A stretch of DNA of 64,000 nt, from assembly GCF_030704535.1 (NCBI RefSeq), contig NC_081816.1, positions 12,082,501-12,146,500 of the forward strand, given 5' to 3'. This document shows, piece by piece, positions 1-64,000 of the stretch (the stretch's first letter is position 1; each line of letters begins with the position of its first letter). This stretch comes from Vitis vinifera. Its lineage: Eukaryota > Streptophyta > Magnoliopsida > Vitales > Vitaceae. The notes under the pieces are model-generated. The model was not told the DNA's origin and did no database searches. It worked only from the letters and a program-made list of their open reading frames with translations. Both the position numbers and the translations under genes were made by a program.

Positions 1-1142
1 TGCTTCCTCATTCTCCAGCAAATTCTCCCACATATTTAATGATTATATTAATTAGTTCATACTAATTTGTATGAGTAACTACACAATATATTGAGTTGAC
101 TGTTAATCCATCTTCTAGTATTTCAATGTATGCAGTGTGAAAGTGGATCAATCACCTGATCAATCATTTCCCCTTGTCATTGGATCATTTGAAAGCTATT
201 GAATTCTTTCAAAGTTGCATGTTTGATTCTCACATTAAAGAAAATATCTAGAATTGTTGGGAAGGAAATGTCTAGACTTGTGCCATATTGGAGGCTTGTT
301 TTTGTGGCTATTCCTATTTCCCTTCCAAGTGAATGTAGTTGTACCCGTTCACCTGGCATTGCCAACTCCTTTCTTAACCTGTTGTACTTCCATGATGATG
401 TTCTGCACATGCACTTGTTTATTGCTTTTTAATCTGCTGGTATTGTTTGATATTTCTTCTTTACTAGAGCGTATTAGATGGCTAAATAAGGTTTCGAATA
501 GAAAATTCAGTGAGGCTGTTGGTTTGATGATGCACATTTTATTGGCACTTAGAGAAAATTTACTCAGAAGGGGCTGAATTCAGTCAGAGGAACATTATTG
601 ACAGTGAATGCAAAACATGCTCAGTAGTAGAGACTTTAAAATATTTCAACACTTCTAGCTTTTGTTCTACTCTGTTGTCTATCCAAACTTCCAGAAGATT
701 TAGACAGGCTGGGCTAAGATTCAATTCATTGTTTGTTAACACTTGCGTAATGCAGATCTGTTTTTGGATATAACCTGACGACAAGCCCTAAATTTCAAAG
801 ACAGAGCAGGTCTCCTTTTAAAAATCCATGACACCTGGAGTTAGAAATTGAGGCATCTTAACACAAGCTTGTGGTTATGCTAAGAATAAGTAATTTTGAG
901 GCTTGAAAACTATCAAAATGGTTGTTAGAGTGTCTCTTCCTTTGCATATGCATGCATTTGTTTTGTTCTTTACAAAAGGGTATACTCTTTTTTTTTTTAA
1001 TCAATAAAACTTTGGAATATTGATTCAAGATTCATTGTATCTGAATATTCTCTTAAACATATGAGAGACAGTGTAACAGTTGGTCTCATAGCTTATTCAC
1101 TTGTTCATGCTTCATCATTCATTGATCCATCTCTATTTATTG
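1..1142. other. Left flank, no recognisable gene
   Basis: About 1.1 kb of T-rich, intron-like sequence precedes the GARS relic. Open frames here are short and overlap on both strands, and none shows a family motif. It may be remains of the first exon or first intron of the GARS copy, but I see no transit peptide or convincing splice site. Confidence 0.5.
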
Positions 1143-2615
1143 GCTCCGTTGAAGATAGGGTGGTTGTTCTGGTCATTGGCAGTGGCGGAAGGGAACATGC
1201 TCTATGCTATGCCTTGAAGCGATCTCCCTCTTGTGATGCAGTCTTCTGTGCACCTGGAAATGCTGGGATTTCCAACTCAGGAGATGCCACTTGTATTTCA
1301 GACCTTGACATCTCTGACAGCTCAGCAGTGATCTCCTTCTGCTATAAATGGGGAGTAGGACTAGTTGTGGGGCCAGAGGCTCCTCTTGTTGCAGGTCTCT
1401 CAAATGATCTAGTTAAGGCTTGGAATACCCAGTTTTGGCCCTTCATCAGAAGCTGCTGCATTAGAAGGTTCCAAGAACTTCATGAAGAATTTGTGTGACA
1501 AATATGGGATTCCCACTGCTAAGATTTGTCTGTTTATTTTGATCTCAGTTACACAAGTGTGATGATTCCTTCCTTTTGTCCCCCCCCTTTTTTCTATTTA
1601 TGAAAATCAGAGCATGTTTGCTTGTTGCTGGCATTTTTATCATGAATATGATATGTCAGCTTGCTTCTATCAGTTTTGATCTTAATAAGGAGATGATGGG
1701 TGTCATTTTCTTCTCTGTTTTTTAGACTTTAGTACCCACAGTGATTGCTTTCGGTTTCATATTACCAGAAAGTTAGTGTGCTGCCTTAGTGCCTGTGCTG
1801 GTGTCAGAAAGCAATTTGTTGTAATTAGACTATAAGACTTTAGATTCTCCATGACCAGAATGTTTTTTAGATTTAATCTTTAGTCAAAGAGACTGCTTCT
1901 CTAACTACAATCCTGGACTGAGGTTTATTCTGGTGGTAGGGATCTCTTATGGACTTTATTAGCAGTTTCAGAAGCATTGTGAGGTAGTGAGCTTTGGACC
2001 CTTTTTTCTCCTTCTCTTCTTCTTCTGTATTTCATTTTGCTTGGGGCAGTCCAAGACTCCAATTCTATTCTGTCTTCATAGATTGTGATCCCCCTGGTGC
2101 TCTTTTGGTATATTATCTTTACATATAAAAAAGATCCATTCTAATTAATCCTTGACTAAGTGACTGGCATGTCTTCCTCACTCCATTTTTCTCATATTAA
2201 CATTTATTTGCTTTATCATTTATTTGTCAGCGCTTCTCCATAAAACACTCTTTACTAATGCTTTATTTGATTGCTGCAGTATCAAACATTTACAGACCCT
2301 GCTGCTGCAAAGCAGTATATTCAAGACCAAGGGGCACCAATTGTTATAAAGGCGGACAGATTGGCTGCTGGAAAAGGAGTTATTGTTGCTATGACATTGG
2401 ATGAGGCATGCGAAGCTGTTGACTCAATGCTTGTCAAAGGTGCTTTTTGTTCAGCTGGTTCTCAGGTCATTGTTGAAGAATTTCTGGAAGGAGAAGAAGC
2501 ATCCCTCTTTGCTCTGGTTGATGGAGAGAATGACATACCTCTAGAATCTGCTCAGGACCACAAACGAGTTGGTGATGGTGATACAGGGCTGAATACTGGT
2601 GGGATGGGAGCATAC
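1143..2615 (+). pseudogene. GARS (PurD) pseudogene, 5' part: N-domain and ATP-grasp exons
   Basis: Relic of phosphoribosylamine-glycine ligase, the second enzyme of de novo purine synthesis (plastid-targeted in plants). The first exon (about 1143-1523) shows the PurD N-terminal motif VLVIGSGGREHAL and the segment GPEAPLVAGL. The second exon (2280-2615) shows the ATP-grasp region with [26 protein letters not shown] and NTGGMGAY. An extra T at about 1420-1421 shifts the frame before the end of exon 1. The intron donor at 1524 reads AT instead of GT, while the acceptor (TTGCTGCAG at 2271-2279) is intact. Conserved positions are altered (ADG to ADR; AFG to AFC). The intron is kept, so this is a DNA-level copy. 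The gypsy element 2616-8409 interrupts it exactly after the GGMGAY codons. Downstream C-terminal exons are not found. Confidence 0.9.
2612..2615. repeat. Target-site duplication (left), gypsy chromovirus
   Basis: ATAC immediately left of the LTR is repeated at 8410-8413 immediately right of the second LTR. Removing the element and one copy rejoins the GARS reading frame (GAY followed by SPAP), which confirms the insertion point. Confidence 0.85.
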
Positions 2616-3167
2616 TGTCACGGACTTAGTTGTTTCCTAAGCTCGTGCGACACTTAGGCAAATCAAGACACTTGATCTTGCTAAGTCAGCCTTACCCCCG
2701 ACACTTAGCTTGCTAGGCTAAGATGCTCACGACTCGGAAGCTTGAGAAGTTGTAGTAGGCAACTTTTAAAGAATGAAAGCTCTTATTACTCAAGGAAGCC
2801 TTTACAAGTGGTTGGAAGCTCACTTGCTTGGTGCCTTGGCCAAATGAGGCCCTCACCTATTTATAGGCACCAATGGAACTCTCTAGAACCTTAGAGGGTT
2901 CCTTACAATTCATGAATATTCTAGAATGTCCTACACTATTCTATGTACAAGCCTATATACAAGAGACTTCTAGATTTCTCTAGAAAGCTTTGGACCCTTC
3001 TCATGCCTTCTTCCATAGTGTAGAGTTGTGTGGACTTCTCTAGGCATTTCTAGAACCTTCAACACTCTTCCCACTAGTGGCTAAGTGTGGATGTCTCCAA
3101 GGGTCTCTAGAAGCTTCTCACCTCCTATATAAGCCATGGGGAGGGTCATTTGAAGCATCTTGTGACA
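2616..3167 (-). repeat. 3' LTR of gypsy chromovirus
   Basis: 552 bp, TGTCAC...GTGACA termini, paired with 7858-8409. The four differences between the two LTRs are all A/G transitions. It is the 3' LTR because the element reads on the minus strand. Confidence 0.95.
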
Positions 3168-3180
3168 CTCTCCCCCACCT
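3168..3180 (-). other. Polypurine tract of gypsy chromovirus
   Basis: On the minus strand the 13 bases next to the 3' LTR read AGGTGGGGGAGAG, the expected plus-strand primer position. Confidence 0.8.
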
Positions 3181-6100
3181 AAGCCGCAGACGTCCTCGTC
3201 GCGTCTTCTGCCCGAAACCGCTCAATCTGCTCCTGGAACTGCCATAGTGCATTTGCTGGCTCCCAGCTAGCCTCACTTTCTGGTAGTCCCTTCCATTTCA
3301 CTAAGTACTCCGTAGTAGGAGGCACACCACGCCTTCTGATGATTCGGTCTGCAATGATGTGTTCCACTTCCTTGTCATAGGAGGTCACAACCGCTGTAGG
3401 TGCCCTCTTAGAAAGCCCTCGGCTTGGATCATCCTTGTCTTCGTGATATGGTTTCAAGTAACTCACGTGGAAGACAAGGTGAATCTTTAACCTTGGCGGT
3501 AACTCCACTTTGTAGGACACCTTGCCGACCTTTCCAAGTATAGGGAAGGGTCCTTCATACCTCCTCACAAGGCCCTTATGCATTGGCCTTAGGGATTTGA
3601 ATTGTTGAGGAAGGAGCTTGACAAGCACCATGTCTCCGACCTTGTACTCCGTGTGACGTCGCTTCTTGTCAGCCCACATTTTCATTTTCTTAGCGGCCTT
3701 GTCCAAGTATGAGCGTCCTATGTCAGCTTGCTCATGCCACCCCTTCGCGAACTTCAAAGCCGCTGGACTTCTCCCCGTGTAGCCTATCGTTAGCGTGTGA
3801 GGAGTTAAGGGTTGCTGCCCTGTGGCTAGCTCGAACGGGCTCTTGTTGGTCGCCTCACTCCTTTGCAAGTTGTATGAGAACTGGGCTATATCTAGCAACT
3901 TAGCCCAATCCCTCTAGTTGGCACTCACAAAGTGCCTCAAGTACAACTCCAGCAAGGCGTTCACCCTCTCAGTCTGCCCATCTGTCTATGGGTGAAAGCT
4001 GGTGGAGAAGTGAAGCTCCGACCCATAAGCTTGAAGAGCTCCGTCCAAAATTTCCCAGTGAAACGCGGATCGCGATCACTGATAATATACTTAGGCAATC
4101 CCCAATACTTGACTACGTGCTTTAAGAATAGTCTTGCCGTCTCCTCCGCAGTGCAGTCAGTAGGGGCTGCTATGAAGGTCGCATATTTAGAGAACCTGTC
4201 CACTACCACTATGATAGAGCCGTTGTCCTCTGACTTGGGCAGCTCGATGATGAAGTCCATGGTGACGCTGTCCCATGGGTGCTCCGCTATTGGTAATGGT
4301 TCCAACAGGCCTCTAGGCTGTCGTTGCTCCACCTTGTCTTGTTGACACACAAGACAAGTTCTCACGTAGGCCTCAACCTCATCCCGTATTTGAGGCCAAT
4401 AGTAAGCCGACTCGAGTAATGCCCTCGTGCGTCGTTGCCCTGGGTGCCCAGCCCACTTGGTGTCGTGGCACTCTTTAATTAGATTCCGTCTTATGTTTCC
4501 CCACTTAGGCACGTAGAGTCGTCTCCCCTTAGTGTAGAGTAGGCCATCCTCCACCCAAAACCGCTTAGTCTTCCCTTCATGAGCCAGGGCGATGAGGCTC
4601 TTGGCCACTGGATCATGTTGCAGTCCCTCCCTTAAAAGATCCATTATGTTTCCTTGGGGCTGACTTGTCATGGATGCTAATTCGGCTTTGCGGCTTAGGG
4701 CGTCGGCCACATGATTAGCACTTCCCGGCTTATACTCCAGGGTATAGTCGAACTCGGCCAGGAAGTCTTGCCACCTAGCTTGTTTAGGACTCAGCTTCTT
4801 CTGTGTCTGGAAGTAGCTAGTGGCCACATTGTCGGTCTTCACTATGAAGTGAGACCCTAGCAGATAGTGCCTCCAAGTGCGCAAGCAGTGGACGATAGCG
4901 GTCATCTCCTTTTCTTGCACCGTGTAACGCCTCTCCACGTCGTTTAGCTTGCGACTCTCAAATGCGATTGGGTGCCTTTCTTGCATAAGGACTCCCCCAA
5001 TAGCGAAGTCTGAGGCATCTGTGTGTACCTCAAAGACCTTAGTGTGGTCGGGTAGTGCCAACACTGGCTCTTCAGTCACAGCCTTCTTCAGGTCCTCAAA
5101 GGCTTGTTGGCACCTTTCATCCCATTCCCATGCCTTATTCTTCTTAAGAAGATCAGTGAGTGGAGCAGCCCTTCCCGAATAACTCTTGATGAACCGCCGG
5201 TAATAATTAATTAAACAAAGGAAAGATCTGAGTTGAGGTACCTTGGTTGGTGGATCCCACTCTTGGATGGCTTTCACCTTGCTATCATCCATCATTAGTT
5301 TGCCATCTCTGATGCGATGCCCTAGGAAGCTCACTTCCTCCTTAGCAAACGAGCACTTCTCCTTCTTCACGTATAGCTTGTTATGCCTCAAGATCTTAAA
5401 GACCTTCCTCAAGTGCTCTTCATGCTCCTTTAGAGTGTTACTATAGATGACTATGTCATCCAAGTACACCACCACGAACTTGTCCAAGTATGGGTGGAAG
5501 ATCTTTTTCATGAGGGTGCAAAACGTTGCTGGGGCATTGGTGAGTCCGAAAGGCATCACTAAGAACTCATATGAGCCATACCTGGTCACACATGTAGTCT
5601 TTGGCTCATCTCCCTCCGCAATCCTGACTTGGTAGTAGCCTGACCTTAAGTCCAGCTTCGTGAAGTACCTTGTCCTTCCAAGTTGATCGAACAAGTCAGC
5701 AATGAGCGGGATGGGATACTTGTTCTTCACCGTCACCTTGTTGAGTGCCCGGTAATCTATGCACATTCGTAGGGACCCATCATGCTTCTTCTGAAATAGA
5801 ACCGGCGCGCCATAGGGAGCCTTGGATGGTTGGATGAACCCCGCATCTAGCAACTCCTTGAGTTGTCTCCTTAGCTCCTCCAACTCGGGTGGTGCCATCC
5901 TATATGGCCCCATAGCAGGGGGCTTGGCTCCCGGCTCCAACTCAATCTTATGATCTTCCCCTCTCCTAGGAGGAAGTCTCTTGGGTAACTCGGGCGGCAT
6001 TACGTCCTTGAATTCATCAAGGACCCCCTCAATTTCCTTAGGCATGGGTTCTCCCGACCCATCATCCTTCTCTTCCTTCAGGGTGGCGAGGTAGGTCACC

Positions 6101-6819
6101 TCTTCCCTCTTTAACCCCTTCTTTACTTGCATAGCGGGTAACATAGGGGTCTTGAGCGTACCTTCATTGACCGTAGGGACCATGCACGACTTCTCCTCCT
6201 CTAGGATAACCATTGAGCGTAGGAAAGGTAGTGGCACGGCCTTGACCTTCTGTAGGAAGTCCATTCCTAGCACCATCTTGAAGTCGTCCATGGGTGCCAC
6301 TGTGAAGTCGACCCTTCCTTCCCACGAGCCGATGTGCATAGTCACCCCACGAGCTACTCCATGTGATGGCTTAGCGGCTGAATTGACTGCCTTGAGCCAT
6401 CCTCCTTCCTTGGATGCTTGGAGCTCCAGCCTTCTTGCCTCATCCTCCGAGACAAAGTTGTGAGTGGCACCTGTGTCCACCAGGGCCTTGGTGGCCTTCC
6501 CATTCACAAGGGCCTCCACATACATCAACCCTTTGCTTTGAGGCGTTTTAGGCATCGGCTTGGCCTTAAGGGCATTTAGGAGCTGCAATGATCCCATCTT
6601 AGCATCGCCTTCTTGCTCATTTTCCTCGATCATAGCATTTAAGGCCTTCCTCTTAGGGCAGTCCCGTGCCCAGTACGGACCATCGCACAGGAAGCAATTG
6701 GTCCTAGGCGTGAACTCCTTTCGCTTGTCCTTGCCTTTGCCATCCTTGCCACTAGGGCCTTTGCTTGATCTTTCTTTAGAGGTATGGCCTTGCGACCTCT
6801 TGTCTCCCCCACCTTTGGC
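3179..6819 (-). pseudogene. gypsy pol: PR-RT-RNaseH-integrase-chromodomain, broken
   Basis: Polyprotein for element replication, in the same frame as gag. The long open part (3961-6633, 890 codons) contains protease DTGA at about residue 53, RT with PFGLTNAP and YLDD at 390-393, RNase H starting near HTDAS (538), and integrase with a HHCC zinc region (723-763) and a catalytic Asp in TMDF (~793). In the following integrase catalytic core a single-base deletion near 4020 shifts the frame. Two Gln codons have become TAG (about 3992 and 3916). The remaining open frame (3179-3898) holds the integrase C-terminus and a chromodomain (about 3215-3367, motif LVKWKGLPESEASWE). Upstream of codon 1 of the long ORF lies the gag zinc knuckle. 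Confidence 0.93.
3215..3367 (-). other. Chromodomain at integrase C-terminus
   Basis: The motif YLVKWKG followed by SWEP is a typical chromodomain core. In chromoviruses this domain can target integration to particular chromatin. It sits at the very end of pol, about 12 residues from the stop. Confidence 0.85.
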
Positions 6820-7815
6820 CTAGTTACCCTTGGATGGTGGCTTGGGCTTGGAGGAGTCTCCCCTTCTATAATCTACTAAGGACTCGGCTACTGCCATGGC
6901 CGTGGCTAGGTCTTGGACACCACGTCTCCTCAACTCTTGCTCGGCCCAACTTTGCAAGTTGTCCATGAAGTTGAATAGTAGCTCCTCCTCAACCATGTTA
7001 GGTATCTCAAGCATAAGAGTAGAGAATTCTTTGACATACTCACGGATCGAGCCTGTGTGCTTGAGACGCTTCAAACTCTTCCTTGCTAGGTAAGCCACGT
7101 CTTCGGGATAGAATTGCCTCTTGATTTCTCTCTTAAAGGCATCCCATGTGTCTATGGTGCACGTCCCTCTCTCTATGTCGGCAAATCGTTGACGCCACCA
7201 TAGAGTAGCATTATCAGTGAGGTAAAGGGTCGCGGTGCGTACCTTAGTGGCTTCATCTGTCAATGCAATTGCCTCAAAGTAACGTTCCATGTGCCACAAG
7301 AAGTTATCTAGCTCCTTGGCATCCCTCTTGCCACTAAACGTGTGTGGCTTGGGCACCTCCACCCTTGGTGCCTCATGAGTGGCCATGACTCGTGCTGATA
7401 CAACGGTCTTATAGATGGCCAACTCTTGTCGAATCTCTTGGTCTCGGGCCTCCACTCGTGCAGTCAAGGCCTCCATCCTTGACTCCACACTAGCAAACAT
7501 GCTCATGACCTTGTCTTGGAAGGGCATGAACTCCTCGTGTGACACCGGCTGAACTTGCGAGACCAGCACCCCCTCGCGAAGGTCTTGGATCTGCTCCCTT
7601 AGATCCTCTAAGCCCTTCTCCATGCCTTACTTGATCAAGTCCACCCCTTCCTGGGTGTCTGCCATGGCTAGCTCCACCTTGGCTAACCTTGCCTCCATGT
7701 TGGCAACAACATCACGAGATGTATCCTTCTTACCTCTGCCCCTGCCCCGTGCAGTAGGCTCGGCCTCCCTCCCACGGGTTTGTTCGCTAGTCTCCTCCAC
7801 GTTAGAGCCCGACAT
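6641..7815 (-). pseudogene. gypsy gag (capsid and zinc knuckle), two in-frame stops
   Basis: Structural nucleocapsid protein of the element. I chose the start at 7815 (MSGSN) because it follows the tRNA primer site closely and a K/R-rich N-terminus follows. A TAA at 7627-7629 and a TAG at 6820-6822 interrupt an otherwise continuous frame. The segment 6823-7623 encodes the Retrotrans_gag fold (FSGKRDAKELDNFLWHMERYF; LWWRQRF; IREYVKEFSTL). After the second stop a zinc knuckle [13 protein letters not shown] is seen: the expected His is Tyr (CAC to TAC), so the CCHC knuckle is probably not functional. Confidence 0.88.
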
Positions 7816-7843
7816 GCTTCCCTTATGCCCAATTCGTAGCCAC

Positions 7844-7855
7844 GCTCTGATACCA
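7844..7855 (-). other. Primer binding site, initiator tRNA-Met type
   Basis: Minus strand reads TGGTATCAGAGC two bases inside the 5' LTR, complementary to the 3' end of plant initiator tRNA-Met. Confidence 0.93.
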
Positions 7856-7857
7856 CT

Positions 7858-8409
7858 TGTCACGGACTTAGTTGTTTCCTAAGCTCGTGCGGCACTTAGG
7901 CAAATCAAGACACTTGATCTTGCTAAGTCAGCCTTACCCCCGACACTTAGCTTGCTAGGCTAAGATGCTCACGACTCGGAAGCTTGAGAAGTTGTAGTAG
8001 GCAACTTTTAAAGAATGGAAGCTCTTATTACTCAAGGAAGCCTTTACAAGTGGTTGGAAGCTCACTTGCTTGGTGCCTTGGCCAAATGAGGCCCTCACCT
8101 ATTTATAGGCACCAATGGAACTCTCTAGAACCTTGGAGGGTTCCTTACAATTCATGAATATTCTAGAATGTCCTACACTATTCTATGTACAAGCCTATAT
8201 ACAAGAGACTTCTAGATTTCTCTAGAAAGCTTTGGACCCTTCTCATGCCTTCTTCCATAGTGTAGAGTTGTGTGGACTTCTCTAGGCATTTCTAGAACCT
8301 TCAACACTCTTCCCACTAGTGGCTAAGTGTGGATGTCTCCAAGGGTCTCTAGAAGCTTCTCACCTCCTATATAAGCCATGGGGAGGATCATTTGAAGCAT
8401 CTTGTGACA
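7858..8409 (-). repeat. 5' LTR of gypsy chromovirus
   Basis: 552 bp, partner of 2616-3167. It carries U3/R/U5 of the element; a TATA-like box is at 8099-8109. Confidence 0.95.
8099..8109 (-). promoter_or_regulatory. TATA box of the 5' LTR
   Basis: Minus strand reads CCTATAAATAG, a close match to the plant TATA consensus, inside the 5' LTR about 300 bp from its outer end. It is the likely element promoter; the start site is not defined. Confidence 0.55.
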
Positions 8410-9464
<1,055 letters not shown>

Positions 9465-10437
9465 TATAGACCCTCTATTTTGTCCTTCTTGCACATGTCC
9501 TATTATGTGTTCATTTGGTACTTTACAACAGCTCCTTGGTAGCCCATTGCTACTCATACTACTTACTTTTTTTTAGTCACCTTGGAGACTTTGGTTGAGG
9601 GATTCATCTAACCCCATTGTGACTCTTAGCAACCCTAATTTAGACTTAAGTTTTTCCTTCCTTTTTATGATAGCTTTTAGGTGCACTTTTAAGACACATT
9701 AGGCCTACCTAGGTCACTTAGACACACTTGGCCTATTAAGTACCACCTTAGGTCCATCTAGGTTCACTTAGGCTCATTTAAGTTACTTAGACTCATTTGG
9801 ACACCCTTAGGCCCCTTAAGACTCATTAGGCCCATCTAGGTCACTTAGGCACATTTGGCCCATTAGACATTTTTAATATGATTTGAATGACTTGCATGGT
9901 TGCATGGCTTGTGTGGCTTAGTTTTTATTAATTTATTTATTTTTATTATTATAATCACTTGTTTATTTACATTATTATAATCACTTGTTTATTTTTATTT
10001 GTTATCTTCCTTTTTAGATTATTTTTTCTTATTTTTTTAATTAACTTATTTATTTATTATTGTTTTATCGTTTTCTAATTTATTTAATTATTTATTTATT
10101 CATTCAATTATTTAATTTAATAAATTTCATGCTTTTGTAAGGAAACTTACCATTGGAGTTTAAGGAATGTGAGACTCTACTTGGAAGATGTTTTAGGGGA
10201 GTTTGAAATTTTGAGGATTGGTTTTGGTAAGGAAGATACGGAAGATGGGAGAAAGAAGGAAAAACAAGAGACCATTATTGGAGAAGGGATTCACATAGGC
10301 TACCACCAAAAAGTTTCCAAGGAGATCAGGGGTTTTTTTTTTTGTTTTTGGTGAGAAGAAGGCTTGTGCAGAAGGGAAACAAGAGGAAAAAGCTAAGGGA
10401 TGAGCGTTCTCCAAGGCTGTCATTGACACACAGGTTA
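9465..10437 (+). repeat. Element A, left part (head plus AT-rich block)
   Basis: Non-coding. It contains the shared family head, a run of 'cacttaggc' variants (9660-9870), an AT-rich Ttattta block (9925-10130), and then sequence matching 35580-35620 of element B. It is cut at 10438 by the Tekay-type element. Confidence 0.6.
10433..10437. repeat. Target-site duplication (left), Tekay-type element
   Basis: GGTTA left of the LTR; AGTTA at 20123-20127 right of it. One mismatch in five, consistent with an older Ty3/gypsy insertion. Confidence 0.65.
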
Positions 10438-12675
10438 TGTAATGAGCGGGTTTTTTTTAGCCACGTTGGAAATTCTAGTTTGAAAAGTCTTCTTTTGAAT
10501 GGTGGTTGAAGAGTAAAAAAGAAAAGTGTTTGGGGAACACATGTTAATTTTGGATTGGTGAAATTTGAATTATTTTGTTGGTCAACTAAGCAAGTTGAAA
10601 ATTTTGTGCCACGTCAACCTTATGGTAGAAAATTTCTTAGGATTTTAGAAATTGAAAATTTTCAGAAACGAAAATGAAAATTGAATTAATTAAAATTAAT
10701 TAGAATTAATTAAGTAAAAATTAAACTAAATTGCTTATTAATAAAATTGAGAAAAAATAAATTTTGGGTTGGTGCTTAATAAATTAATTTGTGTGTTGTA
10801 AAAAAAATGAAAAATGAAATGAATTGGAAATGAAACAAAGCAAATGGAAATAAAAGAAAAAGAAAATTAATTCAAATGGGCTTTTGGGAGTGGGTCGTAA
10901 CTGTGGATGGGTTAAAGGCCAAGAAAGGGGGTTGTGGTGGCTAGTGGCTAAATTAAAGAATAAGGAAAAAAAAAAGGAAAGGAGTTAAAAAGTGACAGAA
11001 GGGGGAGAGAGCCTTGGTGACTGTGGGAGAAGTCATCCCACCGGAACTTTGGCCGGCCATTTGGACGGCCGAACGACGTATGTTTCTCCTGAAATTTTGA
11101 GGTGTTCTACTTGACGAGAAGAACGATTCTACAGTGGCCGATTGTGATTTTAACGGTCGGATTCTTAGATCAGTGGTAGGAGAACCTAACCCTAAAACTT
11201 TAATTAAATGCATTTTTCCTTAGAAAAAATTGTAAATCTTGTCATTGTGAGTTAAGTAGGTAATATTAGTGCTATAGGAATTTTTTTGGATGATTTGGAA
11301 TTTTTTTGGAATTTTTGTAATTTCGGGAATTTCTTTTTGGTTGATAAATAATTGTTTTAGGTTGTTGAAAATTATTGAAATTGTTGAAAAATTCCGAAAT
11401 TGTGGTAAAATTCCAAATTTATTAATATGTGAATTTTTGAGAATTTGTTGGACAATTTTCGAAAATTTTATTGTGGAAAATTTATTATTTTCAAATATTA
11501 GAAATTATTAGAATTGTTGGAAAATTCCGAAATTGTGGTATAATTTCAAATTTATTTATATGCGAATTTTTGAGAATTTGTTGGAATATTTTCAAAAAAT
11601 TTTATTGTGGAAAATTTATTATTTTCGAATATGGGAAATTATTAGAATTGTTGAAAAATTCTGAAATTGTGGTATAATTTCAAATTTATTGATATGTGAA
11701 TTTTTGAGAATTTGTTGGAATTGTTGGGAGATTTTGGGATTTGTGGCATGATTGTAATTCCAATGATATTGGTGATATATGAATGAGAGTAATTAACCTC
11801 ATGGCATTCATTAGCATCATGGTTGTGTGAAAAAATGATAAAAAGTGTAAAAAGTGTATGAAATAGAAACAAAGAAAGAAAAAAAAATGAAATAATGATG
11901 AAAAGTAAAAGCCCATATGAGGCGAATTAAGAAGTGAGAGAGATCCTTAGGGTGAAAGACCCAAAAGTTTACCTCGGGAAGACTTCGAATGAGAAGTGTA
12001 TTTGGGTACGGACGCGTATCCTTCGGTGAAAACCCGAAAATGACAATGCATTGTATGACTGTGTGTCACACGTTCATATGCATTTCATTTAATTGTTGAC
12101 TATTGTGGAATTGTGTATAATTATAGACATTAATGTATGTGGCTTGATCAATGTTGTTGAAATGCTTCTTTTGTGTTCTTTGAAACTTAGTAATCCCTAT
12201 TATCTCTTGGGTATTAGGCACCCTACTGAGCAATGTGGAATGCTCACCCTTTCCTTTTTACATCTTTTTAGATGCAGATATCACTCCTGAGGATCCACAT
12301 GTGGGGTAGGGAGGACTTCAGGATGCTCCTGGAGCGGCCTAGTAGAGCGTATTGTATTTATTGTGTTTGTAGTATTGGGACTTTTTTTAGTAAACTGTGA
12401 ACTATGGATTCGTAATGAGACCCTAATTTGATTAAGTTGTTTAATTATGAACTTTTATTTTTGGACTCTAATGATAATTAATATATCTTGTTGCTTTTGA
12501 GAAGTGTTTGGGATATTATTAGTTGGTGAGAACTCTAGTGTGATGTATGTGTAGAAAAAAAAATCAGAGTGTTTTGGTTGACTGCCAGTGTGGAATAGGA
12601 GGAACCCTTAGAGTCAAACCTTTGACTTGGGGTCATGGGCCAAATTTTGGGTCACCTGGAATTTGGGTCGTGACA
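10438..12675 (+). repeat. 5' LTR, Tekay-type element
   Basis: 2238 bp from TGTAATGAGCGGG to GTCGTGACA. The middle has repeated AT-rich 'gaatttttgagaatttgttgga' modules (11290-11730). It matches 17614-20122 over its length with visible substitutions and small indels. Confidence 0.93.
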
Positions 12676-12678
12676 ACG

Positions 12679-12690
12679 TGGTATCATAGC
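12679..12690 (+). other. Primer binding site, Tekay-type element
   Basis: TGGTATCATAGC three bases after the 5' LTR. It matches the initiator-Met tRNA site except one G to T, a decayed site. Confidence 0.75.
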
Positions 12691-12961
12691 CAAGGTTGCA
12701 ATAATACCTTGAGGTCGGTGTTTGTGAGTGTTTGTGTGTATTGTTATGTTTTGTTATGTTATGATTTTTTTGTATGTGTTAGCTAACGAGCTGATTATTA
12801 ATTGAATTATTTAATTGTTGATTCTTGATGTTTGAAAAACCTTGTTTGAGATTGTGTGAAAGTGAAAGTTTTGATAGTTGTTGAAGTTGCTAAATGGTTA
12901 CATTTGAATTTGTTTTGCTCACCTTGGAAGTGTGGTTGAATTAGGGTTTGTTCAATTTGAA

Positions 12962-14173
12962 ATGGCTGGAATGACTAAAAGAGGAAGATCTGAGAGAGAT
13001 GAGGAGTTGGATTCGGTAAGAGAAGAACTCCGAGAAGTAAGAAGGGAGTTGAAAGAGACTACCCAGTTGATGAGAGGCTAGGGTTCCAGGAGGTCTAGAG
13101 GTACCCAGGGCCAAAAGGTTTCAGATCACTCGCATAAGAGGAGCCGCTCTAAGAGGCTAGTAATGAGCCAGATGGAGGCGATGAAGAGATTCATGGTGAT
13201 GCAACCTCCATCTTTTAATGGAGAGCCCAATGCAGAAGCAGCTGAGCATTGGTTGAGGAGGATGAAAAGAACTCTGGTGGGGTTGTACATACCTAAGAAA
13301 ATGAGGGTAAGTTTCGTGGCATACATGCTTGTTGACAAAGCTGATTTTTGGTGTGAATCAATGAAAAGAGTGTATGATACTAAGGTTATGACCTGGGAGG
13401 AATTTGAGAGAATCTTCCTAGGCAAGTATTTTGGAGAGGCAGCTAAGCATGCTAAGAGGATGGAGTTTGAGCACCTCATCCAAGGAACCATGTCGGTGCC
13501 AAAGTATGAGTCATGCTTTTGGGAGTTGTCCAGATTCGCCTTGGGGATGATTAGTGAGGAAGGAAAAAATGCTAGGAGGTTCCAGTAGGGGTTGAGGCCT
13601 GCTATTTAGAATAGATTAGTCCCACTGACAATAAGGGACTATTCTGAGTTGGTCAAGAGGGCTTTGTTAGTGGAGCAGGACATTGAGGAAACCAACTAAA
13701 TTCGGGAGCAAAAGGGGGATAGAAAAATGAAACAAAGAATGGGGGAAAGTTCCCAAAGGAGATCCCAGGGCTTGCAGTAGAGGCAGAGGAGTCAACAGTT
13801 TGAGGGGCATTCTTCGTTCTATGTAGGAGGTGAGTAGAGTGCTCAAAGGGTGGCTACTGCTAGAGTATGTTATGGTTGTGGAGCTGTAGACCACTTATGG
13901 AGGGCTTGCCCATTGCGGGGCACACAACAGACTCAACCTTAGTCTCAAGGAGGTTCCCACCAGTAGCCGGTAGTGCTTTTCCAGTCCTCTCTGTTTCAGT
14001 TGCCTTACTATTAGATGTCACATTTACCCCCAGTAGCGTAGGGAGCCAGGACAGCTACCATGAGTAGTCAGACCCATTCTTCTTAGGGGTCGAATGCTAC
14101 AGATGGGAGGAAGCAGGCAGCAAGAAGAGTTTTTGTCTTGACTCCAACAGAGCCAGAGGAAGACGTCCTTTAG
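12962..14173 (+). pseudogene. Tekay-type gag, stop-riddled
   Basis: Starts ATG at 12962 (MAGMTKRGRSERDEEL), coiled-coil-like N-terminus. TAG at 13079-13081 is followed by a Retrotrans_gag region (13163-13588: PPSFNGEPNAEAAEHWLRRM, then WEEFERIFLGKYF) and more stops. A zinc knuckle CYGCGAVDHLWRACP lies near 13870. Of the roughly 12 in-frame stops almost all are TAG where a CAG codon is expected and one is TAA, with the frame otherwise unbroken. That is the mark of cytosine deamination on the coding strand. Confidence 0.88.
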
Positions 14174-17100
14174 GTGGAAGGTATGATTTTGGTATATAGT
14201 ACTTGGGTGCGTGTTTTGTTTGATATTGGTGCAACTCATTCTTTCATTTCTGCATCTTGTGCTAATGCATTGGGGTTAAAAACGGAAAGAGTAGAAAATT
14301 TGTTACTTATCGAGTCCCCTATGGGTACGAATTCTAGAGTTTATAGAATATGCAAGGGGTACGTTATTACCTTGGCGGATATAGCACTTAAGGTGGATTT
14401 GAGGGTTTTGGACATGACTGGGTATGATGTTATCTTAGGAATGGATTGGTTAACGGTGTATAGAGCGTTTATTGATTGTCATTGTCGCAGGATAATATTT
14501 TGTCTGCCAGATGGATTTGAGGTTTGCTTTGTTGGTGAGAAGTGTGTTGGTTTGCTTTTTTCGTAGTCCGATCTTTGCTATTAGTACGTGTTGAGGAATG
14601 GATCAATAAATTTCTTAGCTTGCCTTCGTAGTAAGGAGAAAGCCCAGAAGGACATTACAGAAATTCCAGTAGTGAGAAAGTTCCAAGATGTATTCCTAGA
14701 TGAGTTACTAGGTTTACCACCACATAGAGAGTTTGATTTCTCTATTGAAGTCTACCCAGGAACAGATCCTATTTCAGTATCCCCCTATAGGATGGCTCTT
14801 CTTGAGTTGAAGGAGTTGAAAAACTCAGTTGGAGGAATTGCTAAGGGTTTTATTCGTCTGAGTACATCGCCATGGAGAGCCCTAGTGTTGTTTTTGAAGA
14901 AGAAGGACGATACCTTGAGATTGTGTATTGACTATAGGAAGTTGAATATAATTACTGTGAAGAATAAGTATCCTCTTCCAATGATAAATGACTTGTTTGA
15001 TCAGTTGAAGGGTGCAAAGTATTTTAGCAAGATTGACTTGAGAACTGGGTATCATCAATTGAGGGTTAGGGAAGAAGATGTTCTTAAAACTGTTTTTAGA
15101 ACGAGATATGGGCATTATGAATTCTTAGTCATGCCTTTTGGGTTAATTAATGCCCCCGCTGCTTTCATGGATTTAATGAACATAATATTTTATGCTTACT
15201 TGGATCATTTTGTGATTGTCTTTGTGGATGACATTTTGATTTACTCAAGGAGTTTTGAAGAGCATAAGCAGCATTTGGTGACCACCCTTAGAACTTTAAG
15301 AAGACATCAGTTGTATGGGAAGTTGGACAAAAGTGAGTTTTGGCTTACTAAAGTGAATTTCTTAGGCCATGTGGTTTATGAGGCAGGAATAGTAATGGAC
15401 CATTCCAAGGTGGAAGCTGTGCAGGAATGGCAAAGGCCTACTAATGTATTTGAGGTTAGAAGTTTCTTGGGGTTGGCTGGATATTATAGGAGGTTTGTGG
15501 AAGACTTCTTTAGGATTGCAACACCAATGACTCAATTGACTAGAAAATGAGTGAAGTTTGAATGGAAGGAGGAGTGTGAGAATGCTTTCCAGGAGTTGAA
15601 GCGGAAATTGACCACTGCCCGAGTGTTGACTACTCCTATTAGTGGAGAGTTGTTTACGGTTATTGTGATGCTTCTACAGTGGGGCTAGGGTGTATGCTAA
15701 TGCAGCAAGGCAAGGTGGTAGCTTATGCCTCAAGACAATTAAAGCAACATGAGCGGAATTATACAGCACATGATTTGAAGCTTGTAGTAGTGGTGTTTGC
15801 CTTTAAGACTTGGAGACACTATTTTTATGGAGAGAAGTTTGAGGTGTACTCTGATCACAAGAGTTTGAAATACATTTTCACTCAAAAGGATTTGAACTCT
15901 AGGCAGAGGAGATGGATGGAGACATTGGAAGATTATGATTTTGCTCTTCATTACCATCCTGGAAAGGCGAATGTTGTAGCAGATGCCTTGAGTAGGAAGA
16001 GCTTTGGCTAATTGTCTAGCTTAGGGTTGAGAGAGTTTGAGATCCATGCAGTTATTGAGGATTTTGAGCTATGTCTTGGTTGGAAAGGGCAAGGTCCATG
16101 CTTGTACAGTATATCGGCTAGACCAATGTATATCCAAAGAATACTGGAGGCCCAAGTTCGTGATGAGTTTTTAGAAAAGATTAAGGCCCAGTTGGTAGCT
16201 AGTGAAGTAGATGAAAATTGGTCTATGCATGAAGATAGAAGTGTGAGTTTTAAAGGAAGATTATGTGTGCCAAGAGATGTGGAGTTGAGGAATGAATTTC
16301 TAGCAGATGCTCATAAGGCAAAGTATACCATCCACCTTGGGAATACCAAGATGTATCAAGACTTAAAGAGACAGTTCTGGCGGAGTGGGATGAAAAGAGA
16401 TATTGCTCAGTTTGTAGCCAACTGTCAGATTTGTCAGCAAGTGAAGGTTGAACACTAGAGGCCTGTAGGGCTGTTGCAACCTTTACCTATACCTGAGTGG
16501 ATGTGGGATCATATCACTATGGACTTTGTGATAAGGTTGCCAAGAACTAAAAACAAAAAAAATGGAGTTTGGGTGATTGTGGGCCATCTTACTAAGTCAG
16601 CTCATTTTCTAACCATGAAGACTACTGATTCCATGAACTCTTTGGCTAAGTTGTATATACAAGAGATTGTAAGATTGCATAGGATACCTTTGTCTATAAT
16701 GTTTAATAGGGACCCTAAGTTTACTTCTTAGTTTTGACAGAGTTTACAAAGGGTTTTGGGCATCCATTGAACTTTAGCACTGCTTTTCACCCTCAAACAG
16801 ATGGTCAATCAAAAAGAGTGATTCAAATCTTAGAAGACATGTTAAAGGCTTGTGTTTTGGACTTTGGAGGAAATTGGGCAAATTACTTACCTTTGGAAAA
16901 GTTTGCTTATAATAACAGTTACCAATCTAGTATTGGCATGGCACCTCATGAAGCACTCTATGGAAGACCTTGTAGATCACCCTTGTGTTGGATAGAGTTG
17001 GGTGAGAGTCGTTTGTTGGGACCTGAGATTGTCCAAGAGACTACAGAAAAGATACAACTCATCAAGGAAAAGCTTAAGATAGCCCAAGATAGGTAGAAAG

Positions 17101-17560
17101 GCTATGCAGACTAAATGAGAAGGCCCTTAGAGTTTGAGGAAGAGGATTGAGTGTTTGTAAAAGTGTCCCCTCGAAGGGGCATATTTCGATTTAGGAAAAA
17201 GAGGAAGTTAGCTCCTAGATTTGTGGGACCATTTTAGATTGATAAGAGAGTTGGCCCAGTGGCATACAAGCTAATCTTGCCTCAACAGTTGTCCCTTGTG
17301 CATGATGTCTTCCATGTGTAGATGCTAAGGAAGTGTACTCCAGATCCAACTTAGGTAGTGGACTTGCAAGATGTTCAGATTAGTGAAGATACTTCTTATG
17401 TGGAGGAACCTTTACAAATTCTAGAGGTTGGAGAACATAGGTTCAGAAACAAGGTAATTCTCGCAGTCAAGGTGTGGTGGCAACACCATGGGACAGAAGA
17501 AGCCACTTGGGAACTTGAGGAAGAAATGAGATAGCACTATCTGCAACTCTTCTTTATTTT
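14174..17560 (+). pseudogene. Tekay-type pol, stops and two frameshifts
   Basis: Protease FDIGATHSF (active-site DTG changed to DIG) near 14220. RT 14588-15550 with [20 protein letters not shown] and FVDD. RNase H follows a single-T deletion near 15660 and continues to about 16010 ([14 protein letters not shown]). Integrase zinc region CQICQQ at about 16420 and catalytic-core start TMDF at about 16520. A second single-base deletion near 16737 precedes AFHPQTDGQS. The C-terminal part (17097-17560), after further TAG codons, ends in a chromodomain-like EEATWE motif. It cannot make a functional protein. Confidence 0.92.
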
Positions 17561-17601
17561 TTAAGATAAGGTTGTTTAAGTTTTGAGACGAAATTTCTTT
17601 T

Positions 17602-17613
17602 AGGAGGGTAGGA
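17602..17613 (+). other. Polypurine tract, Tekay-type element
   Basis: Purine-rich AGGAGGGTAGGA directly abuts the 3' LTR start at 17614. Confidence 0.85.
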
Positions 17614-20122
17614 TGTAATGACCGGGTTTTTTTTTTTTTTTGCCACGTTGGAAATTCTAGTTTGAAAAGTCTTCTTTTGAGTGATGGTTGAAAAGTAAAA
17701 AAGAAAAGTGTTTAGGAAACACGTGTTAATTTTGGATTGGCGAAATTCGAATTATTTTGTTGGTCAACTAAGTGAGTTGAAAATTTTATGTCACATCAGC
17801 CTTATGGTGGAAAATTTCTTAGGATTTTAGAAATTGAAAATTTTCAGAAACGAAAAATGAAAATGAAAATGAAAAGTGAATTAATTAAAATTAATTAGAA
17901 TTAATTAAGTAAAAATTAAATTAAACTGCTTATTAATAAAATTAAGAAAAAATAAATTTTGGGTTGGTGCTTAATAAATTAATTTGTGTGTTGTAAAAAT
18001 AATGAAAAATGAAATGAATTGGAAATGAAACAAAACAAATGGAAATAAAAGAAAAAGAAAATTAATTCAAATGGGCTTTTGGGAGTTGGGCCGTAACTGT
18101 GGATGGGTTAAAGGCCAAGAAAAGGGGCTTATGGTGGCTGGTGGCTAAATTAAAGAAAAATTAAAAAAAATTAAAAAGAAAAAGAAAAAAGGAAAGGCGT
18201 TAAAAAGTGGCAGAAGGGGGAGAGAGCCTCGGCGACGGTGGGAGAAGTCATCCCACCGGAACTTTGGCCGGCCATTTGGACGGCCGAACGACGTCCGTTT
18301 CACCTAAAAATTTAAGGCGATGTTCTACTCAACGAGATGAACGATTCTACGGTGGTTGATCGTGATTTTAACGATCGGATTCTTAGATCTATGGTAGGGA
18401 AACCTAACCCTAAAACTTTAATTAAAAAAAAGGAAAGGCGTTAAAAAGTGGTAGAAGGGGGAGAGAGCCTCGGCGACGGTGGGAGAAGTCATCCCACCGG
18501 AACTTTGGCCGGCCATTTGGACGGCCGAACGACGTCCGTTTCACCTAAAAATTTAAGGCGATGTTCTACTCAACGAGATGAACGATTCTACGGTGGTTGA
18601 TCGTGATTTTAACGATCGGATTCTTAGATCTATGGTAGGGAAACCTAACCCTAAAACTTTAATTAAATGTGTTTTTCCTTCGAAAAAAATTATAAATCTT
18701 GTCATTATGAGTTAAGTGGGTAATATTAGTATTGTGGCAATTTTTTTGGATGATTTGGAATTTTTTAAATTTCGGGAATTTCTTTTTGGTTGATGAGTAA
18801 TTGTTTTGGGTTGTTAAAAATTATTGGACTTGTTGGAAAATTCTGAAATTGTGGTAAAATTCCAAATTTATTAATATGTGAATTTTTGAGAATTTGTTGG
18901 AATATTTTCAAAAAATTTATTGTGGAAAATTTATTATTTTCAAATATTGAAAAATTATTAGAATTGTTGAAAATTTCCGAAATTGTGATATAATTTCAAA
19001 TTTATTAATATGTGAATTTTTAAGAATTTGTTGGAATATTTAAAAAAAAAATTTTTTTTGAAAAATTTATTATTTTCGGATATTGGAAATTATTAGAATT
19101 GTTGGAAAATTCTAAAATTGTGGTATAATTTCAAATTTATTGACATGTGAATTTTTGAGAATTTGTTGGAATTGTTGGGAGATTTTGGGATTTGTGGCAT
19201 GATTGTAATTCCAATGATATTGATGATATATAAATGAGAGTAATTAACCTCATGACATTCATTTGCATCATGGTTGTGTGAAGAAATGATAAAAATTGTG
19301 AAAAGTGTATGAAATGGAAAAAAAAAAAGAAAAAAAAAATAGTGATGAAAAGTAAAAGCCCATGTGAGGCGAATTAAGAAGGGAGAGAGATCCCTAGGGT
19401 GAAAGACCCAAAAGTTTACCCCGGGAAGACTTTGAATGGAGAGTGTATTTGGATGCAGACGCGTATCCTTTAATGAAAGCCTGAGAATAACAGTGCATTG
19501 TATGATTGTGTGTCACACGTTCATATGCATTTCATTTAATTGTTTAATATTGTGGAATTGTGTATAATTATAGAGATTAATGTATGTGGCTTGATCAATG
19601 TTGTTGAAATGCTCATTTTATGTTTTTTGAAACTTAGTAATCCTCATTATCCCTTGGGTGTTAGGCACCCTACTGAGTAATGTGGAATGTTCACCCCTTC
19701 CTTTTTACATCTTTTTAGATGTAGATATCACTCCTGAGGATCCACATGTGGGGTAGGGAGGACTTCAAGATGCTCCCGGAGCTGCTTAGTGGAGCGTATT
19801 GTATTTATTGTGTTTGTGGTATTGGGACTTGTTTTAGTAAATTGTGAACCATGTATTTGTAATGAGACCCTAATTTGATTAAGTTGTTTAATTATGAACT
19901 TTTATTTTTGAATTGTAATGATAATTAATATATTTTGTTGCTTTTGAGTAGTGTTTAGGATATTGTTAGTTGGTGAAAATTTTAGTGTGATGTATGTGTA
20001 GAAAAAAAATTCAGAGTGTTTTGGTTGACTACCAGCGTGGAATAGGGGGAATCCTTAGGGTCAAACCTTTGACATGGGGTCACGGGCCAAATTTTGGGTC
20101 ACTTGGAATTTGAGTCGTGACA
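17614..20122 (+). repeat. 3' LTR, Tekay-type element
   Basis: 2509 bp, TGTAATGACCGGG to GTCGTGACA. It is longer than the 5' LTR mainly because of the 241-bp tandem duplication at about 18184-18665. Confidence 0.93.
18184..18665 (+). repeat. 241-bp tandem duplication inside the 3' LTR
   Basis: The block starting ggaaaggcgtta at 18191 repeats from 18432 (period 241). I find one difference between copies (gtggcag / gtggtag). The 5' LTR has a single copy (around 10976-11205). It arose after or during the last transposition of this element. Confidence 0.92.
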
Positions 20123-20426
20123 AGTTAGGAAGGAATGGGACTGGGTTTTGAGGAGAGGTGATTCTGAGCATGGGAGGAGAGATACCCACCGTGACTTTGG
20201 TGAGGGGCAGCGACTAGTGGTGTTGGGAGGAGGCTCATTCACTTTCACCGTCTCGCCCAAATTGCAAATTTGCAATACTAGAGGGGAGGAGATAGAGAAG
20301 AATCAGATCTGACCCGATCAAACTTGAATTTCTTCTCTCATAGACCATACCATCTTTTGTGACGCAAAGAGCGATAAAGTTGAAGTCTTTCTTTTGTATT
20401 GTGAGGGCAAGAGAACGGTGTCGTAC
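20123..20426 (+). other. Element A sequence before the ATG7 fragment
   Basis: Continues element A after the Tekay-type insertion. GA-rich and without a motif I recognise. The last ~30 bases may be a shifted remnant of the ATG7 first codons. Confidence 0.4.
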
Positions 20427-21347
20427 TTCAATTTGCGCCCTTTCGAAGTGTTGTTGATGAGGCCTTCTGGCATAGATTATCGTCATTGAAACTCAACAAA
20501 CTGGGCATTGATGATTCCCCAATTTCAATCACCGGTTTCTATGCGCCATGCTCGCGTTCTCAAGTATCAAATCATTTAACTCTTCTTGTTGAATCATTGC
20601 CTCCTAAACCAAGTGAGCAATCATCAACTCCGCCAATAAGTCGTGGGAACAAGAATAGATGCTCTGTTCTACGCATCCTTTATAACACAAATACATTGGA
20701 GAGCTTCTATGCCCTTGATAAACAAAGTTTTCTAAAAGCTAAAGCAGAGAAGACTTGGAATGACGTTCATTCTGGAAAAGCAGAGAAGGACAGTTCTGTA
20801 CTCTCAAGGTTCCTTCTTATCTCATTTGCGGATCTAAAAAATGGAGCTTCCATTATTGGTTTGCTTTCCCTACTTTGGTGCTTGACCCTCCAGCAACCTT
20901 GGTTGATTTGAAGCCAGCTTCGCAATGGTTCAGCCTAGAAGAGGCAGGGGTAGAGTCAGTGTCAACAGCCTGTAATGAGTGGAGTAACTCAAAGCTCCAC
21001 AGCTGATGTGCCATTCTTTCTAGTCAGTATAGCTTCAAACTCACGTGCTACCATTAGGCATCTAAAAGACTAGGAAGCCTGTCAAGAGGATGGCCATAGG
21101 TTGCTGTTTGGTTTTTATGACCCATGTCATCTTCCAAAAAATCCCGGTTGGCCTCTGCGCAATTTCCTTGTAGTTATTTATTCAAGATGGAATATAAAAA
21201 AGGTTCAGTTTTATGTTATCGAGAGAACCGTGGATTCGCGGATCTGGGGTTATCCCTTGTTGGCGAAGCACAGATTTCGACTTTCCAGAATGGAGGGATG
21301 AGTTGCATGTTCCTAATGCAGTGGGATGAGAGCTTAGCAAAGGGAAG
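20427..21347 (+). pseudogene. ATG7 fragment, intronless, carried by element A
   Basis: N-terminal domain of ATG7, the E1-like enzyme that activates ATG8 and ATG12 in autophagy. Motifs seen in order: [54 protein letters not shown], then after a frameshift [11 protein letters not shown] and VDLKPAS, then [42 protein letters not shown] and ELSKGK. There are several frameshifts and nonsense codons (for example TGG to TGA near 21327). No intron is visible over about 300 codons, and the catalytic E1 domain is absent. Intronless state and the abrupt switch to another gene suggest capture of a spliced transcript. Confidence 0.88.
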
Positions 21348-21446
21348 ATTGGTGATGGTAGTATCCCCAAGGAAAGCGATAAATCTGTTCAGGAATTTCT
21401 CTTGGCTTCACTTCGTGCACTAGACAAGCTGCCTGTGAATCTCCAC
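21348..21446 (+). pseudogene. TFIIS N-terminal-domain fragment (SUO/BAH-type gene)
   Basis: Fused directly to the ATG7 fragment at a GGGAAG junction. It reads DKSVQEFLLASLRALDKLPV, which matches the start of the TFIIS LW domain in plant BAH/TFIIS proteins such as SUO (miRNA-pathway factor). About 33 codons only, ending abruptly at 21446. Identification is from memory of the family; the short length limits certainty. Confidence 0.65.
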
Positions 21447-23995
21447 TCACCTACATATTGGGCTGGGATAACCCATGCAATAATTTTCATTCATATATAG
21501 AAGAGCACCACGTACCCACATGGAAGGATAATGTTGCCAGTCTATAATCTCCATGGGTTGCAGCTAGATTCTGCAAACATAGTAGCCACACATTCTAAAA
21601 GCAATAAGCACCATTTAATCTCCACCACCCATTTTCAAGAATGACAGGCACCATGGGATTTCTTTTTCTCCATCATGTATGGAATGGCTGGCAACTTGGA
21701 GAGCATAAAAGGCACACACAGCCTGCTTGTGGGGGAGACGCATCGATGGGTTTTTTTAAATCTTCATGCACAATAGGCATAAAAAACCATGGCTGCCACT
21801 TTCTGAAAACAATCACCATGCAGCCGCACGATTTTAGGAATTAAAAGAACACGTAGCCAACATGGAGATAAATACATGGAGAGCACACGCACAGGCCATG
21901 GGCATGGAGGACACCATGCACAATTTTTTTTTTCTCAAAAAGGAATGGTTGCACCATTTGATCCTAAAACCTCACGCATCCATGAAAAGAAAAAGCACAC
22001 GCACCATTGAAAATATTGGAATATCATGACCGCTAGTGGAGATTTTGGAACACAGATTTTGGAGGGCAGCGGGAGACTCCATTCGGTCGCCAATATAGAA
22101 GCACATTGCCGCCATTCATCCTTTAGCCTTGCAGACGCTCCATCCGCACCATCCATTGAGAAGCCTTATAGTCGCATCACACAAAAGAATCTTAAAAAAG
22201 GTAAGTTAAAATTCTTTAGTTTAGTTTTTGATTCTTTGTTTTAGTTTGAAAAAGTCAGAATTTTATTAGTTTAATTAATCATGTTAGATAAATTTCATGT
22301 TTTTAATTTGGATTTAGTTTAGTTATAATTTATTCTTTAGTTTGGAATAGTTGATGATTTTAATTTATTAGTTTAATTAATCATGTTAGAAAAAGTTAAT
22401 ATTTTTAATTTCGATTTAGTTTAGTTATAATTTATTCTATAGTTTGGATGTGTTTTTTTATTTTAATTCAATTATTTAATTAAACCTCTTAGGTAAATAT
22501 CTTGTTTTTAATTCCAATTCAGTTTAGTTTTAATTTACTTGTTTACTTATTTATTTTAGTTTAGATGTGTTTGAAATTTTAATCCTTGATTGGTTTTTAT
22601 CTTAGTTCATGCACTTCTTGAATTCTAGATGTTAGTCTTGGTTAATATTTTTGTTAGTTTGTTTGATTTGAAAGTTATTAGTTTGTTGCCTTAGTGATTG
22701 TTGGTCAAATCCCTTTTTTGAAGGCCATTGGAAACCCATGAAGGTTAGCCCTACTCTCACCAATTTAGTCAGCTTGGTTGTATTAAATTTTTTTTTTGTC
22801 ATTTTATTTTCTTTTGGATTGCCTATGTTTGATCCTTGAGTATTGTTGTTTGTAAATGATTTCTTTCCTTTTAAGAAGAAACATTTTCTCAAAATGTTCC
22901 TCATTAAAATGCATTTCAAAAGTTCATTTAGAGTCCTTATAATCAAAATCTCATTTTCTTAAATAACATGCAACCATGTTTTGACCGGTTTGCATTTTTC
23001 TCAGTTTTCAATAAAAAAACTATGGTTTTGAGTAAGACATGAACTCAAGCTTGTGGTCTCAAACAAATAGGATAATTCTAGGCTAGATTCGTGTATATCA
23101 ATTGGGGAATTGGTGGAGCCTTTACATAAAAGAATCTCTTCAAAACTCATATTTGTTATCACCTTTGCTACTTGTTGTAATCATATTTATCTATTTTTTA
23201 GGAATTATATACAAGATGTATGTGATAATTGATGATTTCGTATACTTTGATCATTTTTGCTATGCTAATTAGATAACAAGTATGCTAGGATTTCATTATT
23301 TTATTATTTATTATTAAACCCTTTATGTCTAATGGAAGCACGTTACAAGTTACCTATGTTATTCAAGTACGCTTCTTACCTTTGTATCTTAATTCCATAA
23401 ATTATGTATTGTTGTATACATGATTGTTATGTATTGCTTCGTATGCGATTGTCAACCTATTCAACATATCTTTTTTATTGTTTGTTTAGCTTGCCATGTT
23501 TGATTAAGAGACTAGAGTAAAATACATGTGTATTTTATTTTCCAAACTAACCATTGATTTCTTATGATAACGCTTAAGAAGCAGTTCAGATACACACTTT
23601 AAATCTTCTTTATGATTTATGATTGGTTTTCTTGTTTGACATACTATTTGTTGAAATCACCTAACCTACCTAGGTATCTATAATCAACCAATTAATTACC
23701 TCATTCCCCTCAACTCAGTCAGTAGAGACCTTTGTAGGGCTTAGAGGAGTGCTACCTTTTAGAGGTACCTTCCTAATAGATAATCTGATCCCCGAACCTA
23801 GACTCGAGTTTTTCAAAGACACGCTTTTCCAAAAACTATGGAGTCACTTCTTTAGGGTTTTCTTTCTTGTTTTATTTTCCCTTTTAAAATAAAATAAAAT
23901 AAGCGGCGACTCCGACTTTTCCAAAACTAATTTTTCACCATATAAAAATGAGTTTCGCCATTGAATGGGACGCACGTGAAAAATGCATGTCCACA
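21447..23995 (+). repeat. Element A, right part, non-coding
   Basis: No protein homology. It contains repeated 'tttagtttagttataatttattc' modules (22200-22560) and a characteristic terminal block: tctagactcgag-like segment near 23805, gcggcgactccgac at 23903, cgccattgaatgggacgcac at 23956, and the end TGTCCACA. The terminal block looks like the 3' end of a long plant LTR. Confidence 0.5.
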
Positions 23996-24000
23996 ATAAT

Positions 24001-24471
24001 ATATTGGTTTTTCTTTACTTCTTAATACTTAATAGAAATAAGATACTAAAAAAACAAACTTAATACTTAACACTAATAAGAAATATTTAATTTTAAGAGA
24101 ATTAAGTCAAAAAAACAAAACACCACTTAGGGCATGTCAGTTCAGCAAAGAACAAAATTTGTAAGTCAGGAAGACCACATCATTATCTAAGTATCGTCTT
24201 CTTGGATCAATCTGATAGATGTTCACTGCAACATTCCTCATGCAACCTTCTCCCTGCACCATCACACCATGAAACTAATTTTAGTGCTGCTTCATCAATC
24301 CATGACAGGAGAATGCTCAAAGCCCCATCTTTTCTTCTGGGGTCTGCCACTACAAAAATAGATAAATAACTAGTCATTCCTGCCAGCCATTAAACCGTTC
24401 AGCTTCAAACATATTTAAACTTCAAAATGTAACATTTTTTTTGTTTACTCTGTTACAAGTTTCACATACCT
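24001..24471 (-). other. 3' flank and probable 3' UTR of ICMT
   Basis: AT-rich, non-coding. A donor-like AGGTATG directly follows the ICMT stop and an acceptor-like TTTTTGTAG lies at about 24349-24357 (minus strand), so a short 3'-UTR intron is possible. Confidence 0.35.
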
Positions 24472-25065
24472 TCACTTCACAAACGGCAATCCAGAAGGCA
24501 CCAGTTGTGCATATTCCTCATACTCCGACCCAAAAAACTGCCTCAGGAAAGACTCCTCATATAGTATTCGTTCATAAAAGAAGTGCCAGACGATAATTGC
24601 AAATGCAATTGTGCAGATGGGATTACAGAGCATTATCTGAGTGCCAACATACCATATGAAAAAACCAGAATATCCCGGGTGACGCATATATCCATAGATT
24701 CCATGAGTTACCAATTTGTGATCCTCTTCATAACGAACCCTGATAACAAGAGTGAAGGCCCGCCCAGCTGTTAAAATTGCTGTTTTCCTTATGATTTCCC
24801 CAATTACAACCATTGCAAGGCCTGAGTTGCTTATCCACCAAATTTCCTTCAACCCAGGAAATAAAACAATTTCAACTAAGTACTCCAGCAGTGAACAAAC
24901 CATTTCCAGCAAATAAACTTTACTGATCAAAATAGACTTGCGAGTTACATTAGACCTTCCATGAATGGTGACTGCAATGACATATTCAGAACTGTGAAAG
25001 AAAAGTACTGCGAAGAACATTTCAGATAACTGTCTGCAAGCTGTGTAGCTGAAGTTTTCTGTCAT
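24472..25065 (-). CDS. ICMT: Protein-S-isoprenylcysteine O-methyltransferase (ICMT), intact
   Basis: Methylates the C-terminal prenylcysteine of CaaX proteins (for example ROP GTPases) at the ER membrane, using S-adenosylmethionine. Single open exon of 197 codons, the length I recall for Arabidopsis ICMTB. The true ATG is at 25065 (MTENFSYTACRQL); three further upstream codons start with TTG. Membrane-spanning segments lie at about residues 10-30, 45-70, 75-90 and 145-165. The ICMT core is seen as LVTHGIYGYMRHPGYSGFFI, then WHFFYERILYEESFL and FFGSEYEEYAQLVPSGLPF, with the conserved HG...RHP-Y and E-E-L...F-Y--Y residues. No disruption was found. It is the only clearly functional host gene in the window, flanked by elements on both sides. 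Confidence 0.95.
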   Translation of the reverse strand: MTENFSYTACRQLSEMFFAVLFFHSSEYVIAVTIHGRSNVTRKSILISKVYLLEMVCSLLEYLVEIVLFPGLKEIWWISNSGLAMVVIGEIIRKTAILTAGRAFTLVIRVRYEEDHKLVTHGIYGYMRHPGYSGFFIWYVGTQIMLCNPICTIAFAIIVWHFFYERILYEESFLRQFFGSEYEEYAQLVPSGLPFVK

Positions 25066-25168
25066 TTTTGTCAATTAAGCAAATCAATTTCTCTGTGATG
25101 GATTATAATGAGATATGGAGTATCAAGCTATCTCACTGAGGGACTAGGATGAAGAAACTTTCTGGGGT

Positions 25169-25261
25169 TTACTTCAGATCTGAAAATAATTTAGAGCTGT
25201 ACAGCGACAATACTAAGAGGTGGGCCTTCAAGTCACCACAAAGATGCTTCAAGAATGACAT
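25169..25261 (-). promoter_or_regulatory. Possible uORF in ICMT 5' UTR (30 codons)
   Basis: ATG three bases after a good acceptor (TTTGCAG, AG at 25265-25266), 30 codons and a TAA, ending about 100 nt before the ICMT ATG. If the exon is real, this uORF would be translated first and could reduce ICMT translation. No conservation data. Confidence 0.35.
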
Positions 25262-25264
25262 TTC

Positions 25265-26123
25265 CTGCAAACGAGAGATCTAGTTTAGGATCTAGAGAAC
25301 TTTGCATAAATTGTTAAGACATATTGCTGGAAGCTTTTAAATCAGTCCTGACATGGAATAAACAAAGTAGGCAGCTCAAAAACACTTGCTACTAGATGAA
25401 ATCTATGTGATCACTCAATAACATGCCTTATCCTCTTTCTACAAAAATGAAAAAAAAAATGCCTAAAATGGGATAGATTGATAACCTGGTGATACCCATG
25501 AGTGTCTGCTTTCTTTATATCGGTGTCTAATCATCTACAAAGTGGGATAGATTGAAGATGTTGGTAACCTAGCTACAATGGGAAAGATTAAATTGAAAGG
25601 TGTTTCAAACCTGATGGATGATGAATCCTAACCAACAAACTGAAAATTATTTGCTCAACAGTCAAGAAATGATATCCACAATATAAGCCTATTTAAATTA
25701 AGAATGCCAAGATGTATGAGATGTACCAGAAGAGAAGGCAAAACTGGGGAAAAAAACACATTCATATGAACTGAAAGCTAACAACAATTGAGGACAATAC
25801 TGAAGACAATTGGTTGACATGGTTTTGGTCATGCCCAACTAAGATAAAGTTTCATTCTGAAGGCGCTACAAGCATAGCATTAAACAGTAGGATGGCTCAA
25901 CGAAAGTGTTCTCCAAGACTGAGAATTTGATGCAGATATGATTCAAGAAGATGACTCATGAACATCAGCCTGAATCAATCAATGGTGTCTAATAAGTCCC
26001 CTGCTCTTCACAACAGTGCCTTGACTTTCAATATAAATTGACCGATCAAAATTTCATTTGATTCAAAAGGGAAACAAACAAAATCTAACAATCCCAACTC
26101 GAAATATGAAACAAACACCTCAC
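25265..26123 (-). other. Probable 5'-UTR intron of ICMT
   Basis: On the minus strand a donor AGAAG|GTGAGG (GT at 26122-26123) and an acceptor GTTTGCAG (AG at 25265-25266) bound an 859-bp T-rich segment upstream of the coding exon. This is a splice-signal inference only. Confidence 0.5.
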
Positions 26124-26289
26124 CTTCTACTTCCAAATCTCAAAAAATGGAAAAAAAATTGCTTGGGTTAGGGTTTGAACGCAAACCCCATCGAGGAGAG
26201 AGCAGAGATGGGTTTCAGGTTAAATCCGAATCCAAACTGGGGATTGATTTGCACTCATCCCAAATACACACTAAAGTAGTAAAGTGTGC

Positions 26290-26299
26290 GGATATATAG
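26290..26299 (-). promoter_or_regulatory. Candidate ICMT TATA box
   Basis: Minus strand reads TATATATCC about 25-35 bp upstream of a pyrimidine/purine-rich leader that runs to the proposed donor at 26124. The position fits a plant core promoter. Confidence 0.4.
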
Positions 26300-26649
26300 G
26301 AATCAACTTCACTGATTATTTTTGTCGAAAAATTATTAATCATAAGCCATTACCGACGTTAGAAATCTAGAGCCTCTTGGCGTATGACAAAAATAGAAAA
26401 CTATTTTTAAAAATTCCTAATTTTGTTTGGACATAGTTATTTTAAAACAATTTTTAAAAATAAACAATAATATTTAAAACACAATTAAAAGTTAGTTTTA
26501 CCAATTTTAAATAAGGAAATTATAGAAAAAATTTAAAAAATTCATAAAAAAAACAAGTAAAATTGAACATGATATGATTCTCTTTCTCCCTCCATAATTT
26601 AATACCAATATCATAAATCTTAAAATATTATATTCTTTTAAATTACACA
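26300..26649. other. AT-rich intergenic DNA
   Basis: No gene or repeat recognised beyond A/T runs. Confidence 0.5.
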
Positions 26650-27760
26650 GAATTTTTTTATATATTTTATATTTTTTTTAAAAAGTATTAAGAAAATAAA
26701 TTTCAAATCAAACTGATAAATAAAATTTATTAATTTTTAAAAATAATTTGAAACTCAAAAATAGATTTAATTAATATTAAAAAGTTATGGAACTCAATAA
26801 CTTTGCATATATATTGTTAGGCAAATAAACTTCAAATTAAGCAATACTTGATATGTTAAATTAGCAAGTCTATTAATTTTTAAAAATAATTTAAAACTCA
26901 AAGCAAACCAATTAATACCAGAAATTTTTGGAAAAAAAATTGATCTAAAACGACTTTATTGTTTTTCTTTTATATAGAATCATTATTTTGTTAATTCTTT
27001 TTCACGAGAGAAATGAACTCCAAATTAAACAAAACTGGTAATTTTTATTCTTTTGCATTAACTTCATTAATGAGTCTAGTAATTTTTAAAAATAAGTTAA
27101 AACTCAAATAATGATGCAATCAATACTAAAGATTTATGGACAAAAAAGGTCTAAAATGACTATTGTTTTTCTTCAACATAGAATCATTATTATTATTATT
27201 ATTTAACCAAGCAAATAAATTTCAAATTAAACAAAACTTATTATATTGGATTCATTAACAAGTCTAGTAATTTTTAAAAATAATTTAAAACTTAAATAAT
27301 AAACTCATTAATACTAGAAATTTATGGATAAAAATTATTAGTCCATAATAACTCTTTTTTGTTTTGTTTTTTGCACATAGTTATATTTTTATAAATTTTC
27401 CCACTATAAAAAAGAACTTCAAATCAAGTGATACTTTGTAATGAATTTATTAATAAGCTTAAGAATTTTTAAAAATAATTTAGAACTCAAAAAATAGATC
27501 CAATCATTAAAAAAATAATATATCAAAATTGAAATATCATTAGTAGTAACTTTACCGTTTCTCTCATGCACACAAATACATATTTTGAATTTAGGTAAAT
27601 AAATTATAAATTAAATAAGACATAATTAATAATATTCTTTAATGAATTTTTTAATTTTTAAGAATAATTTTGAATTCAAAAAATTGATTAAATTAATTGC
27701 ATATCAAATCAAAATATTCTAAAATATTATACACATGAAATAAAAAACTTGACTCATTTA
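26650..27760 (+). repeat. Degenerate ~190-bp AT-rich tandem array
   Basis: The block 'taatttttaaaaataa' with a following 'aactcaaa' recurs near 26733, 26874, 27075, 27266, 27458 and 27645. Spacings are about 141, 201, 191, 192 and 187 bp. Between them each unit has a T-rich stretch and 'aaattaaacaaaact'-type text. Six diverged copies of a satellite-like monomer. Confidence 0.7.
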
Positions 27761-27855
27761 CATGTTAAAAAAGTTAAACTTTATTAAAAAATTTATGAAA
27801 ATTGTAGGAAATCTTTGAATTGCCTTTTGAAAAATCCAGGATCCAATAAAAAAAT

Positions 27856-28177
27856 TGTTTCATCGTTCAATTCTTCTTCCCAAGTTGTGAATGGAACCAT
27901 AGTCAAATCGAGAACCACTTTGTTTCACAGCACAAAAACCTTTCACCTACTCTTCAAAAACTTTTCTTTTTAAGTTATCTCTGTATTTCTTTTCAAAGAA
28001 AATAAAAGTAACCCAGAGAGTTCGAGAGACTTATATATATGTGTGTGTGTGTGTTTAGTGGAGTGGTTTATGGGCAGTTTCTAGCAATTCCAACTCCCAG
28101 CAAATACTCCCCCCAGATCTCTAATTTGTTGGATTGGGTTGGGTCAACCAGACTTGGGCACCCACCCAACTCCAACA
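27856..28177 (-). repeat. Probable Ty1/copia LTR remnant
   Basis: On the minus strand it runs from TGTTGGAGTTGGG (28177) to GATGAAACA (27856), 322 bp with TG/CA ends. It contains a TATATATA promoter-like run and has a purine-rich tract (GTGCAAGTGGAAGA) just upstream of its start, where a polypurine tract should be. No partner LTR is present. Confidence 0.45.
28033..28056. repeat. (TA)n(TG)n microsatellite
   Basis: Runs of TA followed by TG, inside the copia LTR remnant. Confidence 0.8.
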
Positions 28178-28854
28178 TCTTCCACTTGCACAAGATGAGT
28201 TGATATAGTTGACCAATAATTATCCAAGTCCATTCTCTTAGCCTTTTTAAGGTGATTCATACAAGCAAATGGGTCGTGTGACCATACGAGCACATCTACA
28301 ATTTTGAGAGCTTATAAAGTTATGTAGGTTCTAGGGATACATAATAGCTTAACCCCAAAATTATGAGTGAACAATTATAATCATGTCTCATTGTACCCCA
28401 GATTTATTTAGTTACATTTTAATGTATATACTTAATCCCTTAAAGTTGCTTATTACAAAATATTATAAATGTATTCACAATTATATTAGCTACAAAAGCA
28501 ATATAACCGGTCGACTATAAACACATCTTTATTAATGTAATTCAAAAAAAATATCTCTTTTAAACTCATGTTTTTTATATTCAAATTAATCGTTTGTCCA
28601 ATATGTCCCATAAGGATAAATTATTTTATTTCTATCTGAAACATGCCAAAGTAGCATAACTAATTTGTCACCTCAAAACATAGCAAAAAATATAAATAGT
28701 ACAATAGAGGGCTATTATAATTGTAATAAGCCCTAAGGATATCACACAGTGAGAATGTAGGGATTAATCACTCACTTTCCTTATTAGTCACTTTCAAACA
28801 CCTATAATATGAAATACATGCTATGGTGGTTTCTCTTCACATAGAGAGTGAATT
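28178..28854 (-). other. Non-coding, probable copia 3' internal remnant
   Basis: AT-rich, no reading frame. Position next to the LTR remnant suggests untranslated internal copia sequence. It is cut at 28855 by element B. Confidence 0.3.
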
Positions 28855-29249
28855 TGTAGACCCTCCCTCCATTTTGTCCCTTTAGTACATGTCTTTAAGT
28901 TCACTTCCAGTATTCCACAGTGTTTCTTTGATGGCTCATTACTACTCGTATAACTTACCTTTTTTGAGCCACTTTGGAGACTTTGGTTGAGGGGTTTATC
29001 CAGTTCCACATTATGACATTGGTTGCCCTTTAAGTTTAGACTAGGCTTCACTTATGTGCACTTTAGGTTAGCCTTAGTTAACCCACCTAGTCACCCGACC
29101 CGTATAGGTATACCCGATCTATTAGGCACTACCTTAGGCTTATTTAGACATCTCAGGCCCGTCTAGGTTCACCTAGGCCCATTTAGACACTTTAAGCCCA
29201 TTTAGGCACGATTGGCCCATTAGACATTCTTAGCAGGACTTGTTTGAAT

Positions 29250-30044
29250 GCCTAAAAGATTAAAGTGACTTTAGACACTTAGGTATGAAAGTGGTAATGA
29301 ACGCCTAATTGAGAAAGTCGCTATGAACACTTAACTGAGAAAATGCCTTTGTACACCTTAGTGAGAAAGTGACTTTGAATGCCTAACTAAGGAAGTGGCT
29401 CTATACGCCTAAGTGAGATAGTGGCTCTGAATAAAATAACCGAGAAAGTGGCTTAGAATGCTTAAGTGAGAAAGTGACTCTAAACGCCTATGTGAGAAAG
29501 TGACTCTAAACTCCTAGCTAAGAAAGCCTCTCTAAACACCTAACTGATAAAGTGGCTTTAAACGCGTGAGTGAAAAAGTGGATCTGAACACCTAAGTGAG
29601 AAATTCCCTCTAAATGACTAACTAAGAAAGTGGCTTTGAATGTGTAACAAAGAAAATGACTTTGAACGCCTAACTGAGAAAGTCCTTTTGAATGGGTAAC
29701 CTAGACACTAGCTCTGAATGCCTAAGTGAGAAAGTGGTTATACACGCCTAACTAAGAAAGAGGCTCTTAATGCTTAACTGAGAAAGTGGCCTTGGACGCC
29801 TAAGTGAGAAACTGACTCTAAACCCCTAATTGTGAAAGTGGCTTTGAAGGCCTAAGTGAGAAAGTGGCTTTGAAGGCCTAAGTGAGAAAGTAGATCTGAA
29901 CGCCTAAATAAGAATGGGGCTTTAACCACCTGATTAAAAAACTGGCTCTAAATGCCTAACTGAGAAAGTGGCTCTTAATGACTAAGAATGAAAGTGGCTA
30001 TGAACGCCTAATTGAGAAGGTGGCTCTGAATGCCTAACTGCAGT
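29250..30044 (+). repeat. ~28-bp minisatellite, direct block 1
   Basis: Degenerate units of the form 'gcctaactgagaaagtggctctgaa', about 28 copies. Units alternate 'aagtgag' and 'aactgag'. The block ends at a symmetric junction gcctaactg|cagttagaca. Confidence 0.92.
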
Positions 30045-31616
30045 TAGACATTTAGAGCCACTTTCTCACTTTCACATTAAGAGCTACTATCTGGGTTAGG
30101 TGTTATAAGAGACTTTCTTAGTTAGGAGTTAAGAGTCACTTTCTCACTTAAGTGTCAAAGCCACTTTCTCAATTGGGCATTCACTGCCACTTTCTAACTT
30201 GGGGTCTTAAGAGTCATTTTCTTGGTGACACATTTAAAGGCAACTTCTTAGTTAGGCGTTCAGAGTCACTTTCTCATTTAGGCGTTCGAAGTCACATTCT
30301 CATTTAGGTATTATGAGTCTCTTTCTCACATAGCCATTCAGAGCTACTTTCTCAGTTAGGTGTTTAGGGTTACTTTCTCACTTCTGTGTTCAAAGCCAAA
30401 TTCTCAATTAGATGTCCAGAGCAATTTTCTTAGTTAGGAGTTTTAAGCCACTTTCTCACATTTGTGTTCAAAGCCAATTTCTCACTTATGCGTTCAGAGC
30501 CACTTTTTCACTTAAGCGTTCAAAGCCATTTTCTTTGTTAGGTGTTCAAGGCCACTTTTTCACTTAGGCATTGAGAACCACTTTGTTAGTTAGGCGTTCA
30601 AAGATATTTTTTCAATTAGGCATTCATAGCAGCCTTCTCATTTAGGAGTTCAGAGCCACTTTCTCAGTTATAATTTTAAGCCACTCTATCAGTTAGGTGT
30701 ATGAGCCAATTTTTGAGTTAGGCGTTCAAAGCCACTTTCTCACTTAGGTGTACAAAGTCACTTTCTCAGTTAAGCGTTCATAGCCTCTTTTTGAATTAGG
30801 CGTTCTTAACCACTTTTGTACTTACGCCTTAGGAGCCACTTTCATAGTTAGGTTTTTAGAGCCAGCCAGTTACTCAACCAAGCATTCAGAGCCACTTTCT
30901 CACTTAGGTGTTCAAAGCGACTTTCCCAATAAAGGGTTGAGAGTTAGTTTCATACTTTGGCATCCAAGGCCACTTTCTCAATTAGGCATTAAGAGCCACT
31001 TTCTAAGTGAGGCATGTAGTGCCACTTTCGCACATAGGCTTTTAGACCCCTTTCCTCAGTTAGGTGTTTAGAGCTACATTCTCATGCATGGGTTTAAAGC
31101 CACTTTCTCAGTTAGGCCTTTAGAGTTACTTTATCAATTAGGTGTTTGGAGCCACTTTCTCAATTAGGCGTTCAAAGCCACTTTCTCACTTAGGAATCCA
31201 AATTCACTTTCTTAGTTAGGCGTTGAGGGCCACTTTCACACTTAGGGGTTTAGAGCCATATTCTTAGTTAGGCGTTAGAAATGACTTTCTTAGTTATGTG
31301 TTCTAAGCCACTTTCTCACATAGGAATTTAGAACCACTCTCTTATTTAGGCATTCAGGGCCACTTTCTCAATTAGGCGTTCAAGGACATTTTCTTAGTTA
31401 GGCGTTTAGAGCCACTTTCTTACTTAGGTGTATAGAGCCACTTACTCAATTTGGCATTCAATAAGACTTTCTCAATTAGCCATTCAGAGCCACTTTATCA
31501 CTTGTGAAGTTCAGAACCACATTCTCAGTTAGGTGTTGATCCACTTTATTAGTTATCATTTAGAGCCACTCTATTAGTTAAGCATTCAAAGCCACTTTCT
31601 CAGTTAGGCGTCCAGA
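30045..31616 (-). repeat. ~28-bp minisatellite, inverted block
   Basis: The same unit in reverse complement ('ttcagagccactttctcagttaggcg'), about 55 copies, continuing for a few units at 34996-35025 after the inserted LTR material. Confidence 0.92.
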
Positions 31617-32335
31617 TTCCTTACAACCACCTAATTGATTGCCCTGTTTGCCACAACATTGAAGTATTACTACAATTTTCCATTGTCATTAGAGCAAAAT
31701 AATTTCGATTGCCATGGAGTTAAGATCTTTTGGAAGCTCTGAGTACTCCCTAAACTTCTTAAGAATTGGAACATATGCCTCAATAAGAGATACGACTCAT
31801 CAGGTAAACTTTCCTGCATAAAAATATATCCATAGGATGATATAAAAAAAATGATCATTTGCTCCCTACCAACCATAACGATGTTTTCTTTGGGAAATCA
31901 ATTGGCTCTTAAAGCTCCTAAATGACAAGCAATTCGAGTATAACCTAGGGGTCATATTTCTCTATGTTGGTAATTGAAACCTGTGTCATGACACATACAT
32001 ATGCTCGGTGCATTTGTTAATCCGAAAATCATGACCAAACCCCTCATATAATACATGAAGATTTAATCTTTATTCAATATTCTTTAATAAACAACTCATC
32101 AACTCATCTTTTAAGGTCTACATACTCCATGCAATGTGTATGGTACATCAATAAATTAGGGAAAGAAGAATCTAAAGCTAGATTAATTGCATTTGGTAGG
32201 TTTGCATAATTGACAATTCATACCATAGTTTATTATTGGGAGTCAAGTTGCTAGAATCAACCAATAGCTGTTGCACTTCTTTTGCCACTTTCACAATCTG
32301 TTTTGGGATGGATCCTATTACACCTTCTACAATTT
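31617..32335 (-). pseudogene. Ty3/gypsy pol remnant
   Basis: Sequence that is not minisatellite. On the minus strand at 32004-32032 it reads MIFGLTNAPS, a form of the gypsy RT motif MPFGLTNAP; the rest is too decayed to place. Direction is opposite to the LTR fragment that follows. Confidence 0.45.
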
Positions 32336-32446
32336 TTGAGTCGCGAGCATCTTAGCGTAGCAAGCTAAGCATTGGGAGTAAGGCTGACTTAGCAAGATCA
32401 AGTGTCTTGACTTATCTAAGTGCCGCACAAGCTTAGTAAACGACTA
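32336..32446 (+). repeat. Fragment of an LTR related to the chromovirus at 2616-8409
   Basis: About 110 bp match the reverse complement of the first 115 bp of the LTR at 2616 (gagcatcttagc, aaggctgacttagcaagatc, taagtgccgcac, ending in ttgaca) with several substitutions. It shows an older member of the same family in the opposite orientation. Confidence 0.85.
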
Positions 32447-32479
32447 AGTTCTTGACATTATGCTCCAAAGTGTTGAGAC

Positions 32480-32602
32480 AGTTTAGAGGGTGACATGATG
32501 GTTGACAAGATACCTTCTATGGAGAACCTAGTGGATCCTTTCACCAAGACATTGACAAGAAGAGTCTTTGTTGGTCACAGGGATAACATAGGTTTCAAAT
32601 GA
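32480..32602 (+). pseudogene. Ty1/copia RNase H C-terminal fragment
   Basis: Last ~40 codons of a copia polyprotein: motif ENLVDPFTKTL followed by GHRDNIGFK and TGA at 32600-32602. The LTR follows 50 bp later, as expected for the 3' end of a copia element. The rest of pol is missing. Confidence 0.8.
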
Positions 32603-32651
32603 GTATATGTCATGCTTTATAATCATGATGCTTTAAGTGTTAGTGAGCAAA

Positions 32652-34030
32652 TGTTAGGATAAATCCCTTAAAAGCATGACATGATGTGATAAATTTTGAA
32701 TTCATTATTTATTTAATGATGTTCTAGTTTCACTGTTATCTATCTTTATTCTATGTATTATATTTTATAAGCATTCTTAGCTACATCTTTTGCATTATAC
32801 GTGACTTAGGTGCATTACAAGTTGCACAAAAACTCTAAGTCATGGGTTCCTTGCAAATAAATGACTTGTTCACAACCGGTTCATGGGTTTAGGCAACCCA
32901 TTAGAGGTTGTAGTGCACCACCTCCTATTTGGAGGGATGGCTGACCTTGGTTATTGGGATGGGTTTCCCATGGTGAGTGCACTAGTGTGTATGATTAGAC
33001 ATTGTTGATGGAAGCCGATAGCAATAGGTATTCTCAATAGAGGAACCATGATATCTCTTAGGATTGAGAAAGTGTGTCATCTTAGGTGATCCTAAGGCTC
33101 ATGGAAACTATGGTCATAGTAGTTTCTTAAGTGGAACTTGACATAGGCTCTTTAAGAGTTAAGATTTGTCAATTGAACACATAATAGGAGGATCTGTAAC
33201 TCAAAGATAGTAGAGGTAGTCTTGAAAGGTTGATAGCTTTCACCTTGTTGGACTATGGACACCAGTTTATGGGGAGACTAAACACAATGGATAGTAGGTC
33301 ACGAACCCAAGCACTTAGTGTCTCGTTCTTATTTACATAGGATATTGGAGTTCAGATGATTCTTTATAGTGGGATGTTGAATCATCTTTAAAATAATTGG
33401 ATTTTGAGGGAGCTAATATTCCTATGGGTCCTAGTGGTCTCCGCTTTGAGCTCATATACTTATTGGTATGGGTTATGAGAGTTGGATTGGCTCTAGGTTT
33501 ACTTTTGTGCATAAAGGTGTTTTGGTAATTACACAAGGTTGCATAGGGGTAAGTGAACAAGGTCTCTGGATTTGAAAAATTGATTAATTAGTAGGCCTTA
33601 TTGGGTTAATTAATCAATTAGAACCCATTTTAGGCTCAAGTCACTTAAGCCCACTTAGGAACCCTATAAATACCCCTTAGGGGTTAGGGTTTCCATAGGT
33701 TTGGTCTTCCACCATCTAAAGAGATAGGGAGCCATAGCCTTCACCCTCTTTTTGTCCCTACCTGAAGTGTTCTGAGATCAAGGTTCAAGTCATCGAGCGA
33801 AAGACTTCGGGTTTATGAGACTTCTGCGATTTCGATCTTCATCTTAACCATGTGGATTTGATTCGAGAACATCTGAATATGAGGTATGGTTTTTGTTAGC
33901 ACTTTCTGCATTCTTTTAAAGTTTAAGTTTTTTTTTTCCACTATGCATAGGATTTATAAAAAAACTAGGATAGTTATGCATGTTCCTTACTTGATTCGGG
34001 CTTAGGAAATAGAGAAATTCGAGTTTTTCC
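32652..34030 (+). repeat. Copia LTR, plus orientation
   Basis: Starts TGTTAGGATAAATCCC and contains a TATA box (TATAAATA, 33665-33672). It runs to about 34030, where the inverted copy begins. About 180 bp present in the inverted copy are missing near 32995. Confidence 0.75.
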
Positions 34031-34995
34031 TATCACTAAACCCATAGGAGTATTGACTCCCTCAAAATCCAATTCTGAAGTTAATTCAACATCTCACCAC
34101 AGAGAATCAATTGAACTCCAGTATCCTTTGTAAATAACAATGAGACACTACATGCTCGGGTCTGTGACTTGCTATCCATTGTGCTCAGTCTCCCTATGAA
34201 CTGGTGTTCATAGCCTAACAAGGTGAAAGCTATTAGCCTTTCAAGACTACCTCTACTATCTTTGAGTTACAAATCCTCATATTATGTATTCAACTAACAT
34301 GTCTTAGCTCTCAAAGAGCCCATGTCAAGTTCCAGTTAAGGAACTACCATGACCATAGTTTCCATGAACACTCCTTAGGATCACCCAAGAGAATACACTG
34401 TCTCAATCCCATGAGATATCATGGTGCCTTTATTGAGAATACCTATTGCTATCGACTTCCATCAACATTGACCCAATCCATAGGGAGTATATGATTAGCT
34501 TATGATCTCACCCATAGGTCAAAGCCACTACTAACTTTAGCATATGCTCAATATTCTCTCAAGGTTGAGAGACAAAAGAATGAAGCAGCTTGGTGAGGTC
34601 ATGACTACTTGGCAACCATTAGTCATGACTCATCGTAGGTCCTACCCAATGTGTAACCATACACACTAGTGCACTCATCGTGGGAAAACCATCTTGATAG
34701 CTAAGACCAACCATTCCTCCAATTAGGAGGTGGTGCACTATAACCTCTAATGGGTTGCCTAGACCCATGAACCGGTTATGAACAAGTCATCTATTTGTAA
34801 GGAACCCATGACTTAGATCTTCTGTGCAACTCCTAACGCATCTAAGTCACGTATAATGTAAAAGATGCAAACAAGAATGCTTATAAAGTATAATGCATGG
34901 AATAAGGATAAAAGTGAAACTATAACATCATTAAATAAATAATGAATTCCAAATTTATTACATCATGTTATGCTTTTAAGGGCTTTATCCTAACA
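34031..34995 (-). repeat. Copia LTR, minus orientation, truncated
   Basis: Reverse complement of the 5' part of the LTR at 32652, ending ATCCTAACA at 34995. Together they form a long inverted repeat with arms of about 0.8-0.95 kb and a spacer of about 0.6 kb. It abuts the minisatellite directly. Confidence 0.85.
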
Positions 34996-35399
34996 CTTTC
35001 TCAATCAGACATTTAGAGCCTCGCTCTATATGTGTAAGTGAAAAAGTGGCTTTGTACGTATAAGTGAGAAAGTGGCTCAGTAGGCCTAACTGAGAAAGTG
35101 GCTTTGAATGCCTAACTGAGAAAGTGCCTTTGAATGATAACAAATACGGTGGCTCAACACCTAATTGAGAATGTGGCTTTGAACTCCAAAAGTGAGAAAA
35201 TGGCTTTGAATGGCTAATTGAGAAAGTCTCATTGAACACCTAATTAAGAAAGTGACTTCATACTCTTATGTGATAAAGCGGCTCTAAACGCCTAATTAAG
35301 ATAGTGGCCTTGAATGCCTAATTGAGAAAGTGGTCTTGAATGCCTAATTGAGAAAGTGGCCCTGAATGCCTAAGTGAGAGAGTGGTTCTGAATGCTTTG
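34996..35399 (+). repeat. ~28-bp minisatellite, direct block 2
   Basis: After a short inverted piece (34996-35025) the units return to the same orientation as block 1, about 13 copies, ending 'gagagtggttctgaatgctttgta'. Confidence 0.88.
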
Positions 35400-36330
35400 T
35401 ACATAATTTTTTATTATTATTGTCAATCACTTTTATTTATTTAGTTATTCATTATTTTTTATTTATTTTGTTCATTATATTGTTATTTATTCATTTATCT
35501 ATTATAATTATTTTATCATTCTCCGATTCATTTATTATTTTATTTATTTATTCTTTATTCATTTATCCGATTTAATAATTTGAAGTTTTATAGGAAAATC
35601 TACTGATGGAGAAGTGATGCATGGTTTGATTTTTGGAAATTAAAAAAAAGGACTTTTCTGGTGGATGAGACGAATAGTTTGGAGAGAAGAGGAGTCCTTA
35701 GTTGGGACAGCTCCAATTGATATAAAAACACAGGCTGATGGTTTTGTGAGACATTTGGGGAAATTGTTTTTCAGATGGAGAAAGAAAAGAAAGCACAGAG
35801 GGAAAGATATAGGAAAGAAGGAGGTTTTCAGGAGGAACTTTTAGCACGCATAGAGAAAACATAGGGGAAGAGGTTCATCTTAGAGAGGGGAATTAGAAAA
35901 GAGAAGCAGACTTTGCTTCTTCGGAGAAGTTCTAAGGTAAGTTTTCTGTTTATTTTTCTGGCTCGCCTTTCCAATCTATATTCTTCATTCTCTCATTTTA
36001 TGATCTGGAACACTCTTTGCTTGTTGGGTTGAGGATGGTAGAAACTTCATATGAACTGTGCCGATTTCTAGTTCTTGCGTATGCTTACAAATATTGTTTC
36101 ATTCCCTGCTATTTTTTTTTAGCATTATTTGAACTCAGTGAAGCTCTGTTTCACGTGTTATCTGAAAATGATGGCTATCTTTCTCTTATTTGAATATTCT
36201 AGTATCTTTTCCACCAGTCGAAGTCCATTGAAGGCATATGAAATGTGGCTTCTCTTTATTCATATATTGTTTGTTTGTTTTTTTTCCTCTAGTTCCCCTC
36301 TGGTCTGGTCTCTGTTCTTTCTTTCTAAAT
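35400..36330 (+). other. Element B body: AT-rich block and GA-rich leader
   Basis: 35400-35600 is the TTATTTA-rich block shared with element A (9930-10160). 35640-35940 is GA-rich and followed by a donor-like AAG|GTAAGT at 35936. No protein homology. Confidence 0.45.
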
Positions 36331-36480
36331 TTTATGATGAACTGGATCTGGGGAAGTGGATCGATGGATTTATTAGAGGGAGAGGTATGGATTTAGGCTT
36401 GTTCTTGGGGAATGCATTGATAGACATACATGCAGAGAGTGAATGCATTCAAGAGGACCTTGGTCACTCACCTAGGTACG
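36331..36480 (+). pseudogene. PPR-protein fragment
   Basis: Reads ELDLGKWIDGFIRGRGMDLG, then LFLGNALIDIHAESECI, which fits the plant PPR-repeat consensus (LGKWIHGYI...LGNALIDMYAKCG). About 50 codons, start and end abrupt. It is a short relic carried in element B. Confidence 0.6.
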
Positions 36481-36611
36481 TCTTATTTATCAACTAAGGC
36501 TGGGATGCATACTGTGTTGTTGAAGGAAACAGAACGACTGTGTTATCAGCTATGAAGAGACATGCATGATGAGTCCAAATCCCATGCATCAACTGTGTTC
36601 AACCTTAGATA

Positions 36612-36796
36612 CAGATGAGCATTTGCATGTCCAAATTGGAGATCTTTTGCAATAGGCCAACTATTGCTGCCTTAATTGGTTTTGGCTTGGATCTAAGCTT
36701 GGGAAATTCTGGTGGAAGTAGTATAAATGCTACAAAGGCTTCAGATAATGAGTCTCCACTTAACAAAGTCAAGACATAAGAAAATGAGTGTCTTTG
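36612..36796 (+). pseudogene. VPS13-like fragment, left piece
   Basis: Reads KLEIFCNRPTIAALIGFGLD and LSLGNSGGSS..., then after a TAA codon ENEC. It resembles plant VPS13 / chorein-type lipid-transfer proteins (At1g48090-like). No intron. The SIRE-like solo LTR splits it at 36797; the continuation is at 38713. Confidence 0.55.
36792..36796. repeat. Target-site duplication, SIRE-like solo LTR
   Basis: CTTTG here and at 38713-38717, immediately outside TGATT...AATCA ends. Confidence 0.85.
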
Positions 36797-38712
36797 TGAT
36801 TACTACTCAAAAAGTGCTATTTGATAGCTTGTAATTAACTCTTATAAACACTTTTGAGTAGTAGTTATCACCTTTTAACCCAATTAACATATTAAGGACC
36901 CTTGCAATCAATTCTAATCAAATTGTGTTAAGTTTTGGTGTTTTGATAGCTTTTTGATCACCAAAGCAATCCGAGATTGAGGAGAGTTCTTTGGAATCCA
37001 TGGCAAAGATGTCCGGACAGGGTGTCCGGACACACCATTGGAGAGCAGCGGAACGTGGGCTGTAGCAAGGTTGCTCACTATAGTCAATGATCCGGACATA
37101 TCCGGATAGGATATGCTATCATCCGGGGTGTGATGTTCACGAGTGTCGTGTGCTTCTCCCTGAGGGAGTTCGGATAGGGGAGCACCGCCATATGTCCTCT
37201 TGAGGAATCCGGATGGAGTTGCTCCGGATAGCAATGCGCGCTCCGTGTCATCCGGGAGAGGGGTCCCTACACCTTGCACATGCAGACGGTCCCCCTTGCG
37301 ACATAGCTCCTTCCACCCGGGGGAATCCGGATGGAGTTGATCCGGATAGCCTTGCAACGCGGGATATCTCACATCCGGATGGGAGAGGAAGACGTTTCAA
37401 CTTCCCCGGATAGGCATGTCCGGATCCTTTGATAGCGTTCACCCGAAGAGCATCCGCGGCCGACATTTCAGATCACCCGGATTTTGCACAGTGCTGCGGT
37501 GTTCTCCTGAAGCTTCTTAATATTTGCCACCGACTAAGTTAGATTTTTTCTCTCAAGATATTTTGTGTAAATTTCTATTTTCTCCTTGTAATCAGTCAAA
37601 GATATTATTGGGATATTTCTTAGAAAATATCTTCTCTATATATATCTTTGAACCAATGTAAAGAAAAGATATATAGATAATATATGTGAAATCGACGAAG
37701 AGAGCACTTGCTCTGTTCTTCCTTCATATTTTTGTTTCCTCGTTAGTTTTCTTTCTAGCCAATCAAACTCTGAGGATTTTTCCTCAGAGGATGAAAGGCT
37801 AGGCTCTTTGTCTCTTGGAGTGAAGAAAGCCGGGTAAGTTTCCACATGCATAAATTGGAAGTTTTGTTGTTTTAGTTTTTAATGAAGAGAAAGTGTGACC
37901 CGTTAATGGTTTTTATCTTTTTAGTTAACTTAAAACGCCTTTAAATCACCTAAGCCAACACTTGGTAAGGCAAGTGATCTCCGTCCATGAAGATGCACTA
38001 GTTTATCTCTTGCGAGCTTTTGGGAGGTGGTTTGAAGGTAGGATTTTCTAGAATAGCCAACACTTGGTAAGCTTTTGGACTCTAAGGAGACATCCATTAG
38101 TTATCTCTTGTGAGCTTGTGAAGGGAAATCCAAGGTTAAAGATCACCTTGAATGGCAAATGCTAGGTGAGAGGCACGAGCCATTGCAAGTTGCATCAGTG
38201 AGAGGGATTTAATATTTGAACTCATTAATGGGAAGCATCTGTACCACACCGGTTAGAGAATTAACTATATGTTAATTCTCTAATGTGAGTAAAAGAAACA
38301 AGTGACCGGAACTCTCCTTTTTGTATGAGGAATCTGAGCCTAGTGATCTAAACTCCAAGAAACACTTTTCTTTATAAGTAAAATCAGTTACTATTTTTGG
38401 TTAGTTTAAAACCAAACATTTTTCACGCAAATATCTCTTTTAAAGCTAACCTTGAAATGAAAAGGCACCAATTCATCTTTGGATTAATATCAATTGTGGA
38501 GTGAAAACCCATCCCAGTGAACGACCCTAGAGCCACTATGCTATGCTAGCTAAGGCTATCCTAGTACATGGTGTAATAGGTTATAAATTTTGTTGATTAC
38601 TCCTTGAGGACCACAATCAAGGGACACCAGCTGGACACAAATCAAATGGAACCACTGTCAGGGACCATTGAGAGGACATGAATCAGCTGAGACACCAATT
38701 GGGAACGAATCA
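36797..38712 (+). mobile_element. Solo LTR, SIRE/Maximus-like copia family
   Basis: 1916 bp, TGATT...AATCA inverted termini and a perfect 5-bp duplication CTTTG. No internal region, so it is a product of LTR-LTR recombination. It begins with a stem-loop (tactactcaaaaagtg / cacttttgagtagta at about 36800-36865). At 37014-37430 the palindrome TCCGGA occurs ten times. A TATATATA run lies near 37638. SIRE-type assignment rests on length and memory of grape LTRs. Confidence 0.8.
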
Positions 38713-38866
38713 CTTTGTTAAAGTGATGCTGGGTTACGGTAAAGGTCATGTCATCTTCTATTTAAACATGAACATGAATAGTGTGACTGTGTCTCTTAAC
38801 AAGGTGGATGGTTCTCAACTTGCAATGTTTGTTCAGGAAAGTCTCTTGTTGAATCTTAAAATTTAA
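38713..38866 (+). pseudogene. VPS13-like fragment, right piece
   Basis: Continues the frame after the solo LTR: VKVMLGYGKGHVIFYLNMNM, NSVTVSLNKVDGSQLAMFVQ, ESLLLNLK. This matches the VPS13-like segment following the left piece. It ends abruptly and loses homology after 38863. Confidence 0.6.
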
Positions 38867-39262
38867 CCGACTTCTCTTCCCAATACATCTCCAAGTCTCT
38901 TGCTGCAATAAGTGTAGAATCTCTGAAGGATCCTCATCCGTTTCTTCATGACCATATCAATCATACGCTTATTGTAGTAGGTTGGTCTATTGAGAAGCAT
39001 AAAAGGATCAGTAGGCCTTGTGAGGACCTGATCTTTCTCCTTAGAGAATTTGCAGCTAGAAGTCTACATTCTCTCATGATTTGCATGAAAGTTGGTAACT
39101 GTATCACTCTACTAGATCCTTTTACTCTGAAGCACTGTTCCTTGGAAGCCATACTTGCATGAATCTCCACGTTTACATGCATTGAGAGTATCTAGAAGAT
39201 GTGGGGTCAGTTCTCTTAAATCCAAATAAAAATGAAAACCAACAAAAAGTTGTTCCATCAGA
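38867..39262 (-). other. Unrecognised cargo in element B
   Basis: Coding-like text on the minus strand (for example ACKRGDSCKYGFQ near 39150, resembling one CCCH zinc finger) but with stops in every frame. I cannot name the source gene. Confidence 0.25.
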
Positions 39263-39395
39263 AGTAGGCCAACATAGTGAAGAGCAGTGCGGCCTCCATC
39301 ATTTTTCAAATTAACATCTGCCCCTTTGCTAATCAAAATCTCCACAATTTTTGTTTGCCCATTGCTTGCAGCAGAGTGCAATTTCCATGGGTTTG
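39263..39395 (-). pseudogene. Ankyrin-repeat fragment (gankyrin / 26S proteasome subunit-10-like)
   Basis: Reads LHSAASNGQTKIVEILISKG, then ADVNLKNDGGRTALHY: one full ankyrin repeat and the start of the next, close to plant PSMD10-like proteins. It is in the opposite orientation to its neighbours. Confidence 0.65.
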
Positions 39396-39479
39396 TATGG
39401 AGTTCTGTAGAGCATCAGTTAGTGGGTTCACGGTGGTTCCAAACACACCATCATAATCAAACCCATTGTGGAGCTTCTA

Positions 39480-39674
<195 letters not shown>

Positions 39675-39864
39675 GGGGAAGTTGTGTTTGGGGAACTCCA
39701 TTTGAAGGTTATATGGGAATGAAACCCATAGAAAGTGCAATATGGGTTTTGTCCATTAATGATCAGAATATATATTTTTTTTTATGCACTACATACTATT
39801 TCAAAAAGTTATTCCAAAATTGCCCTTTTGTTTTCCTTGTCAGCAGCCACCATGGTCTCCATGT
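39675..39864 (+). repeat. MULE left terminal inverted repeat
   Basis: Starts GGGGAAGTTGTGTTTGGGGA. Pairs with 62735-62924. Conserved blocks are at the tip, around 'atgcactacatact' and around 'gtcagcagcc...tctccatgt'. Confidence 0.88.
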
Positions 39865-40879
39865 AAGCAGCCACTAGTCTCCAAAATATTCCATGTAATA
39901 AGCACTCAAATCTGAACTGAGAAGAAGCTGATCAAAGGAAACACAGCATGAGGTATGTGGGTCTTCGTTCAGTGAGTTTCCACCTTCACGCAATAATCTT
40001 GTAATTTTTCCTCAGAAAAGGTGAAGAAGAAGACCATTTCTGCTAGTATGAATTTCCACCTTCAAGGAGTAATCCTGTCTTCTTCTTCACTTTTTCTGAG
40101 GAAAAATTAATAATAATGGTACCAGCAGAAAACCATTTAAATTCAACATTTCATCCCCAAATCAAATCAGAAGACTCTTCTATAACCCTCTCAACTCACT
40201 ATCTTGGTCCTGTAAACAAAGAACACTTAATTTGTTAGTCACAACACTCTTGAACCCTGTATTCTTAAAGTTTCCCTAAACCGAATCCTCATTGTGTAAC
40301 AAAAAAGGAAGCTTATCTAAGTAAATATTGGTTGCAAATTAACTAAACACTCTTCCTGAAGCATGAGACTAAACCATAACCTAGATAAAAAGATAGCAAA
40401 ATAAAAGAGTTAGCTTTTTCACTATAATTTCCAGATTTCTTATCCATATTAGATAGTTCAACATCGTTCCATACTTGTTTCTAAATCATTTCCTCACGTG
40501 TAGTTCCATTTTGAGAAATCATCTATGGTCATTTCTCAAGCATGTTTCCTGTGAACATATCATTGGAAGCAATGCATCTCAAAATATCAAATAATCTAGA
40601 AAAATAATAAACTTTACTTTTGCATAAGTAGAGTAGAATATGAAGATTTTTGTCAGTTTCGAAATGGATATGGATTCTTCATGAATTTTCTATAGGTAGG
40701 CATCCAACAGGCTAACCACTCACAGGGAGAAGTGGCCTGCATAAAATAGTTTTGTTGAACATTCCAATATTATGATTTCTTATTGCTTTTGTTGAGTCAT
40801 TTCCAATACCATTTCCTACTTCTTTCTTGTTCCTTTATTGGATGCCTCCACAATGTTTTCTTCAAAACTTTGAGGGAAA
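39865..40879. other. MULE interior, non-coding
   Basis: No gene recognised. Holds the hairpin at 40002-40109. Confidence 0.5.
40002..40109. repeat. 33-bp inverted repeat (hairpin)
   Basis: Arms 40002-40034 and 40077-40109 are reverse complements with one mismatch (core ttcctcagaaaaggtgaaga), loop 42 nt. The loop itself repeats the 'tttccaccttca' text found just before the left arm. Confidence 0.85.
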
Positions 40880-41400
40880 ATTCTCCCTTTTAGGTGTGGG
40901 TTTGAGGATTTTGATGAACATTTCAGCATTGTTAGCCCATTCTTCCGATGTTCTTCTGATGACCTAGGTTAAGTTTTGGCATAATGAGTAAATTTGAGAA
41001 TGTGTTTTTGGGAGAGAGTCTCATTTTTTCACATGGGTTTGAATCTGATTGATGATTTGGTGAGCATTTCTTAACTATATGGCTACTCATGAAATGACCC
41101 ATGTAAACTTTTGACTGTATCTATGAGAAAAAAAGGTCTTAGATTAGATAATTTTTCTGACCGTTTCTCCAATACATGGCCATACATACAAAGGCCCACT
41201 TCCAAGTTTTGGAACAACATGAACATTTCAGTGTATTTTTGGGAAAGTAGATAAATAAAGGCTCTCTTTTACATATGGGGTCGAAATCGATTTGATGATT
41301 TTGGTGAGCACTTCTCAATTATAGAATCATTCATCCCATGACCCACCTCAAGTTTAGGCATAATAATAATATTTTAGAAGGTGATTTTGGGAAGCAGTCT
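40880..41400. repeat. Degenerate threefold repeat in the MULE
   Basis: Three diverged copies of a segment with 'gggtttgaggattttgatgaacattt' and 'ccatgacccacctcaagtttaggcata', starting near 40900, 41030 and 41275. Confidence 0.5.
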
Positions 41401-43676
41401 CATATTTTAGGGACTGTACCTTAGGTACTACCTTAGTGGCCTTGAGATACTACCTTAGTGGCCTTTAGGTACTACCTTAAGGGCCCCTAGGTACTACCTT
41501 AGCTAAACCTTAACTCAACCTCTCATAAGCCTCGGGCCTTCCTCTCCTACCCTTACACAATCCCATCATGTGCTTCTCTTGAGTGCTCAAGTGGTCCACA
41601 AGTGCTTTTTATGGACTGTACCTTAGGTCCTACCTTAATGGCCTTGAGGTACTACCCTAGTGGCCTTGAGGTACTACCCTAGTGGCCTTGAGGTACTACC
41701 TTAGTGGCCTTTAGGTACTACCTTCAAGGCCCCTAGGTACTACCTTAGTTAAACCTCAACTTAACCTCTCCCAAGCCTCGGGCCTTCCTCTCCTACCCTT
41801 ACACCATCTCCTTATGTGCTTCTCTTGTGTTCTCAAGTGGTCCCAAAGTTCTTTTTAGGGACTTTACCTTAGGTATTACCTTAGTGGCCTTGAGGTACTA
41901 CCTTAGTGGCCTTTAGGTACTACCTTAAGGGCCCCAAGGTACTACCTTTTCTAAACCTCAACTCAACCTCTCCCAACCCTCGGGCCTTCCTCTCCTACCC
42001 TTACACCATCCAATTATGTGCTTCTCTCAAGTGCTCAAGTGGTCCACAATTGCTTTTTAAGGACTGTACCTTAAGTACTACCTTAGTGGCCTTGAGGAAC
42101 TACCTTAGTGGCTTTTACGTACTACCTTAGGGGCCCCTAGGTACTACCTTAGCTAAACCTCAACTCAACCTCTCGCAAGCCTCAGGCCTTCCTCTTCTAC
42201 ACCATCCCATTAAGTGCTTCTCTAGAATGCTCAAGTGGTCAACAAGTGCTTTTTAGGGATTGTACCTTAGGTACTACCTTAGTGGCCTTGAGGTACTACC
42301 TTAGTGGCCTTTAGGTACTACCTTAAGGGCCCTTAGGTGCTACCTTAGCTAAACCTCAACTCAACCTCTCCCAAGCCTCGGGCTTTCCTCTCCTACCCTT
42401 ACACCATCCCATTATGTGCTTCTCTGGAATGCTCTAGTGGCCCACAAGTGCTTTTTAGGGACTGTACCTTAGGTACTACCTTAGTGGCCTTGAGGTACTA
42501 CCTTAGTGGACTTTAGGTACTACCTTAAAGGCCCCTAGGTACTACATTAGCTAAACCTCAACTCAACCTCTCCCACCCTTACACCATCCCATTATGTGCT
42601 TTTCTCAAGTGCTCAAGTGGTCCACAAGTGCTTTTTGGGGACTGTACCTTAGGTACTACCTTAGTGGCCTTGAGTTACTACCCTAGTGTCCTTTAGGTAC
42701 TACCTTAAGGGCCCCTAGGCACTACCTTAGCTAAACCTCAACTCAACCTCTCCCAAGCCTTGGGCCTTCCTCTCCTATCCTTACACCATCCCATTATGTG
42801 CTTCTCTGGAATGCTCAAGTGGTCCATAAGTGCTTTTTAGCCACTGTACCTTAAGTACTACCTTAGTGGCCTTGAGGTACTATATTAGTGGACTTTAGGT
42901 ACTACCTTAAAGGCCCCTAGGTACTACCTTTGCTAAACCTTAACTCTACCTCTCCCAAGCCTCGGGCCTTCCTCTCCTACCCTTACTCCATCTAATTATG
43001 TGCTTTTCTCAAGCACTCAAGTGATCCACAAGTGCTTTTTAGGGACTGTACCTTAAGTACTACCTTAGTGGCCTTGAGGTACTACCTTAAGGGCCCCTCG
43101 GTACTACCTTAGCTAAACCTCAACTCAACCTCTCCCAAGCCTCGGGCCTTCCTCTCCTACCCTTACACCATCCCATTATGTGCTTTTCTCAAGTTCTCAA
43201 GTGGTACACAAGTGCTTTTTAGGAACTGTACCTTATATACTACCTTAATGGCCTTGAGGTACTACCTTAGTGGCCTTTAGGTACTAACTTAAGGGCCCTT
43301 AGGTACTACCTTAGCTAAACTTCAACTCATGCTCTCCCAAGCCTCAGGTCTTTCTTTGTGACCCTTAGACCATGCCATTATATGCTTCTCTTGATTTCTC
43401 AAGTGGCCCGCCAATGGTTTTTTGCTACTGTTCTTTAGGTACTACCTTAATGGCCTTTAGGTACTACCTTAGTGGCCTTCAGGTACTACCTTAAGGGACC
43501 CTAGGTACTACCTTAGCTAAACTTCAACTCAACCTCTCCCATGCCTTGGGTCCTTCCTTTGTGACCCTTAGACCATGCCATTATGTGCTTCTCTTGAGTC
43601 CTCAAGTGGTCCACCAATGGTTTTTTGCTACTGTTCCTTAGGTACTATCTTAAGGGCCCTTAGGTGCTAAATTTTT
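41401..43676 (+). repeat. 12-unit ~200-bp satellite array in the MULE
   Basis: Each unit begins near 'gggactgtaccttaggtac' (starts near 41411, 41612, 41858, 42061, 42255, 42459, 42639, 42840, 43044, 43223, 43430 and 43630). It contains three to five copies of a shorter motif 'ggtactaccttagtggcctt', then 'aactcaacctctcccaagcc' and 'cttctctcaagtgctcaag'. Higher-order structure: short repeats inside a longer repeat. Unit length varies from about 180 to 246. Confidence 0.95.
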
Positions 43677-43871
43677 TTTAAATTTTTTTCCTTTTATGAC
43701 TGTTATTATCCTCGAATGTTGTACACATATATGTTGTACACATATGTGAAGTACATACGTTCGTTATAAATTGCATTATAAATTCCATTATAAATTCCAT
43801 TATACTATGATTTTCATTATAAATATCTTATTTGATTATCAAATATTAACCAACTGCATTTATGTTAGCAG

Positions 43872-44139
43872 ATGACAAATAATCAAACATACTATGTAGT
43901 GTTTGTCGGTTGTAGACATGGAGTGTACGATTCATGGGCTGAATGTCAAAAGAATGTCCTACTTTATAAGGGGAGTGTTTACAAATCATATACTTCTTGA
44001 GAGGAAGTTGTCCGAGCTTGGGTTTTCTATACACCAAGATGGAAGGGAAGTGATGAAAGTTCAGCAACTGGCAAATCAAAGTTTGAACTTCCAGATGATG
44101 ATCAGCATTCCTTCCAAATTATTTCATATCCATATATAA
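43872..44139 (+). pseudogene. RNase H1 N-terminal hybrid-binding (Cauli_VI/RHBD) domain gene
   Basis: After an acceptor-like TTAGCAG the frame opens at ATG 43872: MTNNQTYYVVFVGCRHGVYD, then SWAECQKNVLLYKGSVYKSY and, after one TGA (expected CGA), EEVVRAW. This is the RNase H1 N-terminal domain (YYVV..GR..GVY.SW.EC...V..YKG..YKSY....EA), which binds RNA/DNA hybrids. It has 89 codons, a TAA stop, and no RNase H catalytic domain. It may be a second exon of a small gene carried by the MULE. Confidence 0.7.
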
Positions 44140-44984
44140 TCACTTTCTTTGTTGGCTTCTTTGTAGTATGTGTTTTGCATATTGTAATATCTAGCTTAAC
44201 ATAGGTGCTAGAAATGTGTTATGAATATCAATGTGTAGTATTGTATTTATTAGAACTCGCAAACAATGACCTTTGTGATTATTATTATCAGTTTTCGTAA
44301 ATAGAAAATGCTCACTCAACGGTTGGTATGCCATGGGTACCACAACCTAAATATATCGGAAGAATGGCATGGGTGCCCAAAGGTTGAGAGGGGCCTTTAT
44401 ATGGAACTTATACCTTATGCCATGTTTGATTAACAATGAGATACGATATAATATTGTACCTCCCATCATTTCTCATCTTCGTTTCAGAATTAAATAAAAT
44501 AATAAGTGAAATAACATATCCACCTCATTCGTTATCCTTTATAAAAAAGATTTAATGATATTGTTGAGAGCAATGAGATATACACATCTCATGGATTATA
44601 AATTATTTTCTCTAATATTTTCTCTTTTATTTATTTATTTTTCATGTTGCCCCACTTAACAAAACAAAAAAAAACTTGAAAATGTAATTTTGTTTATTTA
44701 TATTAATGAAGAAACAAAAATTACCTATTATATTTTTTCTAAATCCAAAAACTAAATCCCAAGATGAAGTATGTTTTATCACATCTATTTTTATTTCTTT
44801 GGTCATTCAAACACTAATACAATAACAAACACGATATCTTCGATATTAGTGTGTATTAAAAATAATATTCATAGATATCATATTATAAAATAAATAATAT
44901 CTTAAAATATGCATATTACATATTCAATCAACCAAATATACCAATGATTTTACATAGCCAACCAACCAAATCTATCATCAGCAT
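44140..44984. other. MULE interior, AT-rich, possible MITE
   Basis: No gene. 44415-44945 has weak inverted ends (catgtttgattaa / caatcaaccaaata) as in small non-autonomous DNA elements. A block at 44345-44380 ('ataccacaacctaaatata...gggtgcccaaag') recurs at 47155-47195. Confidence 0.3.
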
Positions 44985-45745
44985 TTTCCAAACTGGAGAA
45001 TGACATTTTCATGCTCCTGACCAGCAACTCCATTCTTTGCAGAAACAACCAGCTGAAAATTCTTTACTGATGCAACTGTCACCCGTCCACTAAAGTTCAG
45101 ACACCAGCATTGGAGTTGCTCATGCCACCTAAGGGCCAGTTTTTTCAATACCAACATTTCATCTTTTCATCTTTTGGACTAGAGAAAAGCCTAAAATGCA
45201 AACTCTATGTTCGGATTGATTTTGATCTGAAAAATTGGAAGGATGGAAATGATTTGACATTGCTAAGAATAAATTCAGGTTGGATGTGGCCCACTCATCC
45301 TGGCTCAATGGCATTGGCAGGGATGGAATTCATGACACAATGCATTCTCCTTGGACCCCTGCTTTTCACAGGATGAAATTTTGAGTTAATACATATAAAC
45401 AAAACATTTTCCTTATAAAAAAATAATTTCCTTACTACTTTCTTGGTACCAAACATAAGGTAAAGCTACTATAGTCATAAGATTTTTATTCTCATCTTTA
45501 CCCATCACATGTTCATGTCTCTTTCTAGCCGAGGGAGAAGTTGAAGGAACCTCTCTTACCTGGTACCCAAGACATTCAATTCATATGAAATGTGGCCTAC
45601 AGGATAGTTGCCAGCAGGGACTCTAGGGGAGACTTGTCTTGAACCCAGTCGCCTGATTAAACGAGATTCACTAATCCTTGCTCCTACATTTGGAGGTTGT
45701 GCATTATAGACAGTGAACTTCGTTCCCCAAAAGTTTGACCTAGCA
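44985..45745 (-). pseudogene. Captured TUBBY-like (TULP) gene fragment with intron
   Basis: Two exons on the minus strand. Exon 45560-45745 reads KFTVYNAQPPNVGARISESR, RVPAGNYPVGHISYELNVLG, ending CCAG|GTAAGAG. Exon 44985-45358 begins after TGAAAAGCAG and reads GPRRMHCVMNSIPANAIEPG, then decays through stops and frameshifts in the [20 protein letters not shown] region. The intron (45359-45559) keeps both splice sites. This is part of the Tubby domain, which binds phosphoinositides at the plasma membrane in intact proteins. Intron retention indicates capture as genomic DNA, as in Pack-MULEs. Confidence 0.85.
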
Positions 45746-46955
45746 GCAAGGGAAATGAGCTAGTCAAAGCGGGGCTAACATCATCAGTGAGAAACAACCA
45801 CCTCATATAACAGGTACATATACCTCAACTTTCCTATACAAGTGGTGCTCCCCTTCTAAACATCATCAGTATTAAGAGAGATGATATCGTCTATGCAAGT
45901 AGGACGTCTACAATTCCATGCAGCAAGAAGAAACTTTCCATCATCAGTTGAAGCTATCAACAGATAAGACAAAAGCAAAAAAGTTAAAACATTTACAGCT
46001 TAAAAAGGAAACTCGGAAATAGAACCTATCTTCTAAAAACCTGTCTACTAAATATCCTACTTGGTAATTAAGAATGAGGACATCTAGCTCTTCAACAATC
46101 CAACCATGCAACTAAATACATCAAATGACCCTAGATCATTACAGGTTCTATATGCAAGAAAGCCTTCATTAATGAACCACAACTTATCAAAAAATAAATG
46201 GAGTTTAGTTATTCACCTTGAATTAAGCCGAGATAGAGATGATATGTTTGGTTGGTACGATTCCATTTTATATAACATTGAATGAAGGAGCCCCTTGGGG
46301 GGGGGGGAATTGATTTTCATATATGACCTTATAAAGGGATGGGAAAATGTGTTGAAGATTATAAACATCCAAACAAGTAGCATTAAATTACAACAATCAC
46401 TAATAACAAAGCAGCAGCTAACAAACCCTCCAACCACCCCCACCCCAACACACATAGAGAACTTCAAATAATTTATAATGGCATGCCTGCAAGTGTCAAA
46501 TATTCAAGAATCATAAAAATTAACTACATAAACTAAATTGGTTTAGAAGACTAAAATTCATTTATAAGGATAGAAACAACTTAATCCACATTGTTCTGCA
46601 TAATGACACTAAATGTGACCCCAACTCTATATTGCTTTTAACTGAAACTTTTGATCCTGCCCTACAAAATATTTTTATTGATCACTATTAATCTGGCACC
46701 TTAATGCATTAGTTGATATAAATTTTTTTTTCAGTGTCGTTTTTTCACAAAAATTTTGAAAGTGGACTATCAAAGTAGTAAACTAATGGCACTTCCTTAG
46801 TCTAACATTGCTATAAAGGACAAATCACTACGAGTTTCCCACTGATGGTATCAAATAAATTAAAATAACCGGAAAAGCTTGACAAGAAACATAAAAATAA
46901 AGAATCAAAATCTTACTTAAAAATTCCAGCTTCATCTCTCATATAGCAGAATTAC
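45746..46955. other. MULE interior, no recognised gene
   Basis: Contains a run of ten G at about 46300-46309. No homology seen. Confidence 0.5.
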
Positions 46956-47044
46956 CTTGGCCAAATAGTAGGTAGAATAGAAAGCAATTTCTTCAACCTA
47001 GGCAATGGTTTCTCATATTGCATGGCTCTCATAGAACTACGCAC
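46956..47044 (-). pseudogene. Possible captured exon, unknown source
   Basis: An 89-bp open segment bounded by an acceptor TTTGCAG and a donor CCAAG|GTAAT on the minus strand, reading RSSMRAMQYEKPLPRLKKLL. It looks like a real coding exon but I do not recognise the gene. Confidence 0.35.
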
Positions 47045-47624
47045 CTGCAAAGAGGTCATGGAGTAACCTCTTTAGCTCAACTAAAATTTCATATACCAAT
47101 GTATTTTTTATAGTCAGTGGTAAATTAATCTAAAAGCACCTAAAAGAAGGGGAGATACAACCCAAATATATCAGAAATATGCAATGGGTGCCCAAAGTAA
47201 AAATGGTAAACCAAAAAAACCAATTATGATGTATCTATATAGTTTTTAGAGAGCTCCGGTATTGGGCATGCCTAAATTTACAAACAAAAATCAAAATAGG
47301 AACAGTTATATTGTAAAGTCTGAGTCATGATGAGAATGTCTTATAATCACATCCCTTTCTCCAGCAGCCACGATTTCGAAGTGTAACATTGCCCTTGTCT
47401 TCGTCATGGTGTCTTTATGGTTGTCAACCATCTTGTTTTCCAATTGTCGCCTGCAATTAAGAAAAAATAATAATAATAATAATAATACCAATAATGATGA
47501 GAATAAAAAGAAGGGAAAAGAAGGTGACATGAAGCTAAGAAGTAGTTTTATCTAAAACACAGAAAATATAGTAGATAATAATAGTGCAACCTAAAACTAA
47601 TTTGAGCTTCACAATAGCATAGAG
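47045..47624. other. MULE interior with (AAT)n microsatellite
   Basis: 47466-47488 is an AAT repeat. A minus-strand open segment at 47320-47455 after TTAATTGCAG may be another captured exon (RQLENKMVDNHKDTMTKTRA), source unknown. Confidence 0.35.
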
Positions 47625-47865
47625 CGCTCCACCTTCTGATTATGGACTGTCAACACCACCAGCCCCACTCTCATGCAAGTAAGGTCCCATCAGTGACCTT
47701 CCATATTGCAGGTGGCCTCTATTAATCACATTTGACATGCCTTCATGACCTTCTCTCTAGCATTGTTTGTGACACTAGTAACTAAGGTAACGACCAGCCT
47801 TAGTTGATATAGATGCATCTTGTCCTGCACAACACACCAAAATCATTGCCCGGTTTGGTCAAACA
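47625..47865 (-). pseudogene. Second copy of the last Ulp1-like exon
   Basis: Closely matches 49347-49590 over about 240 bp (shared 'ccaccagccccactctcatg', 'gatgcatcttgtcctgca'). It is a direct duplicate lying downstream of the gene, with the RH38 fragment between the two copies. Confidence 0.8.
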
Positions 47866-48314
47866 TGTAGTACTCCGGATGATTTCCAAAATCTTTTAAA
47901 AATTTTCTACTATCCTATATAAATTAACGCTCAACCAAATCAATCATAAAGGAGACTTGACCTCTATTATTTGAACCCCAAAATGATTTTCAATTTTTGA
48001 GATTAGGATGTTGTCTTTTTCACTGCACATCCAATTAAAAACAGCTCCTATAAAATCATGTAAAACAAATCCGTTAGAATGCTATACTTTTTTCTCTTTT
48101 TTTTTTTGGTGGGGGAATACAAAAATTTAGAATCTAAGCTTCAAATGATTGGCAACAGGAGAATCAAACTACATTATTGATTTCCCATATTTGAAACAAC
48201 AACGAATCATGGGATCAACAACAAACAAAGAGGCATAATAATTACATTTCAATGGAGGAAGTATTACGTCAAGCATAAAGTAACAACAACATAAGCATGA
48301 CATTAAGAACATAC

Positions 48315-48658
48315 CCTCTGCGGCCAAAACGTCATGCCCTCCCATTTTTATGCAAGTACACCTCATAGTCAGGCTCTGCCTGTGTCCCATATTTAAGCGG
48401 TAGATCATAATTGACATCCAAATTCACCTTCACAAACAAATTTGAAGCAATTGCCATTATGAAAATTCATTATCAGTACAGGGAATAAAAAATTACTCAA
48501 AAATCCACAAGTGCTTTGTGTAACATTCCTGCACTATTCTTCGTACTGACAAAAATAATTTTTTGCCCCAGCTTATGTCATAACTCAAAAATTTTGTCTT
48601 TAATCACAAGCATCTTGGAGAGTTCATCAGGGCATTTCACCTTACACTGCTTCACAGA
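48315..48658 (-). pseudogene. Captured DBP5/RH38-type DEAD-box helicase fragment
   Basis: Two exons on the minus strand. 48497-48658 after CCTTGCAG reads SVKQCKVKCPDELSKMLVIK, DKIFEL, then (after a stop) LGQKIIFV and MLHKALVDF. 48315-48428 reads VNLDVNYDLPLKYG and EPDYEVYLHKNGRA, then a TGA and RFGRRG. This is helicase motif IV to VI of the nuclear-export RNA helicase family LOS4/RH38. HRIGRAGR is degraded to HKNGRA plus a stop. Several exons between the two are missing, so it is a rearranged capture. Confidence 0.82.
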
Positions 48659-49346
48659 CTGCAAGGATAGTTCTTATTTCTTTACAAACATTTAATGGTA
48701 GAAAGCTTTTCTTGTAATGTAATTTTTATCTGTATCGTTGAAAGTAGCAGAAAACAGAAGCACCTAATGAAATTCACAACACAACAAAAAAAGGAAGTCG
48801 ATAGTATGATGGTAGCTCTTTCACATGATACTAACAACTTTAACATAAAGATCCAAACCATCCAAGAAATGAGAACTTACAACTGGCATGTGCAAGTGAG
48901 ATCGCATTAATGAAGAGAACCTTGGTCTTTTTTTGTTCTTATTTTCTTAGTTCTTTCCCATCTTACAAACCACCTCCAGATTCTATACCATTAAATTTCT
49001 ACTAATAAAGCCTAAATGCTCAAATATTCAAACAATAAGCCTCTAAATGTTTCAGCAGATATAATTTTAGTGTAAAGTTTTCAGTAATAAACTATCAAAA
49101 TCATTTGACAAGGTACTTATCAAAAATAAAAAAATTAAAAAATAAAATACTTCACGGGGTATTCATTCTAGTGTGTGTCTTCTCTTGTCAAAACTCGCAA
49201 GGACACTCATCTATTGGCTTAGTTCATATGTATTTAATTGTGATTCCAAGAAAAAGTCTACTTTTATGCTTGAATATTTTTTATTGGAAAGGTAATTCCC
49301 TCAAATATAAATTTTCCAGAGAAACAAACAACATTAAAAAAAGTAG
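48659..49346. other. MULE interior, no recognised gene
   Basis: AT-rich, nothing identified. Confidence 0.5.
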
Positions 49347-52300
49347 AGGGCTCCCACCTTCTGATTATGCACTGCCGACACCACCAGCCCCACTCTCATG
49401 CAAGTACGGTTCCATCATTGACCTTGCCTGTCCAAGGTGGCCTCTATTAATCAAATTCGACATGCCTTCAAGACCTTATCTCTAGCATTGTTTGCCGCAT
49501 TAGTAACCAAAGTAACAACCAACCTCAATCGATATAGATGCATCTTGTCCTGCATAACACACACCAAAATCATAGGGTGGTTTGGTAAAAATTCAAATAA
49601 ACCAATTTCTAAAGTCTTGGTTGCGCTTACCTTCGCGATTGAATGTGCTAGTGTCGCCCCGTTCCAATGTTCCATGTACTTGATTGCGAGCATGCCACAT
49701 ATTTACACCAATCATATGCATACATCAAGCATAAAAGACAAATACATCAGTACCGCATATCTAATGATACATAAAATAATAACGGTTAAAGTAATCTACC
49801 TATTTAGTTGTTGCACAATTTGGGGTTGAACATGCACAAATTTTGAGACCTCTAATCGCCTGAGCATGGAATGCTTTATCCATTGCCTCAAACAAATGTC
49901 TCAATACGACACTTATCCTGTAACCCCTTCTTAAAGGCAACGAAGATAAGATTTTGACCCTTGAAGTTGGAATATTGACCACGTGCACGTGCCAATGGTT
50001 GTTGTCGTAGACTGGAAAAAATAGCTACACACATATTGATGACATTGCCATTAATAGGTTAGTAGGGCACTATAGTATGATAATTAAATGAAACAAAGGC
50101 TTTGGCCATGATGTCATTGTACTAGGTTTGACGTACCATATCACAACTTGAGAAATCATGGCCCACAAATTCAGCATGAAGGATCATCCGACACCGCTCT
50201 CTGATTTCATGCTTTTTGGCATTTGTCGTAAGGCTGGCTAGCACAACCTGTCCATTTGTTCTTACAGCTCACCACATAGTCTCCAATTTAAAATAATAGA
50301 GAAACGCATTAAAGAATTATGATTCAAGCCTCACGGAGAATGATGGGTCGAAATAGTGTGCATGCGGTGGTCTAGCTTATTCTACATTCATCATTCGGCA
50401 GACCACTCCGATAATTTGAAAATGTACACATGTAAATGACCAAAAAACATAATAATGTGCTTCTTATGTAATGACCATGGCCTTAGTCGAAATCTTGACA
50501 TATACCACACTATTTACCCAACAACCTCCATTGAGCGAAGAAAGCTCATCCTGTGTTATGTATGTGCCATGCATATCGCACAAGATTTCGCTGCAATGTC
50601 AAAATGTGTTAAGTCAATAGCCATAAACTTTAACAATAATGTTCACTTTAACAATAAATGGTGAATTCATGTCAAGTACCTTGGCTCACCATCTTCCGAC
50701 AACTCATAATCCGTAACCAACCTTTCTTGTTGGCTGATTTTAGGAAATAATTGAACACATTGAGAGATGAAGGGGGATTTGCAAATGACGGCTGGCTTGA
50801 CAAACCTTTTCGCTGTGTGTTTAAATCTCCGCCGAGGGGTAGGTGTAACTTGTTTGCTGCCACAACCTTCTTGAACACCCACTTGCACCCCTTTAGGTGA
50901 TTGCAATTCAACACTCTTTTGTGAATGTGGGCATGTGTGGTGGTCAATACATGCGCCATCATCTACTGCTGCACCGGTGACTCTTTGCTGGCCCGAATGA
51001 GTGCTTAAGGCACCGGTTCCTTTTCCCATCGTTTCATCACTACAAGGATGCACACCGGTGCTTCCCTCGTTTTTCTTCCTTTCTACATTCACAGCTTCTT
51101 CTAGTGGGGTGAGTGCACAGCCACTTTGTCCTCCACTTGACCTTGCACATAGTGTGGCAATGTCTTGTGCCATAGATGAAGCGAGGCTCATAAGATGTTT
51201 TAAATTCCGATTCAGCCGTGCTTCAATGGTCTAGTGTTAGGAGGAAGGAGTATCAATTAGCACGGTCAACTAGAATGAGGATGGTGCTCAAGTTTGTTTG
51301 TGAAGTAATAAAGTCGTAGTGCCATAGCGTACCTTAGTTGGGTCATCAGAGTGTGAGCTGCCCGTCTCGTATGGACGTCCATCATTATGTGCAGAAGGTT
51401 CGCTTCCCTGTATAACCTACCCATACATCAAACAAACATTGATGATTACATTTGAAACATAAATTAATGATAACACCAAACTACGTTTATGGAGTTGCTG
51501 AATTTTACCATACTTGGACATGACCATAATTGCCATAGGTGTGTATTTCGGCAGCCAAGCGCCTCTTGACTTGATCATCTGTCCATGCAGTAGAAAGTGG
51601 ACTGTGGACTTCAACTTGGAAAGCTATCATATAGAACTTGGTGATATAGAAAAGCTGTGAAGTGGGAATCAAATATAAGTTGGTTAGAGAAGCTATTACA
51701 ATATCAACAAAAGAAGAAATTATTTTGGTAGACGCATATGACATTAATGTGGAGAGGTTGAGAAACGAATACCTGAAGAAACAAGACACAACCTCTAATG
51801 TATGTCGGGTGACTTGTACGATAGTCCCTTATCCCATCCTCGACATATTGGAGAACAAACTTGGCCCAATTTTTGCACACCCCCACTTCACTATCCCAAA
51901 CCGTGTCCCACAAGTCATGCATTCCTTCTTGTTTTGAGTAAGGGGCAAGGATAGTGGCATAGGCAAAAATGAGGAAGGACTTCATGAATTCTTCGCCAAC
52001 TGGTAGATCATGTAAATTAGCTTCCAATATTTTGATGTCGTATGTGCGGTTGGGTGTGCCACGCCCATTGTAAATGAGAATGTCAACGCCATTGTCCGGG
52101 ATGCCCAACACCTCTCTAACATCTTTGGGCGTGACTGGGACAACAACTTTTGTTTACATACATAAGCGGTGGTAGCCAATGTCGTAATTGGCGACTATCC
52201 ACGTTATTAGCTCATAACGCAATTCTTTATAGCCAAGCTGCAACAAGCCCCCGACTCCCATATCACTGATCACATTTTTCTTATCCAATGGGAGAGTATC

Positions 52301-52353
52301 CAGGATTGATAGGAATTTCTTTCCCGAGCAGTGAGATTTTGGTAACTTAACCT
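49347..52353 (-). pseudogene. Ulp1-like (C48) cysteine protease gene of the MULE, multi-exon, decayed
   Basis: Minus-strand gene of the KAONASHI type; intact relatives resemble SUMO proteases. Exon 51780-52353 carries the N-terminal plant domain (LPLDKKNVISDMGVGGLLQL; VPVTPKDVREVLGIPDNGVD; FAYATILAP; NWAKFVLQYVEDGI; RGCVLFLQ) with one TAA. Further exons lie at about 51512-51655, 51330-51415 and 50667-51235 (low-complexity linker). The protease part follows: EILCDMHGTYITQDELSSLN at about 50500-50600, the catalytic His segment NNHWHVHVVNI at about 49960-50000, and the Cys segment CGMLAIKYMEHWNGATLAHS at about 49630-49697. The last exon (DKMHLYRLRLVVTLVTNAAN) is at 49347-49590. Stops between exons 50140-50400 suggest loss of function. 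Exon limits are approximate. Confidence 0.75.
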
Positions 52354-52917
52354 ACAACATGAAAGAAGGAAAATATATTACAAATACGTCGCAACTCCAG
52401 AGTTAAGCCATCAAGGCACTAGTTTTAAAACTACGTTAAAGGGTTGTCGAATATTTTATTGCTTTAGATCTTGATGGAACATGGCTTTTCCGCTTCCTTT
52501 GTCTGCTATCCATGTGTTTATTAAATGAAGTGCTTCTTTTGCTTGAGTATTTTCAGCAACGGTGTAGACTAGCAGTTGGGGAAAATTATGCACCAAGAGA
52601 TTTTGAATGGAGCATCACTGTGACAATTGCAATATAAGGAGTTGATGTTGCATCTGCACAATGAAATGAGCAGTTTTATATATGTATTCCTCATTAACAA
52701 CATAACAATCTTAAAAGGCCACATGTATAGTGTTGTAGTTGTATCAGTTGATCAGAATTGATCTCAAATATAATAAAAATGAGTTTAGAGGTCAAAGAAA
52801 AATCATAAAGTTTACATAAAACAGTTGGCACTTTCAATCCTTAAGATAGAAAACAACTTTCAGTAAAAGTGAAAAAGGTCAAAACAATGTAAGTGAACTA
52901 GTGCACAAAGTCCAAAC

Positions 52918-52951
<34 letters not shown>

Positions 52952-55331
52952 GTTTATTTATAAAAGAAACTTAATATTAAATATTGTATGCAATATTTTC
53001 ATTTTATACTCCATTTTGAACCATGCATTGGACATGGCTGATGAAATTGATGCTAATACAATCTTGGTGATACATTGCGTATGATGCCATAAGTGGTTAC
53101 AACCATCTTTTGATGGATCCATATTCGCAGATCATAGGAGTTGCTTAGTCTGAAACTATTTCAGATCAAGCCGACCAAACAAACCATTAGTCCAAGGCCA
53201 AAGTGAACTGATGGTGTATGATTCAAAACAAGTTGATGTAGACAGGGAAAAAACAATGGAAAAGCTTATAAGTTGTGGATTTTGGAACAAAGCTGTGAAT
53301 TGGATAATGTTGACCATTACAAATTAAATGGCCCAATATTCCATGATAAAATAAAGTATAGGATATATTAGTATAAATAAAAAGACATTACATATGGACA
53401 TAGGCATTAATTGATTAAACATCTAAACAAACATAGAAATAAATATAAATGGAATTAATTAGATTGCCTGTGTTAATACAGACAAAACTGATGGGGAAAT
53501 AATAAATTATACTAAAGCACATTCAAAGGACAGATTCGTACAATCCAAATGTTGTGAAGCACGCATGTCATATAATTGTAAATTTTTAACTTAACAGTCC
53601 TGCTTCATTTGATTGCAAATGGAAGGGAGAGAAAGAAGATTTGAAATTTTACATAGAGAAGTTGTAATCATGCCACTTTGTAAAGAGAAAAAATTTCGTT
53701 GCAGAATTGGATTAGAATTAAAAGAAACTTCATTGATGCAAATACCATGAGGGATTTTCTATTAAAGAGAGAGCAAAAACAGGTTACAATTTTGGAACTA
53801 AAAAATATATGTAGTACTCAAACCAGAAGCAAAATTTGAGATCAAGTGTTTTTTCTTGAAAATAAAAGTAAGGAAGCATTCATTAATTGGTTGTTTTAAA
53901 AATATATCTTCATATGCACCATGTGCTAATAAAGGACACAGAGCCAGACATCAAAATGCTTGGTCCTCATAATAAAATAATTACAGCAATTGAAGTTCCA
54001 ATCTGTTGCATGCATGTTATGGGTTGCCTTGTTTTGAATTTGCACCAGAAACAGCAAAAGATAAAAGACGAAAATATCACATTCATGCCTTGAGGAGAAT
54101 GGTGAAAATACATCCAAGAAGCTTATTAGAGAGTATACATGATCATAGGAGAACTTCACCCCCTCAGGTATATACCATGAAAATGAACATGGAAAAAACG
54201 CGTCACCTATCAGTTGGGACTGAATATGGAAATTTAATACAATGCCTTTAACAATGACCCAAATTTTCCTACCATTGGCTGATAAATTTCAGGCCCTATT
54301 TGGATTGAAATACTGTTAAAAACGTAGATTCATCAACATGTTTCTATAATTAAATAGGGCAACAAAAAAAATTTGCAGAATGAAAAGAGTAACACCTAGA
54401 TGGATTTATACAAAATGTAGATGACAAGACAACAAAGAAAATAATTTGCTCGACCTGCCATGTCAACTAGGTGCAACATAAACAAATTACACAATACAAA
54501 GAGACCATTAACTTCATCCACTGCTCATAAGAGGAAACATGCATTCATGGAAGTAGGAATGGTTGTATATTATGAAAAATAAAAAAAAAACCAAACGTAA
54601 ATATGTGCTTACCCTTAGGAGTTCTTCAGGCTCTATGAAGGGAGTCTTTCTCTTGCAATGGTATCATAGATGGAAACTGCCTGCAGAAGTGGCTGGAAAG
54701 CCTATGGAGGTCTAATACAAGCAGGAAAGGGCACTCCATTACTATCAATTTAAGGTTATGAAACATACTATACAAGACATGGTCATAGTTGATGCTGCAT
54801 CAGAAGACAATAAACATGAAGAGTATAGCAAGGAAACAACAAAGATGTATGGGAAGAGGCTGATCAGACTCAGCAGAAGCATAGCCATATTTTGCCATAT
54901 ATTGGGATAGTAGCAAGAAATGTCTTGTGAATGACAGTTTTCCAATATGTACCTTTGTTGTCTCTATGTCTGTAAATGATGGATTTTGTTTTACAACCTG
55001 TATAAGCTTGTTTAGTACAACTATAACATTTGTTCAAGTATTGTACAACACAGTTCTTAATAAATGGGAGCTTGATATTTACCATATACCTTAAATTGGA
55101 ATTAAAAAGTACACCACTATATGGTTTTCAACAAAATTAGCCTACTAAGAAATTAAGAAAAAGGAATTATGATAACAATCTTGATGTAATACTACCCATT
55201 ACAACACACCAATGATAAGTGTTACATATGTGTTCTTGGTTGGAAATAACCTTTAGAAGAGTGTTCAAAACATGTAATGGATATACAATGGAACATAGTT
55301 TTAGTCAGGGAAGAATGTGACAGCATTGCCC
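52354..55331. other. MULE spacer between protease and transposase genes
   Basis: About 3 kb, AT-rich. (AAT)n at about 52918-52951. A possible exon-like stretch at 54620-54700 on the minus strand (AVSIYDTIARERLPS-like, frame broken) is not identified. No other gene seen. Confidence 0.45.
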
Positions 55332-57668
55332 TTAAGACAAAGGGTTCTTGCACGTTTTACTGTTGTGCCCGGAAGTATGACATCTTGAGCAATAGACAGT
55401 CCGTTTATCTTGGAATTGGGACTCAATGTGCTTCTTTCTTGGTTTTCCGGGAGACCGCTTGGTATGGGGAGGGTTAAGAGAGAGGAAAACTTCATCGGTG
55501 ATATATTGAACCAAACCATTATTATTGACCATTGGCATGTCATGGGTCTCTATACCGAAGAAGGAGCTCGAGTAAATCAGCTCTTGCATTGGGAATTTGT
55601 ACCAATCTTGAACAAAATCAACAACATTCTGACCGATGGAAAGAATAACGGTCGCCGCATGTTCACAAGGGATGTCCAACATTTCCCAACCCCTACATGT
55701 GCAAGTACGCTTCATAATGTCAACATTCAAAAAGGTGGTTCCGATAGAAACCCCAAATATTCCGTTCATGAAAGAAGTGACCGGATACACCTTACCCTTG
55801 GCAATATTCTGCTGCATTTTTTCTTCAATTTTTGGTCCTATACATCCCTTCCAATTGTTTGATTACTCTTTATGTTTGACAAGCATAGAACCTAACTTAG
55901 CCATATGCTCCATTAGAAATGTATAAATGGAGTGATGTCTTTCATTCCTTAGCCAAGCATTAAACGACTTGACAAGGTTTGTGGTCATTTTATCCCATCT
56001 TTGCTTTGGGAATTTGGACATAGCCTAATGTTTGGGTTCATTTTCTTCAACCCATTTGGCCAAATTGTCATTGTATTTCCGTAGTTCAAACATGGAAACA
56101 TTGTAATCATGCTCTAACCTTGCATATGCAATACTATCAAGGAATTGGAGTGCATTTTCTTTACCTTTGTTCCCTCTTGTGTTATGTTTGCTCAAGAAAG
56201 AGTTGAAATTTTCTTTCAAGTGACGGTAATAGTAGGTGTGGTTTTCAAGCCCAAACACTTTAGGAACACTACAAAGGAGAACGGGATGTCTATCCGAGAT
56301 AATAACGAGTTCCTTATCTCCAACAACCTTCTTCAAATTTTGCAAAAACCAAGACCAATCATCATAATTTTCTGAGCTCATCATGCCAAAGGCTAAGGGG
56401 AACATGGCGTCATTAGCATCGTATGCGGTCGCCGAAAATAACGCACCCTTATATAACCCACTCATATGGGCAGAGTTAATAGCTATGATTGGCCGACACC
56501 CCATTGCAAACCCTTGGATAGATACTGAATGAGCAACAAAGAGTTGCTCAAAATGTCCATCACTTGAATGGCCCAACTGAACAATGCTTCCCAGATTTGT
56601 TGCAACCATTCTCTCACACATCTAAGGCAACAATTTGTAATAATATTTGGGTTCCCTATAAATGAGCTCATTTTCCTTTTCCTTGATATTCCATGCTTGA
56701 AGATACGTCAATTACATCCCATGTTGCCTTTGAAATTCCTTACAAATTTGGCGGGGTTGGTAATCAGGAATGGACCGGATGACATCATCAATAATCAATG
56801 AAGCCCGATTAGATCTCACTAAAGGTTGGCATGCAACAACATCTTCCAAACTATGATTATGGTGGTTATGAAAAGTGTGAACTTGAATGATGTTCAAATC
56901 CCCAACTGCACGAGTTGTGACTTTCTAAGGACATTTAATAACTATGCAAACAACTGTCATGTGTTTCGTACTATTCCTCTTGAAGCAATAACGGAATCTA
57001 CCAACAATTGACATCAAATAAACAGCATCACGGAACTCGGTAGCATTGGGGAAGGTATGTCCACTACCCATAATGGAATTTTCAAACCGCCTTGAGTCAC
57101 GTCCAAGCATATTTGATTCTGCACATCTATGGGAAAACCCATATGACTCAATTGTAAGAGAGTAATTACAGATATCAATTAGCAGATGGCCACCGGAGGG
57201 AAGTAGGTGTGCGGAATTCGAACCAACAATAGGAGTAGGGGCACTACAAAGGAAAAAAAATAATTCATCCATCTACATATATTTGAAGAAAAGTTAATAA
57301 ACATAGTGGATGTAATGTTAGGAAGGCTATCGGTACCTATTTGGTGTTATAAAACCTTCAACAACTTCACTTGATGATGAGACATAGATGTGACAAAACA
57401 TTTCGTTGAATCAAAACATCTTAAGTAGGGATGCATCATCATGCAACGGTAGTAGACATGATGGCTCAAACTTGATCGTGAATTCCAATTTGATAGAATT
57501 CTGGTCAAAGTGTAGTTCATCACACAGTTTTGAAACGAAATCACTATGTGACATATGCCGGCTAACAATCATCGATTCGATACGACCACCCTGATATTCA
57601 ACAGACACTCCAACACATTTAACTAGTTGACCATCTTCATGAATGTAGCAGAACATGTCCTCTTCCAT
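55332..57668 (-). pseudogene. mudrA: mudrA-type MULE transposase, nonsense-disabled
   Basis: Catalyses cut-and-paste movement of MULEs. Start ATG at 57668 (MEEDMFCYIHEDGQLVKCVG). Domains in order: N-terminal region; an intron about 57250-57337 (AAATAG|GTACC to TTTGTAG); MuDR/FAR1-like DNA-binding domain (GHTFPNATEFRDAVYLMSIV); MULE transposase DDE domain (GALFSATAYDANDAMFPLAF; DDWSWFLQNLKKVVGDKELV; IISDRHP; RHLKENF); SWIM zinc finger (TCTCRGWEMLDIPCEHAATV) at about 55660; and a C-terminal CCHC knuckle CSRCHTSGHNSKTC. All segments stay in one frame, but there are six nonsense codons (at 57411, 56925, 56712, about 56622, 56025 and about 55818-55850). The first catalytic Asp is Asn (AIDSAH-type motif reads AINSAH) and the conserved CYRHL Cys is Tyr. 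Confidence 0.92.
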
Positions 57669-60600
57669 CACCTTAATTAAATAGAAACTTGTTACAAAAA
57701 AAAATGACAACAAAAGTAAATAAGGATTATGTATGAATATAATGATGAAGGAAAGAGGAAAAGAGAGAATGGAGAGAAAGGCCATAAAGGGGTCATCCTC
57801 GGGCCATGTGATGGCAATCGAACGTTTAAGATTTTTTTTCTTAGTGACATAGAAGACATAGAGGAAACGAGGGAGCATGGAATGAAGGGCCCCTTTCTAT
57901 ATTCAAATCCCTAATATATACATATATCCATAATCTAATGCCATGAAGTTGCTCAAGGAATATGAATGGTGGCTTCCTCTCTACCCACCTTTCCCATGTC
58001 CTCATCTCCAACCGATTTTCTATGTTTCTTTCCACTTCCATTCCTCATCATCCTAAAAACATAATTACATCTTATAACAGTTATCGAAAAGTACCTATTA
58101 CCAGGGACAAGACAGTAATAGTTAAATGATCCCACATATCGAAGAGGGACATTCTTTTTATGCAATTACTCTATGACTCTAACTCTCACTCTCATGTACA
58201 TAACTTCTTATCTTAACTTCGTAGGTGTATACCTAGGCCTAATGTGTTTATACATGGAACTTGATTCGAAAGTGAAAAGTCCATCGTATCTTCACAAAGA
58301 TTTCAATAAATCCCATATTATAGTTTTTTTCGAAATCAATTTATATAATGCATCAAATTCGTTCATAGAGTTAATATTCAATCACCTCATCCTTTCAAGG
58401 TAAGAAATTGAAAGCAATTTTGGTGGACAAAGACAAAGCAAAAATATGTGGTAAACAGTGAGTGATTAATGGGGGTGACTATAAACAAATAAGTTATTGT
58501 CTTAGTGAACATAACAGATGATAATAGTTTCACAGTTAGGAAGAAAAGTTGATTGCAGAAACATCACAATAATTATGGGTTTTCCCTACATTTGCATGAT
58601 GTTCTCGCAAGAAAATGAGAGAGAGACAGAGACAGACACACAGAGAAGAAAGAAGAAGGAGCATAGGAAAAAGAGAATACCTCAAAAACAGTTCCCAAGT
58701 AATCTATGAATGCTAGAAAGTTGGTTTCTTCAAAAAGTCCATATATATCTGTAGTCCAACAAGGAAAAACTGAGAATAGGAAGAGAAAAAGGGACAAGGG
58801 AGGAATTTAAAAGCTTAGATATAGTACATAATGAATAAGCTAAGAAGGATTAATGTTTATTGTAAATAACATAGGGCTCTTCTGGTATGTTTGAATAAGA
58901 AAAAGTTAAAGTCACTTATCTTTGGAAATAAGAATGACAACAAAATAAACATTTTATATAGGTAACATTTTTGCCCTCTCCTAAAAATTAAAGTGGAAAC
59001 CTACTAGGATCCCACCCCCAACACTTTGCTACCCCAACCAGGTTTCAAGGGCTATGAAAAGGAAGGCCAGAATAAGCATTGAAGACAACTTTTAAGAAGC
59101 AAGAACTAGCAAGAAAGAATTTGGAAGCTAATATAAACAAATCTCAATCAAATTACAGCATATACCCTGACTATGCAGATTCTATCACTCAAAATATTAT
59201 GTTCAACTATTGACCATTAAGCATGTGAGTAGAGGTGGCTAGAAACAACATGACAATGAAGGGTTGAACCAAACATGAAGTTGGCTGGCAATGAAGGATT
59301 CATATAGCAGTACCAGTGAAGTAGCTGGATCAAAGACTAGTTGAATTAATTTGTTAGGTATATGTAGATATAATATCGTCTCTGCAACATATTGTGGTAA
59401 GTATCCAATATGAACTTGAAGTTGTACTTACTAATAGATAGTGCAGGCATGTGACATTCTATATAGGATTGGTGAACAGTCTCAGAATCTAAGATCATGT
59501 TTGGTAGAGAGACAAATGGACCACAAATTTATGAGAGGACAAGATTGAAAGTTTGCATAAAGAAAATCTCTAAATTAAGGACATATTGAATAGTTGACTA
59601 GGAGATTACAAGAGGAAAGAGAGAAGTATGGCTTACGAGCCGACCATGCGTATCTTGATGTATTTGGAAGTGAAGGAATAAAACAATCTTTGATGATGTT
59701 GATCAATCAGAATTGTACTTGAAAAATGTTTTCCTCAATTTTTTGTTGAATGGTCTGCTACATCAGTAAGAAATAGAAGCCTTTCTTTTGTAGATTTCAT
59801 TTGATATTTCAACTGCTACTTTAAGGATCAAGGAGTTTAATTTTCCCCCTGTTTTTTCGTTTTAAAATCCTTATGAATATCACAAGTACTAGGGAAGTGC
59901 CCTCTTATTGGCAATTGTTTCACAACATTATAAATATTATAAAAACATTCAATCAAGTTCAAGTTAGGCTTAGGTTGTTTGAACCTTGACCTAAACCCAG
60001 CCCTGATTAAGTTCAGGAAAAAAAAACCTAATTTTTGCCCAACCCGAGTACTAAAAATGATTGTCCAAGTCTACAGGTTGGGTCCGTATTCTGCCCAAGT
60101 CAACCCTAACTTAATATCTATCTAATTATACTTCTTGTCATAAATTTTAAAAATAAAAAATATTAATATTTTTTTTTATATGAGATACAAAAGTTCTTAA
60201 AAATGTAATGATTTTTAAAATTATTTAAATAAATTGAGATATCCAATATTTTTACTATCTCAAATTATAAATTTCCAAAAAAAAAAAATTCAAAATATAA
60301 CGAAATTTTAATAGATAATTCTCATATTAAAAAAAATTAAGAAATATATCCAAATTGTAACTATCATTTTTCCTTATTTATATGAAAATTAAATAATTTT
60401 AAAATATATAAATCTCTTTACTAATTTTAATTATATTTAATTTTTCATATTTCAAAAACCAAACACAAAAATATAATTTTTCTGCATGTTTATTTTTTCA
60501 ACAACCAAACATAACATAATTAAGACTTCGATGAATTTACTTTGATTTCAAACACAACGAATGAAGTGAATGAATTAGGGACTGATTCTAAGCAATAATG

Positions 60601-62734
60601 TAGAGAATGGTAGTTCACTATCAAAACAAAAGAAGAAAAGGAAGGAGGAGGTGAAGAAGAAAGAAGAAGAGAAAAAGCCTTAGGTGCACTTACTACATTC
60701 CACTTATTTGAAGTGACTAAAGAAATTGTTGACAAATATGCAGTTGTGTAGGAGTGCAAGATGCAGTATCCAAATAAACCTCTTCCAACTCCCTGCATGC
60801 GCAAAAAGTCCACTAACTCATCCTATAACCATAAAATCTTTGTCAACAAATCTACACTTCTCTCCACTATTTATTTATCATACTATCATCTATTTTCATT
60901 TTCACCAATGTACAAAATGGTCTAATAGATAATTGGGTTCTAGACTGAAAATAATTTCAATCTTAGCTTTCACCCATTAAGCTTGAAATCCATGATCATA
61001 AGTTGATGGGTGTGTCTTATTCACACATACACATTGCAAGAATCCTCAGCTAATGCTGTTATTGGAAGGAATCAGTGGGTGATGACTATGATTGTGACCT
61101 TAAGGTCCCACTAATAATTAAACATCCATCAATGAAGGAACACTTATACCGGGTATGACATGGAATTCTGAAAATCCATGACTCATAAACAACAAGGTTT
61201 ACCATGTGGGAACCTTGTTCCTATGACTTATAAACTCCCTTTGTTTTTATTGGTGGTGCTTTAGGCGCCCTTTGTACACTCCCTGTGTAATTTAGGGCAC
61301 TTTTGGCATTTCTCATGTTTTTTCCCCCTCAAAATAGGAACAACTGTCCATGCACCACAGGGGCTTCTAAAAAGCTGGGATTTTAAGGAATTTCTTCTTG
61401 TTTGTAGTTTATACGTCTAGTGTTCCTTTTACTCCAGTTTAATGACAGCACAAACCACTTATAAGCTGAATTCTTTCATTTTCTTTATGGAATACATTGT
61501 ACTATCCTTTCCCAGGGAAAATATATGTATATAATAGAAAAAGAATTGAATACACCATTTGCAGCAGCATGAACATGAATTGTGTATGCATTTCTAAGTA
61601 CCTTTGAACACTTGTAAGTAGTTAGAAAAACATATATTGTATCTATAACTATTACCATAACGTAAATAGAAATGGCTCATGCGTCCATTTCAGTTTCTAT
61701 CAAATATAAGATGCAAACACTTCAAACAGTACCTATTCTAGAGACACAAAAAAGTTCAATATCCCTTGCATGATAGTTGCATTCAAAAGTTTGCCAACCC
61801 AAAAAAAAAAAAGTGCAAAGAGAATCATCAAATTTCAAAACTAATACAAAAAGTACAAAATAGGTATCACGTGGAAGATTAGAAAATCCAAGTCAACATG
61901 TTTATATCATCAGAGAACACAAGGTCAAAGTATTACCTTATCAAAAACAGGTAGTATGTGTTTGTTTAAATAGTTGAGGAACTTGTTGTTTGATGCACCC
62001 CTCTGTGTGGAAACCAGGGCTTTAGTTGAACAAACAAATATAGAATGAACCAAATAAGGAGAAATAAAAAACCAACAGAATCTATACCACAAAAAAGGCA
62101 AAAGACACAATATATTATCAGCTGATTTAATAAAAATTAAGATGGATAATTAATAAATAATAATTATTTATATGGAGCAAATTGTTCTCATCATTTCTTT
62201 CCTCTTTTTTTTTCATACTAAATCTAAAACTCAAAAGGGTGACCCACTTCTCTCGCTCAGCCATGAAGAAGCCCTTTTCTGAAGTTGCTCTCCAGACGAC
62301 AGAATCCTTAAAAAGGCCCTATTTTCCTCTCCCACTCTCAATCCTCGTAGGTACTAATCTAATCACCTTATTAATTTTTTTTTTTTGAAACCCCCGTTTG
62401 ATTCCCAAGAAAATCCATCCCCCATTTTATTTCCGGGATAATTCATCCTCGTTTGATTTCCAAGAAAATCCATGCAAAACCCTCAAGGAAAACAAAAAAA
62501 AAATTGTTTCCAGAAACCTTCAAAATATTGCACCTTTGATGAACAAAGATGAAGAAATGGCTCAACTTTGGCTTCATTGAAGGGTTTTCGGAAAATGCAG
62601 ATGGGTTAGGGCAAAGTGAGAGGAAGTGACAGAGTTTTCCCAAATTTCTAACTTTATCGGGTCGGATGGGTCTTGCAAATTTGATAACTTTTATGTTTTA
62701 GATTTTTGTGTCTATTAAACGCACAAGGTCAGAT
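57669..62734. other. MULE right flank, non-coding
   Basis: About 5 kb between transposase start and right TIR. GA-rich stretch 58610-58680. Possible exon-like open segments on the minus strand at 58690-58770 (TDIYGLFEETNFLAFIDYLG) and on the plus strand at 62262-62345 (MKKPFSEVALQTTESLKRP) might be captured exons, but I recognise neither. 60120-60520 is extremely AT-rich. Confidence 0.4.
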
Positions 62735-62924
62735 GACATGGAGAGGGGGCTGGCTGCTGACAGGGATGCAAGGAGGGGTATTTTTGGAAATGCAATTACA
62801 AACAGTATATAGTGCATGAAAAGGAAAAAAAATATGAAATAGTGGACATCTCTTGAGTTACGCAAACTTCAGTTTTCAAGACAATAATATTGAGAAATGG
62901 GCCTCCCCGAAACACAACTTTCCC
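62735..62924 (-). repeat. MULE right terminal inverted repeat
   Basis: Read on the minus strand it begins GGGAAAGTTGTGTTTCGGGG and shares the blocks of the left TIR in order (tip; 'atgcactatatactg'; 'ctgtcagcagcc...tctccatgt') over 190 bp. Confidence 0.88.
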
Positions 62925-62925
62925 T

Positions 62926-62934
62926 TTTTTTTTC
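62926..62934. repeat. MULE target-site duplication (right)
   Basis: TTTTTTTTC, matching 39666-39674, after one extra T. Confidence 0.7.
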
Positions 62935-63222
62935 TCCACTACTGTGCAGAGAGTTGCACTGTCTACTGTAGTGAATATATGTAAGAAACTGCCTTCTGAG
63001 TGCACAACACCTTTCATGCTGGCTGTCCCTTCATTGTGTAATCTTCTTCAGTATGAGGACCGACAACTTGTAGAAAATGTGGCTATTTGCTTGATAAAAA
63101 TAGTGGAGCGAGTTCGTACCTACCTAGAAATGCTGAGTGAGCTATGTAAGCATGGGTTGATTCAGCAAGCCACCCATCTCATAGACTGGAACAGTCGAAC
63201 CACTCTCTCTCTATTAAGCTAA
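62935..63222 (+). pseudogene. UPL4-type HECT ubiquitin ligase fragment, right piece
   Basis: Continues the UPL4 ARM-repeat region after the MULE: STTVQRVALSTVVNICKKLP, FMLAVPSLCNLLQYEDRQLV, ENVAICLIKIVERV, then EMLSELCKHGLIQQATHLI and SRTTLSL. About 95 codons open to a TAA. No introns, although this stretch should span exon borders in plant UPL3/UPL4 genes (family knowledge). It ends abruptly, without the HECT domain. Confidence 0.9.
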
Positions 63223-63754
63223 AGGATCAGATTAAATCGAACGGCACAGGACTTGACTGGAAAATTCTGAGACTGGATGATCAAGAGGTAGGCTACGTTA
63301 TATGGGCCTGTGATCGGGATGCAAATGCATGCAGTGGACAAAAGTGCTACGTGTAGCTGAACCTATCCATGCATGAAAACTGATTTAAAAATTCACTTAT
63401 TTCTAAAATGAAAGACCTTGTTACAGGAAAATGATGCTTGTTGTGAGAGTCAAAGTGGTCCCCCTACGCAATCAATATCCTCCGCCCACTTTCTGTCACC
63501 TCACTACCTCCACGTCATAATAAAGAATTCCCTCCGCATGCATGACCCTTCTCTCGTCTTGAAATTCCTCGAGTCCGTGATGAAGCCATTCGCCTTGCTA
63601 TTGTTTTATTTCTTCGCAACTGCTTTAATTCTCAAAGATGGGAGTTTGAATGTATGAAAGACTGTAGCATGCCATATGTAATGCCTACTGACCTGATGAA
63701 AGTTGTGAATGACCAGTTACTGCATGAAAATGATGTTCAACGTCCAAAATAGAT
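63223..63754 (+). other. Unrecognised cargo in element B
   Basis: Coding-like segment 63560-63745 in one frame (RDEAIRLAIVLFLRNCFNSQ, RWEFECMKDCSMPYVMPTDL, KVVNDQLLHENDVQ) ending in TAG. It looks like a host exon fragment, source unknown to me. A donor-like CAAGAG|GTAGGC is at about 63288. Confidence 0.35.
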
Positions 63755-63945
63755 TAAACAAAGCGTTCCGAAGACGACATAATTAAGATTTGGGATATGA
63801 AGGCTCATGAATGCCGAAAGGAATTTCAAAACTGTGCAACTGTAAACGTGGTTCGTTCTGCACCCAAATCAGACTGAACTGATATATGAAGATCAAGATG
63901 GCAATATACAGCTGCGAATTGATACCAGAAGTGGTTACTACTAGC
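63755..63945 (+). pseudogene. LST8 (TOR-complex WD40 protein) fragment
   Basis: Reads DIIKIWDMKAHECRKEFQNC then, after a small frameshift, [18 protein letters not shown]. This matches the WD40 repeats of LST8, a TOR kinase partner (IKIWDLRAPGCQREYES...[20 protein letters not shown] in plants). It is frameshifted and truncated. Confidence 0.7.
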
Positions 63946-64000
63946 AAATGCCACACTTGTGTCTATGTTTCGGAGGATTCCTGAAGGCAATTCTGTTCTG

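Follow-up and report, generated by a model that had tools for sequence, protein, structure and literature searches.

ULP1-bearing Mutator-like elements (MULEs) are already known from grapevine. The accessible part of Benjak et al. (2008; PMC2528002) describes grapevine MULEs as long as 17.7 kb, mentions ULP regions for several families and reports transduplication, and its Table 4 gives Mutavine-18 as 16.2 kb long with terminal inverted repeats (TIRs) of 230–263 bp and a ULP-1 region, and Mutavine-1 as 17.7 kb long with a TIR of 70 bp. The element analysed here is a large new grapevine member of this group. It lies in a 64,000-nucleotide stretch of Vitis vinifera DNA (the window; C12:12082501-12146500 of the 495.6-Mb, 21-contig assembly that was searched). 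As far as that text describes them, the Mutavine families resemble it in being Vitis TIR-MULEs with a MuDR-type transposase and many deleted copies, in having (in several families) a ULP1 region downstream of the transposase and in showing a 9-bp target-site duplication (TSD) when one was found. It differs from the entries of Table 4, by whose descriptions the comparison was made, in its length (23.25 kb, and ∼31 kb without inserts for a second copy, copy C) and in its TIR of ∼200 bp.

The Arabidopsis KI-MULE (Kaonashi) is likewise a MULE with a Ulp1-type gene, but is described in the accessible text of PMC2528002 as non-TIR with Ulp1 opposite to mudrA, whereas the window element has TIRs and a Ulp1 gene, located inside it by tblastn, that points the same way as its transposase. 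Pack-MULEs also hold host-gene fragments between MULE TIRs, here exons of tubby-like F-box protein 3 (TLP3) with their introns; unlike them, the window element has transposase and Ulp1 genes of its own. According to the available part of PMC6431247, the Pack-MULEs described by Jiang et al. (2004) were all 7 kb or shorter.

As described in the accessible parts of two papers (PMC5735166, PMC10398659), VANDAL elements likewise have short-motif tandem arrays in their non-coding DNA, and these arrays change rapidly from copy to copy; judging by the descriptions of VANC, a second gene of which one part is conserved and another evolves fast may be a further likeness. VANDALs are described as non-TIR in the part of a 2026 review that is available (PMC13317346), whereas the window element has TIRs. 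According to the same portions of these sources, VANC binds a short motif of which tandem repeats have built up in VANDALs (Hosaka et al., 2017; PMC5735166), the non-coding repeats of VANDALs diverge fast and RdDM targets non-coding regions (Sasaki et al., 2023; PMC10398659), and KIU elements, which carry Ulp1, work as VANC does (PMC13317346). A literature search covering titles and the starts of abstracts, with most subscription papers outside its reach, gave no account of the array or of the TLP3 capture described below.

Boundaries, copies and size of the element

The ends of the element and their flanks are as follows, in window coordinates.

39666–39674, plus strand: left TSD, TTTTTTTTC
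39675–39878, plus strand: left TIR, ∼204 bp of inverted similarity (end-to-end local alignment)
62722–62924, minus strand: right TIR (end-to-end local alignment)
62925–62934, plus strand: right TSD, nine T then C, one T longer than the left copy
39675–62924, minus strand: whole Mutator-like element, 23,250 bp (TIRs; collinearity with copy C)

An inverted repeat of ∼190 bp had been predicted at both ends, and comparison with chance had been named beforehand as the point on which this prediction turned. Aligned locally in inverted orientation, the two ends gave a score of 56 over ∼204 bp, while the best of 300 shuffles reached 22, and 149 of 194 aligned positions are identical (77%); in copy C the two TIRs agree at 148 of 187 positions (79%). 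Random pieces of the window, used as a control, reached 48 and 53 in two of 300 cases. When the window was tiled into 318 pieces of 400 bp under the same scoring, the right end gave 56 and two pieces gave 53, because they overlap the left stretch itself with its own small local hairpin (40002–40109); pieces overlapping or adjoining the right end gave 33 and 26 and all others at most 26. The flanks were expected to be identical, a 9-bp T-run plus C. A 9-bp duplication is borne out by copy C, where the TSD (TTGTAAATA) is perfect at the same termini as in the window element. In the window identity is incomplete: the left flank ends in TTTTTTTTC and the right flank begins TTTTTTTTTC, which match at eight of nine positions at the exact end, or at nine of nine if one T (62925) is taken as extra. 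The imperfect TSD of the window sits in a T-run.

With the left end as query, at least 40 scored genome matches were obtained, itself included (64 first-look candidates). This search, suggested in the original prediction, yielded 39 other matches, among them copy C, which has both ends. Besides the window, the first seven of these 39 were read, so the remaining 32 may differ; 20–30 kb was fetched behind each of the seven, extended by 20 kb in two cases.

Copy A, C6:10.90 Mb
Copy B, C7:18.80 Mb
Copy C, C6:8,790,878-8,838,719 (47,842 bp), carrying both termini of the window element, with a perfect TSD
Copy D, C17:5.98 Mb
Copy E, C13:2.53 Mb
Copy F, C7:17.38 Mb
Copy G, C17:0.92 Mb

Copy C is collinear with the window over 39675–41682, 45766–54091, 54212–59480, 59477–61643, 61639–62096 and, in three pieces, 62393–62926, that is, throughout the element except for 43703–45766 and small gaps. 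Its identity to the window is 91–96%, but 78% over the last 0.3 kb. Copy B is collinear to 54219, after which similarity is lost, and no right end was found for it in 50 kb; over 45766–54091 the window, B and C are 93.5–94.6% identical. Copies A and D–G have the left end and the array (see below), and no transposase or Ulp1 match was found in the 20–30 kb fetched for them; for A and E, right-end candidates were seen but lacked a matching TSD.

The lower similarity of the right 0.3 kb might suggest a different source for that end, as if two MULE ends of different elements had come by chance to enclose unrelated DNA. Such an origin is very improbable and is contradicted by copy C, in which the two ends follow the same order, the body is collinear and the TSD is perfect; in addition, the joined flanks of the window element match one exon of UPL4. 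Positions 39675–62924 are thus one Mutator-like element. It has the MURA-type transposase with a MULE domain, the 9-bp TSD and the TIRs of the Mutator superfamily, and the predicted type and boundaries hold, copy C having the same termini, as does the predicted Vitis origin.

A length of 23 kb, which had been thought very large for a MULE, is no outlier, since copy C measures 47.8 kb (∼31 kb minus two later insertions) and published grapevine MULEs reach 17.7 kb in the accessible text of PMC2528002. The two inserts of copy C are 5.4 and 11.1 kb long. The longer is LTR-retrotransposon-like, with inner direct repeats of 92–95% identity and a 5-bp duplication; the shorter has a 4-bp duplication and no repeats above 100 bp. 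Later nested insertions were also considered as the cause of the size of the window copy and rejected, 45766–62926 (small gaps aside) being common to copy C.

The insertion site

The element lies in a fragment of a gene that we take to be UPL4, next to pieces of other genes.

39022–39147, plus strand: NMD3 SH3-domain fragment, left flank mosaic
39271–39381, minus strand: ankyrin fragment, left flank mosaic; a neighbouring CCCH match is below cut-off
39584–39674, plus strand: UPL4 fragment before the element
62935–63211, plus strand: UPL4 fragment after the element, two introns absent

The joined flanks align with three exons of a gene on C8 (99 of 106 columns in exon 1, 128 of 132 in exon 2 and 141 of 148 in exon 3; 93–97%), and the element junction falls within one of these exons (99 of 106 columns across it). 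Such a match might suggest that the element interrupts a working UPL4 gene. This is extremely improbable and was rejected in view of the loss of both GT-AG introns of the C8 gene (∼116 and 113 bp), absent from the window fragment at their borders, together with a frame offset of two nucleotides; moreover, only part of the gene is seen within the window, its closest match is on C8, and the NMD3 and ankyrin pieces adjoin it. At the site, the joined flanks have 8 T and the C8 gene has 6 T, so that excision restores exon collinearity alone, with the parental frame 2 nt off. The single UPL4 reading frame that removal of the element was predicted to rejoin is therefore not recovered, while the predicted insertion inside a UPL4 fragment stands in so far as the joined flanks match one exon, the fragment being intron-less and no gene.

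The absence of both introns suggests that the UPL4 fragment went through an RNA stage before the insertion. These comparisons show UPL4 to be represented by a spliced, intron-less stretch within a mosaic of gene pieces. The transposase would have excised the element at its TIRs and placed it in the already intron-less fragment, creating the duplication. A PDB search with the UPL4 fragment gave a weak match to TRIP12 (22.5 bits, E 0.001), ranked below repeat proteins of no weight, and Pfam gave a sub-threshold armadillo match only. To the left, a very abundant repeat (at least 40 scored matches; 4692 candidates) ends near 38713 and is followed by the NMD3 and ankyrin pieces. Domain searches found nothing in the right flank (63200–64000, six frames) or in 36500–38800 (three plus frames).

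Transposase, Ulp1 gene and captured DNA

43890–44006, plus strand: RNase H1 N-terminal fragment (Cauli_VI; 41.9 bits, cut-off 21; E 1e-10)
44984–46304, minus strand: captured TLP3 fragment, introns kept, stops
47620–47863, plus strand: internal direct repeat, first arm, 85% to the second arm
49344–49590, plus strand: internal direct repeat, second arm, overlapping the 3' end of the Ulp1 gene
49454–52303, minus strand: decayed Ulp1 (Peptidase_C48-like) gene (tblastn with P0021, P0050, P0067, P0093)
55335–57668, minus strand: MURA-type transposase relic with DBD_Tnp_Mut, MULE and SWIM domains (Pfam; tblastn)
61934–62050, minus strand: weak API5-like stretch (Pfam 20.5 bits, below the cut-off of 27.4)

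The predicted transposase is present: PF10551, PF03108 and PF04434 all score above the Pfam cut-off, and tblastn gives 81.9% to Vitis P0001 over 57668–55335. Its main part (57272–55335) has five in-frame stops, and in copy C that part shows two stops together with a change of frame. At IIAIDS-HMSG in the MULE domain, N stands in the window in place of the D found in copy C and in all 11 relatives covering the site (12 relatives were aligned, one of them gapped here); we take this residue to be the first catalytic Asp. For the transposase, dN/dS between the window and copy C is 0.61. The element is, in our judgement, quite probably a formerly autonomous, now dead TIR-MULE.

The Ulp1-like protease was likewise correctly predicted. 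A relic of its gene lies downstream of the transposase, both on the minus strand, and was located by tblastn with Vitis MULE–Ulp1 fusion proteins at 52303–49454; the match takes in the HWH region as well as the later Cys region, and copies B and C contain corresponding pieces. The Vitis gene models P0021, P0050, P0067 and P0078 unite transposase and Peptidase_C48 domains. The Pfam Ulp1 score is below the cut-off of 20.7 bits in both the window (14.7) and copy C (19.9), and a Pfam search of copy B found no Ulp1 domain. The first exon has a dN/dS of 0.25 (window versus C) and 0.29 (versus B), the middle exon 0.85 and 0.95, respectively, and the short HWH exon 0.90 (C) and 0.77 (B) on 15–17 changes.

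A domain scan of 43.7–62.9 kb in all six frames bears on the several captured genes of the original prediction: TLP3 is certain and the RNase H1 N-terminal piece passes Pfam, with a single in-frame stop close to where the match ends, while the API5-like stretch falls below the cut-off. The TLP3 exons correspond, in order along the minus strand from 46304 to 44984, to residues 117–371 of 405 of P0110, and the Tubby domain is recognized with E 5e-23. Among the best 120 of 1235 matches listed, the best-scoring is an unnamed protein and the closest named one is tubby-like F-box protein 3. TLP3 would have been taken up as DNA (transduplication), with its introns kept.

Copies B and C keep only TLP3 residues 117–188, the break falling at window position 45766, inside the next TLP3 intron. 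Beyond it they have in common a ∼6.6-kb block in which, on the minus strand scanned in copy C, pieces of SINA, ribonucleotide reductase and invertase (GH32) occur, with the SINA piece between two reductase pieces. Since TLP3 continues past the break position in the window, the arrangement seen there may be the older; the B/C lineage would later have replaced the 3' part of TLP3 by the SINA/ribonucleotide-reductase/invertase block. Lineages differ in their captured host-gene DNA at a single site lying between array and body, and the family displays captured gene DNA being exchanged there.

The tandem array

41419–43703, plus strand: family array of 22-bp units in fours plus 136 bp (202-bp higher-order repeat), core AGGTACTACCTTA

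The satellite had been predicted as part of a composite; it is present, not as a passenger but as a feature common to all eight copies read. It begins 1.2–1.7 kb inside the left end in each of them and comprises 589 units, summed over the first 16 kb of each copy (A 38, B 62, C 69, D 21, E 46, F 263, G 42 and the window 48), nearly all in one orientation with 0–3 reverse matches per copy; in copy F it spans 13.4 kb. Copies D–G have one deletion in common and may be one lineage, so the array has been kept in perhaps three lineages.

Across the 589 units, the positions of the 13-bp core AGGTACTACCTTA are 93–100% conserved; eight of the remaining nine positions are at 48–77% and one is at 93%. 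Nine unit types, assigned with a looser cut (610 units, 28 unassigned), all share one consensus for the core, their differences lying outside it. Minority letters within a type make up 3.0% of the core (226/7566) and 4.7% of the positions outside it (246/5238), a modest difference that is absent or reversed in two of the nine types. In 77 full-length 202-bp repeats, 29 of them from copy F and shorter matches being dropped, conservation is 97.6% in the core, 90.3% in the rest of the units and 91.2% in the 136-bp part. Of 5000 random circular shifts, 0.58% reached the core difference, about what the unshifted phase alone would give (1 in 202).

These observations lead us to propose, tentatively, that the array serves as clustered binding sites for an element-encoded protein, most likely the product of the Ulp1 gene, that prevents silencing. 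By analogy with VANC on VANDAL arrays, this product would bind the core and keep the element unsilenced, and non-autonomous relatives would retain the array so as to respond to it. The TIRs of the element speak against this analogy, VANDALs and KI-MULEs both being described as non-TIR. It is conceivable, and more speculative, that a TIR-MULE here carries a complete anti-silencing module, a Ulp1-type protein reading a 13-bp site repeated 21–263 times. If so, autonomous and non-autonomous copies bearing the array would escape silencing together, and such a module would lie outside the non-TIR VANDAL group. With the motif and gene pair of this family, one can ask concretely whether anti-silencing through tandem arrays extends among Mutator elements beyond that group.

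The array might instead be passive, a minisatellite grown by slippage whose even core results only from concerted evolution. The range in unit number (21 to 263), the homogenization of repeats in 202-bp blocks and the two unit types in which the core varies as much as the spacer or more are in keeping with this, yet concerted evolution should level the whole 202 bp, whereas the 13-bp core alone varies ∼4 times less than the rest of the repeat, and is common to all nine unit types although their flanks differ. We regard a passive origin as the less likely explanation. Less likely still, in our view, is that the array consists of transposase-binding or transcription-control sites and is no anti-silencing target. 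Its constant starting position in eight of eight copies, its retention in five copies with no transposase match in the stretch fetched and the 11-bp near-palindrome within the core (AGGTA-C-TACCT), such as a dimeric protein would read, all fit that explanation; against it, the core with up to two mismatches has no match in either TIR of the window, and TIRs are where Mutator transposase-binding sites are known according to the accessible part of PMC3310237.

Within the window, three core matches with up to two mismatches lie outside the array. The proposed anti-silencing role may in part already be in print: a paper by Sasaki et al. (EMBO J, 2022) is said, by its title, to treat anti-silencing of Mu-like transposons in eudicots. 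The chromosome-scale grapevine assembly displays MULEs of 23 to ∼31 kb whole, and arrays of this kind may have been collapsed in older assemblies.

Copies of the element and its right end

In copy F, another genomic copy of the Mutator-like element (C7, 17.38 Mb; loci L024 and L025), the tandem array of 22-bp units is expanded to 13.4 kb, corresponding to ∼263 units; no transposase match was found in the 30 kb read of this copy. The final 0.3 kb of the window element (62602–62926) is only 78% alike to copy C, a further copy on C6, whereas the inner parts are 91–96% alike. This right end may derive from a different source.

Gene pieces flanking the insertion

Positions 38713–39674 and 62935–63211 form a mosaic of gene pieces (NMD3, ankyrin and an intron-less UPL4) that adjoins a very abundant repeat and looks like the product of gene capture via RNA. 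UPL4 exon 2 (62948–63035) has seven more matches in the genome (86–88%), one of which (L041, on contig C11) adjoins DNA similar to window positions 36796–37008 and 37701–38179.

Other repeats left of the element

A further tandem array, with 26-bp units in both orientations, occupies 29287–31616 and 35035–35392, close to two pairs of inverted arms (33099–33394/34072–34367 and 32741–33004/34647–34910). Possibly these belong to a second array-bearing DNA element.

Two 552-bp direct repeats (2616–3167 and 7858–8409; 99.3% identity) match each other in the way expected for LTRs flanking a young retrotransposon. Longer direct repeats at 10451–12676 and 17633–20123 (89–91% identity) perhaps represent an older element of LTR type; the latter repeat contains a 241-bp tandem duplication (18185–18667) with 99% identity.
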